In this document: in pieces, positions 1 to 64,000 of the stretch
Layout: the number at the start of each line of letters is the position of its first letter
Position numbering within the stretch: the first letter of the stretch is position 1
Origin: Colius striatus
Taxonomy: Eukaryota > Chordata > Aves > Coliiformes > Coliidae
Direction: 5' to 3'
NCBI RefSeq assembly: GCF_028858725.1
Contig: NC_084771.1
Coordinates: 10,878,915-10,942,914, forward strand
Length of the DNA: 64,000 nucleotides
The notes under the pieces: model-generated
The model's input: only the letters and a program-made list of their open reading frames with translations
Databases searched by the model: none
Told to the model about the DNA's origin: nothing
Program-made: the position numbers and the translations under genes

Positions 1-1555
1 TGACAGTGATGGCTGATTTCTCTCTAGCTGTTGTTTTTATTCCAGCATAGGCTCTTGTTTAAAAGTTTCCCAGTTAATGGTAGGATGGTTTCTATTGGTT
101 GACCCTGTTCTGTCAGTTTGGCCTGCCCACCCAGAGGTCACCTCTTAAGGACTCCTCTGCCCCAGGAGTCATCCTGCAAAGACTGAGGATCAGCCTTTGA
201 GGTACTTGGTGGTTTCTGTTCTTCTTGGAGGTTTTGAAAGGTTGCAGAGTTCCAGCAAACCTTGCTTTTTCACATGGACTGAAAAGCAACCAAGTCCTGA
301 TACCCAAATTAAAAATACCATTGTGGGGCAGACAAGCACATCCCTGGCTGCTTGGCCACTCCCTGCCCTGCAGCAAGTTGGGAGGCCCCTTTAGGCCTTT
401 GGCTTTTGTCTGAAGTAAGAAATCTCTTCAAACTTTCTTCTGATTGCTAGTGTGTGCGTGCCTGGGCAGCCTCCAAGGAGGTCCTGTGGCTGAAACCACA
501 CCCTGATCTTCCTGCATACACAGATTTCTTCCACGTAGCAGGCTGGCTTCAGATCACTTCTGCTGCCTGCAAGTGGTGATCCTCCTCTTCTAGTGTAGAC
601 TTGGTGCAGAAATAGCTCAAAGAGCTTGTTTGTAGGGCTGATTCAAGGAGCTTCTCCTCACTTCCACCTGCCTTCCCCCCAGACTGAAGGATGAGTCTAA
701 AATCTTGATGCTGTCTTATCCAGGTGTGGTTTGGGACTAGCAGACAAGTGCTGGCTTTGTACCAGACTCTAGTGAGGCCCTGAAGGGAGGGAGAAGCAGA
801 AGAGGGGCCTCACCTCAGATGCACTTTCAATGTGTATCATTACACACCTGTCAAGATCTGGTTTAAGATACTTGCTGCTCAGGGGCCAAATCACTGTCTC
901 TGTAAATCTTAGAGAGGCCTTTGGTATCCCAGGACTCAAATGGTAAGTGTTGGTCTCTGCAACATTTCATGGGGCTCAGTTAATGTGCTGTCATGCTTCT
1001 AAAAACAGTATGCTGAGGGTGAGGTGGTCCTTGTGTCCTCCCCTGCTGAGGTGTGTCCTGAGGCTTTTGTAGCAGCCTGGCATGAGCCTGTCTGGTCTCT
1101 ACTGTTCCCCCACTCCTGTTTTTGCAACCATAACTTCTGAGAGCAGCTGTGGTGTGAGAAGACTGTATGAGTCAGAGCTGCTCAAACTGATGAACCTCGA
1201 GTGCTTTCTGCTTCAGTGACAGAGCTTTTTGCCTGAGATCAGGGGCTTGTCAAAATTTAGGTCCTCAGAGACTCTGATGAACATCCATTTCCAGTCCTGC
1301 CCCACAACACCCACTGTTATTCCAACTTACAGGCCCAGTCAGATCTCCCGTGAGACAGCCATGCTCTGCTTGTCCCAGCAGCTCCCCTGGAAGGCCTTTC
1401 TGCCAGCCTGCCTTGGCCAGCAGGCTCTGCTCTTTTCTCCAGTGTTGTATGTACTTGAGATTTGTTTGACATTTGTGCTGTAAATGCAATGCTGTAACCA
1501 CACCAAAGGCAGAAATAACTGACCCTCAGCTGCTGATGTTTTCTGTGCTGCCCAG
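1..1555 (+). other. RRAGB: RRAGB upstream intron (partial)
   Basis: Intron sequence leading to the acceptor at 1555. I looked for the preceding conserved exon (NKxD-like motif KMDLVQ and the QRDL junction) and did not find it, so this intron runs past the left edge of the window. No repeat or RNA gene was recognised in it. Confidence 0.8.
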
Positions 1556-1651
1556 ATTTTTAAGGAGCGTGAGGAGGACCTGAAGCGCCTTTCCCGCCCC
1601 TTGGAATGTGTTTGCTTTAGAACTTCCATCTGGGATGAAACCCTGTACAAG
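1556..1651 (+). CDS. RRAGB: RRAGB coding exon (end of G domain)
   Basis: This 96-bp, phase 0-0 exon encodes 32 residues beginning [12 protein letters not shown] and ending SIWDETLYK. The acceptor is ctgcccag. The donor gttggt is weak, but the join to the next exon (YK-AWSS) reproduces the conserved protein exactly. Confidence 0.95.
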
Positions 1652-4600
1652 GTTGGTACATCTTCCTCTCTGTCTGCTTTCCCTCCTCCCACCTGAAAAC
1701 AAGAGCAGGAGGAAGGTGGGTGGTTAAGTGCTGGTTTGGTACTGACTGGCACTTTTCAGCTCCAGAGGTCAGCTGTTGGAAATGGCTTCTGAGCATCCTG
1801 GGGTGTATTACAAAAGGTAAAATTCCCCCATGAAATCATGGTGTCAGTATGTTAAATCTGCTGAAACACTGTGGCTACTTTAGAGGGAGCTTCTGAATCT
1901 TTCAGTCATGTTTCTGCAGCGTGGACTTGCCTCCTGTGTTTCTGTGCAGTGTGTGTTTGCCATCCTGGGAAGTTACTTTGCTCTCGGGAGTTGGATGGTT
2001 TGGTTTTGATTACCCTCAGTCAGTGTTGATTGCAGTGTCAGAAGTCTTCCAGGTGTGGGAGTGGTGAGTGCTGCCTGGGCTGCACTGGCAGGGGATGCTG
2101 GTTGTGACTGCCAGCCTGTGCTGAGGAGCTGTGGTGGTGCAGTGACTGGGTTCCTTCTCGGAAAGTGAGGACTGTTCCACTCTTGACTTCAGTGAGATTT
2201 GGGATGACAGATGGCACCCTCTTGGCAAGTCCACCCAAAGCTATAGCAAACTGCCTTCAGGGTGTGATGTGTCTGGCTGATACTGATAGTGCCTTACAGC
2301 AGACATCCCTCCTTGCAAAGCACCCACCTATCCCTGGAGAGGAGCCTTCCTGAGCAGTGGCACCCGCCTGTTCCCCAGGCACCCACATGCCCTGAGTTAC
2401 TCACCTGGGTTACTCTGTTAACAGAGTGGCTCTTTTAGACAGGGCCTTGCCAAAAACCTCCTGCCCTTGGGGCTGGGCTTTTGACTTTGTGTTTGGCAAG
2501 TGGGATGGTAGGAGTGTCTGGTAAACAGCAAGTGCTTGGTGAGCAGGAGGCACAGATATCCAGCCTTGCTCCTGCAAGTGTGTGGCTGCTGACACCAGCC
2601 TAGGCCCATGGCAAGGCAGCGTGGGGGTGCTGAGCTGAGAGAACCCAAGTCCCAGTGAGGACAGGTGCCCATTACAGTCCCTCCTGGGCTTGTTCCTGAC
2701 TTGTTGGGTTAGATTAGAGCTTTCTATTTGCATCAGGGACAAGCTGCCAAGAATCCATCTGCATGTTGACCTTGCTCAAGATCAAAAAACCTGAAAACTT
2801 GAGCAGGTTTCTGTGGGAGCCATAGACAGAAGCATTGCCATCTTAAAGTTAGGATGATTTTAGCCTATCAAATGGTATTCTGGTTTCTCTGTGACTGATG
2901 TGGAGAAAAAGGTGAGATAATGAAGAGTTTAGTCAGAGCTGGGGTACCACTGGTGATATCTGCTGTGGTAGGAGAGACAGAGGTGGGAGAAGCTCTTGGT
3001 CATGCCTGGGCTGTCAACACTAGAGCTGGAATAACTGGGTTTTGAGCCCATTGCACAGCAGGGAGATGGGGCAGAGGAGTGCTGCTGCAGCCCTTATGTT
3101 GTCTCTCTCTTCATTGACAGGCATGGTCCAGTATAGTCTATCAGCTGATCCCCAACGTCCAGCAGCTGGAAATGAACCTGAGGAACTTTGCTCAGATCAT
3201 CGAGGCAGATGAAGTGCTTCTGTTTGAGAGAGCCACGTTCCTGGTGAATACAGCAGCTCTGCCCTTGGGTTCCTCTGCCCAGCTGGGACTGTGGTTCCTG
3301 GGATGGAAAGTGCTGTTGTGGCAGTAGCCCAAAGAGAGGTGCCAGCATCAGATGGCCAAAAGCATTGATACAGAAAGCTTTGTGATACTGAAAGTAGCTG
3401 ATGTGACTGTGGCTCATGGGACCTTCCCAACATTTCCACTTGTTAGCAGTTGAGCTGAGGTCTTGGTTAGTGTTTCCCTCTTCCAGGCTGTGAGAAGGTT
3501 TCACATCCCCTTCTCTTGCTGGCCATGGGACTTTTTTGAGAATTCCTTTCTGCACAGAGCAAGAGCCTGTTTTACCATGAAATGAGCCTTTTCAGTTCCT
3601 CCCAGCCTGGCATTTTAACTGCTCTGGATTTCTGGGTTGGTTTGGGTTTGGTTTATTTTACTGTGATGCTCTCCAAACCCAGAGTGTGGACAGTGGATCA
3701 CAAGCAGTGGGATTGCAGTGGCTGTTGAAGTTACCAGCTGTGCTTCCACTCTGTTGCCTCCACAAGGTGAAATGTGTTGGTTAAAAGCTCTGTTGTTGCT
3801 TGTCCAGCCATGGTTTCTGGATCTGTCTCTTCAGACTTTGCACCAAAACTCTTGCTGACCTGAAGGGATGGGTTTGGAGTTCTGAAATGGAGGGAATGTG
3901 GAAAAGGAGCTGTTACTTGTCTCACTTCTTAAACTATCAGAAAGTAAACACCTTCCATTTCTGGCAAGTTCTGCTTTTTGACCTGCTGTAGATAATGAGC
4001 AGCTCCACCTTGGTGGTGTGTGCAACAGTGCTTTCCTTAGGAGAACAGGGTTTTTTTTTTTAACTGGAAAAGAAGAACCTTTGCTACAAAAATTCTCTGC
4101 TTGTTTTCAGTCTAATGGTGACTTTGTAAGACACTTTCTTCTCACTTTTTCATATTTAGGACTCATTTCTGCTCATTTCTTGCTCTGAAATTGTGTTCAG
4201 ATCACAGTAACAGGAAGAAAAGAAAGCCCAATCTGGAAAGCTAAGGAACAAACTTGCCTACAGTGAAGGCTTTGGTATGAAGGCAGCCCTTGAGTCTGGC
4301 TGAACCTGTACTTGTGTGAATAATTGGGCAGATTTAAAAGTAGGAGGCACGTGATTGGTTTAAGGTGCTCAGGGCAAAAAGAAAAACCCACCAAAAAACT
4401 TGTTCTCACCAGGCTGTTCAATGTGACTCCATTGGCAGGGAAGTAAGAGTTGGACAGCCTTGTGCAAGGAGATTTGGTGCTGCCAGCAGCAGCTGGGTTC
4501 CTGATTCTGAGCTTAAAGCACATAGCATAAGGTTTTTAAATAGTGGTTTTTGGGGGAGCAAAGGTGATGCAACTGTTTGATGGTGTGCCATTCCCCAGGC

Positions 4601-7600
4601 TGCAGCTCTCAGCCTGTTGGCTGGTTTGGCTTGAGGAGTAAAGGTCTGTAGGTTACCAGCCTTGTGAGTATGGCTGGGAGGAAAAGAACTGTGGGTCCCA
4701 CTGCAAGGATTCCTGAGCCCCCTTGATCCTCTGAGCTTTTGCAGCCAGGCACTGCGTGTTGCTGCTGGATGGGTATGTGGGAGGAAGAGGAAGGGAACAC
4801 ATCTGAATGCAGGCAGCTTAGCACAGCCCTGGGCTGACGTGGTGAAGTGATGGAGAGAGAACTCCCTAGGAAACCAGCTGCCTTTGTTCTGCCTTTCCTA
4901 GGGAGGAACAGCTTGCCTTGGCTTTGAGAGCAGTGCTGCTGCATCCTTAGGAAGGAAAAGCCATTCCAGCATTTGTCAAGTGTCTGTTTCCCCTACCTGA
5001 GGTGATGGTCTTGCCTTTTTTTCCCCTCTCCTTTGAATCAAGAGATAATTGCTGATAAGATGGAGCATTCAGACCTCAAAGGGATAATAGTGTCTCTTAC
5101 ATATCTTATACACTTGCATCTGCACTTGTGAAAGGCTTCCTGGTGATTGTGTGACTCAGTCCTGTTTTACCATGAAAGCATCACAACAACTTTTGCAAAT
5201 AGTTTGTAAGATACTAAAGGCAAAGGGAATCTCTGTCCTGGTCACCACCCCTTTCCCAGAGTTGCTGTGGGGCCAAGAAACCTGTTCTGAACTAACTGTG
5301 CACCCCCTCTTTCTGCCTTGCAGGTCATTTCTCACTATCAGTGCAAAGAGCAGCGGGATGTCCACAGATTTGAGAAAATCAGCAACATTATTAAACAATT
5401 CAAGCTCAGTTGCAGGTGAGCTGGTTTAATCATTAAGTGGGGAAGATTCCTGAGTGGGTTCATCCCAGAGCACGAAGGCCCTCAGAGTTAATGCTGGTTC
5501 TGTGACTCCTCAGCGAGCTGAGATGTAGGTGAATTACATCAGGCTTAAACACAACCCAGTTCATTGATATCTTTTGTAACTTCCTCCTTTGCTGATGGTT
5601 TGAAAGAGGTTTGTTTGGAAACAACTGTTACCTTCTAGGCCTCATTCTCCTGGGCAAGGCAGGGAAGTTCCAGAACCAAACTAATAAATTAGTGGCATTC
5701 ACCAGTGCTGCAGAAAGTGAGATGCAGCTTTGCTTCAGACCGCGTGCTGCAGTGCTGGGATGGGGGGAAGAGGCTTGCAGACCCTGTTTAATGTTTCCAA
5801 AGGAAGAGCAGGAAGCTTGCTGTGGAGTAGCTTGGCTTTTGAACAGCCTCCAGGTTCCACAGTCTGTTGGTAATCTTTATCTGGATGAGGGGATGAAGGG
5901 CACCCTCAGTAAGCTCACAGGTGACACAAAGCTGAGTGGGAGCACAGATCTGCCTGAGGGCAGGTGGCTCTGCAGAGGGCTCTGGCCAGGCTGGAGCCAT
6001 GAGCCAAGGGCGATGGGATGAGGTTGAACAATGCCAAGTGGCAGGTTCTGTACCTGGGCCACAACAACCCCAGGCTGGGGCAGAGGGGCTGGAAAGGTGC
6101 CCAGAGACAAAGGACCTGGGGGGGTTGGTGACAGCGGCTGAACATGAGCCAGCCACGTGGGCAAGAAGGCCAGCGGCATCCTGGCTTGGATCAGCACCAG
6201 TGTGACCAGCAGGGAGCAGGTCACCATTCAGTGTCCCAGTCAGTTTCTTTTGGTCTCATTTAGCCTTAAAGCTGAAGTTTTTTCTTTAGGAAAAAACACA
6301 AACCAAGGGGGGACTCCAGCAGCTCAATCAAGGGGATGTTGGCTGTGTGCACAGAAGCTGTGTGAGCAACGTGACACTAAGAGTTCCTTTACTCTTCTTT
6401 TTCTCTCCCCTCTCAGTAAGCTGGCAGCCTCTTTCCAGAGCATGGAGGTCAGGAACTCTAACTTTGCTGCTTTCATTGACATCTTCACATCAAATACATA
6501 CGTGATGGTGGTTATGTCAGACCCTTCAATACGTAAGTTGAAGCAAAGATAAACCTCTGGCCCGTTTCTGTTTGCAGGGACAGAAACCCACCCAGATGAG
6601 TCTGGCTTAAACTGTTTCTTTTGGGAAATGGCAAACACCAGGCAAAGCAGTCACAAGTGATTGTAATCAAAAGACAAGAGAGGGATTTAGTGTCCTCCTG
6701 GTTTGTTCTTCTGGAGGGAGGAGGTGGTTACAAGTGCTTTCCCTTGCCCTGTGCCTGGGACAGCTGAGCTGCTGGTTGCTGTGGAGCGCAGGATCGTGGC
6801 AGTGGTGGGGGAACCACCAGAACAGATGTGACCTGATTTAGTAGGTCATGTCTAATAACCTATTTTGGGCTGATCCGGCAGCCCCCGTCATTTTTTGGAG
6901 AGGAAACAGAGATGGATCAGATGTGAGTTTGTTTTTGCTCCTGCTGCCTGAGCTGTCGTGGTGGGCAAGGGCTCTAATTATAGGAGCAGCTATTTATCTG
7001 AAAGAAGAAACTGCAGGCAGCAGCGTGGGCCCCACTGGCACGGTGTGGCTGCTCAACTGTTTACACAACTGCCATTGGAACCACTTCTGTTGGGCTTGGG
7101 AGACACTGTCCAGGTCAGCCCTGTGGCTCACAGTGTTGTTGCTGCCTCGTGTCCTTCCTCCTCTTTTCAGAGGGTTTCACTGCGGTAGGGAGAAACTGTG
7201 AGCCCCATGCCCAGCTCTGTGAGGAGCAGCTCTTCCTGTCAGCAGACTGCTTCACCAGAGCTCACTCTGGCCCTTTCTGGGGAAAAGAGTGAGATCACCA
7301 AACAGCCCAGTCCTGCCAGTGTTCCCTGTGGGGCAGAGAGGTTGAGAAGAGAGGCCTTTACAGCTGGGTACAGTGCTTTTAGGCAGCGCTTCGCTTCGGA
7401 GGATGAAGGGCTGGGGCAGCACTTGTGTTGTATCCAGTGCCAGGACAAGGGGTGATGGGAAGAAGCTGGGACACAAAAAGTTCCATTGAGACATAAGGAG
7501 AAACTGTTTCAGTGCTGAGGTGAGGGAGCCCTGGCCCAGGCTGCCCAGGGAGGGTGTGGAGGCTCCTGCTCTGGAGGGCTTCATATTCGCCTGGACACGT

Positions 7601-7844
7601 TCCTGTGTGAGCTGATGGAGGTGGAGCTGCTTTAGCAGGGGGGTTAGACTGGATGATCTCTAAAGGTCCCTTCCATTGGGTGATTCTATGACTCAGTTCC
7701 TCACATCCCTTGTCTTTGACCTCCCGTGTCCCTGTTCCACCCTCAGCCTCTGCGGCCACACTGATCAACATCCGCAACGCCAGGAAACACTTTGAGAAGC
7801 TGGAGAGGGTGGATGGACCAAAGCACAGCCTGCTCATGCGCTGA
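1556..7844 (+). CDS. RRAGB: RagA/RagB small GTPase, C-terminal five coding exons (5'-partial)
   Basis: Coding exons are 1556-1651, 3121-3243, 5324-5415, 6417-6532 and 7747-7844. They join in phase to give 174 residues, equivalent to about residue 140 to the end of the 313-residue RagA. Rag A/B pairs with RagC/D at the lysosome and recruits mTORC1 when amino acids are present. The first exon gives the end of the G domain ([18 protein letters not shown]). The others give the roadblock-like C-terminal domain used for heterodimerisation ([64 protein letters not shown]) and end in KHSLLMR. No upstream exon was found in bases 1-1555, so the GTP-binding P-loop lies outside. At positions where I recall human RagA and RagB differing (FAQ, RDVH, KHS) the protein looks like RagA. 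The multi-exon structure and the KLF8 neighbour point to the RRAGB locus. The family call is near certain; A versus B is less so. Confidence 0.95.
1652..3120 (+). other. RRAGB: RRAGB intron
   Basis: A 1,469-bp GT-AG intron of unique-looking sequence. I saw no CR1 fragment, tandem array or ORF with a recognisable product. Confidence 0.85.
3121..3243 (+). CDS. RRAGB: RRAGB coding exon (start of C-terminal domain)
   Basis: This 123-bp, phase 0-0 exon encodes 41 residues from [12 protein letters not shown] to FERATFL. The acceptor is cattgacag and the donor gtgaat. It contains [13 protein letters not shown], where the Q is the RagA-type residue. Confidence 0.95.
3244..5323 (+). other. RRAGB: RRAGB intron
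   Basis: A 2,080-bp GT-AG intron with a few short A/T homopolymers (for example near 4050). No gene or repeat family was recognised. Confidence 0.85.
5324..5415 (+). CDS. RRAGB: RRAGB coding exon (C-terminal domain)
   Basis: This 92-bp exon encodes [18 protein letters not shown] through KQFKLSC and leaves two bases (AG) that complete a serine codon with the next exon. The acceptor is ccttgcag and the donor gtgagc. Confidence 0.95.
5416..6416 (+). other. RRAGB: RRAGB intron with CR1 fragment
   Basis: A 1,001-bp GT-AG intron. Its middle is occupied by an internal CR1 fragment (listed separately); the flanks look unique. Confidence 0.85.
5865..6230 (+). mobile_element. CR1 LINE fragment (internal, no 3' tail)
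   Basis: It reads as the avian CR1 region that goes from a GATGAGGGGATGAAGGGCAC segment through a CAACCCCAGGCTGGGGCAGA segment. The same order of words is seen in the larger copy at 18.8 kb. It is truncated at both ends and lacks the terminal ATTCTATGA repeat. Confidence 0.8.
6417..6532 (+). CDS. RRAGB: RRAGB coding exon (C-terminal domain core)
   Basis: This 116-bp exon has a ctctcag acceptor and a gtaagt donor. It encodes [16 protein letters not shown] through [10 protein letters not shown] and ends one base into a proline codon. Confidence 0.95.
6533..7746 (+). other. RRAGB: RRAGB last intron
   Basis: A 1,214-bp GT-AG intron. Its 3' half holds a CR1 3'-end fragment ending about 55 bases before the acceptor, so the branchpoint and polypyrimidine tract lie just downstream of the insertion. 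Confidence 0.85.
7400..7691 (+). mobile_element. CR1 LINE 3'-end fragment
   Basis: Sense-oriented CR1 tail. It contains CCAGGCTGCCCAGGGAGG, the GGACACGTTCCTGTG block, GGATGATCTCTAAAGGTCCC and the terminal TGATTCTATGA. It is 5'-truncated, as is usual for this LINE. An inverted copy of the same segment is present at 61.4 kb. Confidence 0.9.
7747..7844 (+). CDS. RRAGB: RRAGB terminal coding exon with stop
   Basis: This 98-bp coding segment follows a caccctcag acceptor. It encodes [19 protein letters not shown] and ends [12 protein letters not shown] with TGA at 7842-7844. The KHS ending is RagA-like. Confidence 0.95.
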
Positions 7845-8275
7845 CCCTGGCCCCAGGCTCGTGGCCTTTGGGGGGAGAGAAAATGAATTGGAACTACTTC
7901 TTTTTGGGAGAATCTAACAACGTCAGTGTCTTTATTGGGCTTTGAAATGAGTGTGCTGCTTTCTTTTTTTCTCCTTGTAACGTTGGACACTGCTCACTCA
8001 GAGGATGGCTGGGGACACTGTGGACCTTGAGAAGAGACTTCCCTGGCATCCGTGGGCTGGGGAGCAGTGAGGACAGGGCACGTGCACGTGGTCTCATGCT
8101 CCTGGCTTGTGGTAGTGGCACGTGGCAGAGCCGTTTGGGGTGTGTTGCTCCTGGGTGTTGTGTCCCAGGGATGGAGTATGTAGTGGTGTTGGGTGGGTGG
8201 TTGGTTGCTAGAACACCTTTATAAATTCCTCCTTGTCTTCGGTCATGAAAATAAATTTTTGCTACCAGGGATTTC
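7845..8275 (+). other. RRAGB: RRAGB 3'UTR
   Basis: Non-coding sequence from the stop codon to shortly after the AATAAA at 8250. The end is inferred from that signal; a second ATAAA-like motif lies at 8221. Confidence 0.75.
8250..8255 (+). terminator. RRAGB: RRAGB poly(A) signal AATAAA
   Basis: A canonical hexamer in the context GAAAATAAATTTTT, about 406 bases after the stop codon. It is the first canonical signal downstream of the RRAGB stop. Confidence 0.75.
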
Positions 8276-8584
8276 AGATCCTAAAGCTTTGGAAAGTGAG
8301 TTTGCTTCTCAGCCCTGGGGCAGCTTGGAAGGAGATGGCTGGCAGCTGCACTTCTCTCATGTTATTGGGGGACATTGAAACGTGCTTCAGCTTCATTGAA
8401 GACTTTTCCCCCACCACATGAAGGCAAAATTCACTCATCAGGCTGACATTGGCCTCTCTACACTTGCCCAAGCGATGGAGACAGCACAGTAAATAAAAGG
8501 GGCCAAAGATCCAAGTTGAGCAAGCAGTGAGATAGCCCTGGCATGCCTGGTCATGGTCCTGGGGAGACAGGAGGGGCTGTGGGA

Positions 8585-8872
8585 GATGCAGGAGAGGAGC
8601 TGTGTCTGTGAGTGGTGTGTGCAGGAGAGGGCCTCTGTCTGTAGGATGTGTTTGCAGGAGAGGGGCTGTGTCTGGGGTGTGCTGTGGGTGTGTGTGCAGG
8701 AGAGGGGCTGTGCCTGGGGTGTGTGTGCAGGAAAGGGGCTGTGCCTGGGGTGTGTGTGCAGGAGAGGGGCTGTGTCTGTAGGATGTGTCTGCAGGAAAGG
8801 GGCTGTGCCTGGGGTGTGTGTGCAGGAGAGGGGCTGTGTCTGGGGTGTGTGCATGAGGGGCTGTGTTTGTCC
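8585..8872. repeat. 31-bp minisatellite
   Basis: About nine imperfect copies of a 31-bp unit built on TGTGTGTGCAGGAGAGGGGC followed by TGTGYCTGGGG. Because 31 is not a multiple of three, the array is open in several frames and yields repetitive cysteine/glycine peptides on paper. It begins about 300 bases after the RRAGB poly(A) signal. Confidence 0.9.
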
Positions 8873-9339
8873 CCAGCCCCTGGACAGCTTTTGGTACTTG
8901 GCAGTGCTGTGTTTAATTATTTTGGCATGCATTCCCATTAAACTCGGGCACAACAGAGGGACTGGGAGTTGGGGGAAGCAGGCCTGCTGGGGGGCAGCTG
9001 GTGCTTGTCGGCATCTCTGCTTTTTTTCTCCACTTCTCCTGTATCAAATTACTGTATGAAAGGGGCGTGTGGCGGCTCAGAGCTGGGCTCTACACTTCGT
9101 ATTCCCCAAATCGTGCTTGCTCCTGCATTCCTGGGGTGACAGGGTGAGGCCGCTCCGTGAGCAGGGGGAGCCGCGGGGCTGAGGCTGGGCTGCGATCTGC
9201 CCCGAGACTCCGTCTCTGCCGTGAAAGCCCGCGCGTCTGGCACCGCCTCCGCAGCGCTGCGCCGGGCTCCGCTCGCTGTGTGCGGGGATCCGCAGCGGCC
9301 CGCGGGGAGGGACCTGCCGGCGTTCCTCTGAACCAGCCG

Positions 9340-9785
9340 CTTCTGGGCGACTTGGAGGCCAGCGCGGGGCTACAGAGATGCTGAGGGGATGGAACGTGTG
9401 TGTGTGAGGAGGAAAGGCTGCGGGCCCTGGGGCTGCTCAGCCTGGGGAAGCCTGAAGGGGGACCTCAGCAGCACAAGTCCCTAAAGGCTGGGTGTCAGCA
9501 GGAGGGGGTGACAATCTTCTGTAGTGTCCAGCCACGGGACAAGGGGCAATGGGCATCATCTGGAACAGAACAAGCTCCACTTAAAGAGAGACTCCTTTGG
9601 TGCTGAGGTGAGGGAGCCCTGGCCCAGGCTGCCCAGGGAGGGTGTGGAGGCTCCTCAGGAGGTTTCCAACCCCACCTGGACACGTTCCTGTGCCCCCTGA
9701 GCGAGGGGAACCTGCTTTAGTAGGGGCTTGGGCTGGAGGAGCTCTGCAGGGCCCTTCCAACCCCACTGTTCCATGATTCTGTGAC
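9340..9785 (+). mobile_element. CR1 LINE 3'-end fragment
   Basis: Sense CR1 tail running from GCTACAGAGATGCTGAGGGG to CCATGATTCTGTGA. It is closely similar to the copy at 59.6-60.1 kb over its whole length. Retained CpG sites suggest it is relatively young or sits in a GC-protected setting. Confidence 0.9.
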
Positions 9786-12279
9786 TGTCAACAGGCTGGA
9801 GACACAGCAGAAGGTTTGTGTTTGCCTTCAGTGCCCGCAGGTGTGGGATACAGTGCATGTCCTGGAGTGGGAGCAGCAGATCTCACCCACAGCCACTTTT
9901 GGTTGCTGCTGAGCTGGAGAAAGTCAAGATGTGACTCCAGTTTCCTCTCGCAGCTGCTGCCCTGTCACATGGAGAAGGTCAGTCCCTGCTTTGCCTCACC
10001 ACTGGAGGAACTTCACTGCTCTCTGCACCCACCCACTGCCCTCTGTGCCGCTGAGCAGAGCGAGAGGACGAGCAGCTGCTGGGTGTGTTGTGCGAACATC
10101 CCCTCTGAGGGGCTGCCAGGAGGACCCTGCTTGCAGCTGGGCAGCTGCCCTGGCCTCAGGAGAGCAGAAGATGGCTCACGGCCAGGATTCCAGCAGACAC
10201 TGGGGCACCTTCTGCTGCGGGAGGTTTCCATAGCAGGCAGCTGTTCCTGCAGGGCGAGGAGAGCACAGTGAGAAATGCTGCTGTATTTCCATGGTTACAA
10301 GGAGTTGCCCTTGGATTTCCTTAGGGGTAAGCTGCTCGTTTGCCTTTTTCAGCAGCACAGTGTTGCATTTTGTCTCTCCCAAAAGCAGATCTTGGGGCCC
10401 CGTTTGTAGGTGGTCGCTGTCAGCAGCAACCAATGTTCAGCTGTGCCAGTCAGGGCCCTTGCAGCACCCAGCAGCACGCCTGGGTGCATCGGGCTCCAGC
10501 ACCCGCCCCCTGCCTTCTGGAGGACTCCTCCCCCTTACCCTGGCAGCTCTTGCTGTCAGAAACACCCAAAAGAGAGCTCCTGGAACACATCCAGTGAGTG
10601 ATGTGGATTCTGCAGGGCCAGTTCAAGCGCCCTGACGGTAGCCTTGCTCTGCCCAGTTGTGGCTGTAGGCACCTCATTAGTGGCACCTGCACCATCCCTA
10701 AGGTCCCTGGGTGTAGCAGATGTGCCCACACCATGTAGGACCTCTCTGACCAGGTGAAGGATCTTCCCCAGGTGTGGGATGGGGAAGGTTTTGGGTGCTG
10801 TTATCTCTGACGGTTGGCAGCTTGGCACAGCATCATGTAGGAAAGTCCCATCTGCGTGTCAGGGTTGGGCCAGGGGGACAGCCCAGGGGCTGGCCAAGCA
10901 TCTCCAAGGATGGGGTTTCCTATCCAGCATTTAAAAAGCTATTAATAAGAATCCATCCATGGAAGCTTCCCAGGTTGCAGCTCAAGCTGTTGCCTCTTGT
11001 CCTGCCCTATCCCATCACACAGAGCCAGGCTCCTTCCTGTACCCTCCTGAGCCCTCCACCTCTCTTTGTGCCTCCTGGATGTGCTCCAGGACTTGCTTTT
11101 CCCAGACTAGGAAACCTCAGACTGGCCAAACAGTGTCCAGTTGTGTTCTTAAAAGTGCTCAAGAGAGAGTTAGAGTCACCTCCTCCATCCCTGGTGACCT
11201 GTGGGACTTCCTCACGCTCACCACAGCCCTCTGCATCCAACACTTGTGTTTTCTGCCTTACCATCCATTTTCCCCCACACTTTTTAAGCAGCCCAGTCCC
11301 CACCTCGCTGAGCCCAGCCCTCTCCTTGGCTGGGGGGGTCACTGAGGGCTCCCCCTCTCACCACCCCCTGTCCCACAGTTGGTGCCATCCCCACAGACAC
11401 AGCTGCAGGCCCAAAGGCCCATGGTGCTGGCCCAGTCCCTTGGGCAGAATGTGTTCAGGGCTCTATGAGTGGTCCCTGGCCTGGGGGTATTGCCACACAG
11501 GATCCCACCGTGTTTTGGGATGGAAAGGGAACCTGCTGCCTTCTCCCTACTTTTGTCTTATTTTGGAGGTGCCCTCGGTGTGGGGGGGATTGAGGGGAGA
11601 GTTTCAGCTCAGAGGGGCTCGACAGGGCAATGGGGATGGTGCACCCTCAGAAGGGGGGTTTGGGAGGTCCTGGGGTGATTAACCCCAAATGGGACCTGCT
11701 GGGTGGGGCCTGTAGCAGCAGAGCCCTGGCATGTTCTGTGCTTGTGCTGCCCTCAGGATCTGGGACCCCCCAGGGCCTCCCTTCCCTCCCTCCCAGGGGA
11801 GCCATGTCCTGCACCCACGGGTGTCTGGCCTGAGGTTTTGGGGGGGGGGGGGCATGGGTGCAGGGGGATGCTCACTCCTGTCACCTGTGGTGGGTGGGGA
11901 GGGCTCTGAGCCCACCGGCCCCAGCCATGGCTGACAGGAGTTTGCCCGGTCTCAGCCCTTCCAGCAGCACAACCCGCCCCCCGTTCCCCAGGTGGGGGTC
12001 CCTGCGTGGGGTGTGTGCGGGACGGGGGGGGGTGTACCCCCCCTCCCCAAAGCCTGCATCCGTTTCCACGGCAACGCCGGCTGCGGGGGGAGCCGCCCAT
12101 TGGCTGCCGATGATGTCAGCGCAGGGCGGGGCCCCCCGCGATTATTTGGGGGGGGTGTCCCCACGCGGGGTGTGTGTGTGCGTGGGGGGGGGGAGCTCCG
12201 CCCGGCAGACACCGCCCCTCCGCGCCCGCGGCCCCACCCGCCCCGCCCGGCCCCGCCCCGGGCAGCGGCGGCGGCGGCG

Positions 12280-12306
12280 ATGCGCTCGGAGGCGGCGCGG
12301 GGCAGC
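12280..12306 (+). CDS. KLF8: Candidate alternative first coding exon of KLF8 (a)
   Basis: An ATG after a (GCG)n stretch with G at -3 starts MRSEAARGS and runs directly into a consensus donor AGC|GTGAGTG in phase 0. The acceptor at 15066 also accepts phase 0, so this peptide would read on into GPGKVTPAMSSS. This is inference from splice phase only; no homologous N-terminus is known to me. Confidence 0.35.
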
Positions 12307-12865
12307 GTGAGTGAGCGGGGCCCGGCCCGCGCGGGGGCGGCGGCGGCGGCCGCGGCGGCGCCGTCTCGCGTGGGGCTGTCGCAGGGGCGGCGCCCGCGGG
12401 CGGCAGCGGAACCTGCCGGGGGGGAATTTCGGCAGCGCGGGGCCTGGCGGGGGGTGGGGGGAGGGGAAGGGAAGGGCGGGAACCGCCCCCTCCCGCCCTT
12501 TCCTCCTCCCGCCCCCCCCCGTCGCGCTCCGGCCGCCCCCCCCCTCGCCGTGGCCGCTTCCGGGGCGGGCGCCGGCGCGCTCGGGAGGTCACGGCGGGTG
12601 GGGGCTGGGGGGGGGGGGGGCTGGGGCCGAGGGGCGACGTCGCGCCCCGTCCCGCCCCGCCCGCCCCTCCTCCTCCCACGCCCTTTGCTCTTAAAGGGCC
12701 CGACCCTCCCCTCGTCCTGCGCGCGCGTGGCCCCCCGCACCCGGCCGCGCGTGGGGCCGAGGCGGAGCGGGGCGGGGGCCGGGCGGGGCGGCCCCGGAGC
12801 AGATGGCGTTGGCGGGACTCGGTGCCCTTCCCCCCCCCCCCCCCCCGCACCCCTCCCCTCCGCGC

Positions 12866-12874
12866 TATAAAAAG
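12866..12874 (+). promoter_or_regulatory. TATA box in KLF8 CpG island
   Basis: TATAAAAAG in the context CTCCGCGCTATAAAAAGACT is a near-perfect TATA box. It is unusual in such GC-rich DNA. A 17-C run ends 20 bases upstream. Initiation would be expected near 12896, and the next ATG with an open frame is at 12944. Confidence 0.6.
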
Positions 12875-12943
12875 ACTGTATCGAGGTGACACGGACGCGT
12901 CCCCGGCTCCACATCGCCAGCCCCGCCGCGGACCCGCGCGGGG

Positions 12944-13048
12944 ATGCTGCCGGGGTCGGGCTCTCTGAGCACGCTCCCCTCGCCCGCACTCATCCCCCCC
13001 AGCATCCCGCTGCCAGAGGGTGGAGCGGGGAGGAAATTCCTCGGGGAG
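12944..13048 (+). CDS. KLF8: Candidate alternative first coding exon of KLF8 (b)
   Basis: The first open ATG after the TATA box. It encodes MLPGSGSLSTLPSPA and ends KFLGE. It stops at TGA 13052-13054 if unspliced. A GAG|GTGTGA donor at 13049 would be phase 0 and join in frame to the exon at 15067. The donor is weaker than in the two other candidates, so this may simply be a short leader ORF. Confidence 0.25.
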
Positions 13049-14457
13049 GTGTGACGGCGGCGGGGTGCGGCCCCCCACGCCCACGGGCGGGGACGCGACC
13101 CGCGGGGAGCGGGCAGGGACGGCGGGAAGGTCACCCCGCGGCGAGGGGGCTCCTCACGTCCCTCCCTGAGGTGGTGTCGGGCAAAAAGTTAGGGGTGTCG
13201 CGATTTATTCACGGGCGCAGGGAGCAGAATAGGTGGAGCGAGGGTGTACAGCGGCCCCTTTCCGCACCCCCGACGTGCGGCTTGGCGGAGGGAGGGCGGC
13301 CGGTGGGTCCCCTCAGCTCCCCCCTCCCCACGCCGGGGTGGGGTTCGGGTGTGCCCGGGCTCAGGACGGGAGGGATTCAGATCACCGATGAAAACGCGGC
13401 TGGGGGGGTCCCTGGGGCGGCCGCTATGGCTCTCCCCGAGGGGTTTTGGGGTGAAGGACTCCGCCGCGCTCACACCTCGAGGGCGGCTGAGGAGGGTTCC
13501 CGGGAGTGGGATGTTGCCCTTTTGTGTCCCCTGTCCCCCCCGCAAATGGGCCGGATTGGGGGGACCCCCTCTCCCCCCGGGTGTGATGGGGTGGTTCTGG
13601 GAGCTCTGGGGTGTGTGCTGAGGTTGGGGGTCCCCAGCTGGCGGGGGGGGGGGGGCAGTTGCGTGGCCGTCTGAGGGTGTCCCCGGGGTGGGGGCGGAGG
13701 AAGGTACCTGGATGTGAGTATGTTTTGGGGGTGATGTGTGTGTGTTGGGGGCTGCCTGGCTGAGTGTGGGGGTCTAGGGGCAGCCCCTCGCTGATAGTGG
13801 GGGGTAATGTCCCTGCTTGTTTGGATGGGTGCTTCGGAGATTGTTTACTTGTGAGGCGGGGAGAGTGTTTTGGGGACCCCTGGTTGGGAGGGGGCTATTG
13901 GGGGGGTTCTTGACTAGGAATGGGGATGTTGTGGGGAGTGGCTGAGTGTGAGTTGGGGGGGTCACCTTCGGAATCTGTGGGCGCCGGGGGGGGAGCGTGT
14001 GGGGGCGTTCGGGAGGTGCGTGGCGCGAGGGGTGTGTGTGCGGGGTGTGTGCGCTGGGTGTGCCCCGGGGAGGGGCCGCGCCGCGCGTGTGTCTGTGTGT
14101 GAGTGTGCGTGGGGGGCTCCGCGTGCCCGTCTCGGGGGGGGGAAGGTCTCTGCTTGCAGGCAGGTACGTGCGAGGGCCCCGGGGCGAGCGGGGGGGGGAT
14201 GTGAGCGCTGCGGTGATGAAGTACTGCTTTTGGGGGGGTGGGCGTGTGTCTGCGTGCGGGGCCTACCCCCACACGTGCCCACGTACCGGAGGGACCCCAG
14301 CAAGGCGGGGGGGCGGTGCGTGCGGTGCCGGGGGGGTCCCTCGTTGCCGCGCGCGTTGGGGCGCAGCGCCGGGCAGGCGGTTTGTCCCGAGGGGGCGGTT
14401 TGTCCCGGGTGCCTCCCGCGGGGCCGGGCCCGCCGCCCCTCCCTGCCGCGGCCGGGC

Positions 14458-14470
14458 CCTTTTAAGGAGC
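14458..14470 (+). promoter_or_regulatory. KLF8: Candidate KLF8 proximal TATA-like element
   Basis: CCCTTTTAAGGAG lies about 110 bases upstream of the ATG at 14580, within GC-box-rich DNA and followed by short tandem CAGCTCGGCTCGG repeats. TTTTAAG resembles a TATA variant. It could place initiation near 14490, giving a 5'UTR of about 90 bases. Confidence 0.4.
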
Positions 14471-14579
14471 TCCACCCCGGGCCGAGCCAGGGTGGAGCCG
14501 TTCACACCTCTCGCCCGGCTCGGCTGGGCGCAGCTCGGCTCGGCGCAGCTCGGCGCGGCCGGTGAAGCGCGGCGGGAGC

Positions 14580-14648
14580 ATGATCGTGCCCGCGGAGGGG
14601 ATGAGCGCCGCGCACCCGCGGAGGAGCCCCCCCCGCGCCGCCCGGGCG
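14580..14648 (+). CDS. KLF8: Candidate first coding exon of KLF8 (c)
   Basis: The ATG in AGCATGATC (A at -3, good Kozak context) encodes 23 residues, MIVPAEGMSAAHPRRSPP and on to RAARA. It ends in the strong donor GCG|GTGAGTGA in phase 0 and joins in frame to GPGKVTPAMSS. With it the protein would be about 347 residues, close to the 359 of human KLF8. The peptide does not resemble the human KLF8 N-terminus I recall (MVDMDKLINN), so it may be an alternative first exon. Confidence 0.5.
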
Positions 14649-15066
14649 GTGAGTGACCCGCCGCCGGCCGCTTCAGGCGGGGAGGAGGCGGTTGGGGGGG
14701 GGGGGCGCGGCGGGCTGCGCGCGGCGGCGCGGCCCCTTTAAGGCGCGGGGGAGGGGAACGTGGCGGGGCCGCCACCGCCCCGCACGGCCCCGCCCCGCCC
14801 CGCCCGCGGGGGGGGCGCGGCCGCGGCACAAAGGCGCGGGGGGGGGCGCTGCCCTGCCCAGCCCTGCGCGCCTCGCGGGGGCCGGCGGGTCCCGGCCGGG
14901 GGGATGGCGGCGGCCGCCGGCCCTGCCGGGCTCTGCCCCGCTCTGCCCCGCGCACGCCCCCGCCGGGGCCGCGTCCCCGCCCGCTGGTTGCGGGGAGGTC
15001 GGTACAAGGCCTCGGTGTCCGTGCCTCAGTTTCCCCGTCCGCTCACGGGCCGCGGGTCTCTCGCAG

Positions 15067-17483
<2,417 letters not shown>

Positions 17484-18784
17484 GGAGCCGCGGGGCGCCC
17501 GGCTGGGACAGGGGATGGCGGCGGAACGCGGGGGCACGTCCCCCCTCCGCTCCCCCACACGCAGTGGCGGGACTGTGGCAGCGGAGAGGCCGAGCTCTGC
17601 CCGGCTGGGAGGGAACTGCGGCTGCTGCAGGAGCCCCGCCAACACGAGGTGTAAAAAGCTGGTTTCCAGACTGAGCCTCCTCCTCTCTCGCTCCCGTTTC
17701 TTCTTTTTCCCGGGCTTCTCCCCGCTGGCAGCGTCCGGAGGCTCCTCCTTGTCTCCTCACCTGGGATTCGCTCAGCAGCAGCCTCCAGACCCACGCCTCT
17801 GCCTCGTCAGCATCTTGCCCTTTGCCGTGCCGTGTGCTCGCTGTCCCTTTGCCCCCTGCCGGTCCCCGTGGGCAGAGCGGGGAGCCGTGGCAAGGACAGA
17901 GGGGGGGTCTCTGCCACCGCCCCCACGCAATAGCTGTCAGCTTCTCCTCTCCAGAAAGCTGCCGCCTCTCTCGCCTCCAGCTGCGTGTCCCTGACCCTGT
18001 GAGAGAAAGGGCCCTGGCATGTCACCCCTCTGCTCGTGGCGTGCTGGGGGCATGCAGGAGGGCCAGGAGGAAAAGAGCAAGAAGGGATGGGAGGGGAAAC
18101 CTGCAACAGCCCATCGGCAACCCCCGAACAAGCCCACCACCACCACCACGAAGAAGGGAAACTTTGCGGAACGTGGAACTGTGATTTTATGGAGTTTTCG
18201 GGGGGGTGGGACAGGGTGGGGAGGGCAGGGTCTGCCAGCTCTCGGGCCAGGGGGGTTTGAAGACTCTGGGACAGTTGGAGCATTTCTAACTTAAAAAGGC
18301 AGACTGTGGCCACATGCTTTTCTTTTTAACAGTAATTCTTATTTTTGTAGGGTATCCTCCCCCTCCGCCAGCCAAACCCCCTGGTTGGTGCCCCACTGCT
18401 GTGCTGGGAGGCTGGCAGGAGCTGGGGTTGGAGCCCTGGGGCTGTTGGGTGGTGGGAAGGGTGATAGGGGGCCATGACAACCTCCTCATCTCCCCCAACC
18501 GCTACCTGTGGGGCTGTTGGGGTGGGAGAGAGCTTTCCAAAGGCTCTCTTTGGGTGTGTGCCTTTGGCTCAGGGGCTGCTGGGCTGTTTGGAGAGGGGGA
18601 ATGTGGTGATGGGAGGGTCCAGGAGAAGAAGCAGAAACCCCAGCACCTGACAACAGCTCTGGCAGACACCTGGGAAACTTTTCCTCTCTGCTTCCCATTC
18701 CCCTGGCTGAAGTGTTTCATGGGGGCAGTGCTTGTCCTGAGCCCTGCAGTGGCCCCTCACCATCATGGGGCTGGGCACGGCCCA

Positions 18785-19687
18785 GGGTGAGTCCAACTGG
18801 TGGCCAGTCACTTTGTGCTGTGCCCTGGGGCTCAGGTCTGGGGCCAGTTCTGTTACCATCAGCCATCTGGACAATGGGGTCAAGTGCACCCTCAGTCAGT
18901 TTGCTGATGAGCCCAGGCTGGGTGTGAGCTGAGACCTGTGTGAGGGCAGGTGCCTCTGCAGAGAGCCCTGGCCAGCCTGGAGCCATGGGCCAAGGGCAGT
19001 GGGATGAGGTTGCCCAAGTTCCAGGTTCTGCCCTTGGGCCTCACCAACCCCAGGCTGGGGCAGAGGGGCTGGAAAGCTGCTGGAGAGAAAGGGCCTGGGA
19101 GGGTTGGTGACAGCATCTGAACAGGAGCCAGCAGCGTGCCCAGGTGGGCAAGGAGGCCAGTGGCATCCTGGCTGGGATCAGCAGCAGTGTGAGCAGCAGG
19201 AGCAGGGCAGGGATTGTCCCCTGTGCTGGGCCCTGGGGAGGCTGCAGCTCCAGGGCTGTGCTCAGTGCTGGGCCCCTCACTGGGTGCTGGGGAGGGGCTG
19301 AGGGAATGGGGGTGTTGAGCCTGGAGAAGAGGAGGCTGAGGGGAGATAGGAGCCCTCTCTGGTACTTCCTGACAGGAGGCTGCAGGGAGCTGGGTGTTGG
19401 TCTGTGTTCCCAAAGTAATGAGCAATAGGAAAGAGGAAACAGCCTCAAGTTGCCCCAGGAGAGGTTTAGATGGGAGATGAGGAACACTTTCTTCCATGAA
19501 AGGGCTTGTCCAGTCCTGGCACAGGCTGCCCAGGGCCATGGTGGAGTCCCCATCGCTGGATGGATTCCAGAGCTGCGTAGCTGTGGGTGAGGGACATGGG
19601 TCAGTGGTGGCCTTGGCAGCACTGGGGGAATGGTTGGACTCCGTGAGCTTAAAGGGCTTTTCCAACCCCAACAGCTCTGTGATTTTG
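18785..19687 (+). mobile_element. CR1 LINE fragment, about 0.9 kb
   Basis: The longest CR1 copy here. It goes from a GGGGCCAGTTCTGTT segment, through ACCCCAGGCTGGGGCAGAGG, GGGGGTGTTGAGCCTGGAGA and CACAGGCTGCCCAGGGCC, to a tail of GGGCTTTTCCAACCCCAA and CTCTGTGATTTTG. It is sense-oriented, 5'-truncated, and without an intact reverse transcriptase frame. Confidence 0.9.
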
Positions 19688-19951
19688 GGAGGTCTCTGTG
19701 TGTGTTCATGTGTCTCCCTTCCCAAAGCTGTGCTTGCAACTGATGGGACCTCCCAGGGCTGCACCTCCGTGTCCTTCCTTCACAGCCCCAAATCCTCCTA
19801 GGAAGCACTGGCCTAGAGAAGGCCAGAAACCCCAGAAGTGGGGCTGGGAAACCTTCTGGGCTCAGGAGCTGCTCTGCTTCTCTGAGGCTTTGGGGCCCCC
19901 ACAGGCAGGGACCTCCTCTTGCCCCTCTGCTCTTTTCCAAGCCCCGGGGCA

Positions 19952-19973
19952 GTGTGTGTGTGTGTGTGTGTGT
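19952..19973. repeat. (GT)11 microsatellite
   Basis: Eleven uninterrupted GT units following CCCCGGGGCA. Confidence 0.95.
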
Positions 19974-20944
19974 TTCTGGTTTTTATTTGTTGTTAGAAAA
20001 AAACCCCAACCCCACCCAACATGGAATTTTAAACTCTTGAGCTGTGATATTTATACAAAACTGTTTGACCTTTTTCTACACAGGAATAACATTGAAAGCA
20101 GGTGAGTTTCCTCTGTGTGTGTCTCGCATTGCTGCAGTGGTGGGGCAGGGAGAGGGACTGGGACCAGGGCAGGAGCTCTCCTGCCTCCTCCCTGCCAGGG
20201 GGAGATGGGCTGAGCTGGGCAAAACAACTTTTTTTTTGTTTAATTGTTCCCCTTTTCCCGGGAACTGAGGAGAAATTGCAGAGCTGTGAAAAAATGCAGC
20301 TTTTTCTTCCTGCTAAACATCTCCAGTGGGATGCTGGCAGCATCTTGGCCTGCCTTTGGCTGCAGCAGTGACCTGTGTGATGGACGGGGTACCCTCAGGC
20401 CAGCCCCTTGCCCACCGCCGTGGCCCCCAGCCCCTGTCCGCAGACCCGGGGCATGGCGAGGGGATGACAGATGAGAGACAAGAGCCCAGTCTCTGCTGCT
20501 GTGGTCTGTTACCCCAGTGCCTTGTTAAATGCGACCTTTTAAAGGCAGAGATTACCTTGAAAGCCGCCCTGCTGAACATCCCCTGTGAACACGTGGGAGC
20601 AGGTGATGGTTTTCCAGGGAGACGCGTTGCTCGGAGCCGCTGTGGATGCTCCTGAGGCGGATGAGCTGCTTTGCTACCAGCTGCCTGGGTTTGCCGTTGG
20701 AGGGTGGCAGTGAGGAGAGGCAATTCCTCGGCTAACAGAAAGCTCGGGGTGATGGTGTGGTGTGAGGTTTCGGGACCTGTGGCTGCCTCTGCCTTTCCTG
20801 GCTTTGGCTCACACCACAGCCGTTGTGAGGGCCAGATGGCATCAGGGCCTGGGCCATGGATGGGCAGGGGCCCCTCAGCATCCCCTTGCCCAGCTGGGGT
20901 CCTGTGGAGGCTGGAAAAAGCTTTTCGCCCCTGCGCCTCTATTT

Positions 20945-21050
20945 TCCCATCCCCTCACAGGCTGAGGGGAGACAGGAGCACTCTGCAACTCCCTGCCAGG
21001 AGGCTGCAGTGAGCTGGGGGGCAGTCTCTGCTCCCCAGGAATGGCCAGGG
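20945..21050 (+). mobile_element. CR1 LINE remnant
   Basis: A short internal piece, GGCTGAGGGGAGACAGGAGC followed by CTGCCAGGAGGCTGCAGTGA. It matches the equivalent words in the copies at 19.3, 57.8 and 60.9 kb. Both ends are truncated. Confidence 0.7.
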
Positions 21051-21589
21051 GGTGGCCTTTGGGGACTCGGGGATCTATAGGGCTCCTAAGCTCTAGAGAG
21101 ACTGGGAGCCGCCAGAGAGGAAGGAAAGGAATGAGGAGAGGCTGCGGGCGCGGGGAAGGGAGGGCTGAGGGGTGGCTGAGGGGATGCCTGGCAGCGCTCG
21201 TGCAGCCGGTGGCGCCAGCGGGCCGCGCTGGGCCGGGGCCGGGGCGGCTGAGGGGAAGCTGCTCGGGGCCGTGAGCCCAGGGCTTCTCGGTGGAAGAAGC
21301 AGCCCAGCCCGTGTGGCGTGAGGTTTTGGCTTTTGCGTCTCAAACCCTGAGCTGTTTGTGAGACGGCAAGACCCGGAGGAGGGCCCCTGCCCGGCAGGAC
21401 TCGGCCTCGGCATCTTCCTAGCCCCAGCCATACACCAAGGCGCCTGTTTTCTCTCTCAAGCTAACAGGGAGGACTAGAGAAACGGCTGTGTCCCCATGCA
21501 GGGATGCTGGGTGGCTGGGAGAGAGCTGGCGCCGCACCTGGAAGCGGGACTGAGACCTAGCAGTGGAGAAACACTGCGTGATGGCAGAG

Positions 21590-21895
21590 ACACCTCCAGT
21601 GCTGTGTCAGCCGTGTCCCTCGGCGCCCCTGCCAGCCGCCGTGTTGTACCCCAAGGAACGCTGTCAGCTCACAGCTTGGCTTTTGCCCCACCAAGGGTCA
21701 GGGGGGTTTCCTGCAGCTTTGCTCTGGTTCTTGCACCACCACTCTTCTTCCCCTCTGTATAGCGTGTGTGCCTTGCAGCGGGTTCAACTGTGCTTCGCAT
21801 GGGGCTGGGGAAACTGACATTTTGTACCCCCAAAGTCTGGCAGCTGCTTTTCTCAGGCGGCAGCGCTGGCTCAGCTCGTGCTGAGGATGACACAA
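21590..21895. repeat. Unassigned repeat copy A
   Basis: About 300 bp homologous, with clear divergence, to 23330-23665. Shared words in the same order include CCAGTGCTGTGTC, GCTCACAGCT, GGGGTTTCCTRCAGCTTTGC, the CCCCTCTGTRTA block, GCCTTGCAG-type and GTGCTTCGyrTGGGGCTGG. I do not recognise the family. It could be an old LTR or other transposon, or a local duplication. Confidence 0.6.
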
Positions 21896-23329
21896 TTTTG
21901 GGACAAAATGCCTTTTTCCCTGTTTCCCCCCTCATCCAGCCTGGTTCCCCCTGTTCTCCCAGCAGTGGGTGTGATGTTGGGGGCCCTGTGGGTTGATGGA
22001 TGCCTGCTGTGGGATGGGAGGAAGAGGCTGACCAGGGATGCCAAGACCTTCTCCAGCTCCATACAAATGTGGTCTGGCAACATCCCTGTGCCCTGGAGCT
22101 GCTGCCACCAAACCCTAACAGCCATAAATATTTACCCTGATGATGGGGAGATGTGAATGTCTCTGCAGGCAGTGCTCCTTGCAACCCCCTAAACTATGCA
22201 GAGCCACTTCACTCCAGCCCATCGTGACCTGAGGACACCCTACAATATCTGGGGCAATGCTCTTGGACCCTGCCAAGCCGGCTCTGCCCTTGCACCACCC
22301 TGAACAAGCCACCAGCTGCCTGTCTGTCCGGCTCTGCCTCCCCTGTGCCTGACCAGGGCTGGGCGGTTGGCTGGAGTGTGATAGCCTGCGTGTGGTTATC
22401 AAGGCAAGGTAAACACTCCAGCCCCTGAGCAAACATCCCTCCTGCCTCACCAGCATTGATGGATGAGCTTGGGAAGCCTTCAGCCCCCTCCTCCCCACCT
22501 GAAATGCTGGCACCCATTCACAGGGCCTCTGTGCTCTGTCTGGCTCTCACTTCACCCCTTCATCTTTTCTCCTGCCTCTAGGAGCCCTTCAATGGCACAG
22601 GACCTCAGCATCCTCATGTCTCTCAGCAGGGCACAGCCATGAGCTGCAGTTGGACAGAAGGGGTCCTGTCAAAAAGACAGCTAGCTCCTCCCCAGGGGCT
22701 GATACTATCATCCCCCTAAGCTTCAGGCTCTGCCTTCTCCCAGCCTAGTTCTCTGTAAAGCCCTGAGGGCACTAATTGTCTTAATTGCTCTAAACAGCCT
22801 CACCTGAGACCTCCCCCCCCCCAACACCCCAGGGCCAAGGAGCCCTTGTAAGCTCAGCTGGGGCTTCCAGTTTCTTCCTGAGCTGTTGTAGCTGTCAGCC
22901 CCAGACCCTGCTGTCTCTCCAGCCTGATCTTGGTCCTGCTTTGTCCCCATCATCCTGGCCACTCTCCTGCTATCTGGGCTGCCGGCCCTCACTGTGCCCC
23001 ATGCATGAGGATGTGCATCTCATGATCACAGTGAGGCTGCAGACAGCAGTTGGCAAAACTTATTAGCTCTGAAGCCATCCAGGACCTGTTTTGGAGGACA
23101 GGGAATGATTCTTGACCCCGTGACACCCTGAAGTGACTTCACATGTCTGAAAGCTTGCAGTACCTTCCTGATATCTGGTCAACACCATCAAGAAGTCTGC
23201 TTCTGCCTCTGCTTGTGCCCAGACCAAGAGCAAGGTAAACCCTGGAAAGTCTGTGCCACCTCATTTATTGAGGCACGTGTTACCTGAGCTTTGGCAAAGC
23301 CAGCCGAGCCTGTGGCATGACAGGGGCAT

Positions 23330-23665
23330 CCAGTGCTGTGTCCTCAGGGTGGATTCTCTGGTGGCTCAGTGGGGTTGTGCTCACAGCTCTGCTTTTCTCT
23401 TGGTGGGTGTCAGAGGGGTTTCCTACAGCTTTGCTGCAGCTCTTGACATTGGTTTTGGTTTTAGGGGACCACTCTCCTTCCAGGTGGGGCCTGGGGAGGG
23501 CAGGTAGCCAAACCCCTCTGTGTATATCACATGTCCCTTGCAGTGGGTTTATTTGTGCTTCGTGTGGGGCTGGTGAGATGGACCTTCTCGGAGGACCCCC
23601 AGGTTGATCCCTGCAGCCCAGGTGGGAGCATGGGGAACCCTCCCTGTTGTTCTCTGGGCCTGGCA
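23330..23665. repeat. Unassigned repeat copy B
   Basis: The direct-orientation partner of the copy at 21.6 kb, with one extra insert of about 50 bases before CCCCTCTGTGTATATCACAT. It shares TTTCCTACAGCTTTGC and GTGCTTCGTGTGGGGCTGG with copy A. Nothing viral or protein-coding was recognised between the two copies. Confidence 0.6.
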
Positions 23666-26600
23666 AAGGCTGAGGATTTTCGGGAGGAGGAAGGCAAATA
23701 TCTTCTCCTTCCTTTCACCCTGCCGTTTGTCCTGGAAACATGCCTCAGGCCCTTCTGCTTCCTCATCACCCTCCTCCTCCTCTCCCAGGAAGGCCTGGGG
23801 TCGCTGCTGCATTTCCCTGCCACACTTTTCATTGCTGCAGCTGGCTGGGAACACTGGGAGCATCCCCCTGCCCACGGGCACGATGCTGCTCAGCCCCTGG
23901 CACCGGGGTCACCCGAGGTCCCTCCGGAGGGTTTCCTGGCCCTTTCCCCGTCCTCTCCGGGGGCCTCTCCCGCCTGCCAGCCCGCCACTGCTCAGACTGG
24001 TTTAGCAAGTGGATGGGGCGGCCGCTTTTCCTTTGAAGGGCTCCCAGGAAGGATTTTGATGGCTGGAAACCTCCCAAGGAGGAGAAAGGAAAAGACAAAA
24101 ATAGGTGGTTTTGGGTTTCGGTGGGGGAGTGAGGGGAGGCCAGGCGGTGGGTTGCTCGGGCAGCTCTGCAGACCTTTGTCTCCTGCTCGTGGTGAAAGGC
24201 AGGTTGTGGGGGAGTGTCCCCCTTCCCTGGCCAGCCTGTCTCCCACAACGCTCTGGACCAGCTGAACTCAGAGCTCCTGGCTCAAATCTGGTGGGACCTC
24301 ACTCACCCCAGGGAGGTGGATTCAGAGAGGACGTGGGGATGTCCACCATGGCTCAGCGAGAGGTGGGTGCTCCAGCTACTGCTTTAGGGGTGGATGGATG
24401 AATTTGGGAGGGCTACAGCAGGGTGAGGAAAAACTGCTGTAGGAGGAGAGTGACCCTTCCAGCCTTTGAGATTCTGTGATGACCCACAGCCAGGATCTGG
24501 CTCTTGTTCCCTTGTGCCTGTTGCCATCACCTCAGTGGAGCCCGGGCAGGGATGTGGCTGGGGCTGTGACACTGGGCTGTCACCGATGCAGGTGGCTCCT
24601 GGGGCTCTTTAGTGGTGGTCTCCACCAACCACAGAGGTCTGGGGATAGGTGTCAGCCCTGGGGCTCAGCCAGTGCTGCTGGAGATGCCTCTGGCTGTCAG
24701 CAGTGCCAGGGATCATTTGGGAACTAGGAGCTGAGATCTATTTCCAAACCTGATCCAGGTTTTCTCAATGTTTGGAGCCTTTCTTGCCTTTTAGCTCAGG
24801 TCTCTGTGAAGCCCAGGGCTTCACCTCCTGGCTCCTGCACCCTCTGCTTGCTGCTGAGGGGAAAACCTGGGTGTCCCGTGAACCCTGAGTGCTCAACTCT
24901 CACCCTGTGCCAGGTGAGGGGATCAGGCTCTGCCTCCCCTGTTCTTCCCCACCAGCTCCCAGTAATCCACCATGGACCCTCCTTAACCCCCTTCCCAAGG
25001 TCTTCTGTCCCCAAGCCCCCTTCGGCATCTGGGCCTCAGTGTTCCTCCTGCAGGGGAACGGCAGGAGGCAGGTCAGTTGCGTAGCTGGGTCACGGCAGCG
25101 CTGCCGTTATCGCTGCTCCTCATTCGAGCGAGACACTGTGTCCAGAGCGTTGTGTGGCATGTGGGGACAGAGAGGAGCTCCAGGCAGCGTGGGGCAGGGA
25201 GTGCTTGGCTCTGGGAGCAACACACTGGGGCCTCTGAGGAGCCTGTGCGTGTGGAGCACAGCACCCAGCTAATAGACTCTGGGCTGCTTCCCTCCCGGCG
25301 GGCCGGTGGCAGGTGAGGGTGCCGTGGGATGGCTTCAGCCTGACTTCGAAGCCAGAAGCTGCTTGGCCTGGGGAAGCCCTGGCTAGGTCAGTCCCCGCTG
25401 GGCAGGCACAGCCCAGGGTGTCCCGCTGCCTGGAGGGGGCTCAGCCAGCCCTGGGGCTGCTGGTCCATGTGCTGGCAGTGGGATGGGGAGAAAAGGAGCT
25501 CTCTGATACATTTTATCATCACTAGGTAAAACTTCTCAGGTGGTCACCGAGGAAATACACTTTTCTAGAAACTTTATGCTTGCTGCCAGTGCCCATCTTC
25601 TCCCTTGTTTCTGAGGTGGAGTCTTGGGAATAGTTCCTCAGTGTCCTCGTTGGTGTTGATACCAGCTTTTTGCTGTTGTAAATGAGAGGCTGTCTCCCTG
25701 TTGTGCCTCCCATCTTGAGGTGGTAAACTGTGCTCCTGAGTGCCTGGTTTTCCCCAACACCCAAGACTTAGTGCTGCCTTTTCTATAAGCACAGCAGACT
25801 CAGAGGTTGTACAGGCTGTCAGCACACGTGAGCAGGTGAAGTAACGAGGGCTTGGGTTTATTTTTGAAAGCACCAAACAATGGCAAAGAAGTTGCCTTTG
25901 GTGCCTGTAAGCCTGCAGGTAGTGCTAAGGATCACTTCCTCTCTGGCACGGGTAGCTTACAGTTTTCTTCTAGTTGACAAGAAGGAAACTGAGGAATTTT
26001 CCAGTCCTTATTAGATTTTGCTTCAGGATTGTGACAGACTCCTCCAAAGTCCTTGGGGGTGTGTAAGGTAACTGATGGCTTTTGGGGAGATGGAGATCTG
26101 TGCAGGGACTTTTGAATGACTGCTGCTTCTTGGAGATCTAGACGGAGTTCTTGATTTTCTCCTCCTTGGTCTGTGACACAGCTCAGGGTTGCGTTTGGTG
26201 CTCTGTTTTCATCCAGAGTTCCTATCCAGGTTCCACAGATCTTAGGGAGTTCTGTGAAGGTGCTGGGACTGTCTCAGGAGGGAGTGACAGCAGCCAGACC
26301 CGTGCAAGGGCACAACCTGTGCCAGATGCTGCCCAGGAGGCACCAGGAAGTGGGGAAGGGGAGTCTGAGAGCTGATGGATGGATGAGCTGAGAGGGGGAG
26401 AGAAGACCCTGCAGTCAGGCTCTTCCTTAGCGTGACACAGCACAGCTCCTTGGGAAGGAGCTGGGGCAAGATTCATCTAAAGGAGAAGTGGCCTTTTTTC
26501 CCTTTTTCCCCAGAAAGGTGATTTTTTTCTTCCCTTGTTTTTCCATTCCTTTTTGCCCCTTCTCTCAAAAAGAAGAACCCAAACACAGTTGCTTGGTTCC

Positions 26601-26939
26601 TTCACAGAGCCGGGCTGGAGAGCACTGTGTCCTGCCTCGTACCCTCACCAGTTAAAGGTGTGGTGGTGGTATTGGTTGGGTTTGTTTGTATTTTTTCCCC
26701 AAGTTTTATCTCTTTTTCCCCTTCACTTAATCTGTTGATTTTTGATCTCTCCATTCCTCTCCCCTGGGAGGAAGAACTGTAAATAAGCAGGAGCCTCCTT
26801 GTCTCTCAAAATCAGTTTTCCTGCAGAATTCAGCTGTTTGTTGAAAAAGGGCATCTTCTCATGGCAAAAAAAAGCACCATTGCTTTGAAAAGCTAAACTA
26901 AACAACCCCCTTGTTTCAGCACAAGGAGTTCACCCTGGG

Positions 26940-27403
26940 AGAGGCTTTCCCTGCCGTGGGGTGTGCTGGCCCTTCCCCAGCCCCACGCCTGGGGGTCCTG
27001 CGCTCGGGGTGCCAGCGGCAGGCCCGTGCCCCTCTCTGCAGCAGCCTGCCCGCCGGTGAGGCCGCCCGCCAGGCTCCCGGAGCCTTTTATGTGCGAGTGG
27101 CCCGGTGGAGCTGCCGGTGGGGCTGTCGGCGGGAGCCTGATTGGTTCGGCACAGCCTCACCGTCGCTTCCAGGTTGGCGTTCCTCCTCCCGCACGCAGCC
27201 CAGGTAAAGCCTTCCCGCGACCCGGCACCTGGCCTCCCAGGATTAGCAACTCCCTCCGGCTCGCCTCTGCCTTCAGGGTTTTTTTTTACCCCCTCCCTTC
27301 CCCTGTCTTGATTATTTTTTTTCTCCCCACTCTTTTTTCTGTTTACATCTTCTTTTCCCCCCCAGCTCAGTTTGCCCCCGGGGGAGCCAGGGGCGCGGGA
27401 GGA
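26940..27403 (+). promoter_or_regulatory. KLF5L promoter and 5'UTR
   Basis: A CpG-containing GC-rich stretch upstream of the KLF5L ATG. It contains an inverted CCAAT box (CTGATTGGTTCGG at about 27138) and a TTTTAT element at 27085. A possible 5' exon ends at CAG|GTAAAG (27203). A pyrimidine-rich tract and TTTTCCCCCCCCAG acceptor at 27365 would make a 162-bp leader intron. The structure is inferred from motifs. Confidence 0.6.
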
Positions 27404-27568
27404 ATGAGCAGCGGGCTGCTGCTGCGCACCCCGCTCCCCGAGGACCCCTCGGCATTCACGCCCCTGAAGCCCGTCACCATGTCGGGGGAACCCACCGAGG
27501 ATGCCCCTGTCTTTGAGGACATCAAACCCCTCTCCAGGCCCCTGGAAAACCCTCCCGACCTGGCACAG
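27404..27568 (+). CDS. KLF5L: KLF5L coding exon 1
   Basis: 165 bases, 55 residues, from [16 protein letters not shown] to LENPPDLAQ, ending at CAG|gtaagg in phase 0. It contains the [10 protein letters not shown] segment corresponding to EPVFAQLKPV of KLF5. Confidence 0.9.
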
Positions 27569-30500
27569 GTAAGGTGGAGGCCGTGGCTGTGCCGCGGGGC
27601 AGCGGGACGGGGCCGTTGGTGCCCGCTCAGGTGGAGTTGAGCTCAGGTTGCCCGCTGCCAACGCCAGCGTGGAGTTTCACTGAGCTTTGTTTTTCTGCTC
27701 TTTGCTGGAACACCTCGGTGGCTGTGTGTGCTCGTGCTTCCCCCTCTGCTGCATTTTCTCTTGGGCGTGTTGGGTTTCATTTTTTTTTCCCTTCTCCTTT
27801 TTTTCCCCCCTCCTGCCTTTCTTCCAAACACCCCGTGGCCCGTCTGGGAGCAGAGCCTGGGTTCTGCTCGCTCAGTTCCTCCACCCTGGGGCCAGCAAAG
27901 GCGGGGGTGCCGTGGGGCTCCGCGCCGTCGCCGTCCCTCAGCGTGTGGCGGGCGACGGGATCTGTCTGTGGCTGTGTGACAGGGTGGGGAAACGGGAGCT
28001 TCTCTATTGTAGTTGGTTGTGTGTATGGTTTCTGCGCCAGCCCGGAGGGGAGGAATGCTCCTTGAGATTCCCCAGCGGCGTCCCTCCCGCGTGCGCCGCA
28101 GCTAAAGCCCTGGATACGTGGCTTTGGGGTGTTGCTGCCCGTGTGCCCCTCTCGCACGCCCACTCTGTCCTGGGCTATGGCAGAAGCCTGTCTGAGCCCT
28201 GCTGCCCACCCTGGGCAAAGGAGACAGGCTCCTCGCCGGTGTTTTGGCTGACGGGCCGCTCATCCCACCTCAGAGAGCTTTCAGCTGCTCTTCCTGGTGG
28301 GAAGGGGCTGAGCCAGGCCTGCCCCAAGCCCGCTGCCGTGGCTTCAGCCCCTTCTTTCCTGGGAGACTGGGGTGAGCTGGGGCTCAGGGTGCCCGGCAGT
28401 GCGGGTGGCTAATGATTAACCGGGCGCCCCACGTCCCCAGCGCCATTTTGATTGGGATGGGAGGGCGGCTCTGGCCCCTCACTCCTCACCCCGACTGCCG
28501 ATCCTCTGGGCCCTGCTGGCGGGGCATCCCCATGTCGGGTGGCTATGGTGTGGCACAGGGCAGGGCTCGGGGCTGTGCCTCTGCTGCTTCCCCCGTCCCA
28601 GCAGTGCAGATGTCAAAAGGGTCAGTTTTGGGGCCTTGTCCTTCAGAGGGAGCAGGGTCTCCATTGTTGTATTTCCATGTGACACCTTGGTGACCCGGCA
28701 CCCACGGTGGCCCTGAGCGGTGGTCACAGATGTTGGGGTCAAAATGGGGGCAGAGGGCCATGCAGCACCCTCCTCCTGCCCCTGTGGTGGTCCTGGCTCA
28801 GAGCTTTTCCTTGTAACCCCAGGGCAGCTACAACCCCTGCTCATTCACACCGGATTTGGGAGATGTTCTTGTTCTGGTAGTAGCTCTTCAGAAAGGTCTG
28901 GGTTATCTCTGGGCCAGTCCTTGGTAGGTAAGGGCAGCAGCTCCCTGTTTGGTCTGGGAGGAGGGTGAGGCTTGCTTTCTCTCCATGTTTGCAGCCCTGG
29001 CTGTCAGGTGGGATTAGGTAGCGGCACTATCCTTGCTACCCTTCAAAGGGAAGAGGGGTTTCTCATCCCATTTTGGTCCCTGGAGCAATGACACCCCACT
29101 ACTGGTTGCCCTGGGGTGGAGGCAGCCAAGGGTGGGGTGTAAAATAATGCCCTGTCCCTTATGTACAACGGTGTCCCTGGGAGGGAGGCTGGCGAGCTGC
29201 AGGGCTGGAGCTGAGCACGAGCCCACCCTTGCTCACTGGATCACCAGCTTAGCCCCCCACAGCTGCTTTGGGACTTTGCAAACCCACCCAGGGAGAAGTG
29301 TTTCTGGGTGGCAAACCCCTGACAGCCCAGGGCTGGACCCCACATCTCTGGGGAGGAGCCTTCCCCGTGTCTGTCCGCTGTCTCTTAGAATGCCAAAGGC
29401 TGTGGGGCTCGGAGAAGAGATGACAAAGAAGCTGCCCTAGTAGCTGGAGGGTGGAAAAGCTGGATGGCTGCACGTCTGGGAAAGCCTTTGCTCGGGAAGG
29501 TGTTTATCAGAGCAGTTTGACAAGACTTATGGAGAAGGCTGTGACCTGTCAGAGCTCTGGCTATCACCTGTGGGGCATTCCCTGCTGCTCCAGCTCTCCT
29601 CACTTCTGTCTGGCCCATTTCTGGCAAAGAAAGGAGCAAACTCGCAGCTAATCTCTTTATCTCGCTGGTTACAAAGGTTCCCCCCTCCCACCTCCTCAAA
29701 TCCCTTTTCAAACAAGGGTGGGAGCTGGGAGCTATTTTCCTGTAAAGATTTTATTCCAGTCAGGTGGAAATGGATCTTTTGTGGAGTTTATGGTCAGTTT
29801 TTCCCTGTTCTCGGCCTTTTCAGTCACCCAGCCCCAGCTCAGAAACCAAGCAAAAAGAGAAAAAGGGAGAGAAAAGGGCTTGAGAGAACTTTTCCTTTCT
29901 GGTTTGAGTCAGATCAGACAGAATTTTTCCCTTTAAATCTCAAGAGGCCTATGCTAGAAGGAAAGTGAAAAAATAAGTGAAACCAAGAGCAAAGCCTGTC
30001 CAGGGAAGCGTTTCAGAAGGGGAGGAGAGGGTCCCTTTGCCTGGCTGTCAGGTACCGCCGGGTGAGTGAGGGGACACTGGGGCTGGCCTGCTGCTCCCTC
30101 CTTGTTGTTATTTGCTCTTCGGGTCTGGGGAGCCAAAGCAGCTCCCAGGCACCTTCTGGGATCATCTGCTGCATGTCAGATGGGTGACTGTCCCTCTGGG
30201 CTGGGCTTGGCCTCTCTGAGGATGAACTACCAAGTCCGTTCAGCCACCCTGTGCCTCCTGAGCTTTCTGCCATGGTGTTCCTCGGGTGTAAGTGTGGTCC
30301 TGGGTGGTGCAAGCCCAGTCCCTGCCCTCCTGTGAGAGCTGCCCCTGGGCAGGGAGCTGTGGTGATGGAAAGGGAGATGGTGAGAACAGACCCAGGTCTC
30401 CACAATCCAGGAGCTGTTCCTAGAAGGAATGTCATCAGTGTGGAGGGAAAGGAGACGACACTTCCCCTGCACCCTGCCCAACGCGTGTGGGACAGGAGCT

Positions 30501-33500
30501 GGCTCCTCATGGGCTTCCCTGCAGTTGAGAAGAGCAGAGGGGCTGGTGAGGGGAGGTGGAAGGAGCAGCCTGTGCTCGTCTCCATGGCTGGGTTTGCTAC
30601 AATTAAGGTGGGGAGGAGGCTCTCAGGGATGTCATCCTGGCCACTGCCTCTCCTCAGGGATTCAAGGAAGGCAGCACCAGTCCCAGTGGCTGCACTGGCT
30701 GTGGATTCAGAGCTGCTGGCTACTGTTGGAGGGTCGTTTGGCTCTGCAGCACTGTTGAGTGAGGTCAGGACCTGGGAAGAGAGATGGACAAAACCTACAG
30801 CCTGTTCCCTGGTTTACCCCCCTGTCTACCTGTATCGGGAGCCCCAAGGGCAGTTGTGTGGAGACTGGTGGGCACCCAGTGAGGACAGAGGCTCTGCTGG
30901 GTGAGAAGGGAAGTCCTGGTGAGTGTGACTGAGGAGATAGCCCCAGGCTATCTCATTCTGCACTGCCTCTTTCCTTGGGTGTGCTATGCTGCTGCAAGGT
31001 GAGAAACAGTAGTGACAGTCTCCTGCTGTCCTCTAAGCCCAATTCCCACTCCAGAGGCAGTTCCTCACTCCTGTGCTTGGCACACCTCCCTTCTGCCCTG
31101 CCCAAGGGCTGGCTGGGGGGCTCCCAGAGGAAGAAAACAGCCCCAGCACCTCCCAGATTAGATGGTATCTAATGGTGATGTTCTCCAAGAGCTTTTCCTG
31201 TCACTTCAGATCCTCAGTACTGGAAATAGCATTTCCCAGGCCCTTTCAGTGGGGTGGATGTTGGTGCTGCAGTGTTCCTCTGACTGTGTTCTGGCAGGGA
31301 TTTTGCTTCTGGTATCACAGGAGAAGCTGGTCCAAAGCATTTTCAGCTTTCCAGGCAATGCAGGGCTGTTTCAGTCCTGCCCTGTCCCTGCAAGGACGTG
31401 TGTGCCATGTTCTGCATCTCCTTGGCACGGACGTGGCTGTGCTGGGGCGATGACTAGATGGTGGGTCTCTCTCAGTCCAGGGATGGGCTTTCCTGCTGCA
31501 TGGTGGCCCAGCATCTTGCAGAGCTTGGAACCAGGATGAGGAGCCTTGCTTATAGTTTGTCTGGGGGACAGGAAGGAATCCTGCTCCTCTATTTCTTACT
31601 AGAGCTGCAGAAGTGGGCAGCACGGCTGTCAAGGAGTGCGTTGTTTCCTTGGTCTGTCAGGAGTTGCATGCAGTGAATGAATTAAGCTCTTCTGCAGGGA
31701 AAGGAGAGGTGGTAGCTTTGGAGCCTGTAATGAGATGTTAACAGCCTGTTGTGGCTGGAGAGAGCAGAACCTGGGCATCTTTCTGCAGTTTAATGTCACT
31801 CCTTGAGTGCTCAGAGGGAACTGAAAATATTGTGTCTCTCCCGGGCTCCTCCTTGTGCTCAGCACGCTCAGGAGAAGGTCACACTGCTGAGTGTGGCCCC
31901 AGGTATGGGGACACCACAGACACAAGCTCAGTGGGTTTTCAAGTGGCAGTTTTCAGTCTGTGCCTGTGTTGAGGACAGGCCCTCAGCCTGCAGTGTTGTG
32001 GTGTGGAGGCACTTCCCTGCCCCTCTGCGCCGGACGTGGCTGGTGTGAGGACTCTGCTCAGGCTCTGCACCACCACTTGTAGGATGAGACATGGTTCACA
32101 GTGCTGGCCCTGTGCTGCTTCAGTCCTCACTCACCCACCCTCTGCTCCACCAGCTGAGCTCAGGCTTCTGCCAGCATCCCACAGGTACAAATGTGCAAAC
32201 AGCTGTGGAAGTGGAGTGGGCTGGTCTGGTCAGATGAGAGTTCAGTGACTTGCTCCCTTCTTTCTCTTCTGCTACTCAGTCCACATAATGTGCTTTTGTA
32301 GGTAGTGTGAGGTCATGGTTGTCTACTCCCTCTTGGGTGTCTGGGGTGATCTCCTCCCAGGGATGCTCCTGCCTTTGCAGAAGGGCTCAAAGCCATCCAT
32401 GCATTCTACAGAAGTGTGCAAAATTGATTTTCAAAGGGTGCTGGGAGCCTGGTCAGGCTTGAGGGGTATGCAGAAACAGATTGGTGACAGAGAGGTGTCA
32501 AGTTCAAGGCTGGGCAAGGAGGAATGGGCTCACCTGATCCCTCCTGGCACAAGTCAAGACGATGGGTTGGCTGCTGGTGTGGCTGAGCCCTGTGTGGCCT
32601 CTGGCTTAGAGGCATCTCAGGAGGGAGGGATCCTTTTGGGCTGTTTTGCTTTGTGATGAGCTAGAGCCTGATGCTTTCAGGACCAGCCCACAGATTTGCA
32701 AGTCTGATGGAGGTGTCTGTGAGGCCACAGGACACGAAGCTGGAGTCCTGGGAGTAGGGGGGAGTGGTGGCCCCACTGCGGGTCTCATCCTCTTGTGGGA
32801 GTGGGTCCAAAGTCAGTGGGGAGCTTGCTACTGCTCAGCAGGCCTGGGATAAAAGTGGTGCTCCTGGTGAGCCAGAGGTGGGGAAATTGGGGGGATCTCA
32901 GCCACAGTGTCTGTTTTAGTGCTGTTTCCCCGCCAATGGGCAGGTTTCCCCGGCTGCGTGCGCAAGCGCTGCTGGAAGCAGCCAAGGCGTAGGATGAAAC
33001 GGCCGAACTTTGAGCTTCCTGAAGCACAATGGCTTTGTCCTGGTGGTACAAAGGCTGATTGTTCTGCTTAGGGGAAGTTTGGCCCGGCAAGGTGGGGAGA
33101 GGGAGAAAGGGACAGTGCTAAGAGGGAAACAGCTTAGGGGTCTGCTGCTCCTCCTCCTGCATGGCCCTCGCTCCAATCCGTTTTACACTTGCTGGCATGG
33201 GAGGGGTTACAAATGAGTTAGAGAAGCACATTGTGGAGTTGTGTGGCTTTTTTTGGATGCTGGGAAGGCAGCTATTTAAGGGAGGAACACAGGGGATTAG
33301 GGCTCCATAACAAAAGCAACGGGTTTCCCTTTATCTGTCTTCCTGAGTGGTGTGTGGGAAGCAAACAGTCATCTGAAGTTACTCACGAAGGGCTCAGGTA
33401 ATGCATTGCTGGCCGGTGCATCATCAACTGTGAATTTTCCCCTCTCAAACCTGTTTGGTCAGCTACCTACGCTATTTTGTTCTCCTTCCCTGGTCCAGTG

Positions 33501-36500
33501 AGTTCTTTTATCTAACCCATCCACTGCAAATAATCACACTTACAACCGTCTTGTTAGCTGAGCCCCTTGATTAGAATATTTGCTTTTCTTGTGCTCCATT
33601 GGTGAATTACATGAGTCACAGGGTACAGCTGGTGTTTGGGGATTGGATAACTAATGTTTACAATTCAGATGTTCTCAGAACTTGAGCTAGCATGAAAACT
33701 CTGGAAAAAAAAAACCCCATGGGCTGTTTACCACATCAAAGAGGTTCAGCCCCTTCCAAGCTCAGGTTGAAACTCAAACAAAGAATCTTTCATGAAGTTC
33801 AGAAATGCTTGGAGAATGCTTTGAAAATTAGTGGCTTTTGATTTTCTCTTTTTTTATTTAATGCAATGGGGACCTTCAAGTTTCCACCAAGGGCAGGATT
33901 TGCAAGTAGTAAAATGCATGTCATGACCTTGCTCCTTGGAGCATTCCCAAGACGAGCAAGAGAAGAGAGTGGCAAGAAATTGCTCCCGGTATTGCTGCTC
34001 TGAAAACACAGGTACTTATCACTTGCAGGGGAAAAGAATATCATCCCTCTGTTATCATGTCTATCCCATCTAAGGCAATTTGTTTCCTGAATCTGAACCC
34101 ATCCTGGACAGGGTAGAGATATGTGGGTACCTACTCACCAGCCAGCCCAGCCCATCGTTTTAGTGCTGCCTGTACATCACTGTTTTCCATCTGGCTGCTC
34201 CTCCAGGATGGTTTAGGGAGCTGCACCCAGGGGCAGAGGAATGAAACTGAAAATCCTTCTCACCATGAACAGAAGGTTTGATGGTGCCCTCTGAGATGTG
34301 GAAATAACTCGAGTTTGTTGAACTGAATGGAAAAGCTGAGGTGTCTCCTCTCCCCGACTGATCATGGTTTAGAACGTAACGTTTTATCCTGAGTGACTGT
34401 CAATATCTGGTGTTTATGTTGTTTGTGCTTTTGGGAGAACTCAAAATCATTAGTGTGGCTGTTTGACATCACCCCTGGGTCACAACAAGTGTCACAGGGG
34501 CTGGAAAACCCCAGGCTCCAAAATGCTCTGGCTGGAGCTTCTCCAGGGCTTGGTGCCTTCTCCACTGAACTGTCAGTTGTCCATCATCAGCTGGTGCCAT
34601 AATCAGCTTCTCTTCATTAACAGCAACTGGCAATTCATTTCTACACAGGCAAAATGTGGAAAGAGAGGGTTTAAGGTGAAGGGAATGGATCTTGAAGAAA
34701 CTCTTTGAAGGTTTCTGCTCCCAGGCTAACAGAAGGACCCTCCTGGCAGCACAGACACTGGAAATACATCGGGTGGCATGCCATGGCAGAAGAGGCTTGA
34801 CTCTGGCAGTGTCTTCTTGGCCTTGTACTGTGCCAGGTGCTGTGCAAGCTCAGAGGAAAGAAGTTGGCCCAAAGACCTACTCTCTCAAGCCCAATATTTT
34901 CACCTGCCCTGGGGTTTGGTTTGCTTTGCTGACTGGTTTGCTGAGGAAGCTGAAGGGCCACAAGGTTGGTGGGACCTGCCATCCGCATGTGTAACCTGAG
35001 GTGTGGGGAGTACTGGGTTTGCCTTGTGCCTTGTGCTAGGAAGAATGGGCTTTGGGGCCTGTTTTATCACTTGCTGAATGCCAGGAGGACTTCACAAGCC
35101 CCAGCAAGCAGTGGATGACTCACTCTGCCTTTGTCAGACCGTGCCCTGGGAATCTGCTTCTTTTCTTCTGATCAGAGGAGGTGATGAGTGTGAGCTTTTA
35201 GATGGCTTGAGTGAGGCTGAGTGAATCCCCCCCCATAACCCTTCTGGGGAAGCTCCCTAAGAGCTCTAACAGCCTCTCCCATGTCACACTTGGTTCAAGA
35301 CCCCTGCCATAGATGTGTAACCAGAGGGGAGCTGGAAGGCTCAAGGACAACCCCAGTGTCCTATGTCCATGCAATAGTTAGAAACAGGTGGATAAATTTG
35401 TGCTGGGGTTGCACTTGGTTGTTCTGCAATCGGGGAAAGCACTGCAGAGCTACTGCAACATCAGCCTGGGACCCTCATCTGGACCTGTCTACGGCCAGGT
35501 GGGCTGCACGTGTTCAGTAAGGCCTGGAGATGGTGCAGCTGGTTCTCCAGCTCCTAGTGATTTTTCAGTCCATGGATGCCTTTATTCTTTTGAAAGGTTT
35601 CTGCTTGCTCTCTTAAAGCTTGCTGGAGCCTGGCTGCTCCCAACTGTTCCTCTTCCAGGCACTTGACCTTGGAGTTGGATTGAGGGTGTCTTTCCTGGTT
35701 TCTTTGGCCTCTGGGATTGCTGACTGTAGTGGCATGGTTTCTGTGATAAATAACCCAGGTAGATTGCCTTTGAGTGAGTCTTTATCAGTTGTCAGAGGAA
35801 AGGAATAGCAAACAGAGTCAGCAAGTCTGCTGGAAGTGTTGCTGCCTACTGGCTCAGCCAGAGGCCACCCAACCTCCCAGCTGCCCACATCTGCTTTGAG
35901 GGTGACTCTTTGGCCTCAAGGAAATTCCTTGTTTCTGAGAGGTGATAATTACCTTGGGTAGTTCAAACACAAGGGCACAAAAGAGCACCAGAATAACCCT
36001 CCAGAGCAGCATGTCTCAGCTCCTGGGCCATTCATGAGCTCCTGGCAGAAGCCTGGAGAAAGGATGTATCTTTGACCTGCCTCAGGAGCTGCTCTGCTGG
36101 AAAAGTGTGACAGCTCCACACTGGAAAGCTAGTGGGATAGATCACCTCTGGCAGCCTTCTCCATGGACTCCAGACAGCACTTGCACTGGGACTTCAGCTC
36201 AGGTGCCCACTTTCCAGGTGGCTAAAATGAAGATGACTCTTGCCCCACCGCATGTTTACAGACAGCTGAATGCTTTGAGGGCAGCACTAGTTTCTTGAAG
36301 TTGCTCCTAACTTCTTGGAGAGAGAGCAGGCAGAAGAGTCTGCCCAGGGCTTTCTGCAGCCCAGCACCCACCTACTTAAGCACAGAGTTCAGCTCTGCCA
36401 CCTGCAACGGTGCTTTGTTTCTTTCCAGCAAGTAAACATTTGGCCCTGTGTGTACTTGAAAGGAAGAGTCCTGGGGGTTTCTTTGCTAATCCCGTTTTGC

Positions 36501-39500
36501 AGAGAGTTCCAGAAGACTTGAGGAACAAACAGAAAATAACGTCGATCGAGGTCAATATCAAGACCAAATGATCAGGGAAACAAATATTTACTCAGGTCAA
36601 TATTTAACTAGGAGACAATAAATGCTGATATTGAACCAAATCTGTATATAAATATGCTCTATTTATAATGTGTGCCTTTAAAGGGCTACTGCCAGGTACT
36701 TGCCATGGGTTTTGATTGATGATTATCCTCCCCATTGTTTGCTGATTCCCTTGGAGGCTGGAGTTTCATGCAGGTGCATGTATGAGAAAGGCTGTACTGT
36801 GCAATCCCAGGGCCCAGACAACGGGTAGAACCATTGTGCCACGCACGCCTGTGCTCAGGGAGGGCTCCTCACCCCGAGGAGGGACACCCAGGCCCCTGAA
36901 ATGGGCATCCCACCAGCCCCCCAACCCTTGAATCCCCCCCGGGGATGGCTGTGAACAGGAGCCTGAGGCCCTGCTGGGAAGGGGGCAAGTGGGCTCAGTG
37001 CCCCCCATGTCACTGGGCAGGATGGGACGGCTGTGGCCAGACACAGTGCTTGAAGCTCATGAGTAGCATCACAGAATCCTTTCGTTTGGAAAAGACCTTT
37101 AAGATCTTCAAGTCCAACCATTAACCCAACACTGCCAGGGCTGCTGCTAAACCTTGTCCCAAAGCACTGAAGAAACCCCCTTCCCCCCCCTCCCTCCCCC
37201 GTGACCGCTCCCTCAGCCAACTTTACAAGCTGGTTGCCTGTTTAGCAAACATTGATTTCTCTCCCTGTTCTCAGCTGCTGCCCGTGTGGTGACAACATCT
37301 GATGTTTCTATGGCAGTTTGTTATTTATCAACTTCAGATTAGAAAGCATTTTATCATGGGAAAGACAGGTCCCTGCTCCTGCCTGGACAGCCCGGGGTGC
37401 CCTGTGCCCTGGCCACTGCTGGTGCTTGATTCCTGGCAGAATGGCACACTTGGCTCAAACACCCTTTTCTCTTTTTTTTTTTTCCCCTTGTGTCCTCCTA
37501 AGAAATGTTTGTCTTGGACTCTGTGTTTGTTGATCAATGTCCTGATAACACCTCACCCTCCCTTTGACAATACCTGAAGGAGGGCAAGAAGTTTCCAAGG
37601 CAGGAGGTTCCTACAGGGTTTATGAAAACTGGCAGATGGTGGAAGGGGAAGACTCAAGTCAGTGCCCATTAGTCACAGGTGAATCCGCTCTGGGGGAAGC
37701 AGGGCTTCATTGTCTGCTTTCTTCATGGAGCAACTGGCTTGTGGAGCTGGGTTCTTTACAGAATCCATCTCTCTCAGAGGCTGCTGGTATTACCTTTCCT
37801 TCTGGGGAATTTCAGTGGCCAGGTCCCAGGTTTGGATGTGCTGCTGTGGAGTGTAACATGGTCCTGCTGGGCCAGTGACACAAATTGGTGTCTAATGGCC
37901 TTGTCTGGGGTGGGCAAAGTGCTCATTCTGACCCCTTTCCCTGATTGTCTTTTCTTGTCTTTCTTTTCTGTGGCAAGTTGAAAAAAAAAAACCCTTCTCT
38001 GTGTTCAGAAATAGATATTATGACTCTGAGGGGAAAATACCCCAGGAGTTTGGTGCTTTTACAGTATGAAAAGCTATCCTTGAATTCCCCTTGGACAAAC
38101 CAAAGATCCCAGTGTGAACTCCTCTTTGCTCACTTTGCCTGAGCTGCTCTCCTGTGACAGCTGCTGGAGCTCCTGTCGATGCTGCTGGTGCAGTCTGGGG
38201 CAGGGCTGCCTCCAGACCTTTATCTCACCCTCATCTCTGGTGATTGCAATGATGGCATCACTAATGACTGCAGGGCAAACTGAGACACCAAAGCCACTAA
38301 ATAACCAGTGGCTTTTCAGCTCAAAGGCCCTGGAGGCTTGCTTCATCAAGTCATGTTGCAGTACTGCGATGAACTTGCAGTATTGAGATGAACTGAGCTC
38401 CATGGCGACGTGGTGCATTCAGTTCTTCTCAAAAAGGGAAGAAAAGGGTTAATTCCCTGCCCGTGGCTGGCAGACAGTGAGAAAGGGATAATTGTTCCAG
38501 GTCATGGCTCTCTCCTGTGTCCTCAGCTGCCCTCTCCAGAGTGGCCTGGGGCAGGGCTGCAGCCTGCTGCCAGCACCCTTCGGGGCTGGCCACGGCAGAG
38601 GATCAGTGGCCAAAGAGCTTCCTCCTGCAGGGCACGCCTTGCTTCCTTTGTAACCCTGCTGCTTACCATGGCAGGTCTTGAAAGCAGACAGCTGACAGAG
38701 CAGAGGAGTTTGCTGGTCTCCTGGTTGACCCAAAATAAGTGATCCAGCAGCTGGACTTGTGGGCTTAAGCATTAGAATTATAGAATGGTGGGGGTTGGAA
38801 GGGCCCTGCAGAGCTGCTCCAGCCCAAGGCCCTGCTAAAGCAGGTTCCCCTCTCTCAGGGGGCACAGGAACGTGTCCAGGTGGGTTTGGAAACCTCCTGA
38901 GAAGGAGCCTCCACACCCTCCCTGGGCAGCCTGGGCCAGGGCTCCCTCACCTCAGCACCAAAGGCGTTTCTCTTCCTTTTTCAGCAGAACTGTCTGTGTT
39001 CCAGCTGATGTACATTGCCCCTTGTCCTGCCACTGGCCACCGCAGAAAAAAGTGTTGTCCCCTCCTGCTCACATCCACCCTTTAGGGACATGGAAGTGTT
39101 GATGAGGTGCCATTACCTGTGAAGGGGCTTGTCTGGAACATGTAGGTGCTTCTGAAGCTGTTTCTTCCAGTTGATGAGGATGATGGGACACAGCTTTCAA
39201 TCCCCAAACCCTTGTAGCTCTGACCTGGCTGATTTCATGTTTAAGTTTTTTGTCATGCTTCCAGGTATGAAGACCACGTGGAGACCAGTGGCTCTCCCGT
39301 GATGAAAGCTCTCAGCACTCCCAGCCTGTTGGCACTGTCATCTATTATGACCTTGCAAGGAATATCCTCCACTTAGATGCGACTCCCAGAATATGAACAC
39401 CCTAAGAGTGGGAAAACTGAGTCCATGGAGTTAGTTTTGCTGGTTTTCTGTGTGAGAGAGGATAGCTTGAGCTGTTTTCTAGTCCTTGCTGGTCAGACTG

Positions 39501-42500
39501 ACCAGCCTGGCAATGTGTGTGTGACTCCAAAGTGGGAGGGTGAGAAAAGCCTTCACATCAGTCTTGTTGAACTGGAGAAATGGTTGAGGTTGTGATGGCT
39601 GTGGAGGAGAAAATGGACACAGTGGGAGCGAGCAGGCAGCAGCAGCTGCAGGGTGTGAAAGGAGAATGGTGCATAGGCTGATGCTGAACACACAGAGGCA
39701 GATCAATACTGTTTCAAGAACTGGAGATAACTCCCCCCTTCATTGGTGCAGCTCTGCCCTCGTGCTGCCTACCAACCCGTGGTAGGCAACTGCATCCCAC
39801 CCCCATCTCGTGGGTGACACTGTAGGGATCTGCCCGCTGACAGGGTGGGCAGCTCAGGGTCCAGGGGCTGGGGAGGGGGCTGGGGAAGAGGGAGGTGAAG
39901 CCCTCCATGGCTGGGGGTGGTTGGGGAGGCCTATGGGGGATGGAGAAGCTGCTCCACTAACCCATCCCTGTCTGCCCCACAGCTGCACCCCATGAGGATG
40001 GAACAGCGGATGCCACCCCTCATTCTCGAGGTGAAGTGCTTTCCTCATCCCTCCCTCTGCATGTTTCTGGCCCCACTGGTGAGAGGTACCACTAAAGCCC
40101 CACAGAGATGGAACTTGGGCTGCCCCTCACCCACATCCACTGACAGGGACATGGAGGTGTTCCTCCTGCCCAGGCTGCCTCTGTCTGAGCTACACAGGCC
40201 CCGGGTGGTCTACAGTCTCCTTTGTGGCTCCTGTGTGTCCACTAAGTGGATCCCCATGACTGAAAGGAGCAGTGAGAGACAGACACCTGTATTGGGACAC
40301 TTGAGTTGGGTCCCACCTCAATGTGTCAGCAGCTGGTCACCCCAGTTGTGCCGACCAGTCGAGGGGATGTGTTGGGATGGAGCATTGGCTGGAGGGGCTT
40401 AGGACAATGGCTTGGTGTTAGGTGTCAGCACCGGCTCTGGTACTTGCTGGGCATTTCTGAGCTATGAACAAGCAAAGCTGAGCCTTGTGGAGGCTGTGTA
40501 AGGGTCTGTGGTGCAGTCAATCTGGATTCCAGCAGAGTGGGACACTCATTGTTCTTTCCCACACAGCCCAGTGGGGCTGTAGCCTCAGACAGGGCTGGTA
40601 GCCTCTCCTGTCTGGTGAAAGCCCAGTGCTTCTGCTCTGCTGACCAGCTACCCCTTAATGCACCCTTTCCCCAGGCCCCCAGCGCTGCTCGGGAGCAGCA
40701 GTGGATTTATCAGGCTTTAATGGAATGCCAAGGAAAAGACTTTTCTTTGCAGGTAGAGGTGGTTATGGGAGAAAAGGAGTCTGGGAGACATTAAACAGGG
40801 GGACTCTGGCTGAGAATTCAGGTTTTGGATCCAAAATGAGGGCTCTCCAGGCCTTTGTACATTTAATATATCTGTCTGGTCACCTGCTGCATAAGGACTC
40901 CCTGGAGTTAGAGGTTGAGACTTTCCCTTGGGAACTGAAGGTGAGAAAGTTAAATGCTAGAGATAAGGGAAGTGTAGAAGTAAAAAAGATCCAACACCTT
41001 CCCCCTGCCCCCACTCCTGGCAAGTGGGTCGTTTCATTGCTCAGGTATGTGTGGCATTTGGAGCCGCTGGTACTGCCTAGAGCGAGCTGGCTCCTGAGGG
41101 GAGCAGCACGGTGCCAGTGAGCGCAGAGGGAAGGGGCTGCAGGCTTCAGCTCCAAAGCCTTGATGTGGTTCTCCCTTGCGTAGGAGCCCAAACTTGGACA
41201 CTGCAAGGGGTAGCAGAGAAGAAGTTGGGGTTTTGGACCCATGAGGACTGAGTTGATGGTCTCTGATTCTCTTCCCTGCTGTTGTCTCAGCTTTGGGGTA
41301 TTCCTGAGCAAGCGTTTCCTCACTGGAGCATGGATGTGACAGCACGATGGCTCCGAGATCAGCCAACACTCAGCCTTCTTTGAGGAGGCCAGGGACTTCT
41401 CAGGGCGATGGGGATTTATAGCACAGGGCACACACACCCCCCCAGCCCCCAGTGCAGTGAGCACAGAGTAGCACCCAGTGCCAGTGCAGCTGCTGGGAGC
41501 TGCCAGCCGTGCGGCAGGAGAGGGTGTGCTTGTGGCACGCAGCCGTGGCTGGGTGGCAGCCAGCCTGCCCGTGCCATGCCAGGCTGGCTTGCAGAGCTGC
41601 ACAGGCTGTTTGGGTTCGCTGGAAGGTGACAGGTTTCGCTGGAAAGGGCGAGGAAGCCGCCTGGGTCCCAGCCAGCTTTGTGGAGAGCGGTGCAGTTGCG
41701 GGAGGGATGACTTTGGCCCGTTGCACTCCAGTGACATAGTTCAGAGCTGTAAAAGCCTCGGCTCAAGCGTGCAGGGTGTGGGGTGAGATCAGCTCGCTTT
41801 CCTGAAGTGCTCTGTGGGTTCTGCCAGGGAAACCCAGTGGTTTTGCCAGCTCCTCTACATATGAATGAGTCTATGAGGGCTTTGCAATGAGCCTGACACA
41901 TGGATAACCACATAATTAAAGGCTGTAGCTTTATAGAAGAGCATTAGTGCTGGTATCTTTAACCACAGAGAGCAGAACTTGAGTCATCAAACGCCAGGGG
42001 ATGAATTTCCTAGCAGATTGCTCCATCAGGTTGCTGAAGGATTGGGCCTGGATCCAGTGGGATGCAGCACCAGGAGTGAACCAGGAGGGGAAGAAACTTG
42101 GCACGCAGTGACTGAGCTCCAGGCCCTGTTAGCTCAGAGGACCCAGGCTTGTAAAAACAGAACCCAAACTAAACCAAAGGTTAGGTGAAGGCTGAGTCAC
42201 TTTACCAAGACAGTAGTAATATCCCTGGCAGATTCCATTTTAGGCTCACAGTCCACTGAATTAGTGTGAGCACCGCTTAGATTTCCAGGGCTAGAGCTCA
42301 AATTATTCTTAATCAGTTCAAAGATATCGTCCTAGAATATTCTCAGTCAGAGATATCACCCTTGAGTAAGATGCAATACATCTCAGGCTGTTGTGCTTTA
42401 AGGAGACCAGAGTCAGCATGTCTGAGGTGGGCTGCAGATCCAGCATGCCCAAAGCCTGAGGCAGACTGGAGCAGGAGTTCTGATTTCACCTCATTCCTCC

Positions 42501-45500
42501 TGTTTAAAATTCACTTTCTTTTTATGACCGAAGCTTTGTATCTAAACCTTGGCACTTCTCAGGCCCTGTTTCCCTCATAACTGCATCCTCTGCCCATTAT
42601 CAGTGCAGACAGGTAGGAGGGGAGTGGGACAAAGGACAGTGATTCACTTCTGAGAAGTCTGTGGCTGAGTCAGAGATGAGCTAAATCACCTCAGCTGAGA
42701 CTCCTGGGCCCTCTCACTGCTCCATTTCCTGCCAGCTTAAGTTCTGGATGACTGTCTGACACCCACCACCAGCGTGTCCAGGTCGTTCCTCACAAGCTCT
42801 CCTGTCTGTGTTTTGCTGTAGGCACGGTCTGAAATGGACAAGTACCTTTCAAACGAGATGCCCCCCATCCCAATGATCCCAGACAAGAAGTACCGCCGGG
42901 AGAGTGCCTCGGTGGTGGACGAGTTCTTCTCCACAGAGAAGTCTCCTTCCGCTCCCTACAGCGTCAACATCAACGTCATCCTGCCCGACACCACGCACCT
43001 GCGCACCGGCCTCTACCGGCCCCCCAAGCCCCTGACACCCTTCCCACAGATCAAAACAGAGCCGGGCACCAGCTTCGCCCAGCCCTGCTCCTCTGCCTCC
43101 GGCTCCACGCAGACCCTGCCCGACTTCACCAGCGTCTTCAGCATGCCCCAGTCCGTGGCAGTGAACAACATCTTCATCAAGCAGGAGGTGCCCTCGGAGA
43201 TCCCGCTGCCCGCCAACCCTCCGCAGCTGTACCAGCTGCCGCTGGGCAGCAGCAGCGCCGAGCTTCCCCCGCTGACGGCCTCCTCCAGCAGCACCACGGC
43301 CATCAGCAGCCTCGGCGCCCACAACACTGTCTCCAGCGTGGTCCACAGAGCCGTCCAGCCGGCAGGGCCGGTGAAGCAGTACCCACATGTCTCCCAGGGA
43401 CAGGGAAACTTCAGCATCTCAGGGCAGTTCTACCCTGCTCCAGGGATGAACCTGCCCCCTTCGCCCCCCAACTCGCAGCCAGGCAGCCCGGAAAATCAGC
43501 CTGAGCTCATCAACACCATCTCTCCCCCACCATCCTATGAAGCCACTTTTGGACTGAAGTTGGTCCAGTCATCCCAGGTCCCCCCAGGCCCCAACGGCCT
43601 TGGGACCCTCTCCCAAGGGCACGTTGTCATGCAGCCTCCCAAGTACAACAGGCGCAACAACCCCGAGCTGGAGAAAAGGAGGATCCACCACTGTGATTAC
43701 CCAGGTGAGCTCATGGTGGAGGCACCAGCTTGGCTTTGGAGGGGCTGAGGGCTGCGTTGGGCCTCTGCAGGAGTTGCAGCTGAAATCACTTTGCAAGATG
43801 CAGGGAGCTGTGGAGCTGGGTGGAGAGGCCCAGGGAAATGGGGGTCCTACCACTGCCAAGGGAGCAGAAGGGGCCCAGCCTGCCTGTGCTGGCTGATGCC
43901 TTTTTATCTCCCTTTCCTCTTCTGACTCTGGCAAAAGTAAACGTGGTTCTGACAGGCAGAGAGCTCCTGCCACACACAGGGGTGTTTCTCTTGCCTTAGC
44001 TGCCCGTTTCACTTGGCTCCTGCTCGACCCAGAGCAGCCAAGTGGTCTCTGTGGGTGAAATGTGAGCTTCCTACCCCTGACCTTTCCTTTCCCCGTCTCC
44101 TATAAGAAAAGGCAAACCATCAAGTAATTTCCATGAGCGGTCTTTACAGTCTCTCTCTGTAGCCCCAGTTCTCTTCCTCTGTGAGCTGAATCTGAGTTGC
44201 ATCCTTCAGTGGCTTCATGTGCTGCTTTAGGATGATGTGGAAAGGCATTTTGAGGTGGTGATTATCCAAACGTGTCCATCCAAAGCCCCAGGTTGCCTTG
44301 GCAGGAGAAGATCTTGCAGGGTTTCCTGCAGTGTGGACAGACAGCTTGTGGAACCTACAGCTGCAGACCCTCATTCATGCTGCATGGGAGAGAAGCAGTT
44401 GTGTCCCTAGAGAGAAACCCCTGTGAGGGTGACAGAGCAGTGGCACAGGCTGCCCAGAGGGGTTGTGGAGTCTCCTTCCTTGGAGGTCTTCAAGACCCGC
44501 CTGGACATGTTCCTATGTGACCTGATCTAGGTGACCCTGCTTCTGCAGGGGGGTTGGACTAGATGATCTCTAAAGGTCCCTTCCAACCCCTACCATTCTA
44601 TGATTCTATGAAACCAGTGTAAGAGCCTGGAAATCACCAGTCCTTGTGCTGGGACACACACCTTCTGCTTCCTGGGCCAGGCCCCAGTCATAGAGCTGTT
44701 GGGGATTAGCAAACAGTTTTCCTGTGGGGGTGTGTGAACTGAGGAAAGTCATTTCCTAACTGCCTCCTGCAAGATTTATGTGCCCTTCTCGTGGCACAAG
44801 AGAGGCTGTAGTACTGTCTAGCCCAGGTCCTGTCTCCAGCAGTGACCCAAGGAAGTACATAAGAATAGGGCACGTTTAGAGAGATCTCTCTGTGCTGAGA
44901 CCTTCCCACCCTCTGGCAACCTGTAGATCAGGGATTTCCTGAGCCAGAAGCTGCACCCATGTTCTTGTGGTTAACACCTTCTGCTGATTTTTTTTTTACC
45001 TTCTGCTGGTCACAGGGGAAGATAGATTCAGGGTGTAAGTGGAGCACTGCTCTGAGACAAACCCCTCTGCTCTTCTCAGAGCAAGAGCCTCATCCTGATG
45101 GCTGCAGAGCTCGCCTGTGCTCGGCAGGGTTTTAACCTGCATCAAAAACCCAACCCTGCAACAACCTGCACTGAATAAACACCATGTGGCTGGATAGTGT
45201 GTACGTGCAGGGACAGGGGAGGGCTTCTCCTAATCCTCCACACTGAGGTTCAGCTGGAGGTGAAACCAGTCAGGATGGGTGGCAGGGGCAGCAAGTCTGT
45301 GGGAGGGAGCAGCAGGAGGCATGCCCAGCTGACACCAGTGACAGGAGACAGGCCCAGCTCATACCAGTGACAGGAGGCATGCCCAGGTCACACCGGTGAC
45401 AGGAGACAGGCCCAGTTCTCACCAGTGTCTGGGACAACAGGGGAGTCCTGTTTGCAAAGCCCTGATCCAAGTTTCCAGGTGGTGACCCCAGCACTTTTTT

Positions 45501-48500
45501 CTCATGGGGAAATGAAGCTGAGCTCAGCTATGCCTTGTGCTCCTCCGTGCTGCTACCTCTGGCTTTGGGATCTGCTCTGGCTGCTTGTGCCTGTGCCCAG
45601 CCCAGAGGCAGTCCTTGGACACATGCATTCTCATCTCTCTCCCAAATGTGAGGGGCCTCTGAGGCTTCAGAGCATTAGAAACAAAACTGAATTGGGTCAC
45701 CAACCCTTATCCTTCCTACCACAAGGAGGGGAAAGGCAGACAGCTGCTCCTGCAGCTCCTGAACAGGGCAAGACAGAGAGCTGATCTGCAAGAGGTTTCT
45801 TTAGGCTAAGTGGAAACACTGGAACAGAAAATGTGACTAGATTGCTTATGCAGGTCATGAAAATGCAAATCTGTATTGTAATATATTTGTCAAAACACAA
45901 TGAAGCAAGGCCATAAAGGCAGCATGAGCTTCCCTAAGCTTTGTCGAACAGAAATGAGGAACCAGCAGTGATTCATTTTGAGATGTCTGTTGTTAAAACT
46001 TCTCCCAAAGTCCCAGTATTTCTGCCAAGAGCCTTTCTTTGATTAAACCTGTTGTTGCTGATCTTCTGAAAAAACCCTTCCCACTGGCTTTGTTCTGGAT
46101 CCTGAAAGCCAAGCTGTGGCTCCACAGCATACCTGGTGTTTCCTGCTTCCTGGAATGGCTTCTTCCATATTTGCTGGGGCTATTACAAGGTCCATCTTCC
46201 CTCCAGCCCTGCAGTCGTGACATGGGTTATGTCTGGAATCCAGAAAGACAAATGCCAGCACAAAGCCATCAGCTAATGCTGGAGAATTTAATGGTTTCAT
46301 CCTGCCTCGAAGGAAGGCTGAGGAAAGGGAGATTTGAAAGTCAGTGCCTGGCTCTTTCACTGACTCTCCCCTTCAGTTCCCAACACAATGCCCATGGGTG
46401 TCAGGATTGTGTGGCAAAAGATGGATGTTGTACAGGTCTGTCTTGGGGCGCAAATGCTCTTTAGTTACTGCTGAAACTGCCCAGATACAGCCAGGCTTAT
46501 TTGCATAGTTACCCCAAGTCCTTTTCAGGCCTTCTCTATCCCTAACCCCAAATAGAAACGGTCTCCATTTGTTTGAGCCCCTTTCTCACAGGGAAGTTGC
46601 CTCTTTTCTGTTTTTTCCTCAGGTTGCTCAAAAGTTTATACCAAGAGCTCCCACTTGAAGGCCCATCAGAGGACTCACACAGGTAAGGACTCAGCTTTGG
46701 CAGGAGGCCGCGCTGCTGACACTGGGCCCGTCAGTGAAGGCCATAATAGCCTTAGTGTAGGGAGGTTACTGGGGTAGGGAGCACAGCTGGGTCTGTTGAT
46801 GATGACATTCAAAACCAGTTCAATGGCTACACTGCTTTATAGTGACTGGACACTGCTGTGTGTACATTCCAAACCCACCTGGACGAGTTCCTGTGTGACC
46901 CACTCTGGGTGGTCCTGCTCTGGCAGGGAGATTGGACTGGATGAGCTTTCAAGGTCTCTTCCTGTCCTGGACATTCTGTGATTCTGTGATACTCACTTGC
47001 CTTCTGGAAGGTTGCTCTGGAATTTAGGAGAGCTCTTGGAGGTTCTTGAGTCAATGGGTTGGGAGGCAGAAATGCCCCCAAAACCTGTCGCTGAGTTCTT
47101 CCTTTGAGATCTCTCAAATCTAAGCTGGCTCTGATCCTGCTTAGCCTACAGAAAGATTGTGTAAAGGCCACGTGGTGCACAGATCTGATCTCTGAGGAGA
47201 CAAGGGCTGTCTCTCTGACATCAAGCACCCTTGTAAGAGAGGAAGGAACCTTTCATATCTCCCCATGTACCAGCCACGCAGACCACTCACCCCCAGAGCT
47301 TGTCCCCTTAGCAGCTGCCAGTGGTGTGTGGCTGGAGCTGCTGAAGCCAGGGCGTATGGAAGGTCTGTGCCCTCAGCCTGAGGGCAAAGGTGCCGTGGGC
47401 TGCCCTTGCTTGTGTAAACGGGGTCACTAGCACAGAGCAGCTCCCACCACCGCCAGCTTTGCCGGGCTAAACCTAGCTCAGTGGCACTTGTGCATTCAAG
47501 CACAGGCCTTCTCATTACGGCATTTATTATACCTGAAACTTTATCAGATCCCCAGGTAGTCCAGGAACCATCAGTGCCCTCATAAATCTCTTTTATAGAA
47601 GGGCTGATCTTTACCGAAAGCAATTAAGCGGGCCCAGAGTTCACTTTTCTTTTTTATTAACAACGAACAAAACCCATCCTGAGGCTGGGAATCGGCTCTT
47701 GCACTTGGCTCCGTTCCGTTTTCCTCTTATCAGACCTTCGAACAAACCAGCAAAGGATTTTGCTTTGTGCATGAGGCACAATATTTCTTTGGCTTGCTCT
47801 GGGTAGGAGCAGGCTGGAGAACAACACGGAAGGGGTGGAAGAAAGGAACAGGAAGGACATTGTCCCAGCGCTGAGGGCTGGGTGGTGATAAGCGTTTGTC
47901 ACAACAACAGTCTGTATTCAGGGCTACGGCAGAATGAAGTATCTCTTTTCCTGTTCCGCTCCGAGCTGAGACGGGCACTGTCCCAGAGATGTATCCAGGC
48001 AAACTTGCGTGGGTTTTGAACCCAATAAAATGTAGTAATTTTTCCAGGTTTCCCAGTAATTGAGCTGGAAAAGCAAAGTCTGTTTGCCTCCTGTTTCACT
48101 TGCAGTAAGAAGGGAGGGCAGAGAGGCGAGGGAGGACGTGACTCGAGGAGTCGAGAAAGCTAGTGGCGTGTGAGGCGGGTAAAAAGAAGGGAATCCAAAC
48201 CAGAGACACATCTGCAGGCAGGCTCAGGGGGTCTGTGACTAACATTTGAAGTCTCGTGTTCTGCTTTCGAGGCCTCGGCCTCACAGAGCCCGTCCCAGCC
48301 CCTCCAGCTCCCTGTGCTGCGCCAGCCCCATCGCTGGAAGGGTTAACGCCGCCCTTTCTCTCTGTTCCTCACCTGATGGCAGCCGGGCCCAGAAGTAGAT
48401 GATCTCTAAGATCTTTTCTTGTGGTTTGCCCGTTGCTATGAGCTGGGTCGTATTCATCTCCTGGAGACACCATTCATTTCCTGGGTGCCATTGTGAGATT

Positions 48501-50221
48501 AAATATATAACCCAGTGGCTGCCGAGCCGCTTCCCAGGGGCTGGGAACACCACTCGGGGCCCTTTGTTTGAGCTTGTCCTGCCGTGCTGTCCTGGGAGAT
48601 GGAGCCAGCTCCTGGGACAATGGAAAGCATTTTGTTTCTACCCTGGAGTTCAACCTGTTATTGTTTGAAACTAAAGGGCCTTGGTGGGGTTGACCCAGCC
48701 AGGTCACCTGCCTGGGACGATGTCTGTGGCTGCGCAACGTAAATCCCAACGCCTTTGTCTTGGCTCGTTAATGCCACCCCCGAGATGCCCTAAAACATCC
48801 AGAGTGCTGCTTGTAAACTGACTTTCTCTGTTTACCTGAGCCATAAAAAATTCCCCTCTCTCCTCCCTGTGGTGCAGAGTCCAGGGGCTTTTTGAGGAGC
48901 GGGCCGTGGGCTTGGTGCCCTGTCAGTGCTTTCCCATCCCATCTGCTGCGTGCACACCACCATAGATCTCACTGGGGCTGAATGTTTTCCAGTTTCCCAG
49001 CCTCAATCCACAGCTCAGGGGCTGCAGGGAGGAAAGGCCCTTCTCGGGGAGACGTGTCAGAGCAGGCCACACATGCCTGTGCACGCACGCTGCGTGGCTA
49101 CGTGCCTCCGTGCTGCTGCGGTGCGCTCGGCAATTGGCCGATGCAAAGGGTAAATATTTGAGGTCGAGGAAGTCAGCACATTCCCTGAACTCTGCCTGCT
49201 TGTTCAGGCTGTTAAGAGCGAGGGCTAATATTTGAGAGCACCGCACCCATGCGCGGCAGAGGGCCGCAGCCAGGCCTTCGGCTCTCCCACCGCCACACGC
49301 AGGCACCTGGAAGTGGGCACCGTGGGCTTTTCCAGCCCAGTTCCCAGCTGGCTGAGAGGCTGCACAGTGTTAATTGAGTTCAGTTTGAGAAGAGGTGTGT
49401 ATGGGCAGGAGGAGGGGGAGAGGACAGAGGCATTACGTCACCCAACAGGCTGTGAAGGAAACAAGGAGTTTCATGTTTTGCAGGGCAGAGAGTGTCAGAT
49501 GGTGGTTTCAGAGATGAGAGGCTTTGAGGGAGATTTATCCAGTATAGCCCCCTGCTTCCTCCTGATGCTCCCACTTGTCTGAGCAGCAACACTTCCCATA
49601 GGAATTTTTGGCTTTTTAGTTAAGAGAAAACCAAAAAGAACTCAGGATTTTTTTTTTCTTAGCCAGAAATGCTTCAAAATGCATCAGGAACTCAAACAGC
49701 ACTAGAAACCAAACTGAGGGAGGCACGTGGACAAGACCTGGCTATTGCAGCTCAGCGCTCTCACGTTCCTTCAGTGGCTGCTGACTGTGTAGCCACATCG
49801 GTGCCATAAAGCATCAGTGTGACCACAAGCCCTGTTCTGCTGTGGGACAGAAGGACAGAAGCCCTGTTCTGCCTTCCAAGGAGGATGGGCACTTCTGAGA
49901 GGCTGGGATGGGTGCTTGTGAGCCTGGGGTGGGTATTTAGGAGTCCAGGTTGGTGTTTAGGAGCCTGGGGCGGGTGCTTGGGAGCCCAGGCATGTGTGTG
50001 GCAGGGCTGTGCTCTGCCTCTGACCCGTGGCTCTTCCCTCAGGTGAGAAGCCCTACAAGTGCACGTGGGAAGGCTGCGACTGGCGCTTCGCCCGCTCGGA
50101 CGAGCTGACCCGGCACTATCGGAAGCACACGGGCGCCAAACCCTTCAAGTGCCTGGCCTGCGGCCGCTGCTTCTCCCGCTCTGACCATCTGGCTCTCCAC
50201 ATGAAGCGGCACCAGAACTAG
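27404..50221 (+). CDS. KLF5L: KLF5-like Krueppel-like transcription factor
   Basis: Exons 27404-27568, 42822-43704, 46623-46682 and 50043-50221 join in phase to a complete 428-residue protein (human KLF5 is 457). Residues 34-45 ([12 protein letters not shown]) match the KLF5 N-terminal activation segment. [17 protein letters not shown] and [15 protein letters not shown] match the KLF5 core. Sumoylation motifs lie at K133 (IKTE) and K175 (IKQE), a [12 protein letters not shown] degron-like motif at 267-278, and a PPPSY PY-motif at 290-294. Three C2H2 fingers occupy 346-368, 376-398 and 406-426, ending MKRHQN exactly as KLF5 does. The exon layout is also that of KLF5. Divergence outside the fingers is too great for KLF5 itself, and the locus (next to KLF8) differs. 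It is expected to be a nuclear GC-box activator. The start at 27404 has G at -3; an N-terminally extended form is possible. Confidence 0.92.
37068..37170 (-). mobile_element. CR1 LINE 3'-end fragment (antisense)
   Basis: It begins ATCACAGAATCCTTTCGTTT and continues GGAAAAGACCTTTAAGATC, TTCAAGTCCAACCATTAACC and ACACTGCCAGG. This is the reverse complement of a typical avian CR1 tail. Confidence 0.85.
38774..39090 (-). mobile_element. CR1 LINE 3'-end fragment (antisense)
   Basis: The reverse complement of the CR1 type seen at 9.4 and 59.6 kb. It starts ATTATAGAATGGTGGGGGTT, includes CACCCTCCCTGGGCAGCCTG, and ends at ACATCCACCCTTTAGGGAC. Confidence 0.9.
42822..43704 (+). CDS. KLF5L: KLF5L coding exon 2
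   Basis: The large 883-bp exon, encoding residues 56-349 plus one base. The acceptor is tttgctgtag and the donor CCAG|gtgagc. It begins [11 protein letters not shown] and ends [10 protein letters not shown], splitting the first zinc finger after its first cysteine as in KLF5. Between are proline/serine-rich activation sequences and both sumoylation motifs. Confidence 0.95.
44421..44612 (+). mobile_element. CR1 LINE 3'-end fragment
   Basis: A textbook avian CR1 tail: GGCACAGGCTGCCCAGAGGG, GGAGTCTCCTTCCTTGGAGG, GGACTAGATGATCTCTAAAG and a terminal CCATTCTATGATTCTATGA with two octamer repeats. Confidence 0.95.
45313..45428. repeat. 30-bp minisatellite
   Basis: About four copies of a 30-bp unit of the form CATGCCCAGCTGACACCAGT followed by GACAGGAG. 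Units alternate between CATGCCCAG and CAGGCCCAG, suggesting a 60-bp higher-order unit. Confidence 0.85.
46623..46682 (+). CDS. KLF5L: KLF5L coding exon 3 (rest of finger 1)
   Basis: A 60-bp exon encoding [20 protein letters not shown]. The acceptor is tttcctcag and the donor gtaagg. A 60-bp exon at this place is a hallmark of the KLF gene structure. Confidence 0.95.
46864..46992 (+). mobile_element. CR1 LINE 3'-end fragment
   Basis: A short sense tail: CCAAACCCACCTGGACGAGT, GAGATTGGACTGGATGAGC and a terminal CATTCTGTGATTCTGTGA. Confidence 0.85.
49901..49990. repeat. 21-bp minisatellite
   Basis: About four copies of a 21-bp unit GCCTGGGGTGGGTATTTAGG(A), ending 52 bases before the last KLF5L exon. 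The unit length is a multiple of three, so the + strand frame reads repetitively (LGWV-type). Confidence 0.8.
50043..50221 (+). CDS. KLF5L: KLF5L terminal coding exon (fingers 2 and 3)
   Basis: 179 bases encoding the GEKPYK linker, finger 2 ([16 protein letters not shown]) and finger 3 ([17 protein letters not shown]), ending MKRHQN with TAG at 50219-50221. Finger 3 has an extra cysteine (GRC) where KLF5 has NRS. Confidence 0.95.
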
Positions 50222-52412
50222 GAGCCACCTACTTTTTGCCACTTCTCCAAGAGCAGCTGAAACTCTTTGTTTTCTTTCTTGAGGGGCCTCTCCTCTCCTC
50301 ACACGTAGGAACAAACCCACGCCGTGGTCAGGCAGCGGGGCAGGAGTGGTGAACAAGCCCCCTCTGCCAGCCCCGTCCTCAGCTGTTCCTGGTTTTAAAT
50401 GAAATTGCATTCAAAAAGAGTTATTATTACAGACTGATGCCATGAAGAGGCTCCCAGCAGCACTGGGGTGATGCACCTTGCATTCCAAAGGGCTTTCTTC
50501 CAGCAAACCTGCTGTTTATCTGTCACTCGGGAGCAACTGTCTTCTGTGTCTCAAGCTCTGTGGGACATCTTCCCTTTTGGTGAGACCAAGGAGGGTTGTG
50601 ACAGGTTGGCAGCCTGACTACATGGGAGAGCTCTCGCTTCAACGTGTCCACGTGATCCTCTTGGACTGCCCCATGGCAAGGCTGTGGATCTGGCCCCCTG
50701 CCCCGTGACAAAGCCGTGGATGTGGCACCTCTGACAGGAGCACAGGCCCAGGGCTCTTTGGGTTGACAATCCCAGTCTCTGTGGGGGCGTAGAAGAAAAG
50801 GCGTGTGACAAACTCACCCGACGTGCCTCAGAGCAAGGGACAGCACAAAAGCAGGTGACAAAAGCCATCAGCTGTGTTGCGTGGAGCCCACCTCGGGGCT
50901 GCACAGCGCTGCCCTGCTCGGCCAGGTTTTTTGGTTATGTCCTTAGCATTTCTGCTTCCAAGATGAATTTTGACTTCAGATGTCCCTGGGAGGACCAGTG
51001 TGGGTCCTGAAGTTACCCAGGGGACTGCAAAAACAGCCACTGACAAAGCTCTGGTTCCCCAGAACACGCTGTAGCACGTGCCTTTCTCCAAAAAGCACCG
51101 GGCAGGCTCTGCTGCTGCCCCGAGCAGGGTCAGTCATTGCCAATCACACCAACCTTTTGCTGTTGCCATTTCATATGTTCAGACAGAAAGGGAGAGAAAA
51201 AAAAAAGGAAAAGAAATTTTTGCAACAAATTCCAATCAATCCTGCTGTTCAGATTGAAATCATGGTACTACCTCACAGGCTCAGAGCCTTGGGCTCCCCA
51301 CAGCTCTCGTCTTCTGTGGGCTGCTGCAGCACGTGGGGCACAGCAGCCACTCTTCAGACTCTAGCTGAGATTAAACTTAGGCAGAAGAACACCCAGGCCA
51401 TGCCAGTTGAAACAGCAGCTGTGCAGTAATAGGTAAATGGGGAAGAAATAATGGGCCTGGTGCCTTACAATATTGATTTCCCCCACAGCACCCTCCTCTT
51501 TTATTCTCTCCTGCTGAAAACTGCAACAAAGCTCCTGTTCGTCCTTTGCCTCAGGTAAATAGAACTGATTTCACGTGGGTGGTGTGGCATGGCAGGACAG
51601 GAGGGCAGGGAGGGTTTGGGGAGTGGTGTGGGCTTTGGGGTAGATGATGTGCCTGGGGCTGGTGAGCCCTTTCTGCAGCTCTTTGGCAAGAAACTTCCTC
51701 CTTTCTCCATGCCACCGGAGAGGTGGGAATGGAGAGGTGAAGTGAGGATTTTTCACGATGGTGAATGGGAAGGGCTTTCCAGAGCTCAGCACTGGGGTCT
51801 TTGCCTGGCTGGAGGGTTTGATGACCCCTCTTGACACCAAGTTCACTTGAGGATTGGGGTCTGGCTTGTACAGCAGCTTTGGCTGACCACGTGTGTGTGT
51901 TCTCCATGGCCTTTTCCCAGCTCTCATTGCTGCTTGTCACAGCTGATGGGTTTGATGGACCAGATGGGCTCGTTTGCCACCCTATTGACTGTGGGGTCTG
52001 GCTTCTCTTCAGAACAGAGCAGGACCCTCTCAATGCCACCACTGGGACATGGGCTGCTGCTTTCTCCCACCTCACCTTGGAGGTTGGGTTGAACCATCTG
52101 AGAGTGTGCAGTGCTATCTCCCTCTGAAGAATGGGGGCTTAGAAGCCTGGAGGCCTCGGCTGGGTGAGCCCTCCCACCTCTTTTTGGGTTTGTTTGAGAT
52201 GGAAACCTTCCCTTTTCCCCTGCCTCCCATTCCCATCTCTCCTGCTGTGCCGATGGGGCCCAAAACCTGTTCACTGAAAACCAGTACAAAGCCCAACCAG
52301 CCCACAGGCAGCTTGAAATCTGAGGGCAACTGGAAATCATTTCCTGATGATCTGGGGTTTTTTTTAACTACAGGAAGAAAGAAAAGCATCTGTTCCTCCT
52401 CACATAGCCTCT

Positions 52413-52413
52413 A

Positions 52414-52446
<33 letters not shown>
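52413..52446. repeat. (TG)n(TA)n microsatellite
   Basis: Four TG units followed by about thirteen TA units inside the KLF5L 3'UTR. Confidence 0.9.
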
Positions 52447-53091
52447 TTTTATCTGTAATTTGTTTTGTAATTTGATGGGGCAGCAGAGGAAGAAATGTCT
52501 GAGCAACCCCCCTGCCCCCAGCCCAGCAGGGCCTCCCGCTCAGCACGCAAAGCACACACATGCAAATGTGTCACTGGTGCAAAGGCAGCACACTGAAACC
52601 AAAACCCCCTGAAAGGCAGAAGGAAAAAAAACCCAGCCAGCTCTAGTTTTATGTGTGCAGAAGCAGAAGGGCCTCCAGCCTTGAGCTTCACGGCAGCTCT
52701 GGGCAGCGTTTGCTGGGGATGGAGCAGAGCCCTGCTCTGCAACGGGGACTCGGAGCCAAGAGAAGGTCTCCTGGGACTTTTGGGTGATGAGGACATTGGG
52801 AGAGGTTTCCAGGCCCTGGGAGGCTGTGGGAGCCTGGATTGTAGCAGGGGAAATGATCTAACTGTCGCTGTAAATAGGCTGAGAGCCGCGTGGTGCTTCG
52901 CGGGGGTCGCTCACTGTCCGAGATGGACACGATGTGAAAGAAAAGGAAATAATTGGGACCTGGAAAACTTGGGTGGAAGGTTTATTTTTCTGGTGATGCT
53001 TTTGTTTGTTACATACTCCCCTGTCCCCACCTCTCCCTCCCCAGAAATCCCTTACAACTATTAATCTATCTGATATTTTGTAATAAAATGT

Positions 53092-53097
53092 TATCCT
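53092..53097 (+). terminator. KLF5L: KLF5L poly(A) signal AATAAA
   Basis: A canonical hexamer in TTTTGTAATAAAATGTTATC, followed within about 20 bases by a GT-rich stretch (TCCTGTGGAGATGTG) that can serve as the downstream element. Confidence 0.75.
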
Positions 53098-53583
53098 GTG
53101 GAGATGTGATCTTGCTTCTGTTCCCTCCCACTGCAGATGCTCTTTTTGCCCCTGGTGCCTATGTGCTGATTTTACAGGCTTAAGAAAAGGGAGGGGGGGG
53201 GGAAAGCACTATTTATTAGGTTGGATTAGGAAAAGAAATGGGTATTGGAGCAGGGGACAGATCCCTGGAGCACCAGGCAATGTGATGGCTGTTTTCACAT
53301 GGCCTGAGCTGACGCCTTGCAGGAATGGGGAGCTGGTTCTCAAGCTGCTGGTGCAATACTGGGTAAAGAAAAAGGAGGAGCAGGACAGTTTGGTCTTAAT
53401 CCCCTCTGCCTTTATGACATGCACTCAGTTTTTGCCCTGTGAGGGGATGAGGGGACAGGAGGACATTCTGGGCTGGGGATCTGGTGTTTAACATCCCTGT
53501 CTGTGTCCTTTTCTGTGTGTATAGACCTGTGCTTTTCCATATGCAAACAGGAGCTCAGTGAGGGCTGCTGGGCTCGTGCATTT

Positions 53584-53616
53584 TGCATGTACACACACAC
53601 AAACAAACACACACAG
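53584..53616. repeat. CA-rich simple repeat
   Basis: GCATGTACACACACACAAAC followed by AAACACACACAG, an interrupted CA/AAAC tract. Confidence 0.8.
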
Positions 53617-53844
53617 CTCTCTAGGCTGAGCTAGACAGCTCTACAAACCATTCCTGGCAGGATCCCATCTGCTTTCTCCAGCATCCTCTTTGTGACTGCT
53701 TCCTGCAGGATGATGAGTCTTGTTCCACTGTCAACAGCTCCCCATTTCCTTTGCAAAGGTTTCACGTGTCAGCAACATTCTTCATGAAGCAAAAGAAATC
53801 TTCTGTCCCTAGTGATTAGGTTCCCTCAGCTCAAACTTTGTAGA

Positions 53845-54060
53845 ATAACAGAGTGGTTTGGGTTGGGAAGGACCTTAAATCTCATCTTGTTCCAACCCCT
53901 TGCCCTGGGCAGTGACACCTTCCACTAGCTCATTCTGCTCCAAGCCCCATCGAACCTGCCCTTAGACACTGCCAGGGATGGGGCAGCCACAGCCTCTCTG
54001 GGCAGCCTGTGCCAGGGCCTCACCACCCTCACAGGGAACAACTTCTTCCTAATACTTTGG
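53845..54060 (-). mobile_element. CR1 LINE 3'-end fragment (antisense)
   Basis: It starts AGAATAACAGAGTGGTTTGG, continues GTTGGGAAGGACCTTAAATC, CCTTGCCCTGGGCAGTGACA and ends CAGGGAACAACTTCTTCCTA. This is a reverse-complement CR1 tail of another subfamily than the 9.4-kb copy. Confidence 0.9.
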
Positions 54061-55887
54061 CAAAAGGGAGAAGAAACCTGAGGTTATTTGCTGACTTCAG
54101 CTCCTGAACTGACTCAGTTTTACCTTCCCAATTTCTTTTGCCTGCAAATAATGTCAGAAGTGGGATGAGGGGAGAGAGATGCTGTCAGGGACCTCCCTCA
54201 TCCTCATGCAGGGGGAGAGGTTTGGAAAAGAGAGGTATTTCTGCAGAAAGAGGTGTTAGTAAGAGGTAGACTGATGGCTGGAGGCTCTGGAGAGGCCTGT
54301 GGCTGAGGAAAGCCTTGTGTAGAGCTCCATGGACCCGTTACAGACTGCCTGCTGAGGACAACACTCCTTTGAATCTGTCTCCTGCTCTGCAACTACCCGT
54401 GGGCTCTTGGTTTTGATGTGTGGTCTCACGCTGGCTGGAGCCAGGACACTGTTCATGGCAAGAGACATCACGTGCCCCAACACCTGAACACCTCCCCACA
54501 CCCTCCAGCTCCCATCCAGCCTGTCCTTCAGCACACTGTGTGCTCAGGACTTTGCTCTGGCTTGTTCCTGGCGAGATCACGATAGTGAGTAACGGGGCAG
54601 ATCTGCCCTGACGTCAGGAAAGTCCAGAGAGTGGTTCTTTTATTGCATGTGAAGCTGAAGTGTGCTTCCTCGATGGAGCTGCAGTGGGGAAAACCCTGCA
54701 GAGGGCATCAGAGGAGAGAGTGGAGGGGGCTGCCATGGTTTCCTCTCCTTGGTGCCACTGCTGCAGGTGGGATGAGGATCGTCCTGTCCCAGAAAGGCTT
54801 CCTGGAGACATGGGCCACAGCTGGAAGGAGACAACTCAGGAGCCAGTGACTTTTTGGGTCACTCAAGCTAACATGCCTCTGCAGGAAAGGCCCAGTCAGG
54901 GTTCTAAACCATTCTTGTTTTGGAAAGCAGCCTGTGAAACCCACCTGCAGCTGCTCACCCATCTCCACCTCCATTGCAACAAGTGATGTGCACCGTCCCC
55001 AGTGCTGAGAGATGGGCTGGGTGTCAGCTGCTGGTGCAGCGGTGGTGAGTCCATCTTGAAGTCAGGCTGGGAGGACACAGGCCCTCTGGGCATCCACAGG
55101 AAGGGGAGAGGCAAGAGCCTGTTCAGGTCCCTTTGGCTCAGTTCCCTCCCTGAAACACAGAGGAGAAGGCAGCAACAAAGCAGAAAGATTCCCCTTCCTC
55201 CAAACAGGGAAAAATCAGAGACACAGCTCAAAGCAGAGCTGGAACATCAGGCTCATCCCTAAAGGGTCCTCAGGAGAGCAGGGCCTCATCCTGCTGAAAT
55301 CCCTTCACCCTGCAGACCCAGGCAGCCAGAGAACCCTCCTTACCCACCCCGTGACTTTCACTGCCTGCAGCCTCCCCCCCAGCTCTCAGCACTGTCTTGG
55401 CCTTGTTTGTGCTCTGGTGATGAAGCAACAGGGCTGTAAACCTCTGGTTCGATCTCATCGACTGTTCCTGTGCAGTTATGGGGCTGTTAAAGCTGCAGGA
55501 ATGCCAAGATTGTGGCTGGTCAAGGACAGGGAGGGAAGGAGGAGAAAAAACAGAAGTGAAAGCCCAGAGAAGGAGATCCTGCCTCATGGTCTTGCATGGC
55601 ACAAGCAGGAGGTGAAGGCACCAACTGGAAACCACCCAAAGATCCTCTGGTTTGTTTTCACATGGCATCCAGAGGGAAGCAATGCTGAGGCCACCCTGTT
55701 GTGTTTAGCACCCAAAAAGCAACGGGAGTCACCGTGGCAGGAGAGGCTGGTGGGCTGGCTGGAGATGTGAGGGGGGCTTGGTGATGCTCTGGTCTCCCTC
55801 AGCCCCACTGGGGTGATTTCAGAGGGAAAGGCTGGCAAACCCCACTGCAAAGGACCTGCACAGTGGCACCTGATGCCTGAGGTCTGG

Positions 55888-55943
55888 TGGGATGGCATGG
55901 CATGGCATGGGATGGGATGGGATGGGATGGGATGGGAGGGGAG
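55888..55943. repeat. Pentanucleotide repeat (GGCAT)n(GGGAT)n
   Basis: Three GGCAT units pass into about five GGGAT units and then GGGAGG. It is a simple slippage array with a one-base variant spreading through it. Confidence 0.95.
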
Positions 55944-57689
55944 GAAACACAAGCCCAGGCATCTGCCAGCCACGGCAGTGACCTTGAGGGTGCTTTTATG
56001 GTTGAACTTTATTGTCCCTTCCCTCCAAGTGACTAACCCAGCACATCTGCCTGTGACAGATAGCTGTCTCCCCAAGGTTATTCTGTTGGATGTTTTCAGG
56101 CTGTAAAGTTATCCATTGACTCAGGAAAACACAATAAAGAGAGAAAGAGCTGCTGGGTGGGTTATTCGGGTGTCTCTGCAGCTCAGCAAAGGATTGTGGT
56201 GTGGGCCACAGATGTGGCTACCAATGATGGGTATGGCAAAGCCTCTGCTGGCAATCAGGGCTGGGGTGATGCCTGGCAGCTGGGGAATGGGGCTTCAGCT
56301 CCTGTGGTGCTCCTGTCAGCCCCCACTGTCCTCTCGCCTGGAACCTGCCAGGGCTGGGAAGGGAAAGGCAAAGGCAGGCTACATTTTAGGGAGGGGGACA
56401 GAGGGGATGTGTGTGCCAGTGGCTGCTCCCAGCCCTGTGAGAATGGCCATGACAGCAGCCAGTGCTGCCCTTCAAACCCAGAACTTATCTCCTTTATCTG
56501 AGGACTATCACCCCCTCCAGTCTCCTCAGGATGCCCTACCATGCAACCAAAGCCAGGACTGAGCCATTAAAGTTAACTATTACCCAAAGTGAGTGTTTAT
56601 TTGGGGTAATACAGGCCTGGGGGAAAGTGAGGAGAGGGGGAGGAAGGCTCTTGTTTCTTTTACAAGATTAAGACCAGCCCCACAGCCTAAAGTGGTGCTT
56701 AAACAAGATAAATGCTTAAATAAGAGACTACAAACAGCTCTGCTGAGGGGTGGGATGGAGAGCCTGGGCCAGGGCTGGCTACTGACCCACAGCCAAGCCT
56801 CTGGGATGCTTCAGGGACCCCCAGACCATGGGGAGCCCTGTACTGGGGTTTTGTCCTGTGCTGGTGGGAGAAAAGGGCCCCACAAGCTTTCCCCTGGCTT
56901 TTTATCACAGGGCCATTCCTCCCCCATCTTTAGGGTTCAGAAATCCCTCATTTCCAAATGTTTTCTCCTTCCACCTGCACCCCCAGGGTTTCATCTCCTC
57001 CCAGACAGCTGCTCATCCCACTCCCTCCCCACAGCAGCCACATAGGTACCAGGCAGAAGGAGTCAGGGTAGAGAGCACCCCCATCCAGCCCCTCCCATGG
57101 GTTGTAGAGGGGCATCACCCCTCTTCAGCTCTGAGGCTGAATATCCCCAAAGCAGAGGGATCCCCAGTCCCAACCCTCAGAAAGGTCACTACCTCAGAGC
57201 ATAAGTCCTTTTTCTCTGCTCCCATGACCACTCCATTCTCTCTCTTCTTCCTCGTGTGATTTGCTGCTGTTGGGCAGGGGATCTGCTAACCAGGAAAGTG
57301 ATGATTCTCACACTGCTCAGGCCAGCTGGTTTGGGTTAAAAATGATCCCAGGTGCTCCCACTGAAACTCTAATAGGGCACAGAGCTGCTGTGGCCTTGGT
57401 GCTGTGACTGTGGGGATTGCTGAGGAGCAGGACACAGCTGGGCACCCTGCACAGCCCAAGCCCTGGGGGAGGCTTGAAGCAGGATCCCCATAAGGAACCC
57501 ACCAGAAGCTCTGGGAGGACCCTGGGAGAACTGTGAAGAGCAGGAGAGCAAGGAAAGTGTCCAAGACCTTCAGGAAGGATGGCAAAGTGTGGTGGTGGGA
57601 TGCAGTGAGTCTGAGGGTGCAAAACCAGCTGAGGGCTGCCACCTGCAGAGATGCATCCCCACAGGATGCCTGGGTGGGAGCAGCATCTT

Positions 57690-57995
57690 CAATGTGGGGA
57701 CACTGAGGGGCTGCAGCGTGGCCAGAGCTGGGCACAGAGCTGGGGAAGGGGCTGGAGCACAAGGGTGCTGGGGAGGGGCTGAGGGAATGGGGGTGTTGAG
57801 CCTGGAGAAGAGGAGGCTGAGGGCAGACAGGAGCCCTCTCTGACACTCCCTGACAGGAGGCTGCAGGGAGCTGGGGGTCAGTCTCTGCTGCCAAGTAATG
57901 AAAGACAGGACAAGAGGAATGGGCTTAGGTTGCATCAGAGGAGGTTTGGATTGGAGCTGAGGAAGAACTTTTTCCCTGAGAGAGTGACTGGGAAG
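57690..57995 (+). mobile_element. CR1 LINE fragment (internal)
   Basis: Sense CR1 words GACACTGAGGGGCTGCAGCG, GGGGGTGTTGAGCCTGGAGA, CTGACAGGAGGCTGCAGGGA and AGGTTTGGATTGGAGCTGAG. The 3' tail is missing. Confidence 0.85.
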
Positions 57996-58649
57996 CTCCA
58001 GCCTTGCTGCTGGCTCTTGCAGCCCCATGAGTGCATCCCATCAGTCCCTGGCCTCCACAGGTGCTCCTGTGTGGGAGAGATGGGGAAGAGCAAGCACATC
58101 TTTGTGCTTTTCAGTGCCAGGACTCAATGTGACCACAGCATTGGACAGTGCAACAGATCCTTTGCCCTCCTGATCCTTCCATCAGCCAGTGCATGGTCCC
58201 TCCTGGGGAGGTTTCCCACGATGTGCCCAAATGATGCTGCTCCCCGGAGTAACCCAACTGTGTGCAGGAGGGCTCACCTGAACTCTCTAATCCCATAATC
58301 CATCACCAAGGAGACCTGAGCATTACCTGGCACTGTGGGAAGCAGAGGGGCCCCAGAGTGGGATAATTGGTTCCTGACACCCCTGCCGAGTCCTGCTGCT
58401 TTTTAGCTCACCCTGATGCTCCCACTGGGCAGAGCATGGCCAGGGGAAGCACCAGAGAGTCACTGCTTTACTCTTCTCCTCCTCTGAGGAGCTGCTTCAG
58501 CAAACAGCTCCAGCACCCTCCTTGCAACCCATCCCACAGGGATTCTCCTGGCCCCATCTGCAGCATCAACTCAGCTCCACCTCAAGCACCAGGAAAATGG
58601 TAAAGGGGAAACAAACTCTGAGTTGGGGAGCATCAGAGGGCATAAAACT

Positions 58650-58772
58650 GCCAGGGAGGGTTTCCAAACCCACCTGGACACTTTCCTGTGCCCCCTGAGT
58701 GAGGGGAACCTTCTTTAGCAGGGGGTTGGGCTGGAGCAGCTCTAGAGATCCCTTTCAACTGGGATTCAGTGA
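58650..58772 (+). mobile_element. CR1 LINE 3'-end fragment
   Basis: A sense tail from GCCAGGGAGGGTTTCCAAAC to GGGATTCAGTG. The downstream octamer repeat is degenerate. It may be the displaced 3' part of the 57.7-kb fragment. Confidence 0.8.
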
Positions 58773-59149
58773 AGACATGCCAGGAGGGGATGATTCAGCC
58801 CCTTCCCACACCATTCACCTCTGAACACAGCAGGCTTCCTCCTGTGACTGCACAGGGTGCAGGGGGAGGAGGGCAGACTCACAGAGAGTTTATATGAGAA
58901 AGGATCGATCCCACCCTGCACGGGAACCTTTCCACTCCCACCACCTCCCACTGACACCACTTCAGCACTGAGAACATGCAACTCAGCACACCAGTGGTTT
59001 TTAGCACTTAGGGACAAAGGGGGCTTGCTCCTGGGGGTGGATGTCAGCCCCTTGGCTCAGGAGGAGCCAATGCACCAGCCAGCAGCTGCAGTGTGAGGAA
59101 GAGCAGGGGCAATCTGCCTCCCTCCCTCATACCCAGCCAGCCTGGGGCC

Positions 59150-59420
59150 GCCGGCTCCTTTGCCTTCCCCACATTCCTGCCCTCGGTCTCCGCCGCTGCC
59201 ATTCGCCTGCGCAGCGCTTGGGGCAGCAGAGCTCTGCTCTTGGAGCTTCAGCCGCCAGCCCCGGGTTTTGGCAGCCGAGGCGGTACCAGCCCAAGGAGGT
59301 ATCATCCTCCTCTTCCTCTCCTCCCAGCTCAGAGCAAGGCTGCGGGAAGGCGAGCAGTCGGGAGGATGCTCAGGCAAGCGCTGGAGCTGCAGCCTCAGCA
59401 GGAAAGCAGGTGCCAGGATG
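59150..59420. promoter_or_regulatory. Isolated CpG-bearing patch
   Basis: A CpG-containing stretch (CCGCCGGCTCC, CTCCGCCGCTGCCATTCGCC, TGCGCAGCGC, CAGCCGAGGCGG) in otherwise CpG-poor intergenic DNA. TGCGCAGCGC resembles half of an NRF1 site. It could be a distal promoter or enhancer; there is no linked gene in view. Confidence 0.3.
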
Positions 59421-59571
59421 CTCAGCCCCGAGCCCAAAGCCCATGGCTGGGATGCCACAGCAGCCCCGGCTGGGACAGCAGTAGAAGCACAAACTGCACA
59501 AACATGCAGCACTGGAGGAAGAGGAATGTGAAGGGGAGAGAGGTGCTGGCTGTGCCAGGGGCTTGAATCAT

Positions 59572-60074
59572 GGCCACATCTGGAGCCAGTTCTGGGCTCC
59601 CCAGCTGCAGAGGGACAGGGAACTGCTGGAGAGAGGCCAGTGCAGGGCTGCAGAGATGCTGAGGGGATGGAACATGTGTGTGAGGAGGAAAGGCTGTGGG
59701 AACTGGGGCTGTTCAGCCTGGAGAAGGCTGAGGGAGGATCTTACCAACACTGACCAGTCCCTAAAGGGTGGGTGTGAGCAGGATGAGGTGACACTTTTTT
59801 CTGTAGTACCCAGAGACAGCACAAGGGGTGATGGACATCAGCTGGAACATAAACAGTTCCACTGGAACACAAGGAGAAAGTCCTTTGGTGCTGAGGTGAG
59901 GGAGCCCTGGCCCAGGCTGCCCAGGGAGGGTGTGGAGGCTCCTCAGGAGGTTTCCAACCCCACCTGGACACGTTCCTGTGCCCCCTGAGCCAGGGGAACC
60001 TGCTTGAGCAGGGGGTTGGGCTGGAGGAGCTCTGCAGGACCCTTCCAGCCCCCACCATGCTGAGATTCTGTAAT
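59572..60074 (+). mobile_element. CR1 LINE 3'-end fragment, about 0.5 kb
   Basis: A sense copy from CATCTGGAGCCAGTTCTGGG through GAGGGGATGGAACATGTGTG and CCAGGCTGCCCAGGGAGGGT to a tail of CACCATGCTGAGATTCTG. It has the same structure as the 9.34-kb copy. Confidence 0.92.
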
Positions 60075-60649
60075 TTAAAACATTGCCTAGGAGATGGATG
60101 GCACCAGCAGCAGCTTTGGTCATGCTCCTGGCAGAATTAAGGACTTTACACAGAGGTGTTGGGATCTTTGCTGTTTCTCAGCTGGGGAAACTGGAGGCCA
60201 GAGCCGTTTGGGGGGCTCAGGAGGCTGCTCTGGCCTTGCACCCCAGTACTGCCTGGGGCTAGTGGTGCCTGGCTGTCCTGCTGTGCCATCTAGTGGGATG
60301 TTGGCCCTGCTCCCTGAGTGGGGACATCGCTCTGGAGCTGAGGACACTGCTGCAGCTCCCTGCAAAACCCTGATTTTACAGATCCTGGGAGAGCTGATAC
60401 ACAACCCCACTCATCTCTGGCAGTTTGTACCCCACAGCCCTTCTCAGACAGGGAAGGGAACACTGTGACTCCAGCCCTCCCCATCCTGCACTAGCACTGG
60501 GTCAGGAGAACAAATTAAAAGCATCTAATACCGCTGCTTGGCCACTTCCAGAACCTGCCCAGAGACCAACACTCAACAACATTTCTGTCTCACTCATTGA
60601 ATTGACTTTCAGAACTCTGTCCAAAGGTCTGCACTTGCCTGCTGCATCA

Positions 60650-61241
60650 CCAGAAAACAGCCCGTGGGCATCCTCCTGGGCTGGGCCATGGCTCCTGGGG
60701 CACTTGCATCTCTGATGGGGCCAGCAGGAGCAGGGAAGTGACTGTCCCCCTGTACTGGGAACAAGTGTTCAGTGCTGGGTCCCTCACTCACTGCCAGAGG
60801 GACACTGATGGGCTGCAGCGTGGCCAGAGCCGGGCACAGAGCTGGGGAAGGGGCTGGAGCACAAGGGGCTGGGGAGGGGCTGAGGGAATGGGGGTGTTGA
60901 GCCTGGAGAAGAGGAGCCTGAGGGGAGACAGGAGCCCTCTCTGACACTAGCTGGGGGTTGGTCTGTGCTTCCAACTAAAAACTGATAGGGCTTGAGGAAA
61001 CAGCCTCAAGTTGTGCCAGAGGAGGCTTAGATTGGAGCTGAGGCAGAACTGTTTCCCTGAGAGGGGTGTCAGCCCTTGTGCCAGGCTGCCCAGGGAGGTG
61101 GGGGAGTGCCCAGCCCTGCAGGGATCCCAAAGCTGTGGAGCTGAGGGCCAGGGGTTAGTGCTGGGCTGGGCAGGGTGAGGGGAGGGCTTGGAGTCTTAAA
61201 GCTCTTTTCCAACCAAAATGATTCAGTGATTCTGTGATTGA
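60650..61241 (+). mobile_element. CR1 LINE 3'-end fragment, about 0.6 kb
   Basis: Sense CR1 running from GGAAGTGACTGTCCCCCTGT through GGGGGTGTTGAGCCTGGAGA and a CAGGCTGCCCAGGGAGGTGG block to TGATTCAGTGATTCTGTGA. Its 5' boundary is approximate. Confidence 0.88.
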
Positions 61242-61404
61242 CACTATCCATCAGTGTGACTGGGTTGCACCAGCTACTGAATTACTCCTGAGGGGTATCC
61301 CCTTTGAAAAATAGCCCTGTCATTAGATCTGGGGCATTAATGGAACACAAAGCCCCACAGACAATCCCTTCAGAGCTTCTGAATGGTAGGAGAGAAAAAA
61401 CCCC

Positions 61405-61592
61405 TCCAGAGCAGGAGCCTCCACACCCTCCCTGGGCAGCCTGGGCCAGGGCTCCCAGCTCACAGGGAAAGAGTTTCTCCTTATGTTTAAATGGATCCTT
61501 TTGTGTTCCAGCATTTTTCCATCACCCCTTGTCCTGTCACTGGATACAACAGAAACAAAGTGCTGCCCCAGCCTCCTGACACCCACTATTGA
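61405..61592 (-). mobile_element. CR1 LINE fragment (antisense)
   Basis: The reverse complement of the CR1 segment seen at 7.40-7.57 kb: CACACCCTCCCTGGGCAGCC, CCTTGTCCTGTCACTGGATA and GTGCTGCCCCAGCCTCCTG. The terminal tail part is absent. Confidence 0.85.
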
Positions 61593-64000
61593 GCTATCTG
61601 TAAGTGTTACTGAGATCAGTCATTAAATATTAATGATTTACAGGATTTGCTAAAAGAAAAATGGAGATATATTTTTGTTGGAGAAAAGAAGTTCCCATAG
61701 GCTCCCCCAGGCCACCAGCACCACCATCCCACACACAGACAGAGCCCACCTTCATATGATGGAGGGTCTCAGAACTGTGTGAGGCTGGACACGTGGATGG
61801 TCCAGCACAGCTCTGCTCCAAGCCAGATGGGTGTGTAGCCCTCAAAGCTAAACAGCAAAGAGATGACCAGGTAGACTGACAAGCTCCTGAGAGCCTCCCA
61901 AGTGACTCCAGTGCCTGATCCTCAGCCATTCTCAAGCCATCACTGCCTGCATGGCCGTGGGGCTGAGCAGGGGAGCTCTGCATGGGGCCAGCAGGCACCA
62001 GGTAGCTCTTGGCAGATCACACCTCTTGGGTTGAGAGATGCATTTTATTTTCTCTTTTAAAATGAGTAGCAGACAGTCTGGCCAAGGCCAGCACCAGGAG
62101 AAAGCAACAGCAGCTTGCTTGAGATGAGCTAGCAGAGGAGGCTTTGGAGACAAGCTCAGTCTCCACAGCACGATGGGGAGAAAAGACTCCACGTACATCC
62201 CAGCTTCCAGAAGCCCTGATGTCTCCTTGGTGCACACAAAGCTCCTGTTCCCATCCCAGTCAATCCTGCAGCTTCAAGGTTACAGCAAGGCTAGAGGTGG
62301 TTTGGCAAAATATCCTGATTGGGTCTCAAGGTCCTTCAGGGCTTTCCCATCCCTCCTGGAAGAAGATTCATGAGCCCTGCCATGGAGTGAAGGGCACAGC
62401 TGTCCTCACTGGATTATACCCACAGGGAGGGCAAGCCACAATTAATAACCCTCAAAGAACAAAACAGGGGCTGGGGAAAGAATCAATTAAGCTGTATCTT
62501 GGCTGGGTGGCATTTAGGGGAGGACATGGACAGCTTTGAAATACGGGCCAGGAGCTGCTGGCAGCAGCTGGTGTCTGTTAACCCTTCTGTAGGGAGCTGT
62601 AATGTTGTGTGGGGGTGAGCATTGCCTGCAGCAGCCCCCAGTCCAAGCTCAGCAAAGTCTGTTTTGGAGATGATGTGTGAATAGCTCAGGAGAAGTCAGC
62701 TAATGTGTTTAGGGACTAGTGACACAAAAACCAGGCTGGAACAGGAATGGAAGGTGGGAGCAGCAGGAGTACAGGGTCCCTGGGGCACGGGGGTGCATCA
62801 GCCTTCAGCAACACAGCCCCAAGAGCCAGTATGGCTCTGAGCAGCCTGTGAGTGCAGCAATGCTGAGCCAGGGCGGTTCTGCACTGAGCAGTGAGTTCCC
62901 ACTGCCCAACAGGCTCTGCAGAAGCAGCAGGAGCTGTGGCAAGCAGCACTTCCCAGCTCCACAGGCACAGGCAGCCCCGGTGCTGCCTCCAGCTTCCCAG
63001 TGTTGACCAGAGCCCAGCCCTTGCCAAGAGCCCCACGAGCCCGGGGTGATGCATGACATGAGCCGTTTTACTTGCAGCAGGGGACAGCTTCCAGCAGAGG
63101 AACACGAGCTGCTGCACCAGAGCCCGGCTCTGGCAATTCACCCAGGACTTGCTGTCCAGCCTGACTTGAGACTGTTCAACTACATTAAGGTAGTGCTGGG
63201 AGGTACAGCAAGATCTTTATAGTGTCTAAAGGAGGAATTTCTGCAAGAGGATGGGGTTGTAGAGCTCATCCTCCTAACTTAGGGAGGCAAACTCTGCTCC
63301 CAGCTGAAGGCTGTGTGCAGGCTGGCTGTGCAGGAGCATGAGCAGCGTTGGGCTCTGTGGGGTAGGGAAACACAGAGCCCTCAAGCACAGGGAGCTGAGC
63401 TGCATTAGTGCTCATGTTCACAGCAGCCAGGAGCCTCAGCTTGTGGTTTTCAATAACAGAGCACTGAATTATTGAAGTAATACAGTCTTCATTTCAGAGT
63501 TTTTATTACCTTTGCCGAGCTCAGAAAGACACAGTGGAAACAAAAATGACTCTCTGGTAGAATCCTATTAGGCCTATTAATCAACATCAAATAGTAATAA
63601 CTGTGCACAGCCTCCCTGGTGATATTAATGACCACAGCCATCAGGGGAGAGAGCAGTCCAGCCCTCAGCCCTGGGTGGTACCAAGGAGCTGCACAGCACT
63701 GGGGCTGATGTAACCTCTCCTCCAAGGCCAAAAAAGCTTCATCCAGCAGGCATGACTGCTCCATCATCCCTCTGAACCCACATTTGCTTGAGTGAGCTCC
63801 ACATTTCCCTCTGTAGCACAGAACTCCCTTTGCCCACTGCTCCTCTACAGCAGCTTTGCACCCAGCAGCACGTGAGGACCAGAGCAAGGTAAAGAACAGA
63901 CCTTGCAAACCCCAGCCTAGAACAGCCTCCACTTCAGGTAGCGCCACCAAGACCAGTGCAGCTGAAGCAATGCCCACCTGGTACCCTTCCTTACCTGTGT

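Follow-up and report, generated by a model that had tools for sequence, protein, structure and literature searches.

The window analyzed here is a 64,000-nucleotide stretch of the Colius striatus genome, spanning bases 10,878,915-10,942,914 of the 23.1-Mb contig that we call C15. Along its plus strand lie, in order, the end of RRAGB, KLF8, and a four-exon gene of KLF5 type that we designate KLF5L. The gene upstream of KLF8 is presumably RRAGB, as judged from peptides of the human protein. The features of the window are as follows (position 1 is the first nucleotide of the window).

3142..7844, plus strand: last coding exons of the presumed RRAGB (peptides at 3142-3217, 5369, 6421, and 7764-7818; stop codon at 7842-7844)
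15091..17483, plus strand: KLF8, from the first Met in the exon carrying EPVDLSLNK to the stop codon, drawn from open frames and finger exons; part of the gene, with a frame break within
26751..28500, no strand assigned: CpG island over KLF5L exon 1, a probable promoter, from base composition
27404..27568, plus strand: KLF5L coding exon 1, 55 residues; donor phase 0
42822..43704, plus strand: KLF5L coding exon 2, with the KYRR block, IKTEP, IKQE, PPSPPNS, PPPSY, and the start of finger 1; donor phase 1
46623..46682, plus strand: KLF5L coding exon 3, 60 bases, the remainder of finger 1
50043..50221, plus strand: KLF5L coding exon 4, fingers 2 and 3 and the stop codon

When joined, the four KLF5L exons form a 1,287-base frame that encodes 428 residues plus a stop, running from MSSGLLL to HMKRHQN with no inner stop. 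All three introns begin with GT and end with AG. Exon 1 is preceded by an in-frame stop at 26894 and ends at the donor GTAAGG; exon 2 lies between the acceptor CTGTAG and the donor GTGAGC, and exon 3 between CTCAG and GTAAGG. An earlier note on this DNA had described a full 428-residue, four-exon gene of KLF5 type ending in MKRHQN, and the intact frame, the introns, and the three fingers bear this out. The CpG island has a GC content of 0.61-0.66 and a CpG observed/expected ratio of 0.51-0.69 (six overlapping 500-base windows); upstream of it, the ratio is 0.12-0.15 (three windows).

The N-terminal part of the predicted protein holds the KYRR block, two IKxE motifs, PPSPPNS, and PPPSY, and is followed by three KLF fingers. 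These are spaced CX4CX12HX3H-X7-CX4CX12HX3H-X7-CX2CX12HX3H, the C-terminal three-finger pattern quoted for the KLF/SP family in the accessible text of a 2013 survey (PMC3820594). The Pfam zf-C2H2 model matches three stretches, with a score of 53.6 bits, and the best of the 45 listed relatives of solved structure is human KLF5 (2EBT, E 8.1e-57). Outside the fingers the protein is expected to be disordered. Exon 2 was also compared with a collection of prokaryote genomes as a check for contaminant vertebrate DNA, which gave 34 pattern matches, none of them confirmed.

The KLF8 stop codon ends at 17483, and the 9,920 bases from there to the KLF5L start codon agree with the spacing of about 10 kb estimated earlier. 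The KLF8 finger exons lie at 16,438 and 17,319. In the exon that carries EPVDLSLNK (15214-15344), which we take to be a repressor motif of the CtBP-binding type, the frame switches near a C-rich repeat (TRF row 15262-15286), such that the VDLS segment and the segment after it stand in different reading frames; either a misassembly of the C run or a genuine frame break would account for this. Two tandem repeats were also observed, one of about 31 bases and about eight copies between RRAGB and KLF8 (8587-8851), the other of 29 bases and four copies within KLF5L intron 2 (45313-45427). Rfam, at gathering thresholds, gave no match in the whole window.

KLF5L compared with the ordinary KLF5

Our genome searches covered 1.21 Gb in 191 contigs. 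The ordinary KLF5, a protein of 452 residues, is encoded at C1:41,576,282-41,593,311 (plus strand). The same genome therefore carries KLF5 on C1 and KLF5L on C15, in keeping with the earlier claim that a second KLF5 copy was retained. With KLF5 exon 2 as the query against the 1.21 Gb, the KLF5 and KLF5L loci were the only matches at E <= 0.001, and neither C4, near KLF3, nor C11 gave a match (17 of 17 candidates scored). The exon 2 sequences of the two genes are 47% identical (E 2.8e-60), a match that, together with the Pfam zf-C2H2 score, shows that the likeness is not due to chance.

Both genes have four coding exons, with three introns at identical positions and in phases 0, 1, and 1. One of these introns lies inside finger 1, where all three of the other genes that we looked at (KLF8, KLF12, and KLF3) have none; C1 KLF5 has a 60-base exon at the place equivalent to KLF5L exon 3. 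Exon 4 is 90% identical to that of KLF5 over 60 residues. On both its N-terminal exon (KYRR..SASVVD.FF, IKTEP, IKQE, and PPPSY) and its gene structure (intron phases and the finger 1 intron), KLF5L has the characters of the KLF5 subfamily. The IKTEP and IKQE motifs, the PPSPP stretch, PPPSY, and the C-terminal MKRHQN are common to KLF5L and KLF5, the latter represented by the human fingers of 2EBT and the bird gene on C1, and the recognition segments in all three KLF5L fingers, including RSDHLALH, are those of KLF5.

Overall, 226 of 406 residues are identical between KLF5L and C1 KLF5 (219 of 406 when three sequences are aligned), such that 44-46% of the aligned residues differ, depending on the alignment, whereas the fingers have 82 of 90 residues in common. 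Exon 1 encodes 55 residues in KLF5L, without a poly-Q/poly-G stretch, as opposed to 83 in KLF5, and finger 3 reads KCLACGRCF in KLF5L but QCAVCNRSF in KLF5. KLF8, KLF12, and KLF3 likewise have KLF fingers, with 70-73 of 88 residues in common with KLF5L; unlike KLF5L, however, they have no exon 2 of KLF5 type and their finger 1 is not split by an intron. KLF8 further differs from KLF5L, as described above, in carrying the EPVDLSLNK motif.

In a genome search with the fingers, 98 of 1,110 candidates were scored, and a subset of the loci was examined in detail. Among the scored candidates, matches on C11 had 60% identity or lower. By our reading, four of the loci examined (L034, L035, L036, and L040) are SP genes and three (L037-L039) are other KLFs. 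Finger matches of SP type occurred with similar scores, as parallel pairs, at C39:19885436-19905427 and C40:4918221-4942356; these are perhaps copies of one gene on the two sex chromosomes.

A gene block repeated on several chromosomes

Like KLF8, KLF12 adjoins a gene of KLF5 type. The earlier note had proposed that the KLF8 locus mirrors the KLF5-KLF12 pair, and the adjacency is indeed kept; however, KLF12 and KLF5 are convergent and 212 kb apart on C1, whereas KLF8 and KLF5L stand head to tail, 9.9 kb apart, on C15. The mirroring is thus imperfect, and one small inversion is needed to relate the two arrangements. In both of two surveys of chicken KLF genes, as far as their text was available, the KLF8 region is collinear with the KLF5/KLF12 regions (PMC10177326, PMC11394431), which fits the presence of KLF5L beside KLF8.

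A scan of the flanks, extending 100 kb past each end of the window, revealed a gene of KCTD8/12/16 type on C15, 74 kb past KLF5L. Given this gene and the human maps, KCTD relatives were expected near KLF12 and KLF3. The KCTD8/12/16 H1 domain is found at four places in the genome, on C15, C1, C4, and C11, with distances of 1.23 Mb from KLF12 on C1 and 2.18 Mb from KLF3 on C4; KCTD-family genes therefore lie near all three KLF3/8/12 loci. Simple arithmetic puts the chance of two such placements at about 2e-4, for a reach of 2.2 Mb that was chosen after the distances had been seen. A tree of the four KCTD sequences separates C1 and C15 from C4 and C11 (support 97/96), and the two alternative pairings have AU p values of 0.0149 and 0.0135.

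A further gene lies between KLF5L and the C15 KCTD gene, and its conserved C-terminal exon is placed as follows.

91741-92415 in window coordinates, past the window end (C15:10,970,655-10,971,230), minus strand: conserved C-terminal exon of the further gene (..PNKKRQWQSELLKKYQL)

This gene has no Pfam match. Elsewhere in the genome, its relatives are found on C11 and C4 only, 76 kb and 106 kb, respectively, from the local KCTD genes, and the genome search found no copy on C1. The block is patchy, with the further family missing from C1, and KLF5 exon 2 from C4 and C11. With these gaps, the KLF3/8/12, KCTD8/12/16, and further families recur together over C1, C4, C11, and C15. The repetition of several families together on up to four chromosomes is the hallmark of the genome duplications that occurred early in vertebrate history, and by this pattern KLF5 and KLF5L would be a pair from the C1/C15 split. 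KLF3 and KLF8, which are on separate contigs in the present genome, share one chromosome in chicken (PMC10177326); in the available text of both surveys they are the only KLF genes placed on chicken chromosome 4 (PMC10177326, PMC11394431).

Age of the split and alternative origins

KLF5 and KLF5L are identical at 80 of 88 finger residues, as are KLF8 and KLF12, and KLF3 is identical to each of KLF8 and KLF12 at 81 of 88; finger divergence between KLF5 and KLF5L thus equals that between KLF8 and KLF12. In the same region bird and human KLF5 are identical at 87 of 88 residues. The full-length comparison used a provisional human KLF5 sequence, of which the finger part was compared with 2EBT; identity to this sequence is 86% for bird KLF5 (383/445) and 55% for KLF5L (226/411).

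These comparisons bear on the idea that KLF5L is a fast-evolving KLF5 duplicate specific to birds or sauropsids that came to lie beside KLF8 by chance. A copy confined to birds would be expected to favor bird states, yet at the 46 sites that differ between bird KLF5 and the provisional human sequence and at which KLF5L has a residue, KLF5L has the bird state at 9, the human state at 15, and neither at 22, so there is no excess of bird states and a recent bird copy is unlikely. The fingers allow either arrangement: in a short tree of 88 columns and nine rows (LG+G4, SP row dropped), a trio of KLF5L, bird KLF5, and human KLF5 costs 1.76 lnL units (AU p 0.30), and a pairing of KLF5L with bird KLF5 that leaves out human KLF5 is not rejected either (AU p 0.26). 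An earlier tree of 10 rows, built under a mixture model with the SP row L035, had a very long SP branch and no starred branch. Against a lineage-specific duplicate stands the coincidence that it would require, namely arrival beside KLF8, a relative of KLF12, within a block that shares KCTD genes. The name klf5l is, moreover, in use for genes of shark and salmon, according to the available parts of the papers cited below, with orthology presumed from the name. We therefore consider such an origin improbable.

Slightly less probable still is that KLF5L is a decaying or silent copy whose frame happens to remain open. The gene is known here from genomic sequence alone, and it is unlisted in the accessible text of the two chicken KLF surveys, as a pseudogene might be. 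Against this stand 428 open codons, intact splice sites, and the CpG island at exon 1. After an old split, the fingers of KLF5 and KLF5L differ by 0.065 nonsynonymous as against 0.66 synonymous substitutions per site, which indicates that those of the pair are under strong purifying selection; in the part encoded by exon 2, the values are 0.34 and 0.72, near saturation. A retrocopy is ruled out because KLF5L has introns.

Descent by tandem duplication from KLF8 or another KLF3/8/12 gene, followed by convergence on KLF5, would suit the nearness of KLF8 on the same strand but is scarcely credible, since the finger tree rejects a KLF5L-KLF8 pairing (24.95 lnL units lower, AU p 0.0015), KLF5L exon 2 matches KLF5 only within the genome, and the finger 1 intron does not occur in KLF3/8/12.

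Judged from its sequence, KLF5L is a real, intact, and old KLF5 paralogue, unlisted in the available text of both chicken surveys, and is most likely a survivor of the whole-genome duplications that took place early in vertebrate evolution. The sequences themselves show the gene structure, homology, common introns, block synteny, conserved motifs, and constraint on the fingers. The block duplication of a KLF5-KLF12/8 pair that the earlier note proposed is independently supported by the introns, the finger divergence, and the KCTD loci and tree.

Probable role of KLF5L and its place in the KLF family

We conclude that KLF5L is very probably a second, intact KLF5 gene, derived from an ancestral block that was copied in the genome duplications of the early vertebrates, and that it most likely works like KLF5. 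The block would have held the ancestors of KLF5, KLF3/8/12, and KCTD8/12/16. Copies would then have been kept as KLF5 near KLF12 on C1 and as KLF5L beside KLF8 on C15, with none found near KLF3 on C4, and a small inversion is assumed between the KLF5-KLF12 and KLF8-KLF5L arrangements.

KLF5L would act in the nucleus, with its three C2H2 fingers binding to GC/CACCC boxes, as is expected from recognition segments that are those of KLF5. By analogy with KLF5 biology, it is most likely a transcriptional activator at these boxes, with an N-terminal part that would recruit co-activators. In KLF5, the sites corresponding to IKxE, PPSPP, and PPPSY serve in SUMO attachment, phosphodegron control, and binding of WW-domain proteins (WWP1 and YAP), respectively; KLF5L may likewise be controlled through its conserved SUMO-type IKxE sites, its phosphodegron-like PPSPPxS stretch, and its PPPSY WW-domain ligand. 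It may also compete for sites with the CtBP-binding repressors KLF3/8/12, and an activator that shares sites with these proteins would be the simplest reading of the gene.

Human KLF8 is not known to have a KLF5 copy beside it. The accessible text of the 2013 survey gives 17 human KLF genes and a predicted KLF18, and holds that zebrafish KLF5a and KLF5b probably arose through the fish genome duplication (PMC3820594). The chicken surveys, in the parts available, count 13 KLF genes (PMC10177326) and name 14, KLF1-KLF13 and KLF15, with 15 given in the methods section (PMC11394431); a second KLF5 gene is unlisted in these parts of both. A partial literature search found no description of a KLF5 paralogue in birds, and the term "KLF5-like" in the accessible text of PMC9428588 is the name of a JASPAR matrix. 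That the gene is little described, as the earlier note put it, is therefore fair for birds, although the name klf5l is already in use for genes of salmon and zebra shark. In the excerpts available, the salmon gene comes up in a discussion of epithelial gene markers in skin (PMC10627282), and zebra shark klf5l is one of nine genes with promoters overlapping male-biased methylation sites (PMC13047888). The likeness of these genes to KLF5L is known from the name used in those papers, and they are presumed, and expected, to be its orthologues.

KLF5L represents a second surviving KLF5 lineage in the history of the family. KLF5, a regulator of cell growth, governs epithelial renewal, pluripotency, and the development of fat and muscle. 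If chicken has KLF5L, the gene has been omitted from studies of expression and knockdown in which KLF5 is taken to be a single gene. More tentatively, and a little short of an even expectation, a separately controlled second KLF5 may be retained in birds, and probably in the majority of jawed vertebrates other than mammals, at a distance of 10 kb from KLF8, a presumed repressor, forming a linked activator/repressor pair that acts on the same CACCC sites. If this is true, the loss of KLF5L would have made mammalian KLF5 the sole bearer of duties divided in other vertebrates, and the phenotypes of mouse KLF5 would not be directly transferable to birds or fish.
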